Shown piece after piece: positions 1 to 64,000 of a DNA stretch of 64,000 nt. The notes below the pieces were generated by a model that was not told where the DNA came from, searched no databases, and worked only from the letters and a program-made list of their open reading frames with translations. Origin of the DNA: Skermanella pratensis (lineage in GTDB: Bacteria > Pseudomonadota > Alphaproteobacteria > Azospirillales > Azospirillaceae); the NCBI RefSeq assembly GCF_008843145.1, contig NZ_CP030265.1, forward strand, positions 2,094,001 to 2,158,000. Reading direction: 5' to 3'. The number at the start of each line of letters is the position of its first letter. The first letter of the stretch is position 1. The position numbers and the translations under genes were made by a program.

Positions 1-588
1 CGAGCAGCATGACGGCATCTACTATCTTGGCACTGGTTCCGGCGTGATGATCGAGAGCACGCTGGTTTGCGGCATGACCGGCTGGAGCCACCTCCGTGCC
101 GAAGCGGCGGGGGCGGTGTTTCCGATCAGGAACGGTCCGATATACCGTGCGGCAACCATGATGTTGGCAATTTGGAACTCAGCACTCCCGTTCTGCCTGA
201 TGGCCTTTCCGGACATCACGTGGAGCTTTTGGCTCAGCAGGTGAAGGGTGCGGCGGCGGATCCGTCCATACACGAGATCGTGGTTGTCACCTACGCGGCT
301 CCCCACGCGGACGCCATAACTTTCACAGGCGACCACATCTGGGACCTGGAGCCAGAGGTAGCCTGCACGGCCGCCCTGGCCCCGATCTGGTCGGACTGCC
401 TGGATGGCGGCAAGCTGACCACGTGGTGCTTCGGCCGATGCAGCCTTCATCAGGATTTCACCGACCAGGGCGTGCGGTTCATCAGCAATCCCCGCGGCTA
501 TCCGGGCCTGAAAAGGAGCGGCCCATACACCGTGCAGGTGATCGATACGTCTACCGTGATGGATGAGGGCTTCGAGGCGTGGGCCTGA
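1..588 (+). pseudogene. Degraded calcineurin-like metallophosphoesterase, 5' end outside window
   Basis: Two reading frames must be joined to read this gene. Frame 2 from base 2 gives a piece with GIYYLGTGSG; frame 1 from about base 140 gives EIVVVTYAAPHAD and, near the end, ISNPRGYPG. These match the layout of cytoplasmic metallophosphoesterases, where VVTHHAPH and a HGHTH motif precede a conserved NPRGY end. Here the metal-binding histidines look lost: VVTYAAPH replaces VVTHHAPH, and FGRCSLH stands where the GHTH motif belongs. The gene enters from the left edge, is frameshifted and lacks ligands, so it is probably dead. The family assignment rests on motif order only. Confidence 0.45.
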
Positions 589-1093
589 GCGAAAACGGCT
601 GGTCGCCGATCCTTTCAGCCAAGGCTCGCTCATCTACTCCGCCAAGCTCTGGCCGACTGATGCCCGGAGTTTCGAACTATTGGAATTCACCGAAAACATG
701 CTCATCCGGGCGAGAGAGTATGAGGACCTGCTCCAGATGTTTGGCCAAGGCTCCATCTGGGATCCCGATGACGAGCGGGAGGTAACTTTTCGCGTCTTCT
801 CGCTGGATCAGGCAACCACCATCGCCGAACTCTACGCCGCAATCCCGCACGCGTTCGAGCGTCGACACGTGGACCTCGACTTGCCGGGGCAGGGCGGTGG
901 GGAAGTCGGACGCCCGGCGGTGCATGGACGGATCCTGACGAATAAAGAGCGGGCGAAAGCGAAGTACCGGCGGGACAAGCTGGCTGCGACAGGTGTAGGC
1001 GATGTCCGGGATCTGTCCAGAGCGGACAAGCTGACGGACGAAGAGGTGGCGATGATCGATGAGTCCTACCCGAGGGTCATCGCCACCGAGTGA
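563..1093 (+). CDS. Hypothetical protein (176 aa)
   Basis: This frame overlaps the end of the phosphoesterase remnant by 26 bases and stays open for 176 codons with plausible composition. The middle is acidic and amphipathic (ENMLIRAREYEDLL), and the C-terminal third is basic (NKERAKAKYRRDKLA) before an acidic tail. No signal peptide, membrane segment or known motif was recognised. The start is uncertain; a start further in is possible. Confidence comes from codon pattern and lack of a better competing frame. Confidence 0.5.
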   Translation: MRASRRGPERKRLVADPFSQGSLIYSAKLWPTDARSFELLEFTENMLIRAREYEDLLQMFGQGSIWDPDDEREVTFRVFSLDQATTIAELYAAIPHAFERRHVDLDLPGQGGGEVGRPAVHGRILTNKERAKAKYRRDKLAATGVGDVRDLSRADKLTDEEVAMIDESYPRVIATE

Positions 1094-1203
1094 ATGCGGC
1101 CCTTCGCATCACCGGCGGCAGCCACACGCGACCGGATGAGCGGGCAAAATTCATGCTGTTCAGGTAGTTGGCGATGACCCTACCCGGAACTACGTGTTCC
1201 ACC

Positions 1204-2007
1204 ATGGTAACCAGATCAGAGGAAGACATAGGAAACCTGAGCAAAGTCCTCGGCGTCATGCTGGCCAGCGGGCTTGCGGGCCGCAGTGGCCGCGGCCCAG
1301 CCTTTGCAGCAGCTACCCCGATGTTCCTGGGAAAAGGCAAGAAGAAGTTCAAGAAGGGCCACTACGATCAGGGCCAACCACCGGTCTCGGCGGGCGGTAT
1401 GGGCCTGACCGAGAAGGCGGGTCTCGCGGCCTTGGCATATCTCGCCTACAAAGCCTACCAGGACGGCCAGAAAGGCAAATCGATAGCGACGTCTTCCCCA
1501 AGCACCCACGCGTCTGGTTCCTCTGCCGGTCCCCTTGGGGGCGTCCTGGACAAGCTGGGACTCGGTGGGATAATCGGCGGAGTAAGCTCGGGAAAAGGGC
1601 TCGGTGGTGGTCTCGGGAACCGCTTGGCAGGCGTCTTAAAGGGCCGACCGCCCGAACCCGACCTCGGGGACGCCAAAGCCCTGCTCTTGATCCGGGCGAT
1701 GATCACGGCGGCTAATGCGGACGGCCAGATCACGCCCGATGAGCAGCAACGCATCTTATCAAGCCTTGATGCTGCCGGAGCCGGGCCGGATGACCGGCGG
1801 ATCGTCGAGCAGGAACTCCGGTCACCCAAACCGCTCGACGAGATCCTGCGGCAGGTCAACGATCCCGAGACCGCCGAACAGGTCTATCTGGCCTCGGAAC
1901 TGGCTGTGCAGGGCGGAACGGAGACGGACCGTCAGTACTTGTCCTATCTCGTCAGTCGCCTGAAACTCTCGCCTGAGCAGCGGCGGCAACTCGACTCTGT
2001 TGTGTAA
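1204..2007 (+). CDS. DUF533 / TerB-like family protein
   Basis: The 267-residue protein has a Gly/Ser-rich middle and a C-terminal helical domain beginning about residue 160 with LLIRAMITAANADGQITPDE. That domain is typical of DUF533 (YebE-like) proteins, whose fold is related to TerB: an AANADG calcium-loop-like motif followed by helices. The N-terminal part (KVLGVMLASGLAGRSGRG) resembles the family's weakly hydrophobic start, which suggests membrane association. The ATG at 1204 was chosen because upstream codons look non-coding. The family has no firm biochemical role; members are envelope or stress-associated. Full-length for the family. Confidence 0.82.
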   Translation: MVTRSEEDIGNLSKVLGVMLASGLAGRSGRGPAFAAATPMFLGKGKKKFKKGHYDQGQPPVSAGGMGLTEKAGLAALAYLAYKAYQDGQKGKSIATSSPSTHASGSSAGPLGGVLDKLGLGGIIGGVSSGKGLGGGLGNRLAGVLKGRPPEPDLGDAKALLLIRAMITAANADGQITPDEQQRILSSLDAAGAGPDDRRIVEQELRSPKPLDEILRQVNDPETAEQVYLASELAVQGGTETDRQYLSYLVSRLKLSPEQRRQLDSVV

Positions 2008-2122
2008 GATTCGGGGGGAATTCACTGCCGCTTGTCCCGCCAGGGTGCAAACGGGTCTTGGCTCACCGTGAGAGTGTCACCACAATGTCCCGTGTATGAT
2101 ATTCCGACGGGGCATGACTGCC

Positions 2123-2374
2123 TCACACCCGTTTGAGGAACGGCAGGGTCTGACGGTCTTGATGGGAAGCTGAAGCCAGGGGCGGCAGGACTTCAATGGA
2201 CGGGCGGAAGTCCGGCGTGCATAACTGGAGGATTGCCAACCAGTTGCCGATGCACTCCTGTTGGTGCCGATGTGCATCCCGAGCCCAGTCATGACCCAAG
2301 TTCATGGCATATCTGTTGGCAGAATACAGCCATAGATCGAGGAACGGAGGCATTGCAGCAGGGGAGTCGGACAT
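2123..2374 (-). CDS. Small hypothetical protein (83 aa)
   Basis: This minus-strand frame encodes 83 residues beginning MSDSPAAMPPFLDLWLYS. The spacing of aromatic and charged residues (ANRYAMNLGHDWARDAHRHQ) suggests one amphipathic helix, somewhat like phasin-type proteins, but there is no motif to support a family. It stands alone between the DUF533 gene and the Cache gene, and no strong ribosome site is visible. Confidence 0.45.
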   Translation of the reverse strand: MSDSPAAMPPFLDLWLYSANRYAMNLGHDWARDAHRHQQECIGNWLAILQLCTPDFRPSIEVLPPLASASHQDRQTLPFLKRV

Positions 2375-2493
2375 CGGATCACCAGTTTGAGGCTGTTGGA
2401 ACTTGAAGTGCCGCAGATGCCCAAACAGTCCGATCTATCACTTGTTGCTAATGCCTCGACTTCGTCGGACATAGGCCAGGCGGCTGATTTCTG

Positions 2494-2988
2494 TCATTGT
2501 CCACTTGCCGTCTCAAGATCCGTGGTCGTGAACTTGTTGTCGTAGATACCGGCTCCCACCGTGAATGGCGTGTCCGGGACGGGCTCGATGTAGGTCAGCT
2601 TGCGGGCCGGCTGCTTCTGGCCTGCCCTGGGCCAATGGTACTCGACCCAATAACCCTCGGTTGTGCCGCTCGGGCAGAACAACGGGCCGATCACCTTGCC
2701 GGTGGGATCCTTGAGGTCGGACAGTGGCATGCCAACGAAGCCGAACAGCGGGTTTGCCGCCACCTTCTTGCGTTCGCAGTCGATCACGAAGACATAAGTA
2801 TCGGCCCATACGTAATCGGATCGCCGTTCCTTGAAGGTCGCGAGGCCGGCCTCTCCCTTCTGGCTCAGGTAACCGACAGCTTGCCGGACCTTCTGCACCA
2901 CCTGCTGCGGCGTCGCCTTCTCCTGGCCCGAGACGGTACCGCTGGCAAGGATCAAGGCCATAGCAACAACGAACATCCCGCTCCGCAT
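2494..2988 (-). CDS. Secreted single Cache-domain protein
   Basis: A 164-residue protein with a cleavable signal peptide (hydrophobic MFVVAMALILASGTVSG) and one Cache_2/sCache-type domain. The family pattern is visible: YVWADTYVFVIDCERKKVAANP, then PTGKVIGPLF, YWVEYHWPR and a C-terminal KLTYIEPVP..FTVGAGIY. Free-standing Cache proteins act in the periplasm as small-ligand binders. Start chosen at 2988 because AGGAGG lies just upstream; the longer frame adds an unlikely leader. It has no membrane anchor or signalling domain of its own, so a partner kinase or transporter is implied but not identified; the kinase cluster starts about 1.5 kb away. Confidence 0.85.
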   Translation of the reverse strand: MRSGMFVVAMALILASGTVSGQEKATPQQVVQKVRQAVGYLSQKGEAGLATFKERRSDYVWADTYVFVIDCERKKVAANPLFGFVGMPLSDLKDPTGKVIGPLFCPSGTTEGYWVEYHWPRAGQKQPARKLTYIEPVPDTPFTVGAGIYDNKFTTTDLETASGQ

Positions 2989-3041
2989 GACGGCCTCCTG
3001 GTTGCCTCGTATCACACTCGGCACAACTGGACTGTCGGCTG

Positions 3042-3392
3042 TCACACCGCCGGAGGCGTGAAGATCATCAGCCCGTTACTGGTCTGGGCAAGCCGCTTGA
3101 TCCGCTCGGCGACGGCCCTGATCCAGAATGGATCACGGCTCTGATGAGCGGTTTCCCAGGCATCGATCATGTCGGCGATGCGGCTCGCCCAGTACGCCTC
3201 GTCTCCGGTCAGAGTTACCAGGACGGCTCTGGCATGGCTCCACGGCGGCTTGATGTCGCAACTGCGAAGCTGGATCGGACATTCTCCCACGATGTAGATA
3301 ATTTCCAGACTCGTGGGACGGAGAGATGATGCTTCGTCAACGGGTGGAAATCCCACCATAGGCAAGGATAGATGCGTCATTGGATTTTCCAT
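3042..3392 (-). CDS. Hypothetical protein, paralogue of the 12.4 kb gene
   Basis: A 116-residue protein with a conserved-looking second half: DEAYWASRIADMIDAWETA, then FWIRAVAERIKRL, SNGLMIF and a Pro-rich end. The gene at 12390-12794 has the same order (W..GIR.LASEWL, SWMARVATRIQR, RSNGL, VVRPP), so the two look paralogous despite low identity. No known domain recognised. It ends just upstream of the Cache gene on the same strand, so the two may be co-transcribed. The start may be 3392 or 3380. Confidence 0.65.
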   Translation of the reverse strand: MENPMTHLSLPMVGFPPVDEASSLRPTSLEIIYIVGECPIQLRSCDIKPPWSHARAVLVTLTGDEAYWASRIADMIDAWETAHQSRDPFWIRAVAERIKRLAQTSNGLMIFTPPAV

Positions 3393-3642
3393 GTCACAAA
3401 CCAGGGGTGGCTATGTCGCAGAAGGATCAAGGTGATCTTCGGTAGACTGCCGTAGAGTACTGACTCGGGGGTCGAGTTTTAAATGGCTATCTATCCTATA
3501 ACCAAGCAGTATTTGCGATCCAGTTGGCACGGCAAGAAAAGTTCAGTCAGGACTAAGCAGCATTCTTCGCCGACGGAACAAGCGTGTCACCAACAGCCGA
3601 AGTCACCCGGCGTTTTCCAGACGGCGTGGTACCGCTTCGAAC

Positions 3643-3999
3643 CTATGGACTCAGGAACACTGCGGCATTGTACGCTGTCGCAACCGGTCCCTCAGGTAGT
3701 TCATCTCTCTTGTCGTGCTGATCGATCTCATCCCCCTGATCGTCATCGTCGGCCCACTCTACCGGGGTCGCCACTGGGCGAGCCGGTAGGCTGCCGGTAG
3801 CCTCCAGGCGGGATCTCCAGGCCGGGTTTAGAGGAAGGGGCCGCCGAACAGTGCCTACATCAGCGTAATGGAACGGCAGAGGTTCAGCCTCCATGCCGCC
3901 GGCCGAAGGAGGGCTGCCAAGCAGTGAGAGCCCGCCCAATGCCGTAGCCCCGGTCATCACGGCCACGATCCACGCTGCCAGAACTTCACTCGGGATCAT
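3643..3999 (-). CDS. Hypothetical single-pass or secreted protein
   Basis: A 118-residue frame starting MIPSEVLAAWIVAVMTGATA. The first 30 residues form one hydrophobic segment that could be a signal anchor. The rest is polar and Pro-rich with an acidic patch (EWADDDDQGDEIDQ). The start at 3999 is supported by an AAGGAGGC ribosome site. No family recognised. The gap to the next gene upstream in the window is about 250 bases with nothing convincing. Confidence 0.6.
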   Translation of the reverse strand: MIPSEVLAAWIVAVMTGATALGGLSLLGSPPSAGGMEAEPLPFHYADVGTVRRPLPLNPAWRSRLEATGSLPARPVATPVEWADDDDQGDEIDQHDKRDELPEGPVATAYNAAVFLSP

Positions 4000-4267
4000 C
4001 TTGCTGCCTCCTTGTGCAGCGTTCCCGTCACGTCACCAGGACGCGTCTGCTTCCATCTGTTTCAGACGAAACGATAGATGCTTTGGCAACTGGCGGTGGA
4101 AGGATCATCGCACCAACGGAGGGCGTGTGCAAGTTTGTGCTTGGGTTTGTGCCTCTCTCAGGAGAGTATATCCCCATTGACCTTAGAGACACCAAACACT
4201 CCGGTTTGGCGTGCCCGTTGTCTGGTGCGGTTCTGGACAACAGGATGATCGTTGAGGTGGTCAGAAC

Positions 4268-4463
4268 CTACTGCCCGTTACGCCGAACCGACCGCAGAAG
4301 GGCGGTGAGGATCCCCGCCAGGATGCCGCTTCCGCCAGGGTCGTTCAATCCACAGGTGGTCGCCCTCGCGGGGCAGAATCAGGTGATCCGCAGGTGTTCC
4401 GGCCGGCCCAGCAACTTCGACCGTGATCGTCTGGCCGTGGGTCAGCGTATTGAGCAGACGCAC
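4268..4463 (-). pseudogene. Frameshifted small gene remnant
   Basis: Two minus-strand frames look coding in turn. The first gives LLNTLTHGQTITVEVAGP and LPREGDHLWIERPW. The second, one frame over from about 4345, gives GGSGILAGILTALLRSV, which is hydrophobic and ends at a stop at 4268. Neither continues naturally alone, so a single-base shift near 4345 probably joins them. No family is recognised, and the start (GTG at 4463) lacks a good ribosome site. The rest of 4000-4527 shows nothing else convincing. Confidence 0.33.
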
Positions 4464-4527
4464 GGGGTGGCTGCGGTCTCAGTGGCGGCGACTTCGAGAC
4501 TTACGTCCTAAACGAAAGGTTTGCCAG

Positions 4528-5724
4528 ATGTTTCGCTCACCGGATCCTTCGGAAGACCGCCTGCGTGCATGGTCCGAGCAGCAGGCCGCACTCGCCGAGT
4601 TTGGACTGGTCGCTCTCCGGGGCGAGGATCTCGATGCCATCCTTCAGCGGGCCTGCGAATTGATTGCCCGCGGCTTCAGGGCTCCCATCGCCAAGGTGCT
4701 CGAGGCTCTACCGGGAAATGACGAGTTGCTGCTGCGAGCCGCCGTCGGCGTGCCGCCCGAGGTTGCGACCACAGGCAAGACCATCGTCCCTGGAGGTCAC
4801 GGCTCCGCTGCCGGCTATACCATGCTGGCTGACGAGCCTGTGATCTCACACGTCCCGACAGAGACGCGGTTCGAGCCGTCGGAGGTGGTGCGGCAAACGA
4901 GCGTGGTCGTCTCGCTGAACGTCCTGATCCTCTGCAAAGACCGGGCGTATGGAACCTTGGAGGTGGACTGCCAGGATGAGCGGGAGTTCACCCCAACCGG
5001 GATCAACTTTCTCCAGACCTACGCCAACCTGCTGGGTGCGGCCATAGACCGGCACAGGGCTTACTACCAGCTTGCCGCGGCGGCGGCGGAGCGGGCCGTT
5101 CTTCTTCGTGAACTACAGCACCGGGCTCAGAACGACATGGCCGTCGTGACGTCCTTCCTGAGGATGGAAGCCCGCAGGGCGAAACGCAGCGAGACCAGAC
5201 AGCGGCTGGAAAGCGTCGGACAACGTGTAGAGTCCCTCGCCCTTATCTATGGCCGCCTTTACCAGAGCGGGGCCACGCACGCGGTGGACCTCGCCGGCTA
5301 CCTCGCTGAACTCGTCAAGCAGCGGTTCCTCATGCACGGCCACGAGCCCGATGACGATAGCCCCATCAGATTGCATCTCCATCTGGTCCCCGTGGAGGTC
5401 AGTCATGACCGGGCCGTCGCGGTGGGTCTCATTGTCAACGAATTGGTGACGAACAGCCTCAAGTACGCTTTCCCGCTTCGACGCGGAACGGTCACAGTGT
5501 CGCTGGAGAGAACCGAGCCGGGCAAAGCTTGTCTCATCGTGGCAGACGACGGCATTGGCATGCCGGCCGAACAGTTTCGGGGACATGGGACCGGGCTGGA
5601 GTTGATCCCCCTGCTGACCAAGATGGCCGGTGGGGAGTTCCGGAGGGAGGAGCGGGACACGGGTACTGCGGGAATTTTGACCCTGACTGTTCCAGATTGT
5701 CTCATAGGATCCGGCGACCCATGA
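4528..5724 (+). CDS. GAF-domain sensor histidine kinase, HisKA_2 type
   Basis: A 398-residue soluble kinase. A GAF sensor domain spans about residues 20-180 (AAVGVPPEVATTG, then YGTLEVDCQDEREFTP). The HisKA_2 phosphoacceptor lies near residue 197 in LLRELQHRAQNDMAVV. The HATPase domain follows: N box NELVTNSLKYAF near 303, intact G1 box DDGIGMP, and GHGTGLELI. No membrane segment, so it senses a cytoplasmic signal. The ATG at 4528 follows AAAGG. It is the first of two tandem plus-strand kinases of the same layout. HisKA_2 kinases in alphaproteobacteria often feed general-stress or receiver-only pathways; the partner is not shown by sequence. Confidence 0.93.
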   Translation: MFRSPDPSEDRLRAWSEQQAALAEFGLVALRGEDLDAILQRACELIARGFRAPIAKVLEALPGNDELLLRAAVGVPPEVATTGKTIVPGGHGSAAGYTMLADEPVISHVPTETRFEPSEVVRQTSVVVSLNVLILCKDRAYGTLEVDCQDEREFTPTGINFLQTYANLLGAAIDRHRAYYQLAAAAAERAVLLRELQHRAQNDMAVVTSFLRMEARRAKRSETRQRLESVGQRVESLALIYGRLYQSGATHAVDLAGYLAELVKQRFLMHGHEPDDDSPIRLHLHLVPVEVSHDRAVAVGLIVNELVTNSLKYAFPLRRGTVTVSLERTEPGKACLIVADDGIGMPAEQFRGHGTGLELIPLLTKMAGGEFRREERDTGTAGILTLTVPDCLIGSGDP

Positions 5725-5887
5725 GGATGAGGTTAGGGCGGTGCTGCTGAAGGTCGGGGGAGCATGTGCCCCGATCCCGGAACCAGCCGGAGGTTACTGC
5801 CGGGGATCTGTTCTTGGAGCCACCGGACCACCCGACCGCGAGCCGGGCGAAAGTCTTACGCAGCAGATCAGCCTGCCGGGCCGCCGT

Positions 5888-6072
5888 CTACATCAACCTC
5901 TGAGGCCCGCCGTTGTCCCAGTTCTGGAGGGGCACAGCGATGACGTAGCGGGTCGTGGCATCGTCGAAAGGTGCGACTTTTAAGCACTGGCAGTCGTGCC
6001 GGGATGGGGCCAGACTTGGACCACATCACAGAGGCCCAGGTGATCCATCCGAAGGACCTTATAGGCAATGCC
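5888..6072 (-). pseudogene. Short frameshifted gene fragment between kinases
   Basis: On the minus strand one frame gives YKVLRMDHLGLCDVVQVWPH and stops; the next frame gives LKVAPFDDATTRYVIAVPLQ and NWDNGGPQRLM before a stop at 5888. Each part reads like protein and they join if one T or A is missing near 5988. No start codon with a ribosome site is visible, and the 5' end runs into the start of the downstream kinase, so this is probably a truncated leftover. Family unknown. The rest of 5725-6067 contains nothing else supportable. Confidence 0.33.
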
Positions 6073-7216
6073 ATCGACATCAGACCCAGAACGCCTGGAG
6101 GAGGCTCTACGTCGCAGCGTTCAGCGACAGCGAGCGACTGCCCGGTTCGGAACCCGTGCCCTCGCGGCACGTGACCTGAACACCCTGCTCGAGCACGCGG
6201 TCGAGGAAGCGGCTATGGCTCTGGAGGTCGAGTACGTCAAGATCCTGGAATACCGTCCTGCTACTGACGACCTCCTGGTACGGGCGGGGGTTGGATGGAA
6301 ACAGGGCACGGTCGGCCATGAGACGTTTCCGGCTCACTTGAGGTCTCCACCCGGTCGAGCCTATCTGACCAGGGAGCCAATCCGCATTCATGATATCCGA
6401 CTGACCGGGGAATTTGACTATTCAGACCTTCTTCGAGACCATGGCGTGACTTCCCTGGTCAATGTTCCGATTGCCTGGGAGGGTTGTACCTACGGGGTGC
6501 TGGAGATCGACAGCCGGAGTTACACCGACTTCCAGGATGATACCATCCACTTTCTCCACGGCTTCGCCCAGCTACTGGCCGTGGCGATTCAGCGGAAGCA
6601 GCAGGAGCAGGAGCAGGAGCAGGAGCGGGAAGTCCTGTTCCGCGAGCTTCAGCACCGGATCAAGAATAGCCTCCAGATGGTGAGTGCTCTATTGCGACTA
6701 GAACAGCGAAAGGGCGATCCAAGCGGCTTCGATCGGGCCAATGAGGCGGTCCAGGCGATTTCCCTGGCTTACGATCAACTTCAGGGAAGTTGGGAAATCA
6801 GGCAGGTCAGTTTGGAGGAATATCTCGGTAAGCTGTGCAGCCGGATCATATCAAGCCTGATCGGGTCGCGGCCGGTTCAGGTGGAGAGTAAAATCGATCC
6901 GGTACGGGTTGATTTCGACAAGGCAGTGGTCCTCGGCCTCATTGCCAACGAGTTGGTGACCAACTCGGTTAGACAAGCTTTCGGAGAGCAGGAGGCCGGC
7001 GTCATCAGGGTTACCCTCCAAGTCAAGGGCGGTGAAGGATTTCTAGCCGTCGAGGATGACGGTCAAAGGGCTTCAGCAGGAGATCGGACGAAGCCGGGAG
7101 TGGTATCCCGCTTGTTACCGGCCATGGCTCGCCAGCTTGAAGGTGTCCTGAAATTCGACACAGAGCACCGGCCCGGAACGCGACACATTCTGCGGTTCCC
7201 GCTCTCCAGGCAATAG
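6068..7216 (+). CDS. GAF-domain HisKA_2 histidine kinase with degenerate G1 box
   Basis: A 382-residue protein with the same layout as its upstream neighbour. GAF domain about residues 20-170 (VLEIDSRSYTDFQDDTIHFL), a short Gln/Glu linker (QQEQEQEQE), HisKA_2 motif LFRELQHRIKNSLQMV with the His near 195, and an HATPase domain with N box NELVTNSVRQAF near 294. The G1 box reads EDDGQRASAG rather than the usual DDGxG, so nucleotide binding may be weak. No membrane segment. It probably arose by duplication of the 4528 kinase. The ATG start at 6068 gives an N-terminus similar in length to the paralogue. Confidence 0.9.
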   Translation: MPSTSDPERLEEALRRSVQRQRATARFGTRALAARDLNTLLEHAVEEAAMALEVEYVKILEYRPATDDLLVRAGVGWKQGTVGHETFPAHLRSPPGRAYLTREPIRIHDIRLTGEFDYSDLLRDHGVTSLVNVPIAWEGCTYGVLEIDSRSYTDFQDDTIHFLHGFAQLLAVAIQRKQQEQEQEQEREVLFRELQHRIKNSLQMVSALLRLEQRKGDPSGFDRANEAVQAISLAYDQLQGSWEIRQVSLEEYLGKLCSRIISSLIGSRPVQVESKIDPVRVDFDKAVVLGLIANELVTNSVRQAFGEQEAGVIRVTLQVKGGEGFLAVEDDGQRASAGDRTKPGVVSRLLPAMARQLEGVLKFDTEHRPGTRHILRFPLSRQ

Positions 7217-7249
7217 CCCCGAGTGGCTTGGCTTCATCACCGACGATTA

Positions 7250-7381
7250 TCAATCAGGCCAGACAATCCCGTAGAGCTTGCCGTTGCCGATGTACAAGCA
7301 GCATGGGGAACCCGTCAGGCTGAACACCTGAGCAATTCCACCCGCAACCAGCTTTGGCGTTGACCGCCTGACCAGCACCAC
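7250..7381 (-). CDS. Possible 43-aa protein
   Basis: A short minus-strand frame starting at GTG 7381 encodes VVLVRRSTPKLVAGGIAQVF and ends SPCCLYIGNGKLYGIVWPD. The composition looks protein-like and alternating hydrophobic residues suggest beta strands. It is bounded upstream by an in-frame stop, and no good ribosome site precedes the GTG, so it may be the tail of a lost gene. It lies between a plus-strand kinase and a minus-strand response regulator. Confidence 0.3.
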   Translation of the reverse strand: MVLVRRSTPKLVAGGIAQVFSLTGSPCCLYIGNGKLYGIVWPD

Positions 7382-7418
7382 AGGAGGTAGGGCTGATCAG
7401 GTCTCCTGAATGACATTG

Positions 7419-7850
7419 TCAAGCCACTGGTTCTACGGGGGCAGTATCACGTTGATAAAGCTCGAGGTTCCGTGGCAGCGGCATGGTCGGCTCGAGCCCG
7501 TTCATCACCTGCTCGACGACTAGGATAGCTCGCACAATGCTCCGATGGTTGTATGGCTTTCTCAGGCAGCCAAGAGCAGCACGGCATGTACCTGCCGAAT
7601 GCTCCGCATAGCTCGTGGCGAACAGTGAGGGAATGCCCCAGCGGGTATAAATTGCTTCGGCCGCCTCCACTCCGTTGCCCTTGGCGAGACGGATGTCCGT
7701 CAGCACCAGATCGGGGCGATAGCGGTCAGCCAGAGTGACCGCTTCCGCGTCGGTCATTGCGAGACCAACCACAGTGTGCCCGGCTCTCTCGAGATCAGCC
7801 TGGGTGCTCAGGGCAATAATAGGCTCATCTTCGACTATGAGAATACGCAT
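7419..7850 (-). CDS. Single-domain response regulator
   Basis: A 143-residue receiver protein. It begins MRILIVEDEPIIAL (acidic pocket EDE), has the phosphoacceptor Asp in LVLTDIRL, a Thr/Ser switch in FATSYAEH and the conserved Lys in CLRKPY. After the receiver there are only about 30 residues and no output domain. The start at 7850 was chosen because the receiver fold begins there; the longer frame adds unrelated sequence. It is similar to the receiver at 14954-15412. It lies tail-to-tail with the 6068 kinase, a plausible partner. Confidence 0.9.
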   Translation of the reverse strand: MRILIVEDEPIIALSTQADLERAGHTVVGLAMTDAEAVTLADRYRPDLVLTDIRLAKGNGVEAAEAIYTRWGIPSLFATSYAEHSAGTCRAALGCLRKPYNHRSIVRAILVVEQVMNGLEPTMPLPRNLELYQRDTAPVEPVA

Positions 7851-8151
7851 GACATAGGGACCAATCCGGCTTGCCAACACGGTTCTGCGAGATGTAACAA
7901 TTGCGGTCAGAACAGGACAGGATCGAACCGGTTCCCATATCTTCGGGCCTTTTTTGGCAATGCACAAACGGACGATCCATCATATGTCATTGGGACAGTT
8001 CCATCGCTGGATGAAGAGAGAAGGAGTTGCTGGATGCTGTCCTTGTCTGCCGTTATGCGGTTGCTCACGAGATCATGTTCAACATGATAGCCGAGGCCAC
8101 AGGAGGTCTGCCGCGGCGTCCCGCGTGCCCTGATCAGGTTCAGGAGCGGCT

Positions 8152-8523
8152 CTACCCCGGCAGGGCTTCGAGTGCTCCAATCAGGTGCTGGGGCAGGATC
8201 GGCTTCACCAGCACCCCATCCGGGGCCGCTGCCTCGATCCGCAGCCGTGTCGCGGCCTCGTTTGATCCGGTCAAAAAGATGATTTGGCAGGAGTACTTCT
8301 GGCGAATGCTCTGGGCCGCCTCCACGCCATCCAGATCGCCCTTCAGGCGGACATCCATCAGGATGAGCTTGGGGCGGTACCGAACAGCCATGTCAATGGC
8401 CGCCATCCCGGTCTTGGCGGTATGGAGGTGTCGGTAACCCTGGTCTTCCAAGGTCATTTGCAGTCCGAGGCGAACGAGATTGTCGTCATCCACGATCAGA
8501 ATGGGGTCATCGCGTGTCAGCAT
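8152..8523 (-). CDS. Single-domain response regulator coupled to the upstream kinase
   Basis: A 123-residue receiver: ILIVDDDNLVRLG, phosphoacceptor Asp in LILMDVRL, Thr in IIFLTGSN and Lys in VLVKPILP. No output domain. Its ATG at 8523 overlaps the stop codon of the kinase at 8517-10097 in the string ATGCTGA, so the two are translationally coupled and most likely partners. It is highly similar to the receiver at 10402-10776, including the C-terminal ILPQHLIGALEALP. Confidence 0.93.
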   Translation of the reverse strand: MLTRDDPILIVDDDNLVRLGLQMTLEDQGYRHLHTAKTGMAAIDMAVRYRPKLILMDVRLKGDLDGVEAAQSIRQKYSCQIIFLTGSNEAATRLRIEAAAPDGVLVKPILPQHLIGALEALPG

Positions 8524-10097
8524 GGCAAGCCCGGAGGGCACGGAAACGTCACGGTGACTTGGGTCCCGTGATCTTGATGAATCGCGATCTGGCCATCCAG
8601 TTGATCGACCAGTTCGGCAATGATCTGCCGGCCGATGGTGACCGGCCCGCGAGTTGCCGGCATGCCGACGCCGTTGTCGGCGACGACGAGGCGAGCTTCG
8701 CCGTCGCCCACAAGCGTCAGCCTGACCTCGACGATCCCGGCCCGGCCGGATGGAAACGCATGCTTATAGGCATTTGAGACCAGTTCGGTGACCAGCAGTC
8801 CCAGTGAGATGGCAAAGTCGATCCCAATGGATACTCCGTCGGGCTTGATGGTGACCTTCAGGATCACGTAGTGGTGCTCGACGCCGTAAGAGGCTGCCAG
8901 GGTCTGGCACAGGTCGCGGAGGAAATCCTCCAGGTTGATCGTCTCCAGATCCTGTGATTCCATAAGCTTCTGGTGGATCAAACCGAGGGCATGGACCCGG
9001 TGCCGCAGGTCGCTCAGGTCCCCGGCGATGGCCGGGGTCTGGCGGATTTGGAGGGCGAGCAGGGTGTCCACTACCTGGAGGTTGTTCTTGACTCGATGGT
9101 AGACCTCTCGCAGCAGCAGGTCCTTGGCGGACACTGCTTTGCGAAGTTGTTGGTTCAAGCCCTCCAGGTCACGGGTTCGTTCAATGACCCGCTGTTCCAG
9201 CGTCCGGTTGGTTTCTCCAAGATCCCGCAGAGACTCCCGCAGGCGGCTCTGGAGCCGATCGATCTCCGTGAGGAACATAACGAGCAGGCAGCCGGACGAG
9301 ACCACACCGTTGAGACGACTTAGGTACCAGCCAAGGCTGAACCGGTACATTCCGAGTAGGGCCGGGACGACCTCGAAGAACGCTGCGACCAACGAGGCGG
9401 CCAGCCATAGGTAAAGGACGTGCCGGCCCCGCGACACTACCCAGACTGAGACAAGAGCTACCAGGATCAGGCTTGCGGCTGACCAGCCCAAGACGCCAAC
9501 TGGCCATAGCCACTGCCGTCCGTCCGCGGCGATGACTGCGGGCAAAGCCTCGATGGTGACCGTGGCGAGCAGCACAAGACCCGTCGCGATCACCACCGCT
9601 CCAGCCAGACCCGCGGCTATAACCGGCCCAACGGGACGCACTTCGTGCCGCCCAGTGGGAAAGGTAAACTCGGCAGCCATTGCAACCAGGATCAGCAGGG
9701 GATAGACCAAGTGCCGGAACAGCCAGATCCAGCCGCTGGTCTGAGTTGTGCCGACCACCAGGGTGCCAGGAACCAGTCCGCCGGGGAATGACAGCAGATA
9801 CACGGCTGCCAAGATACCTGTGACAATGAAGGTCATGGTCAAGATAAGGAGGGACCAGGAGCGGATGTGGACGAAGCCCCGGAAGAACAGGAATGCGATG
9901 GTGAGATCGGTGACAGTGCTGACGGTGGAATAAACGCCGTTGATCTGGGGCAGTTCAGGTAAGGGGCGGCTCGCTGACGGCAGGACAGAGAGTGAGAGGA
10001 CCGAAATCGCCGCTGCCAGCATGACGACCTCACGTCGCTGTTGGACGCCTGGGTCACTCATCATGGGGGACAGCGTTCTTGGTTCCATAACAGTCAT
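8517..10097 (-). CDS. MASE4-type membrane sensor HisKA_2 histidine kinase
   Basis: A 526-residue inner-membrane kinase. The N-terminal 270 residues contain about eight hydrophobic segments; the pattern PELPQINGVYSTVSTVTDL and QTSGWIWLFRHLVYPLLI fits the MASE4 sensor family. A short coiled coil (about 290-325, RTLEQRVIERTRDLEGLN) leads to the HisKA_2 motif REVYHRVKNNLQVVDTL with the His near 334. The HATPase domain has N box ELVSNAYKHAF and an intact G1 box DNGVGMP. Start placed at 10097, the longer frame adding an unlikely leader. The C-terminus overlaps the start of the receiver at 8523. Confidence 0.92.
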   Translation of the reverse strand: MTVMEPRTLSPMMSDPGVQQRREVVMLAAAISVLSLSVLPSASRPLPELPQINGVYSTVSTVTDLTIAFLFFRGFVHIRSWSLLILTMTFIVTGILAAVYLLSFPGGLVPGTLVVGTTQTSGWIWLFRHLVYPLLILVAMAAEFTFPTGRHEVRPVGPVIAAGLAGAVVIATGLVLLATVTIEALPAVIAADGRQWLWPVGVLGWSAASLILVALVSVWVVSRGRHVLYLWLAASLVAAFFEVVPALLGMYRFSLGWYLSRLNGVVSSGCLLVMFLTEIDRLQSRLRESLRDLGETNRTLEQRVIERTRDLEGLNQQLRKAVSAKDLLLREVYHRVKNNLQVVDTLLALQIRQTPAIAGDLSDLRHRVHALGLIHQKLMESQDLETINLEDFLRDLCQTLAASYGVEHHYVILKVTIKPDGVSIGIDFAISLGLLVTELVSNAYKHAFPSGRAGIVEVRLTLVGDGEARLVVADNGVGMPATRGPVTIGRQIIAELVDQLDGQIAIHQDHGTQVTVTFPCPPGLPC

Positions 10098-10401
10098 GAC
10101 CGGAGGTCTTCCGTTAGAGGCATACAGAAGTGGTGGCGAATAGCACTGTGCCACGCCTATAACAGCAGAAGCAGCCGCTCGTATCCGATGGGCATGTTCA
10201 AGACGGGCAGGAACTTGGGGCGTGATCTGGCACCCACATCTCCGGGGGCCGTTAATCCATCTTCGAGCACTCTATTCGGGCACTCTAAAGGTGGCCGTCA
10301 ACAACACACCGTCGTCTTCATTCCGGTCCATAACCCGCGATATCAGTGGGGTTCAGGATCCTGAATGGTGGCCGGTATTCGAACCGCCGCAAAGTCGCTG
10401 C

Positions 10402-10776
10402 TCAGGAATTCGGCAGGGCTTCGAGTGCTCCAATCAGGTGCTGGGGCAGGATCGGCTTGACCAGCACACCGGCGGCATTCGCGGCATTGATCCGAAGCTG
10501 GGTCGCGATTTCGTTCGATCCGGTCAGGAAGATCACCTTGCAGGGATGCTCCCGGCAAATCCGCTGGGCCGCCTCTATACCATCGATGCCGCTCCCAAGC
10601 CGGACATCCATCAGGATGACCGCCGGGTGGTATCGCAATGCCATCCTTACTGCTGCCGATCCCGACTTGGCAACCTGGAGGTTCCGGAATCCTGCGTCCT
10701 CCAAAGTCATCCGGATCCCGAGCCGCACCAGATTGTCGTCATCAACGATCAGGATCGGAGCATCACCGGTCAACAT
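10402..10776 (-). CDS. Single-domain response regulator coupled to the upstream kinase
   Basis: A 124-residue receiver: ILIVDDDNLVRLGIRMTLED, phosphoacceptor Asp in VILMDVRL, Thr in VIFLTGSN and Lys in VLVKPILP. No output domain. The ATG at 10776 overlaps the stop codon of the kinase that ends at 10770, the same arrangement as the 8152/8517 pair. It differs from its paralogue mainly in surface residues. The 245 bases between this gene's stop and the next kinase start contain no gene. Confidence 0.93.
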   Translation of the reverse strand: MLTGDAPILIVDDDNLVRLGIRMTLEDAGFRNLQVAKSGSAAVRMALRYHPAVILMDVRLGSGIDGIEAAQRICREHPCKVIFLTGSNEIATQLRINAANAAGVLVKPILPQHLIGALEALPNS

Positions 10777-11987
10777 GGCAGTTCCAGAGGGCTCGGGAAC
10801 GTCACGATAATCCGAGTGCCATGGTTCTCGTCCATGGTCACGTCGCCGTCCAACTGATCCACCAGTTCGGCGATGATCTGCTGTCCTGTAGCAGAGGGTG
10901 AGTGGGTTTCCAGCACGGCGGCACCGTTGTCGGCGATGATCAGACGAGCCACTCCTCCGTCCATGACAGCCAGAGAAACATCGATGACACCGTGCTGACC
11001 GGGCGGGAAGGCATGCCTGCACGCATTGGACACCAGTTCTGTGACCAGCAATCCCAAGGAAATCGCAAGGTCGATCTTGATGGCGGCGTCCTGGGGCTCG
11101 ACCGTGACATCCAATGTCACTTCGTCTTTTGGGGTGATGTGATAGGAGACAACAGCCTGAGCCAAGTCGCGGAGGAACTCCCTCAGGTTGATCGTTTCCA
11201 GATGCCCTGACTGCATCAGCTTCTGGTGAACCAGACCGAGGCAGTACACCCGATACCGGAGATCCCGCAGGATCTCGGCATCTACCGGAGTGTGACGGAT
11301 CTGAAGGGCAAGCAGCGTGTCCACGACCTGGAGATTGTTTTTGACCCGGTGGTAGACCTCCCGCAGCAAGGTTTCCGTCTCAGCCAGGGACCGCTGTAGC
11401 TGCCGCTCGGTCTCCTGGTGCTCGCGAACCTTTTGACGCAAGGCCAGGGTGGCTGAGCGGGCATCGATTTCGGTCATCACGAGACCGGCGAAGTCTCGCA
11501 GGAGCCGCCGCTGCTCGCCGCTGAACTCCGGGTGCGGCGAACAGTCGATCACGCACAGGGTGCCCAGCACATGCCCCTCCGGCGTGACCAGCGGAGCCCC
11601 GGCGTAGAACCGGATGTTCGGGTCCCCGGTCACCAGGGGATTGGCGGTGAAGCGGTCATCCGCAGTGGCGTCCGGAACAACCATGGTTTCGGTGTCGAGG
11701 ATCGTGTAGGAGCAGAAGGCCACCTCCCGCCGGGTCCAGGGAGCGTCGAGACCGTGTCGGGACTTGAACCACTGCCGAGTTTCATCGATCAGCGTGATCA
11801 GTGAAATCGGCGTGCCGAGCACGCTCGCCGCCAGTCGCGTGATATGGTCGAAGGCTTGCTCCGGCGGCGTGTCGAGCAGGTCATACCGGTTCAACGCGAT
11901 GAGCCGCTGCGGCTCATCGAGCGGCACCGGAGGTCTGATGAAGCCTTCTGGCAAACTGCCCAGGAATTCAGATTGTCGATCTCCCAT
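10770..11987 (-). CDS. GAF-domain HisKA_2 histidine kinase with altered G1 box
   Basis: A 405-residue soluble kinase. The GAF domain (about 30-180) has RYDLLDTPPEQAFDHITRLA, WFKSRHGLDAPWTRREVAFC and GTLCVIDCSPHPE, typical of GAF sensors near regulators. A coiled-coil linker leads to REVYHRVKNNLQVVDTL with the His near 213, almost identical to the MASE4 kinase next door. The HATPase domain has N box ELVSNACRHAF, but the G1 box reads DNGAAVLE instead of DNGVGMP. The two kinases share their catalytic halves and differ in sensors, which suggests duplication with sensor exchange. Confidence 0.92.
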   Translation of the reverse strand: MGDRQSEFLGSLPEGFIRPPVPLDEPQRLIALNRYDLLDTPPEQAFDHITRLAASVLGTPISLITLIDETRQWFKSRHGLDAPWTRREVAFCSYTILDTETMVVPDATADDRFTANPLVTGDPNIRFYAGAPLVTPEGHVLGTLCVIDCSPHPEFSGEQRRLLRDFAGLVMTEIDARSATLALRQKVREHQETERQLQRSLAETETLLREVYHRVKNNLQVVDTLLALQIRHTPVDAEILRDLRYRVYCLGLVHQKLMQSGHLETINLREFLRDLAQAVVSYHITPKDEVTLDVTVEPQDAAIKIDLAISLGLLVTELVSNACRHAFPPGQHGVIDVSLAVMDGGVARLIIADNGAAVLETHSPSATGQQIIAELVDQLDGDVTMDENHGTRIIVTFPSPLELPC

Positions 11988-12389
11988 GTCTCTGCTGCTT
12001 TCAGTGGCACCTGCCTGTATGGAGTGAGGTATCGATCTCCGGACATGGCCCGGTAGTTGTTGTCCGACGGGCAGGTATTTTTAGGACCCGCGGCATGGAT
12101 TGCCGGAACGCCGCCTTCGGCCGCCTGGATGGCGACTTTAGAGGTTTTAACAATGCCCAAGGATCTACCCGTAGCACAAGACTAGGGGCGGGTTACAGTG
12201 ATCTCGACCGCTGTATCTCAACAGCACAGGCTAGCTGGATAGGGGTTTCCGCAACGTCCTACTCCCTCTGCCGAAAGATTCCCGGAGTAGGCAGGTTTAT
12301 GCCTGGAAGGCGGAGAACCACTGGTTTACAACGCTCTCGGCAAAAGAAAGTTTCAATGAAAAATTGCCAAGTATCCTGAGGGGGAAACG
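11988..12389 (+). other. Intergenic region between divergent genes, no gene seen
   Basis: About 400 bases between the start of the minus-strand GAF kinase and the plus-strand gene at 12390. It should hold both promoters. No frame here has protein-like composition, and no clear -35/-10 pair or operator could be assigned by eye. A GAGGGGGAAACG ribosome site ends the region. Confidence 0.5.
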
Positions 12390-12794
12390 ATGTTGCTGCC
12401 CTGCCGAGTCACCCTACCGACCGCCGCCCCGCCTTGTCTGGCATCGCTCCGCCGTGAGCGGCCAGTCCGGGATATTCTGGAGGTCGCTTTCTCCACCACG
12501 GGCGATCTGATCAGGGTCCACAGCTACCACACCGCCTGCTTCGCTACGTGGGATACGGCTTTGACCTACGGCCGTTTGCAATCCGAGCGAGGCGATGGGA
12601 CTGTCGTCGCGATCCGACCGGACGAGCGGACATGGCTGCACGGCATCCGCACTCTTGCTTCGGAGTGGCTGGCTGCGGCCGAGGCCGCCGAACGCTCGTG
12701 GATGGCTCGGGTGGCCACTCGCATCCAACGGTACGATGACCGGAGCAACGGGCTGATCGACCTTGTGGTCGTCCGGCCGCCGGGCTGGAGATGA
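12390..12794 (+). CDS. Hypothetical protein, paralogue of the 3.0 kb gene
   Basis: A 134-residue protein with a strong ribosome site (GAGGGGGAAACG). The C-terminal half carries RTLASEWLAAAEAAERSW, MARVATRIQRYDDRSNGLID and VVVRPPGW, an order matched by the gene at 3042-3392. No signal peptide or membrane segment, and no known domain recognised. It sits inside the two-component cluster, so a role linked to signalling is possible but unproved. Confidence 0.65.
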   Translation: MLLPCRVTLPTAAPPCLASLRRERPVRDILEVAFSTTGDLIRVHSYHTACFATWDTALTYGRLQSERGDGTVVAIRPDERTWLHGIRTLASEWLAAAEAAERSWMARVATRIQRYDDRSNGLIDLVVVRPPGWR

Positions 12795-12965
12795 TTGAGC
12801 CCGGGTGACTTGAGCAGACAATACCGTTCCCCGTATTATTTCGCGAAGCACATGTGTCCATCTGGGCTATGCCGGAGTGGCCGCCCAGGTATCACGTGTT
12901 GGTCATGATCCACTGATAAGGAACATGCTTCCGGAGATCAGCAGATCAATCTTGGAGGTTTATCG

Positions 12966-13121
12966 ATGGACAAGAGAAGACCTGAACCCTCGCTTGATGA
13001 CCTTCTCGACGACCCGATCCTGCACGCCGTGCTGGCCCGCGATGGCTTGACGGTTGAAGAGGTTCGGCGTTTCCTCAACGAGATGAAGCAGCGGTTGCGG
13101 CCAGTCCGTAAGGCCGCCTGA
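12966..13121 (+). CDS. Small basic/acidic helical protein (51 aa)
   Basis: A 51-residue protein preceded by the ribosome site TTGGAGG eight bases upstream of ATG 12966. It begins MDKRRPEPSLDDLLDDPIL and ends in a helix, DGLTVEEVRRFLNEMKQRLR. The acidic DDLLDDP segment followed by a basic amphipathic helix is typical of small regulators or adaptors, but no family is recognised. It lies between the 12390 gene and a kinase, all plus strand. Easily missed because of size. Confidence 0.6.
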   Translation: MDKRRPEPSLDDLLDDPILHAVLARDGLTVEEVRRFLNEMKQRLRPVRKAA

Positions 13122-13400
13122 CTACCTGTGCCGCTCCAGGGATCGCCGTCAGCCTGATTTCGTCAGAGTGTCAGGCTGAACGCCAGCGATTTGACCGGAA
13201 GGTGCCTCGGTCATGCTCATGCTCTGGATATTTCACCATGCAGAATACGTCATATTATTGGTAATTGAACTTCTCATCCTGGGCAATTATCATCCGTTTC
13301 GGTGGAGCTAATAAGTTGCTGACTGGAGAACTCTTGGTTGCACCATCGCTGGTGCGGAGAACATGCATATATTCCACTTGGATTTTGTATAAAGAAGGCG

Positions 13401-14876
13401 ATGATGGCAATACAGAAAGAGCGGCACCTTCTGTCGGCCATCTTGAGCACGGTCGAGTATCCTCTGATCCTGGTTGACCGCGAGGGCAGAATTGAAGCGG
13501 TCAGTCATGTGGCCGCTGACCTCGTCACCGTCCCGCCTGGAGCAATCCACGGCAGACGCATTGGCGAGGTCGCTGGATCGAACGGTTCTCTGCTGCATGA
13601 CGCCGTGGTGAGCGTTATCACCTGTGGCCGGTCACTCACGACTGAACTTCAGGGCCAGGGACGCTGGTTCAACGTCGTGGTCGTGCCACTGACCACAGAG
13701 GCGGGGGCGGTATCCGGAGCCGTGATCCACGCCAACGAGAGGATTACGCGGCCTCGGGAAGAGAATGCCGTTGCAGAGGGTAGTGATCCTCTCTGGCTGG
13801 TCCTCGATCAGATCCCTCACGCTGTCTACTGGAAGGACCGGCAGTCCCGGTACCTCGGCGGGAACCGGATTTTCGCCAAGGTCGTCGGGCTTGCCTCATC
13901 GCGTGCCGTTCCCGGCATTACCGACTATGACATCATGGATCCATCCGATGCCGAGGCTGTTCGCCGCGAGGATGAGCAGGTGCTGCGGACCGGTGAGACC
14001 CTGGTGACCGTCGAGCAGTCTCTCAGGCTGAACGTGGGCGGAACAGTGATAGAAAAGCTCAAGATGCCCCTGCAGTCGGAAAGGGGTGAGATCATCGGTA
14101 TTCTCTGTGTCGCACGCGACATTACCGACCAAAGGCGGGCCGAGGACAAGCTGCTCACGGACAAGCTGACCGCCGAGCAGGCGAGCCGTGCGAAGACGAG
14201 CTTCCTGGCCGCAGCGAGCCACGACCTCCGTCAGCCCATTCAGGCCGTCGCCCTGTTCGCCAAGTTGCTGGACCGCCGGGTGACGGAACCCTCCGCATCG
14301 AACCTCGTCGGGCTGATCCAGCAATCGGTCAGGTCGCTGTCGGACCTGCTGGATGCGATCATCCACATGTCGAAGCTAGAAGCCGGGGCGGTTGAGCCGA
14401 ACATCGGGCCGGTGGTGCTGGGCGACCTGCTCGACAGGCTGGCCGGAGAGTTCACTGCCCAGGCAGCCGAGAAAGGCCTGGACCTGATCGTGGTGAACAC
14501 GGGCCTGGAAGTGCGGAGCGATCCGCTGCTCCTGGAGCGGATCCTGCGGAACCTGATCTCCAATGCGGTCAGGTATACGGAGCAGGGCCGCGTGCTGATT
14601 GGATGCCGGCGACGCGGAGCGATGGTGAGCATCGAGGTGCGGGACACCGGCATCGGCATACCACCCGATCAGTTCGGCAATATCTTCCGCGAGTTCCACC
14701 AATGTGGTGACAAGACCCGCAATGCCAGCGAGGGCTTTGGTATCGGCTTGGCTGTCGTCAACCGCCTGACGGCTCTACTCGGGCATCGGATGGAGGTCTC
14801 ATCCAGTCCGGGCAAGGGGTCGGTGTTTCGGATCGAGGTTGCGTCGGCAAGGCGGCCGGCCAAATCGGGACCATAA
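13401..14876 (+). CDS. PAS-PAS sensor histidine kinase (classical HisKA)
   Basis: A 491-residue soluble kinase. A first PAS domain covers about residues 10-120 (YPLILVDREGRIEAVSHVAA), a second about 130-265 (DQIPHAVYWKDRQSRYLGGN, ending GILCVARDITDQRRAED). The HisKA box is FLAAASHDLRQPIQAVALFA with the His near 274. The HATPase domain has N box LISNAVRYTEQGRVL, G1 DTGIGIP and G2 EGFGIGLAVVNRL, all intact. The Arg-Gln after the His (SHDLRQP) is a common variant in the LuxQ/hybrid-like subgroup. Start at 13401 after AAGAAGG. No receiver is fused; the receiver at 14954 lies convergent just beyond it. Confidence 0.92.
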   Translation: MMAIQKERHLLSAILSTVEYPLILVDREGRIEAVSHVAADLVTVPPGAIHGRRIGEVAGSNGSLLHDAVVSVITCGRSLTTELQGQGRWFNVVVVPLTTEAGAVSGAVIHANERITRPREENAVAEGSDPLWLVLDQIPHAVYWKDRQSRYLGGNRIFAKVVGLASSRAVPGITDYDIMDPSDAEAVRREDEQVLRTGETLVTVEQSLRLNVGGTVIEKLKMPLQSERGEIIGILCVARDITDQRRAEDKLLTDKLTAEQASRAKTSFLAAASHDLRQPIQAVALFAKLLDRRVTEPSASNLVGLIQQSVRSLSDLLDAIIHMSKLEAGAVEPNIGPVVLGDLLDRLAGEFTAQAAEKGLDLIVVNTGLEVRSDPLLLERILRNLISNAVRYTEQGRVLIGCRRRGAMVSIEVRDTGIGIPPDQFGNIFREFHQCGDKTRNASEGFGIGLAVVNRLTALLGHRMEVSSSPGKGSVFRIEVASARRPAKSGP

Positions 14877-14953
14877 CCTTGCAGCAGGGAAAACCCACGC
14901 ACTGCGACCTGACCACCGGGAGTATTCCGGGTAGAGTGATCGCCGAGGGCTGA

Positions 14954-15412
14954 TCAGTTCGACTGGCCATCCCGATGTAACGGCGTCGAACAGGCGGCCG
15001 ACATAGCGGCCGGGAATACTTCAAGCCCGTCGGGGATGTGGTGTGGGATCCGCCCCTGTACAAAGGTATCGAGGGCAGTCAGAGCGGCAGCAAGCCGTGA
15101 GCCGCAGATCGGCTTGATCAAGCACCCTATGGCTGCGTGCCGGGCGGTATGGGCTCCTTCAGCGTCGCTCGTCAGAAATACCGAGGCAATGCCGGACAGA
15201 TAACGTAGCTGCACCGCGGCCTCGATACCACACGACCCACGTGCGAGATGAAGATCAACGAGGGCCAGATCAGCCTCGAGACCATCGTCTGCAAGTTGCA
15301 GAACCCGGTTGGTATCAGCGGCAGTGCTGACCACGGTGTGCCCAAGCTCTGTCAGGTACAGCCTCAAGGCCAGGGCGACCAGAGGGTCATCTTCAACGAT
15401 CAAGATCCGCAT
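14954..15412 (-). CDS. Single-domain response regulator
   Basis: A 152-residue receiver: MRILIVEDDPLVALALRLYL, phosphoacceptor Asp in LALVDLHL, Thr in VFLTSDAE and Lys in CLIKPICG. About 30 residues follow the receiver without an output fold. Start at 15412 after a GGGGCGGTGAC ribosome region. It resembles the receiver at 7419-7850. It ends 77 bases from the PAS kinase, convergent with it, so they may be partners. A Fur-box-like palindrome lies 29 bases upstream of its start codon. Confidence 0.9.
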   Translation of the reverse strand: MRILIVEDDPLVALALRLYLTELGHTVVSTAADTNRVLQLADDGLEADLALVDLHLARGSCGIEAAVQLRYLSGIASVFLTSDAEGAHTARHAAIGCLIKPICGSRLAAALTALDTFVQGRIPHHIPDGLEVFPAAMSAACSTPLHRDGQSN

Positions 15413-15440
15413 CTTGTCACCGCCCCTCAATGGATAAGTT

Positions 15441-15459
15441 GCAATGATTATCATTATCA
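15441..15459 (-). promoter_or_regulatory. Fur-box-like operator upstream of a response regulator
   Basis: On the minus strand these bases read GATAATGATAATCATT followed by GCA. This matches the first 16 bases of the classical 19-base Fur box GATAATGATAATCATTATC. It lies 29 bases upstream of the start codon of the response regulator at 15412, where a repressor would block transcription. In alphaproteobacteria the metal regulator could be Fur, Mur or a relative. The surrounding 15473-15874 is unusually AT-rich and holds no gene. Confidence 0.5.
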
Positions 15460-15472
15460 TCCCAGATTGCAA

Positions 15473-15874
15473 TCATCTTGAAGAGATATGCCGTATTTCT
15501 TGGCGGGGATCCCAAAGGGGCTAGATACAGAAACCGCTGATAGTGTGACTACTGAAGTTTTATTCAGATTAGGTCAAAATATAACTGCCAAATGTGGGAA
15601 TGATAATTCAGCAGAGTATCGGTGCGATCTCAGCATGCGTGTCCTCCATTACCAGTATTACATTTGAGATTGTTCAAACATAACACGCTCTCGTGCTGGA
15701 GCCGCTTCAACGAACCTGTCGCTTGGGTATGATGGACGATGTCAGCCGTCAATCGCCAGAATGGCCGTCCTATGACGTCGCTCTTGTCCAGAGCACGGCC
15801 GTGGGCGTTGCTCTGCTGTGTTTGCTGCCCCCATCGGGATCAGCCTGCGGTGTGCAACGACCCAGCCAAGACAC
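15473..15874. other. AT-rich intergenic region, no gene seen
   Basis: About 400 bases between the receiver gene promoter and the stop codon of the cupin gene. The first 200 bases are clearly more AT-rich than the rest of the window and contain no protein-like frame. The right part has open frames with poor composition. Likely promoter DNA plus spacer. Confidence 0.45.
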
Positions 15875-16258
15875 TCAGGAAGTGGAGGTCCCTAGAACCT
15901 CCGTCCCGAACTCGGCGGGAGACGTGATCTCCAGCATCTCCAGGTCATCGGAATGCTCGATCTCGCGGTGCCGGATACCTGCTGGCTGATGGACACACGA
16001 TCCCCGCCGGAGCAGCACCTCGCCGACGCCCTCGTACTCGAACCGCACCCAGCCCCGCAGGACATAGACCATCTGGAACTCGAGATCATGCCGGTGCCAC
16101 TCTCCAGGAGATCGCTCCCCCGGCCGAGCCCGGATGACGTGGGCATTGAACCGCCCGGCAGTCGCCTCCCTGATCTCCAGATCGCGGTATTCGAAAAATG
16201 CCCTCAAGCCATCATGGGCGAAGTTGCTCTCATCGGCGTGGCTCACGCTGAACTTCAT
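15875..16258 (-). CDS. Cupin-domain protein
   Basis: A 127-residue single-cupin protein. Motif 1 is seen as PGEWHRHDLEFQMVYVLRGW (His and Glu ligands with the HxH-like WHRHD) and motif 2 as LRRGSCVHQPAGIRHREIE (PxxxxH). The end DDLEMLEITSPAEFGTEVL is also typical of small cupins. The start at 16258 has a strong ribosome site (AGGAGGAGA). Small cupins bind a metal and act as isomerases, dioxygenases or sensors; the substrate cannot be told here. Confidence 0.87.
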   Translation of the reverse strand: MKFSVSHADESNFAHDGLRAFFEYRDLEIREATAGRFNAHVIRARPGERSPGEWHRHDLEFQMVYVLRGWVRFEYEGVGEVLLRRGSCVHQPAGIRHREIEHSDDLEMLEITSPAEFGTEVLGTSTS

Positions 16259-16413
16259 CGCGGTTCTCCTCCTGTTTTCCGCCATGATGCCATGGTGCTG
16301 GATCGCTGGACAGTGACTCGGCCGACCGAACCCGAGTGGCGACTAATGCGGCTTGCGGCATGGTGGCCTCCTGCCTTGACGGTTCCTTCACCGTTATCGG
16401 GCATGAATGGGGA

Positions 16414-16818
16414 ATGCCCCCACCCGACTCCTCTCTCCGCCGCGTCCCAAAGACCTACCTGATCCGAGTGGCAGCCGCCAGTGCCGCCATCGTCATCACC
16501 GCCGCATCTCTGTCGCCTCGGTCGCCCGCCATCGGGACCGGCTTCGGCGACAAACTAGATCATCTGGCCGCCTATTCGGTGCTGAGCCTGCTGGTCGCGT
16601 TGGGCTGGTCGGGGCGAGTCGCTCCCGGCATGATCGTCGGATCGGCCGTCGGGTTCGACGGGCTTCTCGAACTGCTTCAGCACGTCTCACCTGGACGGCA
16701 GTCCGACTGGGCCGATGTCGCGGTCAACTCGCTCGGGGCGTTGATCGGGTTGGCAGTTGCCGTCCTGGTCCGCAGGGTGGTGATCGCTTTCTCCCGTGCC
16801 CCAACGTCGTCCTCCTAG
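16414..16818 (+). CDS. VanZ-like family membrane protein
   Basis: A 134-residue protein with four hydrophobic segments. The VanZ-like signature is visible: GFGDKLDHLAAYSVLSLLV (the D.l.H...y motif), then DGLLELLQHVSPGRQSDWADV and NSLGALIGLAVA. VanZ homologues are small integral membrane proteins linked to envelope processes, but few have a proven role. The start is uncertain; 16414 gives a short cytoplasmic N-terminus, a longer start at 16336 is possible. It stands alone on the plus strand between two minus-strand genes. Confidence 0.85.
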   Translation: MPPPDSSLRRVPKTYLIRVAAASAAIVITAASLSPRSPAIGTGFGDKLDHLAAYSVLSLLVALGWSGRVAPGMIVGSAVGFDGLLELLQHVSPGRQSDWADVAVNSLGALIGLAVAVLVRRVVIAFSRAPTSSS

Positions 16819-16902
16819 GTTTTTTCCTTTTCGGGATCAGAGAGCCAGCGGACTGAGCCGCCCTACAGCAGTGTCGTTCTGCCTGCTTTTCAGCGGATCG
16901 GA

Positions 16903-18279
16903 TCAGGCAGCCTGCCGTTCCAACGACAGGGGCAGCCGCATTGTCACTTGGGTGCCGACCCCCTCTTGGCTGCTGATCTCCAGCGATCCGCGGTGAAGTT
17001 CAACCAGCCGCCGGCTGAGGGCCAGTCCCAGACCAGTCCCATCCTTCTGCATGCCGTCCGGCTTCACCGACCGCTCGAAGGGCTGCCCGATCCGCGGCAG
17101 GTCGGCGGCGGGGATCCCCTCGCCGGTGTCGGCGACGGAGATCATCACCGTCGGCCCCTCGACCGCGGCTTGGAGCGTGATCGTCCCGCCTGACGGGGTG
17201 AACTTGATCGCGTTGGATAGCAGGTTGATCAGCACCTGCTTGATCGCCCGTTCATCGGCAGTAATCCTCGGAAGCTCACCACCACTGTATTCCAGCCTGA
17301 CGCCGACCTCCTCCGCCCTGAGCCGAAAAGCTCGCTGGCAGGTTCTGATCAGGTCCGGGACCACCATCGGCTCCGGATTGAGCACGTACTTGTCGGCCTC
17401 GATCTTCGACAGGTCCAGAATGTCGTTGATCAGGGCCAGCAGATGCTGCCCGCTTTCACGGATATCGCGGATGTACTCCTCGTACTTTGGGCTGCCGAGC
17501 GAGCCGAAGATCCGGGACTCGATCATCTCGGCGAAGCCGATGATCACATTCAGGGGCGAGCGAAGCTCATGGCTCATGTGGGCCAGGAACTGCGACTTGG
17601 CCAGACTGGCTGCCTCCGCCCGTCCACTGGCCTTCCTGAGAGCCTCCTCGTTCAGCTTCAAGGAGGTGATGTCGGTCCGGATCCCGACCAGTCCACCGTC
17701 TCCGGTGTGCCGGTCACTGATGCGGATCCAGCGTCCCGTGGCAAGCCGGCACTCCGCGTCGGGTATGATCTGACCACTACCAACCATTTTCGCCAGTGCG
17801 ATGTCCGTCGTGGTGCCGTAATCGCACAGGTCAGCGTCTCCGGCACTGGGTCCGACGATGTCCGATACCGGCGTTCCCGGTGTCAGGCGGGAAGCCAGTT
17901 GTGAAAAGATCTCCCGGTACCGGCTGTTGCACATCACGAACCGCTGATCGGCATCGAGCAGCACCACACCGTCTGACATGCTCTCGATGGCGTCCGCCAG
18001 ACGTTGCTCGGTCCGCCTCAGGGAGGCTTCCATCTCGACCCGGCGGGCAAACTCCCTTCGGTAGTCGGCAAGCCGCCGGCGGGAATACCAAGCCAGACCA
18101 ATGGCTCCGACCACGAGGGCGACCCCAAGAGCCGTAAGGATCCTGTCAACCTGGGGCTGCTCCAGATGATCAAGGTAGTCGTGAAGGCTGCCGATCAGAT
18201 CGAAACTGGCCGAAACGATGAACGCCAGTACGCAAGCACCGAGGATGACAACACGATCACGCCGTTCCGTCCCAATCAA
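16903..18279 (-). CDS. Membrane PAS sensor histidine kinase (classical HisKA)
   Basis: A 458-residue kinase with two membrane segments near residues 10-30 (VVILGACVLAFIVSASF) and 46-65 (LTALGVALVVGAIGLAWY). A PAS domain follows (about 95-210, SMSDGVVLLDADQRFVMCN to GGLVGIRTDI), then HisKA with FLAHMSHELRSPLNVIIGFA, His near 237, and an HATPase domain with N box LLSNAIKFTPSGG, G1 DTGEGIP and G2 DGTGLGLALSRRL. All catalytic boxes are intact. Its periplasmic loop is very short, so sensing is probably through PAS. No adjacent receiver. Confidence 0.93.
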   Translation of the reverse strand: MIGTERRDRVVILGACVLAFIVSASFDLIGSLHDYLDHLEQPQVDRILTALGVALVVGAIGLAWYSRRRLADYRREFARRVEMEASLRRTEQRLADAIESMSDGVVLLDADQRFVMCNSRYREIFSQLASRLTPGTPVSDIVGPSAGDADLCDYGTTTDIALAKMVGSGQIIPDAECRLATGRWIRISDRHTGDGGLVGIRTDITSLKLNEEALRKASGRAEAASLAKSQFLAHMSHELRSPLNVIIGFAEMIESRIFGSLGSPKYEEYIRDIRESGQHLLALINDILDLSKIEADKYVLNPEPMVVPDLIRTCQRAFRLRAEEVGVRLEYSGGELPRITADERAIKQVLINLLSNAIKFTPSGGTITLQAAVEGPTVMISVADTGEGIPAADLPRIGQPFERSVKPDGMQKDGTGLGLALSRRLVELHRGSLEISSQEGVGTQVTMRLPLSLERQAA

Positions 18280-18377
18280 AGCTCTTGTACTCCAGTGGGT
18301 CTGTTGTTCACGACTAATCGACGATCCGGTATCCGGGTCATTGGCGGGCAGAATGCTCGGCGGGCATTAAGATCCGG

Positions 18378-18821
18378 TTAGGCCCGCACTGGCAACCCTT
18401 GCGAAGAGTGTCCGAGTTCCTGACGGGGTTCGGTTCGCTCGCTCTCACGACAAAAGACCAGGGTCACGGTCGTGCCAGCTTCGGCAGTACTTGAGATGGC
18501 GAACTCCCCACCGTGCATCTCCATCAGCCGCCAGCACAGAGCCAGTCCAATGCCCATCCCGCCATGGTGGTGGGAGAGATGGGAGTCAGCCTGAGTGAAC
18601 AAGCTGCCGAGATGCTCGACGATCTCCTCCTGCATCCCACATCCAGTGTCACGGATCCGCAGCCGGATGGCCTCCGCTCCGGCTTCCGCGGCGATCTCGA
18701 CTCGCCCGCCGGCGGGGGTGAACTTTATGGCGTTGGAGAGAAGGTTCAGCAGAACCTGCCGGATCGCCCGTTCGTCGGCTACGATCTCGGGAAGGGTGGT
18801 GGCGGTGTTGACCAGCGTCAC
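18378..18821 (-). pseudogene. Histidine kinase remnant: ATPase domain only
   Basis: This 147-residue frame holds only the HATPase half of a classical kinase: ADERAIRQVLLNLLSNAIKF (N box), RIRDTGCGMQEEI (G1) and GGMGIGLALCWRLMEMHGGE (G2). The HisKA box and sensor are absent, and no frame upstream supplies them. It is close in sequence to the ATPase half of the kinase just downstream (16903). Most likely a 5'-truncated duplicate. A free-standing ATPase acting as an anti-sigma-type kinase is less likely because the G2 and F box pattern is that of a sensor kinase. Confidence 0.6.
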
Positions 18822-18979
18822 TACGCTTCCCCTTCGGCTGCCGCTCCGAAGCTCGTAATTCCATCGCCCACGGTGGCTTCGGTCTACTCCTATCAGTGGC
18901 CGAGACCGTCAATTTCCTAAGCCGTCCAGCAAACCCGAGGATCGCTGGCGGGGCAGGCATTAGATCATTCTTCAGATAC

Positions 18980-19468
18980 TTACCCGCCAGTCACCGTCAG
19001 ATAGGGAGCCGGGGGCTTCTCGCCCGGTCCAACCATCTTCGGAACCGCATTACCGACCGGCGGCAGGGTCTTGAGGTAGACCGCCAATGAATGGGCATCC
19101 TCGTCCGTCAGGGCCGAGTAGGACGGCCATGGCATCACTGGGACCAACTGGCGACCATCGGGCCTGACGCCCGTGCGGACGGCCGTGACGATGTCGCCCT
19201 CGCTCCACGAGCCGGGGCCGGTTTCGCTATCCGGCGTCAGATTGGGTGGGTAGACAACGCCCACCTGCGGGATACCAAAGCCAATCTTTGAGCCGGCCAG
19301 GAGCATGCCCGGCTCCGGCTTTCCCATCATGGCACCGGGGGTATGACATCCGGTACAATCCATAATCTTGGAGAGATATTCTCCCCGCTTGATCATGTCA
19401 TCGTTGGCGTGGACTGCGGTGGTCAGACAGGTCGCCACTACGAAAACCATCACTCCCTTGAACATCAT
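18980..19468 (-). CDS. Periplasmic class I cytochrome c
   Basis: A 162-residue exported protein. A signal peptide (MMFKGVMVFVVATCLTTAVHA) is followed by the heme-binding CTGCH in KIMDCTGCHTPGAM, a long loop (PPNLTPDSETGPGSWSEGDI) and a candidate Met ligand in LVPVMPWPSY. The pattern NLTPD..TG.G.WS..DI..A...G is that of cytochrome c subunits of alcohol/aldehyde dehydrogenases and related diheme families, here single-heme. Start at 19468 after GGGAGG. The partner enzyme is not nearby, so its electron donor is unknown. Confidence 0.9.
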   Translation of the reverse strand: MMFKGVMVFVVATCLTTAVHANDDMIKRGEYLSKIMDCTGCHTPGAMMGKPEPGMLLAGSKIGFGIPQVGVVYPPNLTPDSETGPGSWSEGDIVTAVRTGVRPDGRQLVPVMPWPSYSALTDEDAHSLAVYLKTLPPVGNAVPKMVGPGEKPPAPYLTVTGG

Positions 19469-19570
19469 CCCCAACCTCCCTGTGTTTGCGGCATGATTGT
19501 CAATGCTGTCCGCTGGGCGATCAAGATGGGCAATTTGCACAAATCCTGTATCTTTTCGGCTGGGGTCCAT

Positions 19571-20075
19571 TCGAATTGTCGGGATACCGCTACGCGGTGA
19601 TCAAGACGGGCCGGAAAATTCCACGATACTAGCCTTGGCCGGCGGATGCGAGTTGGTCGCGGACGATCCACATGATGACCGGGATTCCGGTCGGCATATA
19701 CCGAGGATTAGGTCTATGCGGTCACGGCCGCCGTGGTGGTAAATAGGAGGACGCCAGCGGGGCGTCGTAACCGCCATGGAAACCATCATGAAAATGGCTG
19801 CCGGAATGCGATGAACGGCTGTGGGCATACGATGACCTGCTGGCGGAGTAGTGGGCATCAGTCCGGGAAACGCTCTCGATCCCCTGGAGTAGCGGGTCGC
19901 ACTCGGCTGTCTTCGCCGGCTCCTGGAGCTAACCCTGGACGAAGACTAACCTCGCCTATATGGAGGCTTGAGCGACAGCCCGCCCCCGCCCAGCCGAGAA
20001 ACTGAGCACTCGGTCTGTCGCGACTCCGGTAAGACGGGGTATGCTGGACCGTATAGGTTCAGGCGTACCGACCGG
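19571..20075. other. Region without an intact gene, degraded coding traces
   Basis: No complete gene is seen between the cytochrome and the IS-split gene. On the minus strand, about 19734-19866, one frame reads DAHYSASRSSYAHSRSSHSG and ends in a Gly/His/Tyr-rich tail, like the C-terminus of a surface protein. On the plus strand near 19626 there is a lipobox-like ALAGGC without a proper N-terminus. Both look like remains. Confidence 0.35.
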
Positions 20076-20717
20076 TCAGTAACCCGACCTGTCATACCCC
20101 GCGTTGGCCTCTGCTTGCCTATAATCGCTTTCCAAATCCCTGGAGCGATAGCTCCGCGACGATCCATACTCTCCGAGATCAAGATCCTGATCGCTATTAC
20201 GGTAGCCATAGGACTGCGATCTGCGGGCTTGACCACCCAGCATGCTGCCGAGCAGCAACCCGACCCCCAGGGCGACCGCAGCGGTGGCCAGCGGATGTTC
20301 GCTTATCATCGTAGTAGCGGCATCGACGCCCTGACGGCCCCGGCGGCGAACCCGGTAAGTCGCTCGGCTGGTAATGTCCCGATCCTGATCCGCCGTCCGG
20401 GACGCACTTTCCCTAAGGTTGCCGGCGACTTCGGATACCTGCTGTTTCCGCTGCTGCCACTCCGCCGCCGCCCGGCTGCCGGCCTGCTGACCGATTTCCC
20501 TGGCGGTTTCGGTCAAGGTGTCGGTTTTGGACGACGTACTGGTTGTTAACGTGCCGGTGGTCCCGCTGTCGGACTGCGAGAACTGCTGGGTCGCCGTCGG
20601 AGCCGCCGTGCTGGGTTCGGTGACGCCGCCGATCCCGGTCGATCCCGAACCGGAATAGGTGGCGGCTGAACTCTTGCCGGTATCCGTCACGGTCACCGCT
20701 ATGCTCGACGGTATCGG

Positions 20718-20746
20718 GGTGCTGGTCTCAAGGATCCCCTCATTTT
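20718..20746 (+). repeat. Left IS end with target duplication
   Basis: Bases 20718-20726 are the target duplication GGTGCTGGT and 20727-20746 the left inverted repeat CTCAAGGATCCCCTCATTTT. Confidence 0.92.
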
Positions 20747-21993
20747 CAGGCAGTGCATTCACCTGCGTGATATCGCAGTATTGCTCAACAGAGGCAGCTA
20801 TGTAGAGCAAGATGATCGACGGATCGAAGCGCGGCTTAATGCAGGTGAAGGATGTTCGGAGCTTCCTCGACAGTGTTCTTGATGAAGATACTCATACCAA
20901 GCGGATCGCCTCTCTTGCCAACGCCACCCTTGGGGTAATGACGGGTGCCTCTCTGGGCGTCGCCGTGATCGGCAAGTCTTTGGCTCAGGCACGCGGCCTT
21001 CTGCCCAAGCATGCCGTCAAGCAGGTTGACCGGCTGCTGAGCAACCCTGGGATCGAGGCTTGGGATGTTTTTGCCAGCTGGGTTCCGGAAATGGTCGGCC
21101 CGCGCACCGACATCGTGGTGGCGATGGACTGGACCGACTTTGACGCCGACGGGCAGGCCACCCTGGCGCTCAAGCTGGTGACCCGCCATGGCCGGACGAC
21201 GCCGCTGATCTGGCTCAGCGTTCACAAGGACGAACTGAGCGACGCGCGCAACGCCTACGAAGACGCCGCCGTGCGCCGGCTGGCCGAGGTGCTGCCCGAC
21301 GACGTCAAAGTCACCCTCCTGGCCGACCGCGGCTTCGCCGACACCAAGCTGTTCGGTTTTCTCGCCGACCTGGGCTTCGACTACGTCATCCGGCTGAAAG
21401 GCAACACCAGGGTCAGGGCTGCCGACGGAACGATCCGTTCGGCGACCGAGTGGGTCGGCCAAGGCGGCCGGGCGCGCAAGCTGCGCGATGCCGTGGTTAC
21501 CGAGGCGCAGTGCCCGGTTGGCGCCGTCGTGTGCACCCACGCCAAGGCCATGAAGGAGCCCTGGTGCCTGGCCGCCAGCGACGCTGGCGCGACCGCGCCG
21601 CAGATCATCGCGCTGTACTCGAAGCGGTGGCGAGTGGAGCCCAATTTCAGAGATACCAAAGACTTGCGCTTCGGCATGGGCCTCTCGGCGGTCCACATTG
21701 CCGACCCGCAACGGCGCGATAGGCTATTGCTGCTCAATGCGTTCGCTGTCGTTCTGCTCACCCTGCTCGGTGCCGCCGGCGAAAGCCTCGGCATGGACCG
21801 CCATCTCAAGTCCAACACCGTCAAAACCCGCACTCACTCCCTGTTCCGCCAGGGCTGTATGCTCTACGACCTCATCCCCAACATGCCTGAACACAGGCTG
21901 CGCGCCCTCGCCGAACGATACGCCGATCTCCTGGAGCAGTCACGTGTGGTCACCGAAACTTTCGCTATCGTGTAAAATGAGGGGATCCTTGAG
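20727..21993 (+). mobile_element. IS4-family insertion sequence, complete (1267 bp)
   Basis: The element has perfect 20-base terminal inverted repeats, CTCAAGGATCCCCTCATTTT at 20727-20746 and its complement at 21974-21993. It is flanked by a 9-base direct repeat GGTGCTGGT at 20718-20726 and 21994-22002. One transposase gene fills the interior. Intact ends, duplication and gene indicate a functional, recently inserted copy. Confidence 0.93.
20812..21975 (+). CDS. IS4-family DDE transposase
   Basis: A 387-residue transposase filling the element. Visible features are the first catalytic Asp in IVVAMDWTDFDADG, the second in VTLLADRGFADTKLFG, and the YREK-like region with the Glu in LYSKRWRVEPNFRDTKD. 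The N-terminal helical part (RSFLDSVLDEDTHTKRIASL) is typical of the DNA-binding region in this group. The start may be 20812 or the ATG at 20839. No frameshift or truncation. The gene reads opposite to the host gene it interrupts. Confidence 0.93.
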   Translation: MIDGSKRGLMQVKDVRSFLDSVLDEDTHTKRIASLANATLGVMTGASLGVAVIGKSLAQARGLLPKHAVKQVDRLLSNPGIEAWDVFASWVPEMVGPRTDIVVAMDWTDFDADGQATLALKLVTRHGRTTPLIWLSVHKDELSDARNAYEDAAVRRLAEVLPDDVKVTLLADRGFADTKLFGFLADLGFDYVIRLKGNTRVRAADGTIRSATEWVGQGGRARKLRDAVVTEAQCPVGAVVCTHAKAMKEPWCLAASDAGATAPQIIALYSKRWRVEPNFRDTKDLRFGMGLSAVHIADPQRRDRLLLLNAFAVVLLTLLGAAGESLGMDRHLKSNTVKTRTHSLFRQGCMLYDLIPNMPEHRLRALAERYADLLEQSRVVTETFAIV

Positions 21994-22002
21994 GGTGCTG
22001 GT
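21974..22002 (-). repeat. Right IS end with target duplication
   Basis: Bases 21974-21993 are the exact complement of the left inverted repeat. Bases 21994-22002 repeat GGTGCTGGT directly. The outermost part of the repeat lies inside the frame of the interrupted host gene and adds stop-prone sequence there. Confidence 0.92.
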
Positions 22003-22250
22003 ATTGGTCGAGCTAGTGCCGGTCGTGCCGGTACTGGTTTCGAGGATATTGTCAGCGGACGGCTGGCTCGTTTCCGTCGTCGCGGCGGATGCGGCATCGG
22101 GCTTGTCGCGGGAGTCGATCACCTTGGTGGCCCGTGGTTTGCCACCGGTGGTGTCGGTCGTTCCGCCCGGCGGGATCCCCGTGGTAGGGGCCATGGTCGT
22201 CCTCCTGAGGTTCGTTGTAAACGCCACAACAAGAGGTCCTCAGGCGTGTT

Positions 22251-22325
22251 GGATTCTCATCCCTCCAATGGTACTGACGCACCACCTGATCGACTGGACT
22301 GATCCGAAATCGTGGCGATCCGCTT
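22251..22325 (+). repeat. Imperfect 75-bp repeat, copy A
   Basis: Bases 22261-22325 match 33901-33965 at 57 of 65 positions without gaps, and similarity extends weakly about ten bases to the left. Both copies start CCCTCCAATG and end CGTGGCGATCCGCTT. Copy A lies about 60 bases upstream of the start of the IS-split gene, in reverse orientation to it. Neither strand is clearly coding across both copies. Confidence 0.7.
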
Positions 22326-22448
22326 AGGATCCGAGATCCTCCTGGTACACCCATGGGATAAAGCTTGCCTGGAAACTGGAGCGGCTGATGGGTGAACGTT
22401 ATCATGATTTCCACCCGCAGGCCGAGTGCTCCTTGAACACGTCTCCGG

Positions 22449-22640
22449 ATGGTGGCCGTCCTGATCCTGTTCAAGGACCTGGACGCCGAAGGGATCATCA
22501 GTGGAGCGATAATGACGGCGATGCGGTTGCTCAACTACTACTTGCATGAGCGGGGACTGATCGACAAACCTCCCCCCGGCAGGCCGTGGCGGCGATACGC
22601 ACCAAGTCATCATCGGCGGGGTCCCGATGCGGTGGTTTAG
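22449..22640 (+). CDS. Possible small hypothetical protein (63 aa)
   Basis: The frame reads LILFKDLDAEGIISGAIMTA and MRLLNYYLHERGLIDKPPPG, which looks protein-like, and overlaps the next small gene by 14 bases. No clear ribosome site, no known motif. The real start may be an internal ATG near 22512. A weak call. Confidence 0.33.
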   Translation: MVAVLILFKDLDAEGIISGAIMTAMRLLNYYLHERGLIDKPPPGRPWRRYAPSHHRRGPDAVV

Positions 22641-22848
22641 GAAAACCACCCTGCCGGATGCGGAATGCGAGCACCTGCTGCACCAACGAGATGCCATGCT
22701 GAAGATACTTAAGGAGACCTGGGTGAGCCCTGATGGGCCGGAGGCGGATCGCCTGAGATGTATGAAAATTCGTCGTGACGCTGCCAGGAAGCTCGATGAG
22801 ATAAGCAAAAAGCTTCAGGCAGGTTGTGAGCATTATCTGAAGCCCTGA
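22627..22848 (+). CDS. Small helical hypothetical protein (73 aa)
   Basis: A 73-residue charged protein predicted helical throughout: CEHLLHQRDAMLKILKETW, then RLRCMKIRRDAARKLDEISK. Spacing of hydrophobic residues fits an antiparallel helical hairpin or coiled coil. GGCGGGG lies upstream of ATG 22627. No family recognised. Confidence 0.48.
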   Translation: MRWFRKTTLPDAECEHLLHQRDAMLKILKETWVSPDGPEADRLRCMKIRRDAARKLDEISKKLQAGCEHYLKP

Positions 22849-23281
22849 CTCGCTTTCCCATGCGGGGATTGCCGGGTGGCCGCCAGAAATGCAGCCAGAA
22901 CCAGTCGGGCAATTTCAGTTGCCCTCCGTGGTATCTTTGCCCACTCGACGATGCCATACCAGAACGGCCCGCTTGCCGCCCCGCTCCAGGTAATGCCACG
23001 TCGGCATCTGGTATGGCCTAGACTCCCACAGTTACGGGATACAGATGACGCTCATGCGGTGTCCCCGGCACGGCGATTTTGTTGCTCGTCACGTCTGCAA
23101 TACGTCGACGGTCTGCTTGATCTTTGGGGAGAATTCGGAACTTGCGAAGGGAGGTCGTTGGCTTCGGTATGGTGATCGGCGTCGATACCGGACCGGAATC
23201 CGGTTCCCGGAATTTACAGCCGGATCTGGATGATCTCCCCAAGGTGATCACCGAGATCCAGCTATGGCCGTATGAGGGTCC
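22849..23281. other. Region without a convincing gene
   Basis: Several open frames exist on both strands but none has a good start signal. A plus-strand stretch near 23169 (IGVDTGPESGSRNLQPDLDD) reads somewhat like protein and runs on into the cupin region in a poor frame, so it may be a small or decayed gene. Confidence 0.3.
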
Positions 23282-23753
23282 TCAATGGAGCGGCGGACCG
23301 ACGATGTCGATACCGTGTCGGCGGCAAGCCTCGATCAGGGCGTCGGCCTGATCCGGCGTCGGCAGGCCCGACGCGTCGGGGAGCCCTGGGTGTTCAGCCG
23401 GCCGGCCGAAGGATCTTACGAAGCCCTCGAAGTCTCCGCCTCGCATGATGGTGAGCCAGCGTGCTCCGTTCGGCGAGTCGACCCGGTAGGTGTGGAGTGC
23501 CCTTGGGGGCCAGGAGGGTGTCCCCAGCAATCGCCTGGACATCCGTGTCGGCCACCCGGAAATGAATCTCGCCTTCCAGGACCTGGAAGATCTCGTCCTC
23601 ATTCCGGTGGATGTGGAGAGGAGGCGAGTCTCCATGAGGTGCCCGGTGCTCAAGCACGGATATCCCGTCACTTCCCTCCACATGGGAGACCTTGACCAGG
23701 ACCTCGGTGTCCAGGAACCATAGATGCCTTGATCCTTCGCCTGCGACTGACAT
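23282..23753 (-). pseudogene. Cupin-domain protein, frameshifted
   Basis: Start at 23753 after GGGAGGAGATC. The first frame gives a cupin with motif 1 SPPLHIHRNEDEIFQVLEGE (HxH and Glu) and the start of motif 2 in AGDTLLAPKGTPH. The expected continuation (TYRVDSPNGARWLTIMRGGD, then EGFVRSFGRPAEH and a helical end) lies in another frame. The two join if two bases (AC) are missing in the CACAC string near 23489-23496. The whole would be about 158 residues, like quercetin-dioxygenase-type single cupins. Either a pseudogene or a sequence error in a short dinucleotide repeat. Confidence 0.75.
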
Positions 23754-23783
23754 GATCTCCTCCCGGACGTTGATTTCCTGCAA

Positions 23784-24286
23784 TGGTCACGCCGACCAAA
23801 TTGCTACGCAACTTGATTGATCGCAAACCGACGTTTGGCTTCGGGGAGTCGGATAGCGGAAATTCGGCATCGTGCCCGAGCCGGCAGAGGCGGTCGGCAG
23901 TGAGGTAATCCTGAACGCGTCGGAACAGTCGACCATCATGACCACCGGTTAGGACCTCTACCCACCGGCCAGGGGGAATCACATTTCGACCAGCATACTG
24001 CAACCAGCCGGACCGATGTGGACACGCATCCTGCATCGCCGGGCTATAGTCGATGGCTTACTTCCAAAGGGCCGCTCGCCATGTTGGGCGAGGAGACGTT
24101 CGCGGGAGCGATGGAATTGGTGCTGGTCCCATGAACGCAATTCGCCTCGGACCACCTCACGGACCGTTCGAAGGAGGGTGTCCGAGCCACCGGCGATGCG
24201 GCTGGGGAGTCGCCCCAGAGACGAAACTCGATCAGGCGGTCGAGGTCCGCCAAGCCTCGACCGGTTCACCGCTATGGTTGTGTTGA
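23784..24286. other. Region without a convincing gene
   Basis: About 500 bases. A minus-strand stretch near 24090-24250 reads ADLDRLIEFRLWGDSP and could be a decayed gene end, but it has no supported start and no family. Nothing else stands out on either strand. Confidence 0.35.
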
Positions 24287-24598
24287 TCAAGGATTGCTTT
24301 CGCAGCCACCGGGTTCTGCGGGCCGGAGCCGCCGCCCAATCATGCACCGAATCTCAGTGGCAAGATGTCCTAAATCCTTCTGACTGGCAGCCTCAGGGGC
24401 GTCGGCGGGTGACGCTGACATCCGCCGCACCCTGTCGTAGAGCGTGAGCAAAACCTCGAGGCTCGGTTCTCGGGATCGGGATTGGCAGCAGGACACATAG
24501 GTTGGCTGCCTTCGAAGCCATTCGCGACTGAATTGCCGCTGGCTCCTAACCAAGCCGGCACGGTGCAGGAATTGGTATATTGCCCGCAAGCTCATCAT
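24287..24598 (-). CDS. DUF6626-like small HTH-type protein
   Basis: A 103-residue protein: MSLRAIYQFLHRAGLVRSQR, then SREWLRRQPTYVSCCQSRSR and PSLEVLLTLYDRVRR. This order (short helix, QFS..WL....YVS.....R.PS...L..L) resembles DUF6626-type proteins common in Rhodospirillales mobile regions, which look like compact helix-turn-helix proteins. Its ATG at 24598 overlaps the stop codon of the upstream gene in ATGA, so the two form an operon. The family name is from memory of the motif layout. Confidence 0.65.
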   Translation of the reverse strand: MMSLRAIYQFLHRAGLVRSQRQFSREWLRRQPTYVSCCQSRSREPSLEVLLTLYDRVRRMSASPADAPEAASQKDLGHLATEIRCMIGRRLRPAEPGGCESNP

Positions 24599-24957
24599 GC
24601 TCCTCGCCGTCCCATTCGAGTGATGAAACCGCGGACATGATCTTCGGAGCCATTCGCGACGACCACATCCAAATCCAGGCAGTGCTGGAAAAATGCTCGA
24701 AACCGAACGGCATCTTTTCTATCTCCGACGGCCACTGCGATCCGCCCGTCCGGCAGTTCCTCGACGCAGTGCCGCCCGGTTGCCTTGGTTTCGAGCCAAG
24801 CCAACACGCGTTGGCGATGGTCCGGCAGGACCACGAAGGAACAGGAAATGGGAAACCCTGCTTCCATGGTGGCGACCAAGCTTCCCATCCAGCACCCTTG
24901 CTGCATTGAGGACGGTTTTGGATTGAGTCTCCATATCGTCTGCACGTCGTTCATCAT
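24595..24957 (-). CDS. Hypothetical protein, first gene of a coupled pair
   Basis: A 120-residue protein starting at 24957 (ribosome site GGGAGAGA). It contains CSFVVLPDHRQRVLAWLETK and DGRIAVAVGDRKDAVRFRAFF, suggesting a small alpha/beta fold. No family recognised. Its stop overlaps the next start by four bases. Codon pattern is good and the gene looks intact. Confidence 0.6.
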   Translation of the reverse strand: MMNDVQTIWRLNPKPSSMQQGCWMGSLVATMEAGFPISCSFVVLPDHRQRVLAWLETKATGRHCVEELPDGRIAVAVGDRKDAVRFRAFFQHCLDLDVVVANGSEDHVRGFITRMGRRGA

Positions 24958-25374
24958 TCTCTCCCTGTTATGAATGGCTGCTTCGGCAGCCAAGTCTATT
25001 TATCTCGGATCGTCATCCTTGCGGCTGCCAGGGCAATCACACGGGTGAGACCGCCGTCAGGCTGGAAAACCCACCGGGTCCAGCCGCACCCTCGAGTTCT
25101 TCGCCATCGCGTCGCTGCACCCTCTGTCGTCCTTCCGGTCAGTCGCGACGCTCGGCGACGAGTTGATCAAGTCGGTCACGGAGAGGGTCTGGGGCCGGAA
25201 TCTAGTATTCGCCTGTTGTTGTGCTCTTGCACACCTGCCGAGATAAATAAGCCATAGAAGGGCGGCAACCCTTTTGGTACTCGGCGGATGAACAGAAACA
25301 GAATTTCTAATACCTGCGGAAGTGGTCGACCCGCAGGGTTCAGTAGACCAGTCATCTGCCGATACCGAAGTGTT

Positions 25375-25408
25375 GCCCGCCTGCTTTGCCGAGCAGGCGG
25401 GCGTTTTT
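25375..25408 (+). terminator. Intrinsic terminator in the leader of the helicase-primase gene
   Basis: An 11-bp stem (GCCCGCCTGCT and AGCAGGCGGGC) with a six-base loop is followed by GTTTTT. It ends only about 13 bases before the ATG at 25421. No gene lies in the roughly 400 bases upstream on this strand, so the terminator either ends a small RNA or acts as an attenuator of the downstream gene. Confidence 0.75.
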
Positions 25409-25420
25409 CGTTCGGAAGGC

Positions 25421-28037
25421 ATGATGACCAAATTGAATTTCAAGTGCGTGAACGCTCCTTGTGGATCCGGCAAGACCACGGCGGCGATGCATGAGGCCGA
25501 CGCCATCACCGGTCTGGGCCAGCGGGTCCTGATCGCCCAACCCTCAAGGCAACTCGTTGCCGAAACGGAAAAACGCCTACGGGACTTCAGCCGCAGGCCG
25601 GTCCACCGCTTCGACACCGACGCCTGTGGCCTCCGGCCGGGTCAAGGCCGCCCTGGCAGACCACTTGATGCACCACGCCGAGCCCGGCCAGATCGTCCTG
25701 ACCACCCACACGGCCCTGCTGACCCTGCCGTACTTCCACCGCCGCGAGGACTGGCATGTCATCATCGACGAGATTCCCTCGATCCATGAAGGCTACCAAC
25801 TCAATTTGGCCGAGGAGCACCGTCTCCTGACGGACCATATCGAGGTCCGGGAGGACGGCAGGTCCAATGCGGTCTACCACTCGGTGTATCCCACCGAAAC
25901 CGGCCGCCAGCGGCTTCAGGGCTACGTCGACAACCCCCGCCGCGACCATTTCTGGTCCTATCTCACGCCCGTGGCCGAGCGGTTGCTCCATCCGGACTGG
26001 CATGTCGTGACAGAGGCGTCCTCGTATTACGGCATTCTGGACCGTGACGGCCTGGAGGGCCGGGACTCGATATTCTGCTATGCCGACCTCAAGCCCGAGG
26101 CTCTCGCGGGTTTCGCGTCGGTCACCCTGATGGGGGCGTGGTTCCAGCACTCGCTCCTGTACCGCCTATGGGTCCGGCAGGGTGTCGTGTTCGAGCCCCA
26201 TACCCGTATCCAGAACCGGCTTCTGTTCCAACAGCATACCAACGGCCGGCGACTCCGGCTCTTGTGGGGCTACGACGACGCCTGGAGCAAGCGGGCGATG
26301 AACCGCGAGGTCGAGATGATCGACGGTTCCAGGGCGACGATGTGGGACGCTCTGGTGGCCGGGGTCGAGGCCCGCTTCGCTGCCGAGGGGCGTCCCTTTC
26401 TCTACGTTGGCAACAAGGACCGATCCGACGACCTCAGGGCGTCGTTCCAGGACTTCGCGGCGACCGCGATCCCCCACAGCCCCTACGGACACAATCAGTA
26501 CCAGGATCATCACGCCATAGCTGTCCTTCCGGCCCTGAACCCACCTCCGCATGAGTACGGATACCTGAACCGCTACGGCATCGATGCCCAGGATGTGCGG
26601 GCCTGGATCTATCAGCAGTGGTGTTATCAGGCCATGAACCGGACATTACTGCGGAACCATGAGGCTGGGGAACCGGTCACTGTCGTGGTCGCCGACCGGG
26701 ACACCGCCGACAGGCTGGCCCAGCACTATCCCAGTTGCACGGTTGCTCCCCTGGGAATCCCGCTCAAGGTCGAGCCGGAAACCAGGAAGGGCGGTCGGCC
26801 CCGCAAAGTCAAGTCCCTGACTGCGGCGGAGCGGCAGCGACGCCGCCGGGAGCGGATCGACGAAGCGAAGCTGGAGGTCGAAATCCTGAACGGCGGGCTT
26901 ACCCCGCAGGATGAGCTTCGGCAGCAGATCCTGGCCGGATCGGGTGCCGTCACGAAAACCTCCTTAGATGATTCTAGTAGTATTCGTGACAGCACTCCGT
27001 CCCAGGTTCTGGCGACAAGCTCGGTGTCGGGAGCCCGGACCTTCTCGAATCTGCTCGATCTGGTCGGTCGGCACCCTGACCTGAGCCGGATTGAAATCTC
27101 GCTCTTCGGCTCGATCTACAGCACCGACCGCGAGACTACGACGGTGGCCGATGCCGAAACCTTCATCGCCCAGTTGAAGGCGTGCCATCGGACCTCGACT
27201 GGGGACAAGCACAAGGAAAACGTGCTGGCGAACACCACCGTGTTTGACGAAACCCTGTCGGAGGAGTCCGACCGCGGCCTCGCCAACATCGTCTCGATCT
27301 GGGGCCTCTGGCTGGACATCGACGATGGCGAGATGCCCCCCGACGTGATCCCGAAGCTGTTCCCGACTACACGGATGGTCGTCTACAACAGCTATAGCGG
27401 CGGCAATTCGTACCGGGTCTTCATCCCGACCAAGCAGAGGATGCATGTGCGGGCTTACCGCGAGGTCGTCCAGCAGATCGTTCAGACGGTCGAGCAGGAG
27501 GGCTACTGTTCGAAAAAGCATCCGGTCCCCGGCCGGCCCCGCCACGGCATAGACGCATCGAAGTTCACGCCGTGCTCTTTATTCTACCTGCCGTGCCAAG
27601 CCCGGAGGCCCGAGGAGTCGTTCTTCCATGACCACGGCCAGTCCCGCCGCAAGCTCCTGGACGTTGCCCATTGGATCGAGACCTCGATCCTGCTGGAGCC
27701 GGAAGCGTTTGTCTTCGAGCCGACCGAAGTCGAGTGGCAGGTCATGCGGACCGAGGCCACCGAAGCGGTCGGCGACCGCCGGGCCGACCTGATCGAACGG
27801 TACATCGCCGAATACACTGCTCTCTCGGACGGCATGGGCCGGTACCACGCTTTTTTCCGGCTGACCTGGAAGCTCCACTACATCGTTGGCATTCCACATT
27901 ATGACCTCGACCGGTGGCTGTGGAAAGCAGATGTCGACGGCAGTCGCACTGACGAACATTACCGTTCAATACACAAAACGCTTCAGTCGGGCCGATATGC
28001 CCCGATGTGGCGGTCCCGGTATCAGGAGGCATCATGA
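25421..28037 (+). CDS. Large helicase plus primase-like replication protein, frameshifted
   Basis: About 871 residues once a +1 shift near 25625 is corrected. The N-terminal ATPase has Walker A APCGSGKTTAA, motif Ia VLIAQPSRQLV, then after the shift TTHTALLTLPYF and a Walker B-like VIIDEIPS. The middle holds an AT-hook-like GGRPRKVKSL with a basic stretch. The C-terminal part has LWLDIDDGEMPPDVIP, VVYNSYSGGNSYRVFIPT and a helical tail (LDRWLWKADVDGSRTDEHYR), an order reminiscent of archaeo-eukaryotic primases with a PriCT-like end. Probably the replication protein of a mobile element. Removing one T in GCCTGTGG restores a natural reading, so error is possible. The helicase-first, primase-last order is unusual. 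Confidence 0.72.
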
Positions 28038-28123
28038 GTTTCAGCCAGGGCGGTGCCCGGCGAGGTTGTTCGAGCCGACGATCAAATGGGTGGCGAACCG
28101 TCATGTAGTCGTAGCTCAAAGAG

Positions 28124-28149
28124 CATGTGGCTGCCATGGCAGCCACATG
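28124..28149. repeat. Perfect 26-bp palindrome
   Basis: The sequence CATGTGGCTGCCA is followed at once by its exact complement. It lies 18 bases beyond the stop of the minus-strand lipoprotein and about 85 bases after the helicase-primase gene. No clear T run follows on either strand, so it may be a weak two-way terminator or a protein-binding site. Confidence 0.8.
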
Positions 28150-28166
28150 GCCTTTCAGAACCAGGA

Positions 28167-28310
28167 CTAATCATCGTCGTCATCATCATTCTGCTGCTGG
28201 GAAATTCCGCCCTGCCGGTCATCATCGTCATCGTCACTGTCGCCGCAGCCGCCCAACAGTAGGGCCACGCCCAGACATATCGCGACAGGTATCCGCATAA
28301 CATTGCTCAT
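28167..28310 (-). CDS. Tiny Asp-rich lipoprotein (47 aa)
   Basis: Starts at 28310 after a good ribosome site (ACAGGAGA). The signal peptide MSNVMRIPVAICLGVALL ends in the lipobox LLGGC, so it should be lipid-modified at Cys22. The mature peptide is only 26 residues: GDSDDDDDD, a short linker GISQQQ and a second Asp run. The acidic runs could bind metal ions or cationic surfaces. No family known. Confidence 0.7.
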   Translation of the reverse strand: MSNVMRIPVAICLGVALLLGGCGDSDDDDDDRQGGISQQQNDDDDDD

Positions 28311-28462
28311 TGCAACAGTCTCCTGTGATCCGGTGAGAGAATAACGGCCGGTGACGGATTAGTTGTCGTTTCGCATCATGGCCCCGCTACCACCTACAGG
28401 TCAATTGCTGCCACTTCCTGTTCTCGCGTAAGATTTGTGACGATTTGTTTGCAGGAGGAAAA

Positions 28463-28987
28463 ATGGACGCAGCAATGGGCTTGCTGGAGTGGGTAATGGC
28501 CATGGTAGGCCATGGGTGGGATGTAGTGATCCAGCGGGGTCATGCACAGGACTGGCCGCATATCATGGCCAACATCCTCCATATCGGTCTCGCCTATGCC
28601 CTCGCGTTTCCCATCGGCTGGGAGCGGGGTAAGAACTACAACATCGCCGGACTCCGGACGTTTCCGATTGTCGCGATGGCAAGCTGCGGCTACGCCCTGG
28701 CGGCCAACGACCTGCCGGACTTCAATTCCGACGCGGTCTCCAGGGTGATCCAGGGCCTGATCGCCGGTATCGGGTTTATCGGCGGCGGGGCCATCGTCAA
28801 GGAAGCCGGCACAGTCCAGGGCGTCGCCACTGCGGCGTCGATCTGGAACACCGGAGCCATCGGAATTGCGGTAGCCTATGGGAACCTCGACATCGCCATC
28901 ACCCTGGCGTTGGTCAATTTCCTCACCCTGTGGTGTCTGACGCCAATATCCGAGAAATTCCGGCAGAGCAGTGACAGCCATGATTAG
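28463..28987 (+). CDS. MgtC/SapB family membrane protein
   Basis: A 174-residue inner-membrane protein with five hydrophobic segments. The signature of the family is clear: IGLAYALAFPIGWERGKNYN (the GxERG-type motif), AGLRTFPIVAMASCGYAL, RVIQGLIAGIGFIGGGAIVK and VATAASIWNTGAIGIAVAYG. Start at 28463 after GCAGGAGG. It has the membrane domain but lacks the C-terminal ACT-like domain of Salmonella MgtC, so it is the short form. The family is linked to growth at low magnesium and to inhibition of the F-type ATPase. Confidence 0.93.
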   Translation: MDAAMGLLEWVMAMVGHGWDVVIQRGHAQDWPHIMANILHIGLAYALAFPIGWERGKNYNIAGLRTFPIVAMASCGYALAANDLPDFNSDAVSRVIQGLIAGIGFIGGGAIVKEAGTVQGVATAASIWNTGAIGIAVAYGNLDIAITLALVNFLTLWCLTPISEKFRQSSDSHD

Positions 28988-29244
28988 GGGGCAGGACCTG
29001 ATACTGGTCAGAGCCGGGTCCTTCAACATCTGTCCGGTCGGCCCATGAGCCAGGATGATCGCATCGTGCTTGGAATCGGAAACCATAGTGGCAGCACCAG
29101 AGACGATCACGACTCAGTGAAAGGGTGACCGACCTTGACCTGATAGGCGATGCCGCCGGGATAGGCTAGATGGCCTTTCCGATTATTCTAGTTGCGAGCG
29201 GCCCTTCATCACAGCTTCGGAGAGGTTAGACTGCGGTCGTTCGG

Positions 29245-29457
29245 TCATTCGTCCTCATCCTCAAAAAGTTCTGCTGTGCTCAATTGAACTGAAAATCGCC
29301 CACTGGGGGTGACGCGAACCCGATAGTCCATTATGGGGTTGCCATCGACGAGGATCTTATCGGCCTGATGGAGGACTTCGTCAGCGACATGACACTGTTC
29401 GTTGGCGGGCAGAGCATTGAATAACACCATAAGGGATCGGTAATCTCTAGACATCAT
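29245..29457 (-). CDS. Small hypothetical protein (70 aa)
   Basis: A 70-residue protein, MMSRDYRSLMVLFNALPANE to an acidic end ELFEDEDE. An AGAGGAAACGA ribosome site precedes 29457. The middle (ILVDGNPIMDYRVRVTPSGR) suggests a short beta hairpin. No family recognised. The 257 bases between it and the MgtC gene hold nothing certain. Confidence 0.6.
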   Translation of the reverse strand: MMSRDYRSLMVLFNALPANEQCHVADEVLHQADKILVDGNPIMDYRVRVTPSGRFSVQLSTAELFEDEDE

Positions 29458-29540
29458 TTCGTTTCCTCTTGGTGCTATACCAGATACTACGACTTGAAGA
29501 TAAATTTAACTTTATCGGCTGCCTCGGAGAGAAAAGGTTG

Positions 29541-29828
29541 TCAGGACCATGAACTGGGGAGGTCATCTGCACCATCAGTAACGTCCAGGTCGTCACACAA
29601 CCACGGTTCACGACAGACCACCTCGCGACCGAGTGGGCCTGCGTCGTGGGGCAGGACCTGCTGGAACTGGCGAGCGTCTGCCTCGGTGAAGAAGATGATG
29701 CTTGACGCCAGATCGTTCGGCATCCTGGTCACTACGTGCTCAAGCTGGAACCGTTTGGCTTCATCTGCTAGATCATCGACATGATGGGGCCACAACCAGA
29801 AAAGCCATTCGCCTGGGTTTATCGCCAC
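29541..29828 (-). CDS. Hypothetical protein (95 aa)
   Basis: The frame reads AINPGEWLFWLWPHHVDDLA, DEAKRFQLEHVVTRMPND and SSIIFFTEADARQFQQVLPH. This alternation of strand and helix recurs in small phage or mobile-element proteins that compare a sequence window, but no family name can be given. The GTG at 29828 is the likely start; the frame extends further up only in poor composition. It may follow the 42-residue gene upstream in one transcript. Confidence 0.5.
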   Translation of the reverse strand: MAINPGEWLFWLWPHHVDDLADEAKRFQLEHVVTRMPNDLASSIIFFTEADARQFQQVLPHDAGPLGREVVCREPWLCDDLDVTDGADDLPSSWS

Positions 29829-29953
29829 GAGGTGTCTCCATGATAATCCGCGAGAGCATGCCAGAGCCCAAAGGCCTGTCAATCACGGTCAAGGTTCAGT
29901 TGCTATCGGGAGGAACCCAAATCACGGCTTGGATCTCGCGTGCTAGGACAGTC

Positions 29954-30082
29954 TCAATTCGTGAGGGGGTCATTGAACTCAACCTCGTATGCTTCGCCCT
30001 TGCGGCATGCACTGACTATTGTTCCTTCCTGACCATTGACCATCACGACTGACAGTTCGGGAATGGGCTCGACCCAGGTCAT
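29954..30082 (-). CDS. DUF4926-like small protein (42 aa)
   Basis: Starts at 30082 after AGGAGA. The protein reads MTWVEPIPELSVVMVNGQEG, TIVSACRKGEAYEVEFNDP. DUF4926 proteins share this layout: a short strand, an EGTIV turn, then YEVEF. They are found near mobile elements and toxin-type genes, where their role is not settled. The product is short for the family. Confidence 0.6.
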   Translation of the reverse strand: MTWVEPIPELSVVMVNGQEGTIVSACRKGEAYEVEFNDPLTN

Positions 30083-30265
30083 CCGGCAATCTCCTGTTCA
30101 CCATCGATACGGCTCGGCCTGCCGGGTTCGTCATTCATGACCTATTCATCCCGTGGCGTAGAACACTACTGGGGCGACCATGAGGGGACGACTATGCCAG
30201 GGTCATCTCCCGTTTGCCCTCGGCACCGACGAGGCCCCCATGATATCCGAAAAGCACCCCGGCAT

Positions 30266-30750
30266 TCACCTCGTCATAGACCCGGACCTCCTGGCGACCT
30301 CCGCCGCCCCCCGGGCATCATCATCGCTGAGGACGAGTTTCGCCTCCAGCAACACCCTCGTAATCCCAAGCCGATGCCGGTCGCTCTCGCGAGTTTCTCG
30401 CTGCACCAGTCGCCGAGCGGTACAAGGGAATGGGACGTCCACAAGGCCTCAAGCGAGGGGTGCGATGGCGGCTTCGGGAACAGGCTCCTCTCGAACGCGT
30501 ACCAGCAGAGGCCGCAGATCCATCGGCCGTGCTGTCCGCCGGGGTGAATGTCGATGTCGAGGACGCCGTCCCAGGGTTCCTCGCCCCGATAGGTCCAGAC
30601 CGAGATTCCCGATGGTTGCACCGCCCCTCTCAGGCACGGCCAGCCCTCGAAGCTGAACACCACGCCGTCCCGCCGGATTTCCTGCACGACGACCGGCACT
30701 GCCAATTCGGTTCGCTCGATCCAGGCCAGGAACCAGTTGATGGTCTTCAC
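30266..30750 (-). pseudogene. Hypothetical protein, frameshifted near the C-terminus
   Basis: Starts at GTG 30750 after GGGGAGAT. The main frame reads INWFLAWIERTELAVPVVVQ, then EEPWDGVLDIDIHPGG and WICGLCWYAFERSLFP. Near 30364 the natural sequence changes frame to give ITRVLLEAKLVLSDDDARGA and a stop at 30266. Adding one G to the GGG run at 30364-30366 joins them. No family recognised. It probably forms an operon with the next gene upstream, 71 bases away. Confidence 0.55.
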
Positions 30751-30820
30751 GGTCGATCTCCCCTTTCACCATGGTCACTTGTCTCCTCCATGAGGCGGGC
30801 GGGCCGGCCAGGGACGCCAC

Positions 30821-31510
30821 TTAAGGGCATGGGGTGTCTTCATCCTCCACCGGGAGCGGTCGGAACCCTCGGACAAATTGTTCCTCATAGCCACAGTTCC
30901 ACCAGACCGCCTTCTTCGCGAAGGTCAGCAGCCTCTCCCGGTTCAGGCCGACCCACCAAACGACCGCCGCGGCTTGCCGCTTGGCCGCTGCCGGCGACCG
31001 GACGTCTGTCGGCAAGGGGTCGTCCAGCAGGGAGACCCTGAAGTCCGGTTCCCGGCCATCTGCCCCGAACCGCCCGAAGTACTCGACGTGTGGTGGGCTG
31101 ACCTGTGGATGGACGGACCAGATGCGGATGGTACCCTCGACTCCGGTGACCTCGCTGTCGAGCTTGGCCCAGGTTTGGCACGGGTGCGGGTTCCAGGGCC
31201 CAATCCTCAAGACCCGCTGATGGAAGCGGCTGACGGCGAAGATTGTGTCGTCCCTCCAAACCGGTATGCGGGACCATAAGGTCTCGTGCCGGCGGTCGAA
31301 AAGCTGCTGCCGGACCGGCTTGCGGTATCGGTTGCTGCCGGGGTAGCCCATGATCAGGATCGGTCGGCCGATGGTCTGGGCGGCCCACCCATCGCGATCC
31401 CAATGGGGCAGGACACGCCGGACGGTGTAAACCCACCATCGGCGGTGGAACGGTGGTCCAAAGCCTTGGAGACGCCGACCTGGAAGGTAGCGGGAGTAGG
31501 AGGTTGCCAT
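30821..31510 (-). CDS. Hypothetical protein (229 aa)
   Basis: A 229-residue intact frame rich in Trp and Arg (HRRWWVYTVRRVLPHWDRDG). Other stretches are RYRKPVRQQLFDRRHETLW and RVLRIGPWNPHPCQTWAKLD. Composition suggests a soluble nucleic-acid-associated or phage-like protein, but no domain is recognised. The start at 31510 lies three bases after a possible stop of the upstream gene, so co-translation is likely. Confidence 0.6.
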   Translation of the reverse strand: MATSYSRYLPGRRLQGFGPPFHRRWWVYTVRRVLPHWDRDGWAAQTIGRPILIMGYPGSNRYRKPVRQQLFDRRHETLWSRIPVWRDDTIFAVSRFHQRVLRIGPWNPHPCQTWAKLDSEVTGVEGTIRIWSVHPQVSPPHVEYFGRFGADGREPDFRVSLLDDPLPTDVRSPAAAKRQAAAVVWWVGLNRERLLTFAKKAVWWNCGYEEQFVRGFRPLPVEDEDTPCP

Positions 31511-31513
31511 GGC

Positions 31514-31719
31514 TTAGACAGGCTCTGGGACCAAGATGTGGGCGGCCCGGCGGAAGTGGCCCACGACCTTGCCCGGGCGACATAGGTCATGAAGGAGAAG
31601 AAGGAGTACATGCGGTTGAACTCATCATTGCCGGCGATCAGGTGACCCATCGGTCCGCCGATGTCCAATTGCCCGATCCATCCCAAGGGCCAACGTCGCA
31701 TGACAAGCATGGCTGTCAA
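31514..31719 (-). CDS. Small hypothetical protein, possibly frameshifted
   Basis: The frame begins MTAMLVMRRWPLGWIGQLDI and GNDEFNRMYSFFSFMTYVAR. In this frame it runs on far into the next gene. One base over, near 31575 in the string CCGGGCAAGG, it gives VVGHFRRAAHILVPEPV and a stop at 31514, just before the next ATG, which looks more natural. Identity unknown. Confidence 0.35.
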
Positions 31720-32070
31720 GGCGACTCCGAAACGCGGCTGTCGCCCTCCGCCCGCTTCCAGGAAGAAAGCGGTTGAGCCATGCTATCGAGATCACCATTG
31801 TCGGCATGAGCCTGCAAATCCCGATCTAACCTTCGCCATGCAGCCCCACTCTTGACATCGGCTACACGCCCCGCAGACTTGCCTGTGGGCACCTCGCTCC
31901 CATTCCGGGACGGCTAACGAAGGCTCTGGATGCGTAGATGACGGAGAGGTGCGAAGTGCTCGCCGGCATCATCGAGGTGCTCGTCATTAAACGTGCCCAA
32001 CCTAGGTGAGGCGTACACTTCGCAACTGGTGTTCCTTGGTGATGCCGCCGGAAAGCCATCGGTCCGGATC
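31720..32070. other. Region without a convincing gene
   Basis: About 350 bases. Open frames here lack ribosome sites and have poor composition on both strands. It should contain the promoter of the minus-strand operon starting at 31719. Confidence 0.4.
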
Positions 32071-32295
32071 TCAGGCATACCACTCGATCCGTACGGACCT
32101 GCCGAGGGCCGCCCGGACTGTCGCCTCGACCTCCCCGGCGTCTTGGTCCAACAACGCCTCTAAGTGGACTTGGACGACGTCGCCGTGGTCACGGAGCCGA
32201 AGCCCGTCCGGGCCGCCGCTTCGGACGAACTCCGCATGGGTCAGGCCATTGGGAAGCTTGAGAAGACGTTCAGGGGTGAGGATGAGGCGACGCAT
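32071..32295 (-). CDS. Small hypothetical protein (74 aa)
   Basis: A 74-residue frame: MRRLILTPERLLKLPNGLTH, then GPDGLRLRDHGDVVQVHLEA and AALGRSVRIEWYA. Good composition and codon use; no clear ribosome site and no family. The strand-rich second half could form a small beta domain. Confidence 0.5.
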   Translation of the reverse strand: MRRLILTPERLLKLPNGLTHAEFVRSGGPDGLRLRDHGDVVQVHLEALLDQDAGEVEATVRAALGRSVRIEWYA

Positions 32296-32431
32296 CCGTC
32301 AGCGTCGCATAGCCGCAACCGCTGTCAACTTCGGCCTCTAACGTGCTTGCAGTGTTGCCACTGGCGGTCGGTGCTGCCGGTCTAGGGATGCTGTACTATT
32401 GTGGATCAATCAATTAAGGAAGGCGTTGGGC

Positions 32432-32722
32432 GTGAACGTCGAACTGCGGTGGGCAAGCTTCCTCATGGGTATCGCCTGGGATACGGAAAGCGATGCGGAC
32501 TTCTCGATCTACTTGGGGCCTTTATCCCTGACTTGGCTGGTCGAACACGGACTACCGGCCGGTCGCAGTCAAGATTGGTACATCGGGCAAGTATCTGGAT
32601 GGAACGCCTACCTATGCATCGACACCAACATTTGGGTTGGCGGCATGTCTTGGAGTCCTTGCGACGCCGGTGTTTACGCTGGTCCATTCAGCGTTCAGTT
32701 CGAACAACACGGTCGCGGTTAG
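32432..32722 (+). CDS. Hypothetical protein (96 aa)
   Basis: The frame reads VELRWASFLMGIAWDTESDA, FSIYLGPLSLTWLVEHGL and then a Trp/Tyr-rich end. LGPL following a beta strand resembles small phage proteins with a beta-sandwich, but this is only a resemblance. The GTG at 32432 follows AAGGAAGG, so it is preferred to the upstream TTG. It ends two bases before the stop of the convergent acetyltransferase remnant. Confidence 0.5.
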   Translation: MNVELRWASFLMGIAWDTESDADFSIYLGPLSLTWLVEHGLPAGRSQDWYIGQVSGWNAYLCIDTNIWVGGMSWSPCDAGVYAGPFSVQFEQHGRG

Positions 32723-32724
32723 CC

Positions 32725-33278
32725 TCACCATTGATGGCTGAGGGGAAATGCTTGCCTAAACATACTAGCCTCATACACTTTGCATGGTTCCCCGAAGTAG
32801 TCACTGTCGCCAATGCACGTCATGCCGATCTTCTCGGCCACGCGGAAGGATTGCTTGTTTTTCGGATGAATAGTCGCAACCACCCGCTTGAGGCCAAGGG
32901 ATTGCAATGCGTGGTGCAGAACGGCCGCCGCAGCTTCGGGGCATAGCCATGACCCCAGGCCGATCTTACCAGCCGCCAGCCGATCTCCACGTCCGAGACA
33001 GGGTCGTCCTTGTCGAGAGGCATGAGTAACACCCAGCCGAGGAACTGCTCCGGCGAGACCTTGGGGAACACCGACCAGTACCCGAGGCCCGGTGGATAGG
33101 TCTTGGCGATGCGGTCAGTCAGGACGATCCCGTGCTCCTCCATGCTCGCCGGGAGCCCGCCGACAAACCTCATGACATCGAGATCGCCGTCCATCGCCAA
33201 ACAGTCTGCATAGTTCCCCATTGTTCTTGGGCGAAGGAGTAGCCGGTCGGTTTCGAAATTTGGCAGCATGATCCGCAT
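32725..33278 (-). pseudogene. GNAT N-acetyltransferase (RimJ/RimL type), frameshifted
   Basis: The first frame starts FETDRLLLRPRTMGNYADCL, typical of RimJ/RimL acetyltransferases, continues to GYWSVFPKVSPEQFLGW and the strand EIGWRLVRSAWGHGYA. The expected helix and the rest (ALQSLGLKRVVATIHPKNKQ, SFRVAEKIGMTCIGDSDYFG) lie in the next frame. One extra C in the run at 32938-32941 restores PEAAAAVLHHALQSLG. The full protein would be about 184 residues with acetyl-CoA binding motifs intact, so the gene may be functional if the shift is a sequence error. Confidence 0.8.
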
Positions 33279-33368
33279 ACACTAGAAAGGCGACATCTAT
33301 GATCATACATTGAAAGCCTCTGAGCATGGCACCAGGAGCAAGATAGCCCAGGCCGCCACCTGCTCGGT

Positions 33369-33809
33369 TTATGAGAACACGCTGTCTGGCCGGCCTTTCG
33401 TCCCCTGGCCCGGCACGAGACTCGCCACGAACGCTGCGATCCCATCAGCATCCTGGAGGTCATGGTCCAACGGTTCCTCAAGGACCTCGACCGGGTAGTC
33501 CTCCGGGTTGGTGCCGATGTCCACGACAGCGATGATGGCCCTGACCCTGGGGTCGATGTCCTGGTCGCACATACGAGCCGCGAGCAGTACGCCGATGATG
33601 ACCTCCAGGGCAGACGGCCTTCCTGCCCGTCCGAGCAACCGCTGGAGAAGCCGCCGGCCGTCCATTTCCTGATCCCGATATAAGCCCGGAGCCATCAGCT
33701 TGCGGCAGATCCCCAGGAGGGTGCGGTGTCGTACCGGGGCCAATTCCGGCATAATGCCTTCAGGCTTTATCAGAACGACTCCCACATGGATCACAGGGTT
33801 TCTCTTCAT
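33369..33809 (-). CDS. Hypothetical protein (146 aa)
   Basis: A protein starting MKRNPVIHVGVVLIKPEGIM at 33809, followed by LLGICRKLMAPGLYRDQEMD, GRRLLQRLLGRAGRPSALEV and VRAIIAVVDIGTNPEDYPVE. No domain recognised, though the central helices could be a small DNA- or protein-binding bundle. Upstream in-frame residues are Cys/Arg-rich and were left out. Confidence 0.5.
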   Translation of the reverse strand: MKRNPVIHVGVVLIKPEGIMPELAPVRHRTLLGICRKLMAPGLYRDQEMDGRRLLQRLLGRAGRPSALEVIIGVLLAARMCDQDIDPRVRAIIAVVDIGTNPEDYPVEVLEEPLDHDLQDADGIAAFVASLVPGQGTKGRPDSVFS

Positions 33810-33890
33810 GACGGCGGCGAAGCCCTCAGATGGGGTGCACGGCATCTCGCAGTGAACGCATGAAGTCCGCCGCCTGTGCCCACCGGTATT

Positions 33891-33965
33891 GGAAGCTCGT
33901 CCCTCCAATGATACTGACGCGTCACCTGATCGACTGTACCGACGCGGAATCGTGGCGATCCGCTT
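33891..33965 (+). repeat. Imperfect 75-bp repeat, copy B
   Basis: Matches 22251-22325 (57 of 65 core positions identical). Copy B lies about 150 bases upstream of the PRC-barrel gene and in the same orientation as that gene. Between the repeat and the gene no other frame is supported, so it could be a shared upstream regulatory element or a decayed gene fragment. Confidence 0.7.
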
Positions 33966-34117
33966 GGGGGCTCATGAACAGCCCCGCACCTGCTCAACCG
34001 CAATGTGAGTTACCGGCCAAGTTTCTTTGTGATTGTTCGACATCGGTGTCAGGGAATGCCTTTGGGGGCCGCCCTGTTGATATCCACAGGGTATTTTCCC
34101 GGATAGGAGGTAAGCAG

Positions 34118-34579
34118 ATGCTGAAATCCGTGTTGATGGCTGGTGTTGCTCTCGCGGTGCTGGGAGGAACCCCGGTCCTGGCCCAGTCCACCACGAGCAC
34201 CACAACGACGACCACGACCCAGACCGGCGGGGCCGGCATCATGACGATGACGGTTGACGATCTTGAGGACATGACGGTCTACGGGGCGGACGGTCAGGAA
34301 ATCGGCGAGATCGAGGAGGTGGTTCGCCAGAGCGGCGGCAGTACAGCGACGGCCGGCGGCAACCTGTTCGCCGTCGTGCAGGCCGGCGGCAACTGGTTCG
34401 GCCTCGGATCGGAACAGGTATTGGTACCGGTCAACGAGTTCTCCATGCAGGGCGACCGTCTGACCCTGCCGATGAACGAACAGCAGGCCACGGCACTCCA
34501 GAAGTACCAGGAGGATAACAACCAGTTCGCGGAGGTCGAAGACGATCAGACCCTGACCGAGGCCCAGGGATCACAGTGA
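34118..34579 (+). CDS. Exported PRC-barrel domain protein
   Basis: A 153-residue protein with a strong ribosome site (ATAGGAGG) and signal peptide MLKSVLMAGVALAVLGGTPV ending at a VLAQS-type cleavage site. A Thr tract (TTSTTTTTTTQTGG) follows, then the PRC-barrel: DLEDMTVYGADGQEIGEIEE, GGNWFGLGSEQVLVPVNEFS and DRLTLPMNEQQATALQKYQ. Periplasmic PRC-barrel proteins of this kind are common in alphaproteobacteria and tied to envelope or stress functions, partner unknown. Its low-complexity Thr region recalls the IS-split gene, which shares the same upstream repeat. Confidence 0.88.
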   Translation: MLKSVLMAGVALAVLGGTPVLAQSTTSTTTTTTTQTGGAGIMTMTVDDLEDMTVYGADGQEIGEIEEVVRQSGGSTATAGGNLFAVVQAGGNWFGLGSEQVLVPVNEFSMQGDRLTLPMNEQQATALQKYQEDNNQFAEVEDDQTLTEAQGSQ

Positions 34580-34699
34580 TCCACGTCGCCGGACACGGCC
34601 GGGCCGCAAGGTCCGGCCATTCGGACTGGCCGCATAGTACCGGTGTCAGCCGTCCCTCGGGTAAATAGCTGAGGCACAATATTGTAATGGAGGACCAAG

Positions 34700-34930
34700 A
34701 TGAGGATGAACGAAATCACAGCCGAAGTGCCCCAGCAAACATGCACTCGCTTTCCCTATCGGTTAGATCTTCACGTCGATCATGCCGGAATCGATAATTT
34801 CCGCCGGCTGACACGAGGGTGCGATCAAATCCAGATCCTTGGCCTGAACGAGGTCGCCGAGGATCACGTTCATGTCGTTATCGGCTGCATTGATGAGACC
34901 ATGCGGGACCGCCTGCGGGACGCATGGTGA
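34700..34930 (+). CDS. Small hypothetical protein (76 aa)
   Basis: A 76-residue protein with ribosome site TGGAGGACCAAG before ATG 34700. It reads FPYRLDLHVDHAGIDNFRRL and EVAEDHVHVVIGCIDETMRD, compatible with a small alpha/beta fold such as an ACT-like or ferredoxin-like unit. No family confirmed. Confidence 0.55.
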   Translation: MRMNEITAEVPQQTCTRFPYRLDLHVDHAGIDNFRRLTRGCDQIQILGLNEVAEDHVHVVIGCIDETMRDRLRDAW

Positions 34931-35043
34931 CATCTGCTGTTCTCTTCCGATTGTCGGCTTGGCGGCGTTTCTGCTGACCTGATAGCGGAGGGGTCCGCCG
35001 AGGGCGGCGAGAGGCTGGCTGTGACCAACGCTGGCACTCTTCT

Positions 35044-35445
35044 TTACCGGCCGTTGTTCAAGGCGATCCGGATTTCCTCAACGGAGCCACAACGTGAGAT
35101 GGCCGCTGTGATCTCGCGGAACTTGTCGTCGAGAGTGTAGGCATCCAGATTGCCGGCGTCAGGGATCAGGGCGAGCAGGTGGCGATGGACCCACAATCCT
35201 GCCTGCAAGCCGTCCCATCGTTTCTGTTGGCACATCCTTGTGAGCAGGGCTTCCTCTGGCAGCCGTGAGGCTTCTGAGACAGGTACTGGACGAAGACCGA
35301 CTAGTACTGAACGGAGAGCCTCATGGCGGCCGGGATGGTCTATCGAGTATGTCACGTGGGGCATGTTCCGCCGCACGATAGCGGTGTTCTGGGCGGCTAT
35401 TAGGTCTCGGTGTTCGTTGGTTTTCTTGGTTTGATGCATGTTCAT
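35044..35445 (-). CDS. Hypothetical protein (133 aa)
   Basis: A 133-residue frame beginning MNMHQTKKTNEHRDLIAAQN. The middle (RLPEEALLTRMCQQKRWDGL, QAGLWVHRHLLALIPDAGN) is helical. No family recognised. The ribosome site is weak. The 265 bases upstream, to the recombinase gene, contain no clear gene and are relatively AT-rich. Confidence 0.5.
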   Translation of the reverse strand: MNMHQTKKTNEHRDLIAAQNTAIVRRNMPHVTYSIDHPGRHEALRSVLVGLRPVPVSEASRLPEEALLTRMCQQKRWDGLQAGLWVHRHLLALIPDAGNLDAYTLDDKFREITAAISRCGSVEEIRIALNNGR

Positions 35446-35711
35446 CTCTGCGGTGAAGAGGGCGACTACGACAAGCTCGGTTTATTTACCGGTTTTCTAT
35501 CGTGGCCCGACAACAGATAGGCAGATGCCCCAACTTCCCTGGAGCAATAACGAAGACAATGGAACTCGCAATGATCATCTCGTCCACTGGAAATTCTGCA
35601 ACAGCCAGTCGCGGTGGCACGAGCAGTGGTTGCGTTCCTCTTTAATCTCGGCCCTAAAAGCGTAGCTCGATATCAACTTGGGCCTGTGATACCAATTGCG
35701 TCAAACCTGCA

Positions 35712-36409
35712 TTATTTCTTCACAGGAGTTAGCCCGTGGCGAATCAGAAGCTTCTTGACGGTGACATGGCTTGCCTTGACGCCGTGAGCCTTAAGATCGT
35801 CAGCCATAGTTCGAAGAGAACGACCCTTGGAAATGCCCTCGGCGAGGATGCGGTGGGTTTCAAGGAATACATTAGTGTCGAGGAGAACCACAATTCGCCC
35901 TTGCGGGTCGCGTTCGAGGCGGGTCCCGGCTGGGGCTGCACCACCCCCGTGACGACCTTCAGCCAGAGCTCGCCGCTTTCCCTCAGTAACACGTTCGCGA
36001 AGACGCTCACGTTCCATTTCAGCGAAACCGGCAGCCATGATAAGGAAAATTCGGCCTGTATCATTGCCGGTCACCTCACCGCCCAGGTCTACCAAGTGTA
36101 GGCTGATCCCGATATCACGGAACCGCTCTACCACCTGAGCGGCATCCTGACCCGAACAAAACATCCGCCCGAGCCGCAGAGCAACAACCGTATCTCCCGA
36201 CCTTAGGTTAGCCATCATCAGGCCACCCTCAGGCCGTTCCGCTAGCGGTAGATGACCACCAGAGATGTCCACAAACAATCGATCAAGCGTACCAAGGCCA
36301 ATGGCAGCCACGTGGGCGGAAATCTGCTCCCGCTGAGTTCGTATTTTGCCGCTGTCTTCCTGCTCAGCGGTTGGGAGGCGAACATACCCAAATACTCGCC
36401 CCCGCTCAT
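35712..36409 (-). CDS. Serine recombinase homologue lacking catalytic Ser, 5' frameshift
   Basis: A resolvase-family protein of about 230 residues. Upstream of the GTG at 36311 the frame stays open and gives VFGYVRLPTAEQEDSGKI and REQISAHVAAIGLGTLDRLF, matching the N-terminus of serine recombinases, but the catalytic motif GYVRVST reads GYVRLPT, so the Ser is Pro. The Arg pair of the active site (DRLxRS) reads GRMFCS, losing the second Arg. The long E helix (GFAEMERERLRERVTEGKR) is intact. No in-frame ATG opens the N-terminus; the ATG at 36409 needs one more C in the run 36399-36403. A Ser/Thr-containing C-terminal HTH-like region follows. Confidence 0.7.
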
Positions 36410-36439
36410 TGGATAGATTCGCTGTGGTCTTACAAGCAG

Positions 36440-37069
36440 CTATGATTTTCGCTCCGCCAGTTTCCGGGAGAAATTGCGGGCTTGAACAGCGAGTTGCCTA
36501 CTTAGGGTCTCAGCAGCTTTCCGCCCGCCAGTCTCCAACCAACCTTTCACCCAAGTATCCTCAGATTTGGCCGGGTAAAATTTCACACAATCAGGCTCTG
36601 CCTCGTAGTTGTAGGCGATGATGGTCTGCACTCCTTCTGGAAGCGAGCCAAGAGTCGCGAGAGCCATAAGATTTGCCCATGCAGAGGTATGCCCCTCCTC
36701 GGGACTTAAGTCCCGCCTGTCGAGGATCGTTGCAAATACTCCTCGAATGGTCGCCATAATATCCTCGATGCACTTCTTGTCCTGAACAGCCTGTTGAGTC
36801 ACCTCAAAATATTCTCGCGGTATTGTCCAATAATGCTGGACTATATCATCCTTGAGCGTGTGGTAAATCACTATCATGTCAATATCTCTGCCGGTCGATA
36901 AAGCGGGATCGGACGGTTTGATGCCGTCACGCCTGCGTTTATGGGCTGTCCTGCTCAAGGGACGGGGGTGTTGTTGCATGGTGATTTCCGGCTCTTTGCT
37001 GCGATGACAGGAGTCATGCCTGAAGCTCTGGCGTTTGTAAAGCCTGTTAATCGCCTTTACAGTTGGCAT
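36440..37069 (-). CDS. Hypothetical protein (up to 209 aa)
   Basis: The best-supported part starts at the ATG near 36877 with IVIYHTLKDDIVQHYWTIPR and runs through HTSAWANLMALATLGSLPEG and TIIAYNYEAEPDCVKFYPAK. The preceding basic region (RTAHKRRRDGIKPSD) may or may not be translated. No family recognised. The C-terminal ETGGRKAAETLSRQLAV is helical. It diverges from the serine recombinase at 37374. Confidence 0.5.
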   Translation of the reverse strand: MPTVKAINRLYKRQSFRHDSCHRSKEPEITMQQHPRPLSRTAHKRRRDGIKPSDPALSTGRDIDMIVIYHTLKDDIVQHYWTIPREYFEVTQQAVQDKKCIEDIMATIRGVFATILDRRDLSPEEGHTSAWANLMALATLGSLPEGVQTIIAYNYEAEPDCVKFYPAKSEDTWVKGWLETGGRKAAETLSRQLAVQARNFSRKLAERKS

Positions 37070-37167
37070 GTCGTCCGGATGGTACGAATTTTCGATGTTC
37101 TGACGGTGGAGTTGGGGGCCATTCAGTTCTCTTGGCTGTCGCCAGTTTAAGCCCGGCCGATGCTCTC

Positions 37168-37212
37168 ATGACCATGCCCTGGCGGCGCAAAGCGCCGCCA
37201 GGGCATGGTCAT
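37168..37212. repeat. Perfect 21-bp hairpin with AAA loop
   Basis: The left arm 37168-37188 (ATGACCATGCCCTGGCGGCG and C) is followed by AAA and then its exact complement at 37192-37212. It sits in the divergent gap between the 36440 gene and the serine recombinase at 37374, so it is not a terminator of either. It could be a recombinase site, an operator or a mobile REP-like hairpin. Confidence 0.85.
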
Positions 37213-37373
37213 AGATTCCAGCGGCGATCCTACCCTCTCCCCCACGCTCCCGCCCGTCCCAGTAGCCTCTACCCGTGCGACACCGGCGGTGGCAGTCCCA
37301 CACGGGTGGGCTTGACGGCTGTGGCACCTGTGTTCCACTGGCTTAAGCAGCCATGTGGAACCAAGGTCATCGG

Positions 37374-37934
37374 ATGATTGTCGGATACGCCCGCACCTCA
37401 ACCTCTGATCAGGTCGCCGGGTACGAAGACCAGATCGCTCACCTGACGCGGCTCGGCGTCGAGAAGGTTTTCGCCGAGCAGGCCTCGGCCGTCGGAGAGT
37501 GGTCCCAGCTTGCAGCGTGTTTGGACTTCCTGCGGGACGGCGACACGCTGATCGTCACTCGCCTCGACCGCCTGTGCCGCAGCACGGCTCACTTCTGTGA
37601 GGTGTTCGACCGCTTGGAGCGGAAGGGAGCCAAGATCCGCGTCCTCGACCTCGGGATCGACACCAGCAGCCCGACCGGCCGCATGATCGCCGAGATCGTG
37701 GTCGCCGTCGCCGGGTTCGAGCGTCGTCTGCTGCTGGAGCGACAGAAGGTCGGCGTCGCCGCGGCGAAGGCGGCGGGCAAGTACCGAGGTCGCGTGCCTA
37801 CGGCCCGCAGGCGGTTCAATGAGGTACTCGATCTCCATCAGGCCGGTGCCCGGCCGGACGAGATCGCGGCCAAGTTGGCGATCAGCCGGTCGTCGGTGTT
37901 CCGGGCTCTGCGGGAGGCGAGAACGCCGGGGTGA
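37374..37934 (+). CDS. Serine recombinase (resolvase/invertase family)
   Basis: A 186-residue resolvase. The catalytic Ser is in IVGYARTSTSDQVAGYEDQI, the active-site Arg pair in VTRLDRLCRS, and the E helix in VAVAGFERRLLLERQKVGV. The C-terminal end has a Hin-type HTH: RRRFNEVLDLHQAGARPDEI and AISRSSVFRALR. Length and motifs are full for Tn3-type resolvases/invertases. Start at ATG 37374; a longer start adds seven residues. No inverted or res-like site pair was identified apart from the nearby hairpin. Confidence 0.92.
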   Translation: MIVGYARTSTSDQVAGYEDQIAHLTRLGVEKVFAEQASAVGEWSQLAACLDFLRDGDTLIVTRLDRLCRSTAHFCEVFDRLERKGAKIRVLDLGIDTSSPTGRMIAEIVVAVAGFERRLLLERQKVGVAAAKAAGKYRGRVPTARRRFNEVLDLHQAGARPDEIAAKLAISRSSVFRALREARTPG

Positions 37935-38048
37935 TCATGACCACCACGACGTTGATGGCGTTGACGCCGGCCACCTCCTTGTGTGGAGCACGGTTCCGCC
38001 ATGGGCGTCCTGAAGCCGAACACGCCGGCCTTTCCTATGACCTCTGGG

Positions 38049-39155
38049 TCAGTCCTGGCCGACCTCTACCACGCCGTTGGCCCTCGGCGATACCGCGGCC
38101 TTGTCCTCCGGCGTCATGACATAGCCCCGCTTGAACCAGACCCACTTCAGGAGGCGATCCCGATCTGCGGTCTGGCCCGCCTTGTCCTGCCTGATCTGAC
38201 GCTTGGTCTCACGCTCGACCAGAGACACCATTTCGAAGACGCCGGGATCGCCGGTTGCATCGTCATGCCAAGACGGAAGGGCACAGCCGACCTCCAGCGT
38301 GACGGGCTTCAGGTCATCGTTCGTGTGGACCACGACCCAGGTCATATCGCTGTCGCGATAACGCGGTCCCCGGCTGAACCCCGGATCGCCCGGCTTGTCT
38401 CGCCATAGCAAGCCAAGCCAGACTCGCCCTTCGTGCGGAGGCACGTTCGGGTCGGTCTGCCCGAGGTAAGCCTCGATGATCTGGCGGTAATGGGCGACCG
38501 GGCCGGCAATGCGGCTCCGCCGCTTGCCCACCGGAGCGTCATACTGGAGTGCCCAGATCTCCGGCGGGGCAAGGTTCACTTTCCAGTGCTCGCCGTTCAG
38601 CTTGAGCCGGGCGAAGAACCTGCTCCAGTCAGACGGAGCCGCTGACGGGTACTGCGTCCCGTCGCGGCCCCTGCGTGGTTTACCGGGGTGGAATCCCTTC
38701 CGGTTGAGGTGGAGCAGGACGAAGTCGAGGTCGAGCTTGAACTGACCGGACCGGACCCGGTCATAGTGAGCGACGAGCCTAGCCTGCTCGGCGAGCCGAG
38801 CCTCGGTTTCGGGAGAGACGAGCGACGGCCCAGGCCGGAGCGAGTTGTCTCCGCTCGTCTGTGGAGAGGAATCGTTGTCTCCTCCCGTACGACACGGCTC
38901 CGCCGTGTCTCCGCTCGTCTCGGAGCGAAGCGGTTGTCTCCTCCCGTACGGGACAAGGGAGGAGACAAGTTTCACCTCCGAGTCAAGGGCGGAGACAAGC
39001 CGGGCTTGGTCAGCAGGAGTCGGATCGGCACATGCCGCCTCTCGGGCAGGTTGGTCCACCTGCCATGGGGCAAGTTCTTCGTCCTCGTCGTATAGATCAG
39101 GGAGAGCACTGGGCGGTTGATAGGTAAAAGATCGGGACATCGGGATCAGTCTCAT
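38049..39155 (-). CDS. Hypothetical protein (368 aa), possible replication-associated
   Basis: A long intact frame. The N-terminal third is low-complexity and contains repeats at protein level around GDN (TGGDNDSSPQTSGDNSLRPG). The second half looks globular: KVNLAPPEIWALQYDAPVGK, IIEAYLGQTDPNVPPHEGRV and MTWVVVHTNDDLKPVTLEVG. No family recognised. Six copies of an octamer lie at about 30-base spacing inside its 5' half, which makes a link to replication or regulation worth testing. Start at 39155 or 39140. Confidence 0.55.
   Translation of the reverse strand: MRLIPMSRSFTYQPPSALPDLYDEDEELAPWQVDQPAREAACADPTPADQARLVSALDSEVKLVSSLVPYGRRQPLRSETSGDTAEPCRTGGDNDSSPQTSGDNSLRPGPSLVSPETEARLAEQARLVAHYDRVRSGQFKLDLDFVLLHLNRKGFHPGKPRRGRDGTQYPSAAPSDWSRFFARLKLNGEHWKVNLAPPEIWALQYDAPVGKRRSRIAGPVAHYRQIIEAYLGQTDPNVPPHEGRVWLGLLWRDKPGDPGFSRGPRYRDSDMTWVVVHTNDDLKPVTLEVGCALPSWHDDATGDPGVFEMVSLVERETKRQIRQDKAGQTADRDRLLKWVWFKRGYVMTPEDKAAVSPRANGVVEVGQD
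38845..38998. repeat. Six phased octamers TTGTCTCC/GGAGACAA, iteron-like
   Basis: TTGTCTCC occurs at 38845, 38875 and 38934, the variant GTGTCTCC at 38905, and the complement GGAGACAA at 38961 and 38991. Spacing start-to-start is 30, 30, 29, 27 and 30 bases, close to three helical turns. They lie inside the coding region of the 38049 gene. The regular phase with both orientations is unusual for plain coding repeats. Confidence 0.65.
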
Positions 39156-39353
39156 GCGGCATCAGATGCTGACACAAAAACTGATCCAGGATCGGAAACG
39201 CAAATCTCAGATACATACCTCAGTGATTTTTTGGGACTAGGGCCGACACGAGGTCAGGCCTTCCGTCTTTCTCATTCTTCATCACTGACAATTTGCTTTT
39301 CCCGTCCGTGTCTTCGCATTGTCGGCATAGACAGCAATACGAAGGAGCCAACA

Positions 39354-39734
39354 ATGACCATATCCAACCCGCGTGCGGCCTGGGTCCTCCGGCAGGAGCA
39401 GATCCGCCATATCCGCAAGATCTTCAAGCTCTTCCCCGAGATGGACGACCGAACTGGCGATCTTCTCGCAAGCTGCCTCGCTGCCCTGATGCGGGGACAT
39501 GATCTGTCGCCGGAGCAGGAGGATGCTTGCCGATGGTGGAACGCTTGGCTAAAGGCGAGCGACCAGGGGCGTTTTGCGAGCATCATTGGCTTTTCCCTCG
39601 CCGTGAGAAAGCTGCCTGTCGTTGTCCATGACGAATTGGTGGAGGCTTGTCAGCGGCTCCGCCGCGGAGAGGACATGACGCCGCGACAAGCCAATTATTG
39701 GGGCTCACACGTCGTCAAGCGGTGGAATGCCTGA
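39354..39734 (+). CDS. Hypothetical protein (126 aa)
   Basis: A 126-residue protein with ribosome site AAGGAGCC. It reads AAWVLRQEQIRHIRKIFKLF, MDDRTGDLLASCLAALMRGH, then GRFASIIGFSLAVRKLPVVV and ends in a basic tail. Predicted almost entirely helical. No family recognised. The 330 bases to the integrase contain no supported gene. Confidence 0.6.
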   Translation: MTISNPRAAWVLRQEQIRHIRKIFKLFPEMDDRTGDLLASCLAALMRGHDLSPEQEDACRWWNAWLKASDQGRFASIIGFSLAVRKLPVVVHDELVEACQRLRRGEDMTPRQANYWGSHVVKRWNA

Positions 39735-40066
39735 AGCAGGCATGGGATCGGGGTCTGGCGACATTGTTCAGACCCTCGACCACCCGACTATCAACCATGG
39801 TGAACATGACGAATCAGCCCGTACCAGGTCGTCAGGAATCCAGCGACGACATTCATTGGCACAATGTGGCTGACGTTGGATAATACCGGAAGCCATCCCT
39901 TCCGACAGAGGCCGTCCCATGTCCCTCCTCGGCTCCACCAAACCGGACTCCGATTGGTATGTTCTAGAGCCGATCCAAAGCGGAACCAGTGGTCAGATTG
40001 ACAGCGGCTCGGTCTATGGGACCGTCCTGCATGGACAACTGGATTTGCCGGTGCAGGAGGATCTAC
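39735..40066 (+). other. Intergenic region before the integrase
   Basis: About 330 bases, with a plus-strand frame that continues into the integrase but has poor composition. It ends in the ribosome site GCAGGAGGATCTAC. Probably the integrase promoter and leader; no clear operator seen. Confidence 0.4.
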
Positions 40067-41089
40067 GTGGCAGCGGTTTACAAGCGGGGGCGGACATGGT
40101 GGGTCCGGTTCACATGGCACGGACAGGAGGTCCGAAGGTCAGCCCGAACCTCGTCGAAAGCTGTGGCTCAGCAGTATCTTGCTCAACTGGTTGAGGAACG
40201 CCGACGACTGGACCGAGGCGGCCGTCCCCGTCACACCTTTAATGAGGCTGTCGAGCGATTTATCGGCGAGCACCTTCCATCGCTCAAACCTCTAGCTGCC
40301 CGCCGATACCTCTTCAGCCTAAAGATGTTGAACCCGCACTTCGTCGGGGCCTATCTGGATGAGGTCACGAAGACGAAGATCCTAGCCTATGTCAGCTTCC
40401 GGAGAAAACAGGGCATATCGCCATCAACAATCAGACGCGACCTGGCTTGCCTCTCATCGATGCTGCAACTCGCTATCTCATGGGAGTGGGTTGATGCAAA
40501 TCCGATCCGGACCCTGGACCGGCGACTCTTGAAGGAAGGAGACCCTCGAAGACGCTACCTCAGCCATGAGGAGCAGGAACGGCTTCTCGTTGCGGCAGGG
40601 TCTTATCTCAAGCCGATGGTCTGGTTCGCTATCGAAACCGGTCTTCGCCTGGAGGAGCAACTGTCTCTGGAGTGGTCACAGGTCAACCAGCGGCGTCACG
40701 AACTCACTCTCACCAAAACTAAGACCAGCAATCCAAGAGTGGTCCCCCTCACCGCTCAGGCCGCACAGATCTTGGCACAGCAGCCACGACATCTGACCTC
40801 GCCCTACGTGTTCTGCAAACCAGATGGATCACGGTACCTCAGGCTAACTCGTGGACTGGATGGGGCCGCTACGCGGGCTGGGATAAGCGATCTTCGATGG
40901 CATGATCTCCGCCGGACCTGTGGCTGCCGCCTCCTACAGGACTACGGTATGGACCTATACCGGGTCAGCAAGTGGTTGGGGCACAAGTCGGTTGCCATGA
41001 CCGAAAGGGCCTACGCCTTCCTCAGAGTCGACGACCTGCATGCGGTGATCCGCCCCGGTACAAAGGTCGGCACAGGGAACGCGGATTGA
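40067..41089 (+). CDS. Tyrosine recombinase / phage-type integrase
   Basis: A 340-residue integrase. The N-terminal arm-binding strand reads AVYKRGRTWWVRFTWHGQEV. A core-binding domain follows (about 70-160). The catalytic domain has the first Arg in ETGLRLEEQLSLEW, HxxR in LRWHDLRRTCGCRL, the third His in WLGHKSVAMTERAYAF with the nucleophile Tyr within ERAYAF. All key residues are present. Start at GTG 40067, chosen for its strong ribosome site; a longer frame adds implausible sequence. It lies against the 3' end of tRNA-Met, the usual position of an integrase of a tRNA-targeted element. Confidence 0.95.
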   Translation: MAAVYKRGRTWWVRFTWHGQEVRRSARTSSKAVAQQYLAQLVEERRRLDRGGRPRHTFNEAVERFIGEHLPSLKPLAARRYLFSLKMLNPHFVGAYLDEVTKTKILAYVSFRRKQGISPSTIRRDLACLSSMLQLAISWEWVDANPIRTLDRRLLKEGDPRRRYLSHEEQERLLVAAGSYLKPMVWFAIETGLRLEEQLSLEWSQVNQRRHELTLTKTKTSNPRVVPLTAQAAQILAQQPRHLTSPYVFCKPDGSRYLRLTRGLDGAATRAGISDLRWHDLRRTCGCRLLQDYGMDLYRVSKWLGHKSVAMTERAYAFLRVDDLHAVIRPGTKVGTGNAD

Positions 41090-41116
41090 TCGCCGGACGA
41101 ATGGCCCGCCAAACGA

Positions 41117-41153
41117 AAAACCCCTGCCAAGTGCTTGACTTGGCAGGGGTTTT
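41117..41153. terminator. Bidirectional intrinsic terminator between integrase and tRNA
   Basis: A perfect 15-bp stem (AAAACCCCTGCCAAG and its complement) with a seven-base loop. Reading right it ends in TTTT for the integrase, reading left in TTTTT for the tRNA transcript. It starts 28 bases after the integrase stop. Confidence 0.88.
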
Positions 41154-41156
41154 AAC

Positions 41157-41233
41157 TGGTAGCGGAGGAGGGATTTGAACCCCCGACACAAGGATTATGA
41201 TTCCTCTGCTCTGACCAACTGAGCTACTCCGCC
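41157..41233 (-). tRNA. tRNA-Met (anticodon CAT), elongator type
   Basis: On the minus strand the 77 bases fold as a full tRNA. The acceptor stem GGCGGAG pairs with CTCCGCT, followed by A and an encoded CCA. The anticodon stem GAGGA/TCCTT flanks the loop ATCATAA, giving anticodon CAT. The first acceptor pair is G-T, not the open mismatch of initiator tRNA, and the anticodon stem lacks three G-C pairs, so it is the elongator methionine tRNA (an ile-type CAT modification cannot be excluded by sequence alone). The 3' end faces the integrase. The 300 bases on its 5' side (41234-41542) hold its promoter and no gene. Confidence 0.95.
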
Positions 41234-41542
41234 ACAGGCCCGGTTCATCGCCGGGAGGCCGTCATATAGTTCGCCGGAGCGGGGACTGTCAAGCGCTTCA
41301 CGGCGTTTTTTGCGGCCTCCGATCCCAGGTCCGGGAGGGGGAGTGGACAGGAAAAGTTTCTTAATTGGCAGGCGCTATGATGCCCCGCCGCAAGGCGTGG
41401 ATCTTTGACAATCGGATATGAAAACCACCCCGGCCGGTCGGCGGGGCAGGGCTGTCACAGCGGCTGCGACACCCCGTTTGCTGACATTTGCTGACATGCT
41501 CCGGGGGGGCGGCACGGCATCCCACCCGGCGCCGCCCCAGTC

Positions 41543-42757
41543 TCAAGCCGTCGCGAGCCGGCTTTCCGCGCGGGCGATCCAGCCGCCGCCGAGCACCCGG
41601 TCGCCCCGGTAGAACACGCAGGCCTGCCCGGGCGCCACGCCGAACTGCGGCTCGTCCAGCACGACCTCCACGGCCCCGGCCTCCGCCGCCGGGAACACCG
41701 TCGCCCCCGCCGCCGGCTGCGCCGACCGAAGCTTGACCTGCACCTTCGTCCCGCCAACCTCCGGCGCGCCGCCGGTCCCCAGCCAGTTGACCTCGCGCAC
41801 CAGCACGCGGTCGCGGCCCAGCGCCGCGCGCGGACCGACCACCACCTGGTGCAGCGCGGGGTCCAGCCGGACCACATAGAGCGGGTCGCCCCCGTCGCCC
41901 TTCTGGCCGCCGATCCCCAGCCCCTTCCGCTGGCCGATCGTGTAATGGATGATTCCCTCGTGCCGGCCCATCACGCGGCCGTCCACATGCACGATGTCGC
42001 CGGGCTCGATGGCGCCCGGCCGCAGCTTCTGGACCACCTCGGCATAGGACCCGGTCGGCACGAAGCAGATATCCTGGCTGTCCGGCTTGTCCGCCACCAC
42101 CAGCCCGAACCGCTCGGCCAACTCCCGAACTTCCGGCTTGTGCATGCCGCCCAGCGGGAAGCGGAGGAAATCCAGCTGCTCGCGGGTCGTGGCGAACAGG
42201 AAATAGCTCTGGTCGCGGGCCGGATCGATCGCGCGGTGAAGCTCGGCGCCGTCGCTGCCCATGAACCGCCGTACATAATGGCCGGTCGCCAGCGCCTCGG
42301 CGCCCAGGTCGCGGGCGGTCTCCAGCAGGTCGCGGAACTTGACCCGCTGGTTGCAGCGCACGCAGGGGATCGGCGTCTCGCCCCGCAGGTAGCTGTCGGC
42401 GAAATCGTCCATCACGGACTGGGAAAACCGGTTCTCATAATCCAGCACGTAATGCGGAATGCCGATCCGGTCGGCGACCTGGCGGGCGTCATAGATATCC
42501 TGGCCGGCGCAGCAGGCGCCCTTCCTGCCCACCGCCATGCCGTGGTCGTAGAGCTGGAGCGTGATCCCGACCACGTCATATCCCTCCTCGCGCAGGAGGG
42601 CGGCGGTGACCGATGAATCGACCCCGCCGGACATGGCGACGACCACGCGGGTGTCCGCCGGCGCCTTGGCGAAACCAAGGGAGTTCACGGCACGGGAGAA
42701 CACCGCGGGCGACTGCACCGCACGGGAGTTCACGGAAGGATCCAAGGGCGAGTTCAT
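41543..42757 (-). CDS. mnmA: tRNA-specific 2-thiouridylase MnmA
   Basis: A 404-residue enzyme that thiolates U34 of tRNA-Lys, -Glu and -Gln in the cytoplasm. The PP-loop is [18 protein letters not shown]. The two catalytic Cys lie in [14 protein letters not shown] and [12 protein letters not shown]. Other family motifs are [16 protein letters not shown] and [12 protein letters not shown]. Start at 42757; the longer frame adds a poor leader. Full-length. Its position next to a tRNA gene is probably coincidental. Confidence 0.96.
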
Positions 42758-43100
42758 GCCCGGCAATATAGGCGACGGCCGGTCCTCCGCAACAGGACTC
42801 GGCGCCTCCGCCACTCCCGTCAAGCCCCCGCCGGCACGACAGCCCGGCTTAATACCAAGGATGACAGGAATAAACATCCGGATAAACCGTTCCCTGTCTA
42901 GATAAAAAGTGTATCACGCGGCCATGCCGGTGGCACCTTATGAGCCTTCACGGTATTCAGCAGGCATGATTAACATTTGAACCTTCTGTGGCTTAAGCGA
43001 GTATTTACGGCGAATGCCACTAAAACCCGCTGCGCGCCATCGATATGGGAATTGAAAGGTCCAGGCATTACGGACCCGCTGATGATGGATTGAGCAGACA
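42758..43100. other. Divergent promoter region of mnmA and the arabinose operon
   Basis: About 340 bases between divergently read genes. It contains AT-rich stretches near 42850-42920 and 42965-43010 that could be promoters for each direction. No gene or clear operator was seen. Confidence 0.5.
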
Positions 43101-44603
43101 ATGGCCAGCATGGACGCGATACACCGCTCCGACCCCGACCACTCTCGACAGTCCTCGTCCAAGCCTACGGCTTCGTCGGCACGTACCCGGCCCGTGCCGC
43201 TATGCGTGGACATGGACGGCACGCTGCTCAACACCGACAGCCTGATCGAATGCGTCTTCGCCCTGATCAAGGACTGGCGCGTGCTGTTCTCCATGGTCGG
43301 CTGGCTGATCAAGGGCAAGGCGCACTTCAAGCAGCAGCTGGCGCTCCATGCCCGGCTCGACCCGGCGCTGCTGCCTTACAACGCCGGCCTGGTCACTTGG
43401 CTTCACGAGCAGAAGCGGCTCGGACGGAGGCTGATCCTGGCGACCGCGGCGGACCACATCATCGCCGACGCCGTCGCCCGGCACCTCAAGATCTTCGACG
43501 AGGTCATCGCCTCCGACGGGCTCAACAACCTGCGCGGAGCCGCCAAGGCGGAGGCGATCGACCGGCACCTCGACGGCCAGCCCTACGCCTATGCCGGCAA
43601 CGACTTCTCCGACCTGCAGATCTGGCGCCACGCGGACTCCGCCGTCCTGGTCAACGCCCCGAAGAGCGTTTGCAAGGCAGCGGCGGAAATCACCCATATC
43701 GAAGCCCATGTGGACGACCGCGCCCCCTGGACGCGCGCCCTGCTCAAGGCGTTGCGGCCCCACCAGTGGGTCAAGAACGTCCTTGTGTTCGTGCCCATCG
43801 TCACCGCCAGCGCGCTGTTCGATCTCGCGGCCTGGGGCGACGCGGTGCTGATGTTCCTGGCCTTCTGCTGCACCGCCTCGGCCATCTACATGATCAACGA
43901 CCTGACCGACCTCGCGTCGGACCGGCAGCACTACCGCAAGCGCAACCGCCCGTTCGCCAGCGGCGCGCTGCCGCTCTACCATGGTCCGATCGTGGCGCCC
44001 GGGCTGCTGCTGCTGGGCGGGGCGCTCGCCGCCGTCGCCGGTGCCTTCACCGTCGTGGTGCTGTACGCGGTCTGCTCGATCCTCTACTCGTTCAAGCTGA
44101 AGAGCCTGGCGCTGGTCGATCTGTTCATGCTGGCGGCCCTCTACACCATCCGGCTGTTCGGCGGTGGCGAGGCGGCGGGTTATCCGGTTTCGCTCTGGCT
44201 GCTGGCCTTCTCCAGCTTCGTCTTCCTGAGCCTGGCCATCGTCAAGCGCGTCGCCGAACTGATGGCCTTGCCGCCGGAAAACGGAGGTAAGCCCGCGGGA
44301 CGCGGGTATCGCGCCGGGGACATGGATATCCTGCGCCTGATGGGCGTCGCCTCGTCCTTCACCTCGTGCCTGGTGCTCGCCCTCTATGTCCAGTCCGACC
44401 TGGCGCTCGGCCTCAACACGCTGGACGCCCTTTATTGGGCAATCGTGCCGCTGATGCTGTTCTGGCAGTGCCGCATCTGGCTCGCCACCTCGCGCGGCAA
44501 GATGCACGACGATCCCATCGTGTTCGCCGCCAAGGACCCCGTGTCGTGGGTCGTCTGCGGCGCGGTCTTCGCCATCGTCGCCATCGCCCATCTGCCTGTT
44601 TAG
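43101..44603 (+). CDS. HAD phosphatase-UbiA prenyltransferase fusion (DPPR synthase-like)
   Basis: A 500-residue bifunctional protein. The N-terminal HAD domain (about 30-220) has the nucleophile motif CVDMDGTLLNTDS (Asp37/Asp39), ILATAADHII and YAGNDFSDLQIW. The C-terminal UbiA domain (about 235-500) has eight or nine membrane segments and the prenyl-diphosphate motif NDLTDLASDRQHYRKRNRPF near 266. This fusion matches decaprenyl-phosphate phosphoribosyltransferase joined to its product phosphatase: it would move phosphoribose to polyprenyl phosphate and remove the 5-phosphate. Related to Azorhizobium NoeC/NoeH and mycobacterial UbiA. First gene of a four-gene operon. Confidence 0.88.
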   Translation: MASMDAIHRSDPDHSRQSSSKPTASSARTRPVPLCVDMDGTLLNTDSLIECVFALIKDWRVLFSMVGWLIKGKAHFKQQLALHARLDPALLPYNAGLVTWLHEQKRLGRRLILATAADHIIADAVARHLKIFDEVIASDGLNNLRGAAKAEAIDRHLDGQPYAYAGNDFSDLQIWRHADSAVLVNAPKSVCKAAAEITHIEAHVDDRAPWTRALLKALRPHQWVKNVLVFVPIVTASALFDLAAWGDAVLMFLAFCCTASAIYMINDLTDLASDRQHYRKRNRPFASGALPLYHGPIVAPGLLLLGGALAAVAGAFTVVVLYAVCSILYSFKLKSLALVDLFMLAALYTIRLFGGGEAAGYPVSLWLLAFSSFVFLSLAIVKRVAELMALPPENGGKPAGRGYRAGDMDILRLMGVASSFTSCLVLALYVQSDLALGLNTLDALYWAIVPLMLFWQCRIWLATSRGKMHDDPIVFAAKDPVSWVVCGAVFAIVAIAHLPV

Positions 44604-44610
44604 AGGAATC

Positions 44611-45645
44611 GTGACCACTCATCGAATCCCATCCCAGCCGGGCGCGTCCACAGGATCCCGCTCCATGATGCGGCGGGCGGAGTACGGTGCCGTCATCACC
44701 GCGGTGGTCTTCGTCGCGGCCATGACCGCTGCCGGCATCTGGTTCGGCCTGGACGAGGTCTGGCACCGCATGTGGGCGCTCAGCCCCGCCGTCCTCGCCG
44801 GGCTGCTGCTCCTGTCGCTGGTCAACTACGCCTTGCGGGCATGGCGGTGGCACCTGTTCGGCCATCATCTCGGCATCGACGTGCCGGCCGGACGCACCGG
44901 GCTCTACTACGTCGCCGGCTTCGCCATGACCACCACCCCCGGCAAGGTGGGGGAGGCGCTGCGCCTGTGGCTCCTGGAGCGCTGCCACGGCTATCGCTAC
45001 GAGCGCACCGCCCCGCTGCTGATCGGCGACAGGATGGGCGATGCCGTCGCGATCACCCTGCTGTGCCTGACCGGGCTGTCGTCGTTCGGTGCCGCCTACG
45101 GTGCCGGCACCCTGGTGGCGACCGCGGCGCTGGCGGGGGGACTGCTCATGCTGCTGCGGCCTCAGGTCCCGTTGCGCGCCGTGCTGCTGGCCTACGGTCT
45201 GGTCGGGCGCTGGCCGCGCCTGTTCGGCGGCGCCCGCACCGTCGTGCGCAAGACCTCTCGCCTGCTCGATCCCCGTATCTTCGCCCTGACCTCGGCGATG
45301 GGGGTGGTAGGCTGGCTGTGCGAGGCCTATGCGCTGCACTGGCTCCTGACCGACCTGGGCGCCCAGATCACGCTCCAGCAGGCGATCTTCGTGTTCGCCT
45401 TCGCGATGCTGGTCGGCGCCGTCTCCATGCTGCCGGGCGGGCTCGGCGGCACCGAGGCGACCATGTTCGCGCTGCTCACCCTGCTCGGCGTGCCCGCCGA
45501 CACGGCGCTGGCGGCAACCTTGATCATCCGGCTGACCACGCTGTGGTTCGCCGTCGTGCTGGGCTTCGCGGCGCTGCCCGTGGCGCTGAAACTGGCTCGA
45601 CAGCCCGCGGCGGAGCGTCTGGCGACCGCCGACGGAATCAGGTGA
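44611..45645 (+). CDS. Lysylphosphatidylglycerol synthase TM-type flippase-like protein
   Basis: A 344-residue polytopic membrane protein with eight hydrophobic segments. It carries the UPF0104/LPG-synthase transmembrane signature: NYALRAWRWHLFGHHLGI, YVAGFAMTTTPGKVGEALRL, RTAPLLIGDRMGDAVAI and SMLPGGLGGTEATMFALL. The start GTG 44611 follows GAGGAATC. Its place inside the arabinose operon suggests it carries the lipid-linked sugar, or a precursor, across the membrane, but that is inference; the family also includes catalytic and structural members. Confidence 0.87.
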   Translation: MTTHRIPSQPGASTGSRSMMRRAEYGAVITAVVFVAAMTAAGIWFGLDEVWHRMWALSPAVLAGLLLLSLVNYALRAWRWHLFGHHLGIDVPAGRTGLYYVAGFAMTTTPGKVGEALRLWLLERCHGYRYERTAPLLIGDRMGDAVAITLLCLTGLSSFGAAYGAGTLVATAALAGGLLMLLRPQVPLRAVLLAYGLVGRWPRLFGGARTVVRKTSRLLDPRIFALTSAMGVVGWLCEAYALHWLLTDLGAQITLQQAIFVFAFAMLVGAVSMLPGGLGGTEATMFALLTLLGVPADTALAATLIIRLTTLWFAVVLGFAALPVALKLARQPAAERLATADGIR

Positions 45646-45657
45646 GTTATTGATATC

Positions 45658-47007
45658 ATGACTTGGAAGACCATGACCCTGACCGGCTGGGGCCGCACCC
45701 GCCGGGCCGAAGTCGCCGCCTGCCGGCCGGAGCGCGCTCCCGCCGCGGTGAGCACGCTTCAGGGCCGGTTCGAGCACGGCATCCTGGCCCGCGGCCTGGG
45801 CCGGAGCTACGGCGACGCTCCCCTGAACGACGGCGGCAACATCCTGCTGACCGAGCGGCTGAACCGCATGGTCTCGTTCGATCCGGCCGATGGCACCCTG
45901 GTGTGCGAGGCCGGCGTCAGTTTCGACGACCTGCTCACTGCCTTCCTGCCCCGCGGCTTCATGCCGCCGACCTCGCCGGGAACATCCTTCGCCACCGTCG
46001 GCGGCGCCGTCGCCAACGACGTCCACGGCAAGAACCACGACCGCGTCGGCAGCTTCGGCGACCACGTGCTGTGGCTCGACCTGATCCTCCCGTCGGGCGA
46101 GCAGGTGCGCGTCTCCCCGACCGAGCGGCCCGACTTGTTCGCCGCTACCATCGGCGGCGTCGGGCTGACCGGCGTTATCCTCCATGTCTGCTTCCGGCTG
46201 CGCCGGGTCGCCTCCGGCTCGGTCGAGGTGCGGGAGCGGCGGATGCCCGACCTGGACGCTTTCATGGCCGGGCTGGCCGACGCGCGGGAGACCGCCGGCT
46301 ACAGCGTCGGCTGGATCGACGGCATGGCGCGCGGCGGCGCGATGGGACGCGGCATCCTGGAGACCGCGGAGACCGCCCCTGCGGATCCGGCCGGCGCCCC
46401 GCCGAAGGCGCCCGGGAAGCGGGGAGTGCCGGTCGACCTGCCGGGCTTCGCGCTCAACCCGTTCAGCATCAACCTGTTCAACCAGGCCTACTACCGGCGC
46501 GTCCCGGCCGCCGGGCGGACCCGCACCCTGCCGGTGCGCCGTTTCCTTTATCCGCTCGACGCGATCCACGACTGGAACCGGATCTACGGCAAGCGCGGCT
46601 TCTACCAGTTCCAGAACGTCGTGCCCGACGCCCAGGCGCCCGCGGCCCTGCGCAAGCTGCTGGAAGCCATCTCGGACGCCCGCGCCGGATCGTTCCTGGC
46701 GGTGCTCAAGACCCTGGGCGGCGAGGGCAAGGGGCATCTGTCGTTCCCGATGCGGGGCTATACCCTGGCGCTCGACTTCCCCCGGCGCGACGGCGTGGAG
46801 GACCTGCTGGCCCGTCTCGCCGCGATCACCCAGGACCATGGCGGCCGGGTCTATCTCGCCAAGGACGCCGTGCTCGACCCCGCCAGCTTCGCCCGCATGT
46901 ACCCGAAACTGGGAGAGTTCCGCCAAGTGCTCGACCGCATCGATCCCGACCGGCGCATCCAGTCCGACATGTCCCGGCGCCTGGACATCCGCGGGGTGAC
47001 GGCATGA
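45658..47007 (+). CDS. DprE1-like FAD-dependent polyprenylphosphoryl-ribose oxidase
   Basis: A 449-residue vanillyl-alcohol-oxidase-type flavoprotein. The FAD domain shows ILARGLGRSYGDAPLNDGGN, PPTSPGTSFATVGGAVANDV with HGKNHDRVGSFGDHV, and ATIGGVGLTGVI. The substrate domain ends with GGRVYLAKDAV (equivalent of the Lys in the mycobacterial active site) and SDMSRRLDI. The Cys that covalent inhibitors target in mycobacterial DprE1 appears to be Ala371 here (TLALDFP). It should oxidise the 2'-hydroxyl of ribose on the lipid carrier, the first half of epimerisation to D-arabinose. Four-base overlap with the next gene. Confidence 0.9.
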   Translation: MTWKTMTLTGWGRTRRAEVAACRPERAPAAVSTLQGRFEHGILARGLGRSYGDAPLNDGGNILLTERLNRMVSFDPADGTLVCEAGVSFDDLLTAFLPRGFMPPTSPGTSFATVGGAVANDVHGKNHDRVGSFGDHVLWLDLILPSGEQVRVSPTERPDLFAATIGGVGLTGVILHVCFRLRRVASGSVEVRERRMPDLDAFMAGLADARETAGYSVGWIDGMARGGAMGRGILETAETAPADPAGAPPKAPGKRGVPVDLPGFALNPFSINLFNQAYYRRVPAAGRTRTLPVRRFLYPLDAIHDWNRIYGKRGFYQFQNVVPDAQAPAALRKLLEAISDARAGSFLAVLKTLGGEGKGHLSFPMRGYTLALDFPRRDGVEDLLARLAAITQDHGGRVYLAKDAVLDPASFARMYPKLGEFRQVLDRIDPDRRIQSDMSRRLDIRGVTA

Positions 47008-47771
47008 GCGCCCCGACCTGGCTGGTGCTCGGTGCCTCCTCCTCGATCGCCCGCGCCTTCGCGCTGGAGGCCGCGGCCCAGGGCTGCAACGTGATCCTGG
47101 CCGGGCGCGACCGCGACGACCTCGACCGCGGCGCCTCCGACATCCGCATCCGCCACAATGTCGCGGTCACGGCGGTTGACTTCGACGCTGAAGCGGTGGA
47201 TACCCATGATGCATTCGTCAGGGAAGTGACCGGATCGTCCGCCGGCTTCGGCGGTAGCGGGGCCAGTGGTCCGCTGAACGTCTTCCTGGCCTTCGGCCTT
47301 ATGCCGGACCAGTCGGCCATCGACGCCGACCCGGACAAGGCCCAGCGCACCATCATGGCGACATATGCGGGGGCGGTCTCGATCCTGCACCGCCTCGCCC
47401 CGATCCTCGAAGCGCAGGGCAGCGGCCATGTGGTGGCCCTCGGCTCGGTCGCCGGCGACCGCGGGCGGATCAAGAACTACGTCTACGGCTCCGCGAAGGC
47501 GGGGCTGCACGCCTACCTCCAGGGGCTGCGCAACCGCCTGTTCCGCTCCGGCGTGACGGTCACCACCGTCAAGCCGGGCTTCATAGACACGACCATGACT
47601 TGGGGCATGCCGGGGCTGTTCCTGGTGGCCTCGCCGCAGGCCTGCGCCCGCGCCTGCCTGCGCTACGCCGCCAAGGGGGCCGAAGTCCGCTACTTCCCGG
47701 TCTTCTGGTGGATCATCATGACGATCATCCGCTCGATCCCGGAACCAATCTTCAAGCGGCTCAGCATCTAG
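47004..47771 (+). CDS. DprE2-like short-chain dehydrogenase
   Basis: A 255-residue SDR. The NAD(P)-binding motif GASSSIARAF sits at the N-terminus, then the catalytic Ser in VVALGSVAGDRG, Tyr-x-x-x-Lys in NYVYGSAKAGLH and KPGFIDTTMTWGMPG. A C-terminal hydrophobic helix (YFPVFWWIIMTIIRSIPEPI) should hold it at the membrane, as in DprE2. It would reduce the keto intermediate made by the preceding oxidase to the arabinose lipid. ATG 47004 overlaps the stop of the upstream gene in ATGA. Confidence 0.9.
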   Translation: MSAPTWLVLGASSSIARAFALEAAAQGCNVILAGRDRDDLDRGASDIRIRHNVAVTAVDFDAEAVDTHDAFVREVTGSSAGFGGSGASGPLNVFLAFGLMPDQSAIDADPDKAQRTIMATYAGAVSILHRLAPILEAQGSGHVVALGSVAGDRGRIKNYVYGSAKAGLHAYLQGLRNRLFRSGVTVTTVKPGFIDTTMTWGMPGLFLVASPQACARACLRYAAKGAEVRYFPVFWWIIMTIIRSIPEPIFKRLSI

Positions 47772-47779
47772 CCTTGTGC

Positions 47780-47799
47780 GGAGGGGCAGCCGCCCCTCC
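47780..47799. terminator. Hairpin between convergent genes
   Basis: GGAGGGGC and GCCCCTCC form an 8-bp stem around AGCC, between the DprE2-like stop and the FkbM gene stop. No long T run follows, so it is a terminator-like hairpin serving both sides rather than a proven one. Confidence 0.5.
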
Positions 47800-48626
47800 T
47801 ACGACCTGACGCGCTCCGGCGCCCCGGGATCGCGTGTCGCCAGCACGTTCAGGCACTCGCCGAAGCCGGCCGCACCGTCCCGCAAGGCGCCGTCGGGACC
47901 CAACACGTGGCAGGTGAATCCATGCGCACGCAGCCGGTCCAGGATCTCGGCGGCGCCGTAGCCGTACCGGGCGGAGTTCTCGTCGAACAGCTCGATGTAG
48001 ACATTCGATGACACGGACAGGATCCGTGCCGCGCCGTCCAGCACGAACTTCTCGAACCCTTCGACATCTATCTTCAGCAGGTCGATCCGCTCCAGCCCGC
48101 CCAGCAGCGCGTCCAGCGTGGTCAGCGCGACCGCCACCCCGTCGCCGTCCGTCGAGACGAAGTTCATGTCGTCGGCGCGCCGCTGCGAGATCCGGATCGT
48201 TCCCGGCTCCGCCCCGACCGCCACATTGTGGACAGTCACCTGGTCGAAGCCGTTCAATCGCATGTTCTCCCGCAGGAAGCCCGCGATCGTCGGGTTCGCC
48301 TCGATCGCGTGGACCGTGCCGCCGGGGCCGACCCGGGCCGCGGCGGCGGCGGCCAGGGTTCCGACATTGGCCCCGACATCCACATAGGTTGCACCGGGGG
48401 CGAGCAGGCGGGTGACGATCCGCTCGTCAGCCGCCCGTGCGTCCGGGTCGATCCAGTAGGCGCAGGAGACCGAGGACGGGAAGAAGCGCAGCCGGTAGCC
48501 GTCCTTCGGGATGGTGAAGCGGCGGCACAGGCCGGTCTGCCACAGCAGCCGACCCGCCAGGTTGCGGACCGGCCTGTCGCCCCGGATCAGGTCGGCCAGC
48601 CGGCTGGCATAGCGGGAGAGCGCCAT
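47799..48626 (-). CDS. FkbM family methyltransferase
   Basis: A 275-residue SAM-dependent methyltransferase. The SAM site is ATYVDVGANVGTLAAAAAAR with HAIEANPTIAGFL. FkbM motifs follow: GFDQVTVHNVAVGAEPGTI, LLKIDVEGFEKFVLDGA and SNVYIELFDENSARYGY. Start at 48626; the longer frame adds a poor leader. FkbM enzymes O-methylate sugars or polyketides, so a role in modifying a surface glycan, maybe the arabinose-containing one, is possible but unproved. Confidence 0.9.
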   Translation of the reverse strand: MALSRYASRLADLIRGDRPVRNLAGRLLWQTGLCRRFTIPKDGYRLRFFPSSVSCAYWIDPDARAADERIVTRLLAPGATYVDVGANVGTLAAAAAARVGPGGTVHAIEANPTIAGFLRENMRLNGFDQVTVHNVAVGAEPGTIRISQRRADDMNFVSTDGDGVAVALTTLDALLGGLERIDLLKIDVEGFEKFVLDGAARILSVSSNVYIELFDENSARYGYGAAEILDRLRAHGFTCHVLGPDGALRDGAAGFGECLNVLATRDPGAPERVRS

Positions 48627-48633
48627 GACGGGC

Positions 48634-51600
48634 TCAGTACTCCCACTCGTACAGCACGCCGACCCCGGCACCCGAGGTCGTGCCCACGTCGGTGCGGACC
48701 TTCAGGTTGTCGGTCACGTCGATCTCCACCACCACGCGGCTGCCCGCCTCGCCGACCCGCTGTTCCGCACCGACATAGACATCGCGGGAGACGTAGCGGC
48801 CCGCGGCGACTCCGGCTCCCGCCAGCCCTTCGCCCTCTTCGCCGCTCAGAAGCTCCAGCCGGTCCACGCCCAGCGTGTTCCGCAGGTTGTCCAGGATGCC
48901 GGGGCCGCCGCCCACGCCGGCGAGTTGGCCGACGCTCTGGGCGAGCTGCACCGCCTCGATCGCGCTCAGGTCGCTGAACGGCTTGTTGAACAGCACGCGG
49001 GCGATCACCTCGTCCTGCGGCAGCTCCGGCGTGGAAGTCAGCTCGATCCTCGGGTTCGACGCCCGCCCGGTCACCGCGACCACCGCCGTGATGTCGGCGG
49101 TCTGCGCCTGCGCCGCCACGTCCAGCACCGGGTCGGTACTGCCGTCGCCGACGAAGTCGATGTTCACCTGCTGGAACTCGAACCGCTTGGTCAGCAGGTC
49201 GAGCGTCCCGCTGACCAGCCTCAGCCCGCCTCCGACGATCGGCTCCGCCGCGGTGCCGGTCACCTGGATGTCCGACGACAATTCGACATTGAGCCCGCGG
49301 CCCCGGACGAAGATCTGGTTCTGCGCCTCCACCGTCAGGTCGAGGCGGAGCTGGAACGGGGAGGGAGCCTCCTCCGCCGGTCCGCGCGTCGGGATATCGG
49401 CCGTGCCCGGGCGGTTGATTTCCTCCACCTGGATCTCGACCACGCTGGGGGAAGCTGTTCCGGCACCTGGATCTCGGCGCGCTCGATCCGCACCGGGCCC
49501 TGGAGGAGCGGATCGTCGAGCGGCCCGGTCAGGCTCAGCAGCGTGTCGAGCCTGACCGTCGCCAGGTCGATCTGGACCAACTGCGCGTTGCTGGCGCCGA
49601 CCCGGATGTCGAAGGCGCGGGGATCGGTCGGATCGACATTGACCGAGCCGGACGCCTCGACGATGCCGTCGTTCGGTGTCCTGCCGTTGAACTGGTCGAT
49701 GGTCAGCCGGGTGCCGTCGCCGCGCAGGCGCATCACGATGTCGCGGATCACGGTGCCCGCCGCCTGGTTCTCGTAACGGGCGCCGTCGAGCGTGGCCAGG
49801 CCGCCCAGCTGCGGGCTGTCCAGCGACCCGCCGAGGTCGAGGTTCACGTCGAGCCGCCCCTGCGCCCGGTCGCCGGTGGTGGCGAGCAGGTCGTTGAAGG
49901 TGGCCAGTTCCACGTTGCCGCGCAGCGCCCCGGAGACCGGCGCGTTCATCGGCACCTCGAGGGTCAGCGGCTCCTGCCTCAGCACCAGCGGCAGCTCCGC
50001 CGCCAGCCTCATGTCGATGCCGTCGCGCTGCCTGGTCACGGCGTTGCCGTCGAGCGCCAGCCGCCCGTTCCTCCAGCGGCCCGTCGTGGAGATGTCGATG
50101 CCGCTCAGCCCGGCGGCCTCGCCGCCCTCCACGGTCAGGTTGCCGACCCTCAGGTCCAGGTCGGCCCGGGGATCGGCGGTGGTGCCGGCGAAGCTGGCAT
50201 TGCCGTTGACCTGTCCGTCCAGCCCCAGGCCGGGAGCGACCAGTTCCGCCAGGGCCAGCGGCACGCGGGTCAGCGTGGCCGAACCCTCGATCGCGTTCCG
50301 CACCAGCCCGGCGTCGAGCGCGATGCGCCCCTCGTTGCTGGCGAGCAGCAGGCCGCGGACCTCGTACCGGTCCGGACCGATCGTCGCGGTGGCCGGATTG
50401 ACCAGCCGGAACGGCTGCCCGCCATAGGTGCCGTCCAGCCGCTCCAGCCGAAGCCGTTGCAGGTTGCCCTCCCGGGTGAAGCCGCCCGCCAGCGCCACGC
50501 GGGCCGGCTGGGCCGGCGCGCCGGCCTGTCCGCTGGTCCGCGCCTGGAACTCCGCGTCGGCCGGAGTGCCGGAGGCCGAGGCGGTCAGGGTCGCGAGGTC
50601 GGCGCCGCCGGCCGCGATGCCGGAGCCGTCGAGCTTGGCGTCGAACCGCAGGGCGCCCAGCGCGTCGGCCACATCGGCGTTGAGATCGATCCGGTCGGCG
50701 GCCAGCAGGGGACCATCGGGACCGGCGACCAGGATGTTCCGGCCCTGCACCGCGGCGATCGCCGACTGCCGTCCCTGGGGATCGTCCAGCCTGACGTCGA
50801 TCCTGCCGCTGCCGGCCAGCCGCTGCCCGGCAAGGGCGGAGAAGACGCCGAGATCGCGCATGTCCCCGGCAAGCCGTCCCGATGCCGTCATGCGGTCGAG
50901 TGCCACCCGGACGGCACCCGCGACGCGGTTCCGCTCGGCCCCCAGCGATATATCCGACAGGTCGAGCCGCTGACCTTCCAGCGCGAAGCCGGTGCGGGCG
51001 TCCAGCGGCTGCCCGTCCACCACGGCGGAGGCGACCAGGGTGCCGCGCGGGGCGCCGGGCACGCGGGTGGCGCGCAGGCCCACGTCGGCCGTCGGCACGT
51101 TCCGGCCGGCCAGCAGGAGGTTGCGGCCATCCAGGTCGGCCCGCACCTCCAGGGAGTCGAGCGGCCCGGTCGCGGTTCCCTCCAGGGAGGCCGAGCCGGC
51201 GATATCGGTCGCGAGCGGTTCCCTGAGGACGGCGAGGCGCGGCAGGTCGGCCCGCCATCTGGCGTCCAGCCGGTTCTCCCGCAGCGCCCCGGCGGCGGTC
51301 AGCGCCACGTTCCGGCCGTCGATCTTCAGCCTCGGCATGTCGATCGATCCATCGGTCCCGACCGTCACCAGTCCGGCCAGATCGACCTTTTCGCCGGCCA
51401 GCGCGTCGGCGGCCGGCGTGCCGGTGTTCAGGCCGGTGACTCCGCCGGTCAGGTCGGCGCGCACCAGCGTCTCCCGGTTGCCGCCGCTCAGGTCGGCTCG
51501 GACCTGCGCCGCGCCGGCCAGCGGCGTCCCGGCCACCGCGGACAGGCGCGACAGCTCGGGCACGGTCAGGTCGACGTTGCCGGCGATGTCCTGGCCGAAC

Positions 51601-53441
51601 TCGCGCACGGTCGCGGTGCCGGTCAGGCTGCCCACCAGCGCGTTCAGGGCCAGCTGGGTAACCTCGACCGTCCGGGCGGCATCCTGGCTGTTCGCGGCGA
51701 GCCGCAGGGTCACGGCATCGCCCGCCAGGTCGCGCAGCATCGGCTCCAGGGCCGGATCGGTGCTGTTCAGCCCGCGCAGGTCGGCGGTCGCCTCGCCGCG
51801 CAGGATCTGCCCGCCCTGTTCAAGGGCAAGGTCGGTCCGGACGCTGGCGGCGCCCGCTACCGGCACGTCGGGCAGGCGGGCGAGGTCGGGGATGTCAAGC
51901 ACCACCTGCGCGCCGACGGCGTCTCCCCAGCGCTCGACCAGCGCCGTGGCGCCGACGCTGCCGGCGGCGGTGTTCGCGCGCAGGTCGGCGACGCGGATCT
52001 CGCCCGAGCCGGGCGTCACGACGGCGTTGCCCGCGATCGTCACCTCCTGGCCGGCGACCTGCGCGATCCGCGGATCGTCGGGGGACCTGGGGTTCACCAG
52101 GGTCCCGTTCAGCGTGACGTCCATGTTGGAGCCGGGCTGGTCGAGCGGGCCGGACGGGACCGCGCGGAGTTGCAGCACCGCCCGGTCCAGCGCCGCCTGG
52201 GCTGCATCGACCGCCACGGCCGTCAGGTCTGCCGTGACCGTGGGCGCCGCGACCGGTCCTTCCGCCGTACCGGCGAGCCGGACCGACTGCCAGGCCACGT
52301 CGGGCGCCAGCGTCCGGAGCGCCGAATCGGCTCCCGCCTCCAGGGCGTAGTCGAAGTCCAGCGCCTGCGGGTCGAACCGGTAGCTGCCGGACAGCTCCGC
52401 CGTCCCGGCGGCCAGGGTGACCCGGGCCGGGGTCAGGGTCACCCCGCGGTTGGGATCGATCACGGATTCGGCCGAGAACCCGACCGTTTCGCCGACCAGG
52501 GCCGCGGCCTGGGGATCGAGCAGGCGGGCGAAGGCGGAGTCGCCGCGGATGATCATCCCGTATCCCTGGGCGCCCTCCGCGACCTCGACGCCGCGGATCG
52601 TCGCGTCGGCACCGATGCGGGCGACGTCGCCGGCATTTCCATCAAGCCGGCCTTCCCAGCCGGACAGCGGACCGGAGCCCCGCAGGGCGACATTGACCGG
52701 TGGCAGCCCCGGTATGCCGGCAGCCCGAGCGATCACGCCGCCCTCCGGCTCTTCGACCGTCAGGTCCAGGTCGAGCAGGTTGGTGTCCGGCGCGTAGTTC
52801 AGCGCCAGCTTGCCGCCGCCGGGCCTGTCCAGGCGTTCGATGTTCAGGTCGGCGCCCAGGCCCGCGTCGGCCCGGCCGAGCCTGGCGCTGCCGTTTATGC
52901 CCAGGATGGCCGCTTCGCCGCCGAGGACGGGAGCGCCCAGGTGCAGCTCCTTGACCGCCAGATGCCGCAGGTCCAGGCCGACGGGCAGGTCGGGGATCTG
53001 GGGAAGGGAGAAGGGCTCGTCGTCGGGCGGTTCCTCGGGCTGTCCCGCCGGCAGGCGGTCGACGTCCATCCGGTTGATGTCGAAACCCGATATCCGGAAC
53101 TCGCGGCGGAACAGGGCGCCGGCGGCCCAGTCCAGCTTCGCCTCGTCGACCTTGAGCCAGATACCCTCGTCGTCGGCGATGGCCAGGTCGTACAGGGTCA
53201 CGTCCAGGCTCCAGCTCGAACTGACACGGCCGATCGTCACGGTGCGGCCGGGGCCGCTCAGCAGGTTCTGGACCTGGCGGGTGATCCAGCCGGGATCCTG
53301 CTGCCCGGACTCCTCCTGGGCCATGACGGCGATCGGCGCGCCCGCGAACATACCAACCAGCAGCAGCGCGGCACCCACCGACGAACCAGACCTTCCATGA
53401 ATTCCCGCCTTGCCATAGTTCCATATGCCAGGGCGAAACAC
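48634..53441 (-). CDS. tamB: TamB-like translocation/assembly module protein, one frameshift
   Basis: A giant protein of about 1600 residues. An N-terminal hydrophobic anchor (SVGAALLLVGMFAGAPIAV) is followed by a long run of beta-rich repeats, each with pieces like LDLTVEEP, VRADLSGG and VNGNASFAG. The C-terminal DUF490/TamB domain is clear: NQIFVRGRGLNVELSSDIQV, SGTLDLLTKRFEFQQVNIDF, NPRIELTSTPELPQDEVIAR and LFNKPFSDLSAIEAVQLAQS. It forms a lipid-carrying bridge across the periplasm to the outer membrane. The domain sits in a shifted frame: one more C in the run at 49447-49451 (+ strand G run) joins VPEQLPP to SVVEIQVEEI. No TamA gene is next to it. Confidence 0.9.
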
Positions 53442-53593
53442 CCCAGGGGAACAGATGTGCCTTCGAAGATGCCGCGGACAAGGTCTCCCGGACGATCCGA
53501 ACGCGTGCGCGGGTTCCCGAAAGGGGCCGGAAACAAAGCCGTTCCTGCACGTTTACGGGGTCGGAGAACGGTATCAGGTCCTTGGGAAACAGC

Positions 53594-54451
53594 ATGACAC
53601 GTCCGTTCCGGATCATCACCATGGTAATCAGCATGTGCGCAGGCTTCGCATCGGCCTCGATCGCGGCGGAGCCGCGGACCTACGACAGCATCGTCGTGTT
53701 CGGCGACAGTCTTTCCGACACCGGCAACGCGGCCGGCGCGCGGTTCAGCAACGGGCCCGTCTGGGTCGAGCACCTGGCACGGCATTTCAGCCTGCCGGTC
53801 GAGCCGGCGGCCTCCGGCGGGACCAACCACGCGGTCGGCGGGGCACGCGCCCATGATCCGGGCAGCCCCTACAATCTTCGCGCCCAGGCCGACCGGTACC
53901 TGGCGGAGGAACCGGACCGCGACGCCGTCGGCCGGACCCTGTTCATCGTCTATGGCGGCGCCAATGACCTGCTGGCCGCCGTGTCGGGGCAGGACCCGAT
54001 CGTCCTGGCGATGAACGCGGTCCGGATGCTCGGCAGCATCGCCGACGATCTCGCCTCGGCGGGCGCCGGCACCATCCTAATGCCGAACCTGCCCGATCTC
54101 GCGAGGGTGCCGGCCGTCCGGCAGTACGGTCCGACGGTCGGCCGCATCGCCAGCCAGATCACGGCGGGCTTCAACCAGGCGCTGGACCAGACGCTCGCCG
54201 GCGTCGAGGCGCGCTACGGCATGCGCATCGTCCGCCTGGACGTCCATGGGCTGGTCGAGCGGGTCTTCAGGGACCCCGGGGTTCTCGGCAAGCCCAGGGT
54301 CAACCTGAGCGATCCCTGCGCCGGCGCCGGCCGGATCTGCGCCGACCCGGACCGGCACATCTTCTGGGACCAGGTCCATCCGACCGCCTTCGGCCACGCC
54401 CGGCTCGCCAACGCGGCGCTCGAGGTGCTGGCAGGGAGCGGGGTCCGGTGA
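53594..54451 (+). CDS. Exported SGNH/GDSL hydrolase
   Basis: A 285-residue lipase/esterase. A signal peptide (FRIITMVISMCAGFASASIA) precedes the GDSL block SIVVFGDSLSDTGNAAGARF with the nucleophile Ser, then SGGTNHAVGGARA, FIVYGGANDLLAAVSG (Asn) and the catalytic Asp-His pair in HIFWDQVHPTAFGHARLA. All four SGNH blocks are present. It resembles outer-membrane or secreted GDSL esterases but has no autotransporter barrel. Start at 53594. Confidence 0.92.
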   Translation: MTRPFRIITMVISMCAGFASASIAAEPRTYDSIVVFGDSLSDTGNAAGARFSNGPVWVEHLARHFSLPVEPAASGGTNHAVGGARAHDPGSPYNLRAQADRYLAEEPDRDAVGRTLFIVYGGANDLLAAVSGQDPIVLAMNAVRMLGSIADDLASAGAGTILMPNLPDLARVPAVRQYGPTVGRIASQITAGFNQALDQTLAGVEARYGMRIVRLDVHGLVERVFRDPGVLGKPRVNLSDPCAGAGRICADPDRHIFWDQVHPTAFGHARLANAALEVLAGSGVR

Positions 54452-54457
54452 CCTGAA

Positions 54458-55540
54458 ATGGAAAAGGTCGTCATCACCGAGGAACCGTCGTCGCGCATCC
54501 CCAACTGGCTGCGGATCGTGATCTGGGGTTTGGTGATCGGGCTCGGCATCGGGCTGATCGCCGTTCTGGGACGGACGCTGGTTCCCTTCGTGGTCGGTGC
54601 CGGACTCGCCTTCACGTTCGATCCGCTGGCCGGATGGCTCGGCCGACAGGGAATCCGGCGCGGCTGGGCCGCCTTCCTGGTGACGCTGCTCACCTTCGGC
54701 ATCCTGGCCGGCATCCTGGCGCTGCTGCTTCCGGTGCTGCTGGAGCAGGCGAGCGACCTGGCCGAGCGCCTGCCCGAACTGCTCGTCCGGGTCCGTGCCA
54801 TGCTGACCGGTGCCGCCGCCCAGGTGCCGGGGGCCGAGGTGCTGAACGATACCGACCTGCTCCGCCGGATCGCCCAGCGGACCGCGGAGTGGGTTCAGCA
54901 GTCGGCCGGCGACCTGCTCGGCTTCGCCGCCACCCTGTTCGACATAGCGCTGCTGCTGGTCCTGACCCCCGTCGTGACCTTCTACCTGCTGCGCGACTGG
55001 AACCCGGTGGTTCGCCAGCTCCGCCGGCTGGTACCGCGCCAGTCCCGGGCGGTCGTGTTCCAGCTGGTGGGGGAAATGACCGACCGGCTCGCCGGGTTCC
55101 TGCGCGGCATGGCGCTGAGCGCCGCGATCCAGGCGGTGATCCACGCCGTCGGCCTGACCCTGGTCGGGCTGAACTTCGCCATCCTGATCGGCGTGCTGAC
55201 CGGGCTGCTGGTCTTCGTCCCGGTGGTCGGCAACCTCGTCATGCTCATCGCAGCCGTCACGGTGGCGCTGGTCCAGTTCGACGGCTGGCTGGAGCCTTTC
55301 CTGGTCCTGCTGATCTATGCCGGGAGCAACGTGCTTGAGACCAGCGTCCTGGAACCCGTCCTGGTCGGCAACCGGACCAACCTCCATCCTGTCTGGGTGA
55401 TCTTCGCGCTGCTGGTCGGCGGCAGCCTGTTCGGGCTGGTCGGCGCCCTGCTGGCGCTTCCGGCGGCCACCGTGATCGCCGTGCTGATCCGCTACGCGGT
55501 CGACCGCTACACCCACAGCAAGCCCTACGAGGAGTTCTGA
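54458..55540 (+). CDS. AI-2E family transporter (PerM/TqsA-like)
   Basis: A 360-residue membrane protein with about eight hydrophobic segments. The family pattern is clear: LRIVIWGLVIGLGIGLIAVL, FVVGAGLAFTFDPLAGWLGR, LLLVLTPVVTFYLLRDWNP, FLRGMALSAAIQAVIHAVGL, ILIGVLTGLLVFVPVVGNL and NRTNLHPVWVIFALLVGGSL. Members export small molecules or exchange ions; AI-2 export is proven only in a few, so the substrate here is open. It starts six bases after the SGNH gene, so they form one transcript. Confidence 0.92.
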   Translation: MEKVVITEEPSSRIPNWLRIVIWGLVIGLGIGLIAVLGRTLVPFVVGAGLAFTFDPLAGWLGRQGIRRGWAAFLVTLLTFGILAGILALLLPVLLEQASDLAERLPELLVRVRAMLTGAAAQVPGAEVLNDTDLLRRIAQRTAEWVQQSAGDLLGFAATLFDIALLLVLTPVVTFYLLRDWNPVVRQLRRLVPRQSRAVVFQLVGEMTDRLAGFLRGMALSAAIQAVIHAVGLTLVGLNFAILIGVLTGLLVFVPVVGNLVMLIAAVTVALVQFDGWLEPFLVLLIYAGSNVLETSVLEPVLVGNRTNLHPVWVIFALLVGGSLFGLVGALLALPAATVIAVLIRYAVDRYTHSKPYEEF

Positions 55541-55551
55541 AGCCGGGGGGA

Positions 55552-56421
55552 TCAGAACGATTCCACCTCGACGATCCAGCAGTCCAGCATGCGCTGGCTC
55601 AGCGCCACGCAGACATTGTTGACGCCGGTCCGGTCCAGCGGGCCGAACGCCAGCGCGAAGGTCATGCTGTCCTTCCCCATCGCCGGATAGATGAAGTGCG
55701 CGTAGGGGGCGTATTGCGGGCCGGCGGCGGCGATGAACTCGGTCCAGCCGTTCTCCGCCTCCACCGGGGTGAGGAACTCGCCCACGCGCGCCGCGTAGAA
55801 GGTGCGGGGCGGCCCGCTGCCCGCGAAGTCGTAGTCGTGGACGCCGATGATCGGCAGCAGCTGCTCGGGCGGCAGCGTGATGCTCGCGATCGACTCCGAC
55901 GTCATGCGGGCCTTGCCGCCCTGGATGTCGAGCAGGCCCAGCACGGCGCCGCGCTCCAGCCTGGTCTCCCGCTTCTTGCCGTCCTTGATCTCCGTGCCCG
56001 CGGCGCCGCCCGCCAGCACGTGGGTGCCGCGCAGGGTGCCGTCGGGGAAGGTCCAGCGCTGCCGTCCGACCACGGCGGCCCGGCTCGCGACCGTACGCGC
56101 GATGAAGATGCTGTCGAGGCTGTCGCTCGGCACGTAGCCCACGTCCCGGCCGCCCAGGCCGATCTGCGTCCAGGAGGTGCGGCGCGGGGTTCCGAACGCC
56201 GCGACGGTCTTGCCCCTGGGCAGCACCATCACGACGCGGCCGGTCTCGTCCGGCGAGACGCGGACCTCCACGTCGCGGTTCAGGATCGTCTCCCCGACCT
56301 GGGGGGCGCCGAGGTTGGGCCCGCCCTGAGACCGGGCGGGGACCGGCGCGCAGAGCAGGAAAGCCGCGGCCAGGACCGGCAGAAGGAACCGGGCGACCGG
56401 CGGCTTAGGCAGAATTTGCAT
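55552..56421 (-). CDS. Exported SH3-like domain protein
   Basis: A 289-residue secreted protein. Signal peptide ARFLLPVLAAAFLLCAPVPA; then a bacterial SH3-like domain (about 40-115, LNRDVEVRVSPDETGRVVMV, WTQIGLGGRDVGYVPSDSLD). The C-terminal part has RGAVLGLLDIQGGKARMTSE and AAGPQYAPYAHFIYPAMGKD, no known fold. Start at 56421. SH3-like domains in exported proteins usually bind peptidoglycan or peptides, so it probably acts in the envelope. It is convergent with the AI-2E gene, ending 12 bases away. Confidence 0.82.
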   Translation of the reverse strand: MQILPKPPVARFLLPVLAAAFLLCAPVPARSQGGPNLGAPQVGETILNRDVEVRVSPDETGRVVMVLPRGKTVAAFGTPRRTSWTQIGLGGRDVGYVPSDSLDSIFIARTVASRAAVVGRQRWTFPDGTLRGTHVLAGGAAGTEIKDGKKRETRLERGAVLGLLDIQGGKARMTSESIASITLPPEQLLPIIGVHDYDFAGSGPPRTFYAARVGEFLTPVEAENGWTEFIAAAGPQYAPYAHFIYPAMGKDSMTFALAFGPLDRTGVNNVCVALSQRMLDCWIVEVESF

Positions 56422-56564
56422 CGCGATGCCCCCGGCATCGGGCAAGTCCTGCCGCGACGATCCGTTCGAACTGCATGAAAAGCTCGTAAATCCGCCATTG
56501 GCACGGAGCTTGCCATTCATCCTGAAGAACACGACCCATCGAGACCGCCCCGTCGGAGACCGCC

Positions 56565-57560
56565 ATGCCAGCAGCGCTGAATACCGGAATGATCGTCGCC
56601 TCCCTTGCCGCGGTGCTCGGCTGGAGCAGCCCCGCCCAGGCATCCGCCTGCGCGCCGGGCGGCGCGGAACCGGATCCCGCCGCCCTGTTCGAGGCGGTCG
56701 CCCCGGCCGTGGTGACCATCGAGTCCGCCGGCGACGGCGCGAAGACCGTCGGCACCGGTTTCCTGTGGGACCGCGCCGGCCACGTGGTGACCAACGAACA
56801 CGTCATCCGGCCCGGCCGGCAGCTGACGGTCAAGTTCGCCGACGGACGTACCGCCCGGCCGGCCATGATCGCGGTCGCGGCCGACCTGGACATCGCGGTG
56901 CTGCAGGTGGATGCCGCCGCGGCCCCGGCGCCGGTGTCCCGCGGCTCCTCCCGCGCGCTGAAAGTCGGCCAGGGGGTCTTCGCCATCGGCAATCCGTACG
57001 GCATCGGCGTCAGCCTGAGCCGCGGCATCATCAGCGGCCTCGACCGGCCGGTCGAGCTTGGCGCCGGCAAGCGCATCGACAAGGCGATCCAGACCGACGC
57101 CAGCCTGGACCCGGGCAATTCCGGCGGCCCGCTGCTCGACGCCCGCGGTTGCCTGATCGGAATGGCGACGGCCGTGGTCGCGGCGCCGGCCGGCCTGTCC
57201 CGGGTCGGCTTCGCGATCCCCGTGGACCGGTTGGAGCGGACGCTCGCCGGCCTGATCGACGGCGCCGGCAAGGTCGCCGGGAAAGGGGGCGCGACCGGCG
57301 TTCGCAACGACCTGGGCATCATGGCCGAGGATGCGGGTCCGGGGGTGCGGGTCGTCAGTGTGGCACCCGGATCGCGCGCCGCGGCATTGGGCGCCAGGCC
57401 CGGCGACGTCATTACCCACGCCGACGACCGGCCGGTCGCGGGGGTCGCCGACCTGACCGCCCATCTGAAGCACCAGGGGCCGGCCGGCATGCGCCTGACC
57501 TTCCAGCGGGGCAAGACCTCGCGGACGGTCGAGGTCCTGCTGACCTCGGCCGGGTCGTGA
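56565..57560 (+). CDS. HtrA/DegP-like periplasmic serine protease with one PDZ domain
   Basis: A 331-residue protein. Signal peptide AALNTGMIVASLAAVLGWSS ends near 27. The trypsin-like domain has His in HVVTNEHVIRPGRQLT, Asp in AADLDIAVLQVDA and Ser in SLDPGNSGGPLLDARG. One PDZ domain follows (about 245-325, GVRVVSVAPGSRAAALGARP, ITHADDRPVAGVADLTAHLK). The triad is complete, so it is a degradation or quality-control protease in the periplasm. It diverges from the SH3 gene, sharing a short promoter region. Confidence 0.92.
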   Translation: MPAALNTGMIVASLAAVLGWSSPAQASACAPGGAEPDPAALFEAVAPAVVTIESAGDGAKTVGTGFLWDRAGHVVTNEHVIRPGRQLTVKFADGRTARPAMIAVAADLDIAVLQVDAAAAPAPVSRGSSRALKVGQGVFAIGNPYGIGVSLSRGIISGLDRPVELGAGKRIDKAIQTDASLDPGNSGGPLLDARGCLIGMATAVVAAPAGLSRVGFAIPVDRLERTLAGLIDGAGKVAGKGGATGVRNDLGIMAEDAGPGVRVVSVAPGSRAAALGARPGDVITHADDRPVAGVADLTAHLKHQGPAGMRLTFQRGKTSRTVEVLLTSAGS

Positions 57561-57585
57561 CGGGGCAGGGCGACCCGCGGGGCGG

Positions 57586-58179
57586 TCAAGGCGCGGGTTC
57601 CCGAAGGACGACGGTCGGGAGCCGCACGGTGAAGACGATCGGTTCGGTGCCGGCAAGTTCCTCCAGTGTCGGCTCCGGCGCAGCCTTCGGTGCCGCGGGC
57701 GCGTCGTCGGGACCGAACACGGTGATCGGCACCACGGCGGTGAAGCCTTCCCGGGCGGGCGGCGCGGGAACGGGCGCCGGAGGGGGGACGGCCGTCGGAG
57801 GGAGGGCAGCCGCCGGAGCGGGAGAAGATGCCGGGGGTGCCGCCGCGGTTCCGCCCGGCTTGCGCCGGGGTGCCGGAGGCCAGAAGATCGGCGGCTGGTA
57901 AGGCGTGACCTTGGCGACGGCGGGAAGCATCGGAGCCACAGGCGCCGCGGCGTCTCCCGGCAGATCCAAGGAAGGCGGCGGCTTCGGCGGCAAGGGGGGC
58001 ACCGAAGCGGTCAGCCGTCCCTTTCCCGGCGCCGGGATCGAGTAGCGCGCCGGGGTGAGGCCGGACGCGACCGAACCGGACCCGGGAGGCACCGGCTGCT
58101 GGGCAGGGACGGCCTGGACGCTTCCCAGCAGAAGGACGGCCGCGACCCGTGCGGCGGCGGGAAACCGGAGCAGGCTCAT
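57586..58179 (-). CDS. Exported proline-rich protein
   Basis: A 197-residue protein with signal peptide FPAAARVAAVLLLGSVQAVP. The middle is extremely Pro/Ala-rich (VPPPAPVPAPPAR), and the end has LEELAGTEPIVFTVRLPTVV. No domain recognised; it may span the periplasm or bind peptidoglycan. The ATG 58179 overlaps the stop of the upstream lipoprotein in ATGA, so they are one operon. Confidence 0.72.
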   Translation of the reverse strand: MSLLRFPAAARVAAVLLLGSVQAVPAQQPVPPGSGSVASGLTPARYSIPAPGKGRLTASVPPLPPKPPPSLDLPGDAAAPVAPMLPAVAKVTPYQPPIFWPPAPRRKPGGTAAAPPASSPAPAAALPPTAVPPPAPVPAPPAREGFTAVVPITVFGPDDAPAAPKAAPEPTLEELAGTEPIVFTVRLPTVVLREPAP

Positions 58180-58538
58180 TCTTTTGCCGGTGCCGGGGAT
58201 GCCGGCAGGTCCGCGGGGAGCAGGCGCGGCGCATGGGTCACCGGATCGATCACCACCCGCAGGATGCCGTCCTCGCCGATCTGCGTCTGCACCGGTTTCC
58301 CGGTCTCCAGATCGAACGGGCCTTCCGTGTTGCCGGTCCTGGGATCGGTGCGGAAATTGACGGCGATGCTGTCGGGCGGCCGGCTGCCGCCGGGGCGGAG
58401 CGTCTCGCAGCCGGCCAGGATCACCATCGCCAGCGACGCGGCCAGCGCTCTCCCGCCGGTTCGCCGGAACGATCGCGCCAAGCCGCTGCAACCTGCGGAC
58501 GACTCACCAGAAACGCTGTGCAACACCAACCAGTTCAT
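58176..58538 (-). CDS. Hypothetical lipoprotein, coupled to the proline-rich gene
   Basis: A 120-residue frame with a lipobox in LAASLAMVILAGCETLRPGG. The mature part carries IAVNFRTDPRTGNTEGPFDL and ILRVVIDPVTHAPRLLPADL. The start at 58538 (ATG) gives a long n-region; a GTG at 58526 is possible. Its stop overlaps the next ATG. No family recognised. It is likely an outer-membrane or inner-membrane lipoprotein partner of the next gene. Confidence 0.68.
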   Translation of the reverse strand: MNWLVLHSVSGESSAGCSGLARSFRRTGGRALAASLAMVILAGCETLRPGGSRPPDSIAVNFRTDPRTGNTEGPFDLETGKPVQTQIGEDGILRVVIDPVTHAPRLLPADLPASPAPAKE

Positions 58539-58625
58539 CCAGTCAATACGATGTCCCTGCCGCCGGACCGGCCGCACGGGAACCATGATGTCGGGCAGTG
58601 GTTTGCTTTCCGTTACTCGAAGGGA

Positions 58626-59456
58626 ATGAAGATGGAATACGTGAACCTCAAGGGGGTGCGGGTGCCCGCGCTCGGCCTCGGGACCTGGCAGCTGTCGGGC
58701 GCGCAGTGCGCCGACGTGGTCCGGGCGGGTCTCGCGATGGGATATCGCCATGTCGATACCGCGCAGGCCTACAACAACGAGGAGCAGGTCGGCGAGGCGC
58801 TGGCCGACTCGGGCATCCCTCGCGACGACATTTTCCTGACCACGAAGGTCTGGTACGAGCGCATCGGCGACGGGGAACTCCAGCGCTCGGTCGACGAGAG
58901 CCTGAAGAAGCTGGGGACCGACCATGTCGACCTGCTGCTGATCCACTGGCCCAACCCCAAGTTCCCCCTCGGCGAGAGCCTGAAGGCGCTGTCGGAAGTC
59001 AAGGCCGCGGGCAAGGCGCGCAACATCGGCGTCAGCAACTTTCCGACCGCCCTGCTGAAGGATGCCGTCGAGCGGCACAGGGCGGATCTGCTCTGCGAAC
59101 AGGTCGAGTACCACCCCTTCCTGTCCCAGCGGCCCGTCCTGGAGTTCGCCCGCGCCCACGACATGATGGTGACGGCCTACAGCCCGATCGCCCGCGGCGA
59201 GGTGGCGACCCACCCCGTCCTGACCCGGATCGGGGAGAAGCATGGCAAGTCGGCCGTCCAGGTGACGCTGCGCTGGCTGATCGACCAAAGCAACGTCGCG
59301 GCGATCCCGAAGGCCAGCGGCGAGAAGCACCTGAGGAGCAACTTTGAAATCTTCGATTTCAAGCTGGGTGACGACGAGCGGGCCGAGATCGATGCCCTCC
59401 GGGGTGACCGCCGGCTGATCAACCCCGGCTGGGCGCCGGCATGGGACGCTGCCTGA
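58626..59456 (+). CDS. Aldo/keto reductase (2,5-diketogluconate reductase-like)
   Basis: A 276-residue reductase. Catalytic Asp and Tyr are in GYRHVDTAQAYNNEEQVGEA, Lys in DIFLTTKVWYERIG, His in HVDLLLIHWPNPKFPLGESL. The NADPH site is AIPKASGEKHLRSNFEIFDF. Start at ATG 58626 or 58632. The sequence matches the short DkgB-like branch that reduces 2,5-diketo-D-gluconate or methylglyoxal with NADPH. All active-site residues are intact. Confidence 0.92.
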   Translation: MKMEYVNLKGVRVPALGLGTWQLSGAQCADVVRAGLAMGYRHVDTAQAYNNEEQVGEALADSGIPRDDIFLTTKVWYERIGDGELQRSVDESLKKLGTDHVDLLLIHWPNPKFPLGESLKALSEVKAAGKARNIGVSNFPTALLKDAVERHRADLLCEQVEYHPFLSQRPVLEFARAHDMMVTAYSPIARGEVATHPVLTRIGEKHGKSAVQVTLRWLIDQSNVAAIPKASGEKHLRSNFEIFDFKLGDDERAEIDALRGDRRLINPGWAPAWDAA

Positions 59457-59473
59457 CCTGGTGGCCGCCTGAC

Positions 59474-59911
59474 CTAGTGGAGGACGTTCCGGGGGAGCGG
59501 CAGCTCGTGGATCGGGGCCGCGATGGAGCTGGCCTGGTGGTGGACCATCCGCCAGGCGCCGCCCTCGTTGACGAAGATGTTGGTGGCGGCCAGGACGCCG
59601 CCTTCCAGCACCTCCTCGCAGATCACCACGGCGGTGATGCCGAAGATGAAGGCTTTTTCGCTGCGGCCGAAAGCCTTCGGCGTCTCAGGGTTCCTCATGA
59701 TGTCGCGCAGGCTCGACAGGACCGAAACCCGATCCGCCAGCGGCGGCCAGCCGGGATGGATGCACATGATGGGGGCATTTTGCGCCCACAGCATTTCCAT
59801 CGCCGCGAAGTCCCGGGTGGAGAAGGCGTGATAGAAGGCGCGGTTGGCGGCCAGCGCGTCATCCTGGGTCGGACCTGCCGCCGGGGTTGTGATTGTCGGG
59901 CGTGGAGCCAT
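59474..59911 (-). CDS. NTF2-like (SnoaL-type) protein
   Basis: A 145-residue single-domain protein with the cone-fold pattern of the NTF2-like family: LAANRAFYHAFSTRDFAAME, MLWAQNAPIMCIHPGWPPLA, FIFGITAVVICEEVLEGGVL and ATNIFVNEGGAWRMVHHQAS. The HPGW motif is common to SnoaL_3/DUF4440 members. No known reaction. It lies just downstream of egtB on the same strand and may be co-transcribed. Confidence 0.85.
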   Translation of the reverse strand: MAPRPTITTPAAGPTQDDALAANRAFYHAFSTRDFAAMEMLWAQNAPIMCIHPGWPPLADRVSVLSSLRDIMRNPETPKAFGRSEKAFIFGITAVVICEEVLEGGVLAATNIFVNEGGAWRMVHHQASSIAAPIHELPLPRNVLH

Positions 59912-59957
59912 GGCGGTCGCTTCCGGTTAGGGGTGTTCAACCGCCAGACTACCCCAT

Positions 59958-61259
59958 TCAGAGGTCTTCGGCGAGCCTGAAGCCGGAGAACTGCCACCGT
60001 GCGGACGGCGGGAAGAAGTTGCGGTAGGTCGCCCTGACATGGTCCGACGGCGTGACGCAGGAGCCGCCGCGCAGGACCATCTGGTTGCACATGAACTTGC
60101 CATTGTATTCGCCGACCGCGCCCGGCGGTGCCTTGAAGCCGGGATAGGACGAATAGGGGCTGGCGGTCCATTCCCAGACGTCGCCGAACATCTGCCAGGG
60201 ACCTATCCCGGCGCAGGGCGAGGCCGTGGGGTGCAGCGTGCCGCACTCCATCAGGTTGCCGTCCACCTGCTGGGTTCGCCCGAACAGTTCCCACTCGGCT
60301 TCGGTCGGAAGCCGCTTGCCGGCCCAGGCGGCATAGGCTGCGGCCTCGTAGAAGCTGACATGGCAGACCGGGTCGGATTCCACGAGCGGGCGAAGCCCGG
60401 ACAGGGTGAACACGTGCCAGTCGCCGTGCTGCTTCTGCCAATAGAGCGGCGCGCGCCATTGCTGCGCCTCGACCTCGTTCCAGCCGTCCGACAGCCAGTA
60501 TTTCGGCTTGTCGTAGCCGCCGGCCTCGATGAATTCCCGGTACTCGCCGCAGGTCACCGGCCGCCCGGCGAAGCGGAAGGGCTGGACGTAGGTATGGTGG
60601 CGCGGCGTCTCGTTGTCGAAGCAAAAGCCCGTGCCGTCTGTATCGCACCCGATCTGGACGAGGCCGCCGGCATGGTCGAACCATTTCTGGGGAGCCGTGG
60701 TCGCCGCCGGCAGGTTCTGGGCGGACTGGTAGGCCGGAAGCAGCGGGTTGGACCAGAAGACGTGCTTGATGTCGGTCAGGATCAGTTCCTGATGCTGCTG
60801 CTCGTGGTTGAAGCCCAGCGTCAGGATCTTGGACAGTTCCCCCAGCGTCTCGTCCGGAACCTGGCGGATCAGCCGCAGGCAGGCGGCGTTGACATGGTCG
60901 CGGTAGCGCTGGACTTCGTCCGCGCTCGGGCGCGACAGCATGCCCCGGTGCGGGCGCGGGTGACGGCTGCCCAGATTATTGTAGTAGGAATTGAAAAGGT
61001 AACCGAACCGCTCGTCGAACGCCGTATAGCCCTGGGCATAGCGGTTCAGCACGAAGACTTCGAAGAACCATGTCGTGTGGGCGAGATGCCATTTCGTCGG
61101 GCTGACGTCGGCCATCGACTGGATGATCTGGTCTTCGGGGGTCAGGGGAGCGGCCAGCCCCACCGTACGGCCCCGGACCCGCATGAACCGGCGTATCAGC
61201 CGTTCGCGCACGCTCGGGGCGGCTGCGAGCTCGATGACGTCCTGCATGGCGTCGATCAT
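59958..61259 (-). CDS. egtB: Ergothioneine biosynthesis sulfoxide synthase EgtB
   Basis: A 433-residue non-heme iron enzyme that links hercynine to a thiol in ergothioneine synthesis. The DinB-like N-terminal half has iron ligands in SPTKWHLAHTTWFFEVFVLN and LTLGFNHEQQHQELILTDI. The C-terminal FGE-sulfatase half has YVQPFRFAGRPVTCGEYREF, YKWLPTEAEWE-like RLPTEAEWELFGRTQ, and GGSCVTPSDHVRATYRNFFP with RWQFSGFRLA. Start at 61259 after GGAGGAAGAAAAG; a longer start would translate a 7-residue duplication. EgtD is not seen in the window. Confidence 0.94.
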   Translation of the reverse strand: MIDAMQDVIELAAAPSVRERLIRRFMRVRGRTVGLAAPLTPEDQIIQSMADVSPTKWHLAHTTWFFEVFVLNRYAQGYTAFDERFGYLFNSYYNNLGSRHPRPHRGMLSRPSADEVQRYRDHVNAACLRLIRQVPDETLGELSKILTLGFNHEQQHQELILTDIKHVFWSNPLLPAYQSAQNLPAATTAPQKWFDHAGGLVQIGCDTDGTGFCFDNETPRHHTYVQPFRFAGRPVTCGEYREFIEAGGYDKPKYWLSDGWNEVEAQQWRAPLYWQKQHGDWHVFTLSGLRPLVESDPVCHVSFYEAAAYAAWAGKRLPTEAEWELFGRTQQVDGNLMECGTLHPTASPCAGIGPWQMFGDVWEWTASPYSSYPGFKAPPGAVGEYNGKFMCNQMVLRGGSCVTPSDHVRATYRNFFPPSARWQFSGFRLAEDL

Positions 61260-61276
61260 CTTTTCTTCCTCCGGCG

Positions 61277-61318
61277 CATCCGCGTATTCGCAATTAACAT
61301 CCGCGTATTCGCAATTAA
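61277..61318. repeat. Two tandem 21-bp repeats upstream of egtB
   Basis: CATCCGCGTATTCGCAATTA plus A occurs twice in tandem at 61277-61297 and 61298-61318. It ends 18 bases before the egtB start codon. It may be a simple duplication or a doubled binding site for a regulator. Confidence 0.8.
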
Positions 61319-61606
61319 GTAGTCTGGTGCCGCGCATGAATTTGGGAGATGGAACACCTCTTCCGGGGATTGGGTCAGCATCTCCGACGGGGCTATGCCG
61401 AAGGAGTACCTGCCGACGTGCGGGATTCCACGGGGGGACATATGACTGGAAGTTCGTGGCTGGCCGCCGGCTGCACGTAAAAGTTTAGCATTCATGAATG
61501 CCGTCATTCATGCGCCGCGATGCTGCGTTGCAGCAAACGGGGATGGTGCGAACCCTGAGAATGCTTAGATTTGAAGTCTCTGAACCGAGCTTTGGGACTT
61601 CGCATC

Positions 61607-61777
61607 ATGGTCATCCTCTCTCTGTGCGGTGACAAGTACAATCGCCCCAGCGAAAAGCTGGAAGATCTCACCCCGCTGGATCGCGCGTGGAAGCGCGTGG
61701 TGGCGCGCATCAGGCAGATCGGCGATCACCGCGCCGCCGGCTCCGCGCGCCCGCGGACAGCCCGGACCACCGCCTGA
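61607..61777 (+). CDS. Possible small hypothetical protein (56 aa)
   Basis: The frame reads VILSLCGDKYNRPSEKLEDL and TPLDRAWKRVVARIRQIGDH, which looks protein-like with a basic end. No good ribosome site. The rest of the egtB-parA gap (61319-61836) holds nothing else supportable. Confidence 0.3.
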   Translation: MVILSLCGDKYNRPSEKLEDLTPLDRAWKRVVARIRQIGDHRAAGSARPRTARTTA

Positions 61778-61836
61778 TCCAACTGCCCGTCCGGCACGGT
61801 CCGGGCGGGAAGAATCCGATGGAGAAGGCCGGACGT

Positions 61837-62943
61837 TCAGTCGCCGGCCCCGGCGGTCTGGAACATGGCAAGGGTTTCCGGCCCGAGCCATGTCGCGAGC
61901 GACCCGCCGCAGACCATCCCGGCAACGAAGATGGCCGCCGCTAGCGCCATCTGCCTGACGCGCCCGCCTCGCCGGCCGCCGTCAAGGACCTCGGCCTCCG
62001 AGCCGCCCGACCCCGGCTTCTCCGGATCGACACCCCCCGCATCCCCCTCGCCATCGGGCGCCAGGGTGGTGAACTCCGGCTTCGCCAGCGTCTCGGTGAT
62101 CGTCTGAGTGACTGTGTCGAACGAGAACTCGGCGTCCGGCAGGCGCCGATGCCGGTGGACGCGGCCCAGCAGTTCGGCGGTCAGGAATATGTAGTCCTGG
62201 GTCGAATGGGTGCCGCGGTTGAACAGGGTCGAGGGCGCCCGCTTGACCTCGGCCTTCAGGATCTCCGGATCGAAGCGGATCCGGTTCCGGTACAGCAGGC
62301 CGGAGAACTGGCTTCCCAGATCCTTCAGCGTCTGCTGGTCGCGGCGGGTCCCCTCGAACAGCGATACCAGGATGCCGTTGACCACGAGACCGGGGCTGAG
62401 GCCGCCGCGAAGCGCGTTCACGGTCTCCACCGTCCGCTGCACGCCCTGGATCGAGAAGGCGCCCGACGTGGTCGGGATCAGCACGCTGTCGGCGGCGATC
62501 AGCGCGCTGAGCGACAGCAGGCCCATGGCCGGCGGACAGTCGATCACGACGAAATCGAAGCGGTCCTCCGAGAACGTCAGGTAGCGCTTGAGCCCGTGGT
62601 TGGGCCTGACCCGGTCGTCCAGCCCGGTTTCCAGCAAGGTCAGCGCCCGGGTGGAAGGGATGATCCACAGGTTCTGAACCACGGTCTCGTGCAGCGCATC
62701 CTCGATCACCGCCTGCTTGCGGATGACGTCCACCAGATTGGGCGACGCACCCGTGCGCGACAGAACGGTCGTGCTGCTCTGCTGCGGGTCGATGTCGACC
62801 AGCAGGCAACGGTATCCCGCCGCCGCGAGGCACACGGACAGGTTCAGCGAAACCGTCGTCTTTCCGACGCCGCCCTTGTGGTTGTAGATGGCGATCGTAT
62901 GGGCCGGCGAGGTTCGGGGCGAGGCGTTCGGGCTCGATGTCAT
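61837..62943 (-). CDS. ParA/MinD-family ATPase with a C-terminal membrane segment
   Basis: A 368-residue protein. The deviant Walker A IYNHKGGVGKTTVSLNL, Walker A' region LVDIDPQQSSTTVLS and Walker B DFVVIDCPPAMGLL are all intact. Residues after 265 form a linker, then QMALAAAIFVAGMVCGGSLA is a membrane helix near the end. ParA proteins of chromosome or plasmid partition lack this. No ParB gene or parS-like site is next to it. It might position a membrane complex such as a polysaccharide exporter; the ABC-2 permease nearby fits that. Confidence 0.87.
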   Translation of the reverse strand: MTSSPNASPRTSPAHTIAIYNHKGGVGKTTVSLNLSVCLAAAGYRCLLVDIDPQQSSTTVLSRTGASPNLVDVIRKQAVIEDALHETVVQNLWIIPSTRALTLLETGLDDRVRPNHGLKRYLTFSEDRFDFVVIDCPPAMGLLSLSALIAADSVLIPTTSGAFSIQGVQRTVETVNALRGGLSPGLVVNGILVSLFEGTRRDQQTLKDLGSQFSGLLYRNRIRFDPEILKAEVKRAPSTLFNRGTHSTQDYIFLTAELLGRVHRHRRLPDAEFSFDTVTQTITETLAKPEFTTLAPDGEGDAGGVDPEKPGSGGSEAEVLDGGRRGGRVRQMALAAAIFVAGMVCGGSLATWLGPETLAMFQTAGAGD

Positions 62944-63081
62944 CAACAGGGTTCCGGAAGAGCGCCTTCAGGCAACACGGGCGGCTGCGGTTTCGTACCG
63001 AAGGTTTAACCCGCGCCGCCGGATTGGGCAACATCCCGCCGAACGATTTACCCATAAAGTCACGGCTGCGTGCCGTGACCG

Positions 63082-63299
63082 TCAGTTTCCGCCGAGCACG
63101 AAGGTGAAGGAGTTGTCCTTCATCCGCTGGTCGAGCGTCAGCATGTCACCCAGGGGAGAGGTCTTTACGGTTTCGACGATGCTGCTGAGGATCGGGCCGA
63201 CAAGATCGGGTTTAATGGCAGCAAGAGCGGTATCGAGCTCTTTGAACAGGCCGTCGAGGGCCGCGCCCTGGGTCTCGAACTGCCCCTGCAGCTGGGTTG
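63082..63299 (-). pseudogene. 5'-truncated gene remnant
   Basis: The frame reads QLQGQFETQGAALDGLFKEL, DTALAAIKPDLVGPILSSIV and ends KDNSFTFVLGGN at 63082. Composition is that of a real C-terminus, but an in-frame stop lies just upstream near 63302 and no start codon is present. Identity unknown. Confidence 0.6.
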
Positions 63300-63716
63300 G
63301 TTATGACGGCCCGGTACCTTTATACCACCTGCCCGAACCGCTCGGCAGCGGGCCGCAGTCCACACCGGCGCACGATTGAAGCGCGTTAGCCGGTGCCTCA
63401 TGGAGAGCCGACCCTTCGCTCCTAAATCTTGTCCTTCGGGGGGGGGAGCGGGTTGCTACGTCGGCGTGGAAAGATATGCAGGCAGAGCGGAGTACAGCAG
63501 TTCATAATCGATTTCGGCGTGAAGCCGGGGAATTCACGTAGATTCGATGGGCGGTAGTCGACTGGAGCCACCTGGAATGCAAATGAGGGCCAACCGACGG
63601 CCCTTTCTGATTCCGCGCCATGGAGCGCACGATGATCGACACAAGCCTTGATGGCGTGCCGAACTTCCCATCGAAGCGTCCCGCCCCCGACCGGCGGGCC
63701 GGATGCTTCGGAATTC
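63300..63716. other. Region without a supported gene
   Basis: About 420 bases. Open frames on the minus strand have poor composition and no ribosome site. It separates the truncated remnant from the ABC-2 permease end and may be a scar of rearrangement. Confidence 0.4.
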
Positions 63717-64000
63717 TCAATCCGCCTGGGCCTTCCGCGGCATGAAGCCGCGGGCCGGGTTGTAGCCATAGATGGCGGCGGCCAGGAACACGGCGAGCGC
63801 CAGCGCGGTCCAGCCCAGCGACTCCCAGTTGATCTGGACGTAGAGGGCGAACCGGATCAGTTCGACCGCGTGGGTGAACGGGTTGGCGGCGCAGATCTGG
63901 TAGAGCAGCACGCTGGATTCCTGCATCTTCCAGAGCGGATAGAGCGCCGAGGACAGGAAGAAGGTCGGGAAGATCACGAAGTTCATGACTCCCGCGAAGT
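63717..64000 (-). CDS. ABC-2 type transporter permease, C-terminal part
   Basis: The gene enters from the right edge. The visible 94 residues read GVMNFVIFPTFFLSSALYPL, ICAANPFTHAVELIRFALYV and WTALALAVFLAAAIYGYNPA. This NFVIFP.FFLS.ALYP followed by NP.TH..EL.R is typical of ABC-2 permeases of the NodJ/daunorubicin or polysaccharide export group. Three membrane segments are visible. The substrate cannot be told. Confidence 0.88.
   Translation of the reverse strand, partial: FAGVMNFVIFPTFFLSSALYPLWKMQESSVLLYQICAANPFTHAVELIRFALYVQINWESLGWTALALAVFLAAAIYGYNPARGFMPRKAQAD

Follow-up and report, generated by a model that had tools for sequence, protein, structure and literature searches.

A four-gene operon of Skermanella pratensis with a predicted role in making and flipping a lipid-linked D-arabinofuranose donor, and transferase candidates encoded in trans

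Introduction

We consider it probable that a tight operon of four genes in Skermanella pratensis, all present as open reading frames at 43101-47771 (+) of the window (the whole stretch of 64,000 nucleotides that was analysed), both makes a lipid-linked D-arabinofuranose (D-Araf) donor and flips it by means of its LPG_synthase_TM (LPG_TM) protein. D-arabinose is best known from the cell wall of the tuberculosis bacterium. In the proposed pathway the UbiA half of a fusion protein would load polyprenyl phosphate with 5-phosphoribose taken from PRPP, the HAD half of the same protein would strip the 5-phosphate, DprE1 would oxidise C2 and DprE2 would re-reduce it with inversion, yielding polyprenyl-phosphoryl-D-arabinofuranose. 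The LPG_TM protein would flip this donor to the periplasm, where two proteins encoded in trans, GTC570 and a GT87 member, would transfer D-Araf onto an outer glycan, and in relatives with a GH183 endo-D-arabinanase the product would probably be a D-arabinan chain. Neither the fused enzyme nor the donor pathway is a novelty; what this analysis adds is the recurrence of LPG_TM beside DprE1 together with its MprF fold, the GTC570-GT87(-GH183) transferase candidates and the linkage to Flp pili. Among the titles and abstract openings covered, none describes an LPG_TM flippase with DprE1 or UbiA, and none describes alphaproteobacterial D-arabinan genes.

Results

Operon and donor-synthesis enzymes

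In each of the five genus genomes examined (S. pratensis and G078-G081; DprE1 identity 84-93%) mnmA and tamB enclose this four-gene operon, and its conservation in 5/5 genomes shows that it is not due to chance. The tamB gene of the window is interrupted by a frame break. A sequence-only reading had listed a run of HAD-UbiA, UPF0104-type, DprE1-like and DprE2-like genes, which is confirmed by four consecutive ORFs with the corresponding family matches; its description of them as partly overlapping holds for the DprE2 start and the DprE1 stop (4 bp), but the other two junctions are gaps of 7 and 12 bp. Scans of the locus gave no promoter sites (shuffles 0.6) and three terminators versus 1.8 (sd 1.3) in shuffles. 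Repeats at the locus are short imperfect matches to which no chance estimate is attached.

The first gene (43101..44603, +) encodes a 500-aa protein that matches UbiA PF01040 (1.2e-11) and HAD PF12710 (3.4e-07) in Pfam as well as NCBIfam PRK08238 with 565 bits (cutoff 351). Its N-terminus is a HAD phosphatase with DMDGT at residue 37, its C-terminus a UbiA-type polyprenyl-phosphate phosphoribosyltransferase with NDLTDLASD at residue 266, and residues 212-389 match the decaprenyl-phosphate phosphoribosyltransferase 8j8j in a PDB search (1.1e-26). By its families (PF01040 plus PF12710, PRK08238) it is a polyprenyl phosphoribose synthase with a HAD-type phosphatase domain, of predicted activity. 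The fusion singled out in the earlier reading is thus real, one protein carrying both domains, but not new, as it is covered by the NCBI family PRK08238 and by PMC11127046.

The third gene (45658..47007, +) encodes a DprE1-like FAD oxidase with matches to FAD_binding_4 (2e-21) and ALO (9.9e-06), which scores 410 bits against NF053785, under the equivalog cutoff of 500. Mycobacterial DprE1 in the PDB is matched across residues 6-444 (2.6e-76), and the HGK and FAD-lysine motifs are retained (VHGKNH at 122, YLAKD at 399). Ala371 is aligned with the cysteine of mycobacterial DprE1 that we take to be Cys387. Benzothiazinones act covalently at DprE1, and because of the alanine at this site covalent benzothiazinones are predicted not to hit the Skermanella protein. 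The DprE2-like SDR reductase (47004..47771, +) matches adh_short (2.7e-26) with YGSAK at 161, and scores 178 bits against NF053786, under the equivalog cutoff of 250, and 264 bits against PRK07102. DprE1 and DprE2 homologues are therefore present as an adjacent pair, each a clear relative below the NCBI equivalog cutoff. The homology to mycobacterial DprE1 and to a solved decaprenyl-phosphate phosphoribosyltransferase supports the synthesis of a lipid-linked D-arabinose donor, as had been proposed from the letters of the sequence.

Membrane protein and its linkage to DprE1

The second gene (44611..45645, +) encodes an LPG_synthase_TM/UPF0104 membrane protein (PF03706, 1.1e-46), the candidate polyprenyl-phosphoryl-arabinose flippase. 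Its AF2 model (pLDDT 88.2) aligns with the MprF flippase domain 6lvf at Z 22.5 over 275 residues (rmsd 3.8, 18% identity), and the next unrelated fold listed by VIA-align has Z 5.4. As modelled, the protein has the fold of the MprF flippase domain, and lipid translocation is predicted.

One search for relatives, of which there were at least 588, kept the top 80. Genes in the loci compared were called by a simple third-position-GC caller rather than a proper gene finder, and family names such as Rhodobacteraceae and Acetobacteraceae come in part from record titles. L118 and L136 (on the same contigs as L035 and L093, respectively) and L153, which has no DprE1, were left out, and the near-copies L041/L042, L097/L104 and L093/L140 were retained. 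In 92 rows of the 117-row DprE1 tree both flanks measure at least 3 kb; of these, 34 have LPG_TM no more than 3.5 kb from DprE1, four have a Wzx and 54 have neither. With short-flanked positives the count is 44/102, which includes 10 short-flanked LPG_TM rows and leaves unjudged 15 of the 117 rows (less than 3 kb on one side, no flippase match), so that the 92-row count is the even-handed one. The neighbour labels change 12 times on the tree versus a shuffled mean of 33.2, and none of 500 shuffles was as low. The pairing extends beyond Proteobacteria to a Bacillota clade of its own, and it also turns up at three scattered loci. A Wzx-type flippase replaces LPG_TM at four sister loci, L044 (by Pfam) and L047, L049 and L052 (by similarity to that of L044), and in four Rhodobacteraceae-type loci (L060, L067, L072, L078) the slot yielded no ORF that has more than one hydrophobic segment. 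In genome G067, LPG_TM accompanies GTC570, GT87 and DUF4185, and HAD-UbiA, DprE1 and DprE2 lie at a different site. The built-in flippase, at the outset a guess from the family, has accordingly gained support from the recurring adjacency, the MprF fold and the Wzx genes in sister loci.

Transferase candidates

No arabinosyltransferase is encoded by the operon or by the gene that follows it, as had been stated, but the statement does not extend to the rest of the genome, which encodes a candidate pair, GTC570 and GT87, at about 4.486-4.489 Mb, 2.3 Mb from the operon. GTC570, a name coined here for an undescribed family, is a membrane protein of about 570 aa (own-genome match 668 bits at 4.487 Mb) and a candidate transferase. 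In its members an acidic loop with the consensus PPxFDYPNH accompanies 6-11 hydrophobic segments; there is no convincing Pfam match and no PDB match, and the structure model (pLDDT 47.9) is too poor for fold reading. A search for GT-C arabinosyltransferases elsewhere in the genome, suggested earlier, has thus provided two candidates in trans, GTC570 being just GT-C-like, a term that we use on the strength of the segments, the loop and the neighbours. A kinship of GTC570 with GT87 was considered and dropped, as there is no profile match to GT87.

GT87 (PF09594; 114 bits for the partner at L156, cutoff 25) adjoins GTC570 at 8/8 loci examined, and the same stretch includes LPG_TM and DUF4185 at five of the eight. 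In G052, G054, G055, G067 and L040 the pair lies next to the operon or the flippase gene, and an endo-D-arabinanase is encoded there as well. Clade-A DprE1 and GTC570 co-occur (Fisher p 1.7e-5, with relatedness ignored). GTC570 was looked for in 14 genomes that carry related loci, 11 of Rhodobacteraceae type and 3 of Acetobacteraceae: three gave weak matches of 75-110 bits and 11 gave none, and another transferase must therefore act there. For Skermanella we slightly favour GTC570 and GT87 as the putative agents of the transferase step.

Endo-D-arabinanase

Strong DUF4185 (GH183) matches occur in four of 82 genomes of the order (146-162 bits), every one inside these clusters. The same model found no match in the S. 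pratensis genome and none in 385 genomes of the class sample at 1e-15, where the controls were silent too, so that this zero rests on the success of the model in the 82-genome search. The cluster DUF4185 of L124 matches solved endo-alpha-D-arabinanases (4.3e-11), and 5/5 cluster proteins keep D104 and D121, the aspartates at DLG and FGDT, which are equated with the published catalytic pair by spacing only. Endo-D-arabinanase activity of GH183 has been published (PMC10115798). Since GH183 lies beside GTC570-GT87 and the operon or flippase, it is likely that the relatives make D-arabinan, and it is likely that S. pratensis, which has no GH183 match, makes some D-Araf glycan.

Flp pili

Of the 21 Rhodobacteraceae-type loci whose downstream flank reaches 5.5 kb or more, 18 adjoin Flp pilin/CpaB genes (20/23 with two short-flanked positives, the former count being the even-handed one), which makes Flp-pilus modification a lead for these loci. 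The words arabin, decaprenyl, glycosyl and UbiA do not occur in PMC8383342 on Tad pili of Rhodobacterales. In the S. pratensis genome Flp_Fap had no match, while the Caulobacter control matched, which speaks against Flp pilin as the acceptor there.

Discussion

It is very improbable that DprE1 and DprE2 handle another lipid-linked sugar or that the donor remains ribose. The scores of both proteins under the equivalog cutoffs would fit such a case, as would G055, in which GTC570-GT87-DUF4185 clusters with LPG_TM and HAD-UbiA and the sole DprE1 match lies elsewhere, but the match to mycobacterial DprE1 spans residues 6-444 with both motifs intact, and an endo-D-arabinanase is co-located in relatives. 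That the donor is made as proposed while LPG_TM moves another lipid or assists the enzymes, and GtrA, Wzx or a second LPG_TM flips it, appears unlikely. LPG_TM is gene 2 of the operon with short gaps on either side, its pairing with DprE1 is repeated in Pseudomonadota and Bacillota, in G067 it clusters with the transferase candidates, and four loci that lack it carry a Wzx. These points have to be set against MprF, which has the same fold and moves phospholipids (PMC12713373), the second LPG_TM of the genome at 4.817 Mb, the GtrA in a GT2-GtrA-membrane protein trio close to GTC570, and the 58 of 92 well-flanked DprE1 rows without LPG_TM. We keep to LPG_TM as the candidate flippase. Polyprenyl-phosphate sugar flippases are mostly assigned without an assay, and tying the widespread LPG_TM/UPF0104 family to one substrate makes such an assignment testable.

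More doubt surrounds the transferase step, as the GTC570-GT87 pair of S. pratensis might use another donor such as a hexose, or might decay, with a different enzyme transferring D-Araf, which we hold to be somewhat unlikely. About the last 55 residues of its GTC570 lie in another frame, the pair is far from the operon and near genes that are presumably transposase-like, four PMT_2 loci are found elsewhere in the genome, and a strong GTC570 is absent from two of the five genus genomes (G078, G081), both of which have the operon. G079 and G080, however, have longer, uninterrupted copies, and since tamB is frame-broken as well, assembly indels are possible for GTC570; moreover, in the five genomes and loci named above the pair flanks the operon or flippase together with an endo-D-arabinanase. 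Instead of a polysaccharide, the end product may be a modified pilus, on the model of Pseudomonas paraeruginosa, whose type IV pilin bears alpha-1,5 D-Araf and where TfpW is encoded beside pilA (PMC12369383). With the Flp linkage of the well-flanked Rhodobacteraceae-type loci for it, and with the missing Flp_Fap match (for the Flp family only) and a GH183 beside the relatives' transferase candidates, which suits a chain, against it, this seems quite improbable.

With the D-Araf glycan as the preferred product, we tentatively propose, at rather less than an even chance, an alphaproteobacterial D-arabinan machine whose transferases and flippase are independent of the mycobacterial ones: HAD-UbiA, DprE1/DprE2, an MprF-like flippase, GTC570 plus GT87 as arabinosyltransferase and GH183 for trimming. 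It would be whole in some relatives of the same order and scattered over the Skermanella genome, and its donor module would have been recruited to Flp pili in Rhodobacteraceae. If true, D-arabinans of Gram-negative bacteria, that of Devosia for instance, would gain a genetic explanation. The GTC570-GT87-GH183 cluster provides candidate D-arabinan synthesis genes outside Mycobacteriales, in environmental bacteria, and the same donor on Flp pili is indicated for Rhodobacteraceae-type bacteria.

Comparison with known systems

The noe genes of Azorhizobium serve in Nod factor arabinosylation and include donor-synthesis genes of the same classes as the Skermanella operon. With MprF (PF03706) the flippase-domain fold is shared, but the Skermanella protein has no synthase domain and is encoded in a sugar-donor operon. 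Pilin arabinosylation in P. paraeruginosa (PSPA7_6245-6251, TfpW/TfpX; PMC12369383) is likewise a case of D-Araf on a Gram-negative surface glycan, with TfpW next to pilA there and no Flp pilin match in S. pratensis. The alphaproteobacterium Devosia submarina has a chemically described D-arabinan, an alpha-D-Araf (1->5)/(1->2) polymer of the type proposed for the relatives (PMC8707391).

The three-component pentofuranose system of Citrobacter youngae O1/O2 consists of PPPRS, MATE and GT136, and the same study describes a phosphatase-transferase fusion enzyme and DprE1/E2 homologues for Araf-containing glycans (Kelly 2024; PMC11127046). Common to this system and the one proposed for Skermanella are the HAD-type phosphatase domain on a phosphoribosyltransferase, a lipid-linked pentofuranose, a flippase and a separate membrane transferase. 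The flippase slot is filled by MATE in Citrobacter and by LPG_TM/UPF0104 in Skermanella, although LPG_TM may appear in supplementary figure S11 of Kelly 2024; the transferase is GT136 in the Citrobacter cluster, whereas Skermanella has none at the locus and the candidates GTC570 and GT87 in trans. GH183 sets the Skermanella relatives apart from the Citrobacter system. The mycobacterial decaprenylphosphoryl-arabinose pathway (Rv3806c, Rv3807c, DprE1, DprE2, Rv3789; Emb/Aft) comprises the reactions that are proposed for Skermanella, and its UbiA, DprE1 and DprE2 are homologous. The phosphatase is separate in mycobacteria and a fused HAD in Skermanella, the SMR-type Rv3789 contrasts with LPG_TM, Cys387 of DprE1 with Ala371, and Emb/Aft with the other families GTC570 and GT87, while GH183 endo-D-arabinanases occur in mycobacteria, too.

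The probable arabinose donor operon and its genomic surroundings

The four-gene operon (43101-47771, plus strand) is real, and open reading frames, Pfam and NCBIfam agree with the gene order and strand given by the sequence-only reading. As had been proposed, phosphoribosyltransferase and phosphatase are fused in the first protein, in which a HAD phosphatase with a DMDGT motif is joined to a UbiA phosphoribosyltransferase. It is followed by a LPG_synthase_TM membrane protein of 344 aa (LPG_TM, PF03706), a DprE1-like and a DprE2-like protein. The genes had also been called partly overlapping, which holds for DprE1/DprE2 with 4 bp, whereas the other junctions are gaps of 7 and 12 bp. The own genome is a single contig of 5.87 Mb, and among named matches Skermanella aerolata ranks first with 84% (within the 80 best-scoring of at least 588 relatives). 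The operon is also present in all four further genomes of the genus examined (DprE1 identity 84-93%), and mnmA and tamB flank it in all five, the copies in the window being identified by Pfam. The operon DNA has a GC content of 0.65-0.705 per 2-kb bin, with a lower-GC stretch (0.56-0.63) to its left. This left part of the window (1-41233; GC 0.56-0.63 compared with about 0.70) contains a resolvase (37353-37934), has a phage-type integrase (39989-41089) beside tRNA-Met (41157-41233) at its right edge, and is probably an integrated island. On the other side, a FkbM-family methyltransferase gene (47799-48671, minus strand) is convergent with the operon; it has the same position in three more Skermanella loci (L115, L116, L035), was not detected in L117, and could be unrelated to the operon or encode a modifier of the glycan. 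The adjoining TamB-like gene (48634-53441, minus strand) is split between two frames near 49443-49449, and is a single frame in the same-genus genome G079.

The LPG_TM protein as candidate flippase

Two sources supplied the DprE1 loci. A genome scan gave the 80 best-scoring among at least 588 relatives, and 36 of the 82 genomes of the order contributed as well, with stretches fetched around all 38 non-own matches. For an even-handed count, only rows of the DprE1 tree flanked by 3 kb or more on each side were used (92 of 117), with a limit of 3.5 kb for LPG_TM: 34 have LPG_TM, 4 a Wzx flippase and 54 neither, the scan part being capped at 80 as stated. With short-flanked positives added, the 117 rows comprise 44 with LPG_TM, 4 with Wzx, 54 with neither and 15 not judged. 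On this tree, short-flanked positives included, the LPG_TM label changes 12 times compared with 33.2 times for shuffled labels; 38 of the 44 LPG_TM rows lie within one 59-row clade, three in a Bacillota clade and the rest at three scattered loci. A wider count (6.5 kb limit, no flank rule) finds LPG_TM at 39 of 73 loci with DprE1 at or above 360 bits, and at 6 of 43 below. Four loci of presumed Acetobacteraceae encode a Wzx/MOP flippase instead (L044 by Pfam; L047, L049 and L052 by similarity), and at L046, the fifth locus of this group, neither LPG_TM nor Wzx was found. Furthermore, four Rhodobacteraceae-type loci (L060, L067, L072, L078) showed no membrane ORF at the flippase position, which argues against a strict LPG_TM rule. 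A model of LPG_TM built from 36 sequences (pLDDT 88.2) matches the MprF flippase domain with Z 20.9-22.5, compared with Z 5.4 for the next unrelated chain; this predicted likeness is one of shared fold, which by itself says nothing of the substrate. Given donor synthesis, LPG_TM is likely to be the flippase of the D-arabinose donor, and donor synthesis and this role together are still rather probable.

The phosphatase slot is modular like the flippase slot. A DUF212 (divergent PAP2) gene, a candidate alternative 5-phosphatase, was detected at five loci. HAD was not matched at any of them, a result that does not count for L040, which ends at a contig edge. Examples are L081 (11088-11510), L120 (8430-9431) and L040 (3856-4266), where UbiA shows no HAD domain. 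At L121 and L122 (genomes G047 and G050), same-clade DprE1-DprE2 genes are present, and no UbiA or LPG_TM gene was detected nearby.

Putative transferases and a proposed D-arabinan in relatives

In several relatives, genes for large membrane proteins lie next to the operon. Among these proteins, a family of about 570 aa (GTC570), which has no convincing Pfam match, recurs at L120, L124 and L040. The search for a GT-C arabinosyltransferase elsewhere in the genome, suggested by the sequence-only reading, yielded a candidate transferase: a profile built from five members finds a single own gene (4487338-4488950, 668 bits), followed by a GT87 gene, the same pair as in L124. Its C-terminus lies in another frame, the shift falling at about residue 482-492 by the numbering of the copy in G079; this break and that of the TamB-like gene may be assembly indels. 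The pair lies within a small glycan island (2480-18251 of the fetched stretch L156) with GT4, a beta-helix/CBM60/RTX protein, a 655-aa membrane protein without Pfam match, GtrA and GT2, and presumably with transposase-like genes nearby. GTC570 exceeds 600 bits in 7 of the 82 genomes of the order (8 genes; remaining matches reach 221 bits at most), and passes 1e-100 only in the own genome among the 385 of the class sample. In 14 searched genomes with Rhodobacteraceae-type or Acetobacteraceae loci, three genomes had weak matches (75-110 bits) and 11 had none. GT87 adjoins GTC570 at all eight loci examined (seven of the order and L040); five of these also have a DUF4185 protein and LPG_TM in the same stretch, and the other three are Skermanella copies, whose LPG_TM sits in the operon. 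In G067, LPG_TM accompanies GTC570-GT87-DUF4185 and HAD-UbiA-DprE1-DprE2 lies separately, so that the parts look like one system, repeatedly split and rejoined. Moreover, clade-A DprE1 and GTC570 occur together in 6 genomes, DprE1 only in 6, GTC570 only in 1 and neither in 69 (Fisher p 1.7e-5, relatedness ignored). On balance we lean slightly towards GTC570-GT87 being the D-Araf transferases of the own genome.

DUF4185 is GH183, described as an endo-D-arabinofuranase (PMC10115798). Among solved structures, the L124 protein finds endo-alpha-D-arabinanases (8hhv, 4.3e-11), and its Asp104 (DLG motif) and Asp121 (FGDT motif), invariant in all five cluster proteins, would by their spacing correspond to the published catalytic pair. 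Strong DUF4185 matches occur in 4 of the 82 genomes, all four within GTC570-type clusters; five weak matches lie in other genomes of the order, and none of the 385 class-sample genomes has a match at 1e-15. For the relatives with such clusters, a D-arabinan is the likely product. Since no DUF4185 was found in the own genome, the claim there is limited to a D-Araf-containing glycan.

The Rhodobacteraceae-type clade (30 rows) has another neighborhood. Among its collected loci, 21 have 5.5 kb or more of downstream sequence, and Flp pilin and/or CpaB genes lie there in 18 of these and in 2 of the 9 short-flanked ones, often with a SLT-domain protein in between (Pfam for L060, otherwise similarity). 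As upstream neighbors vary, the linkage exceeds frozen synteny, though it may still reflect shared ancestry. The loci concerned fall within L055-L095, and CpaC is also among the pilus genes that adjoin the donor genes there. A search for Flp_Fap in the own genome gave no match.

Comparison with known systems

The operon very probably synthesizes a lipid-linked D-arabinose donor, as judged by homology. The UbiA half is similar to a decaprenyl-phosphate phosphoribosyltransferase of known structure (8j8j, 1.1e-26), and the DprE1-like protein matches mycobacterial DprE1 (2.6e-76, residues 6-444), with both the HGK and the FAD-lysine motif retained. Cys387 of mycobacterial DprE1, the benzothiazinone target, aligns with Ala371. 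The donor chemistry is ordinary. The HAD-UbiA fusion is already known from a NCBI family and from Citrobacter, for which Kelly 2024 describes an enzyme carrying both domains, phosphatase and transferase (PMC11127046). The same paper reports that Araf-containing glycans are accompanied by DprE1/E2 homologs. One alphaproteobacterium, Devosia submarina, has a chemically characterized D-arabinan built of alpha-D-Araf (1->5)/(1->2) repeats (PMC8707391). New here are the tie of a flippase family to D-arabinose donor chemistry and the cluster of putative transferase and arabinanase that completes the donor system in relatives.
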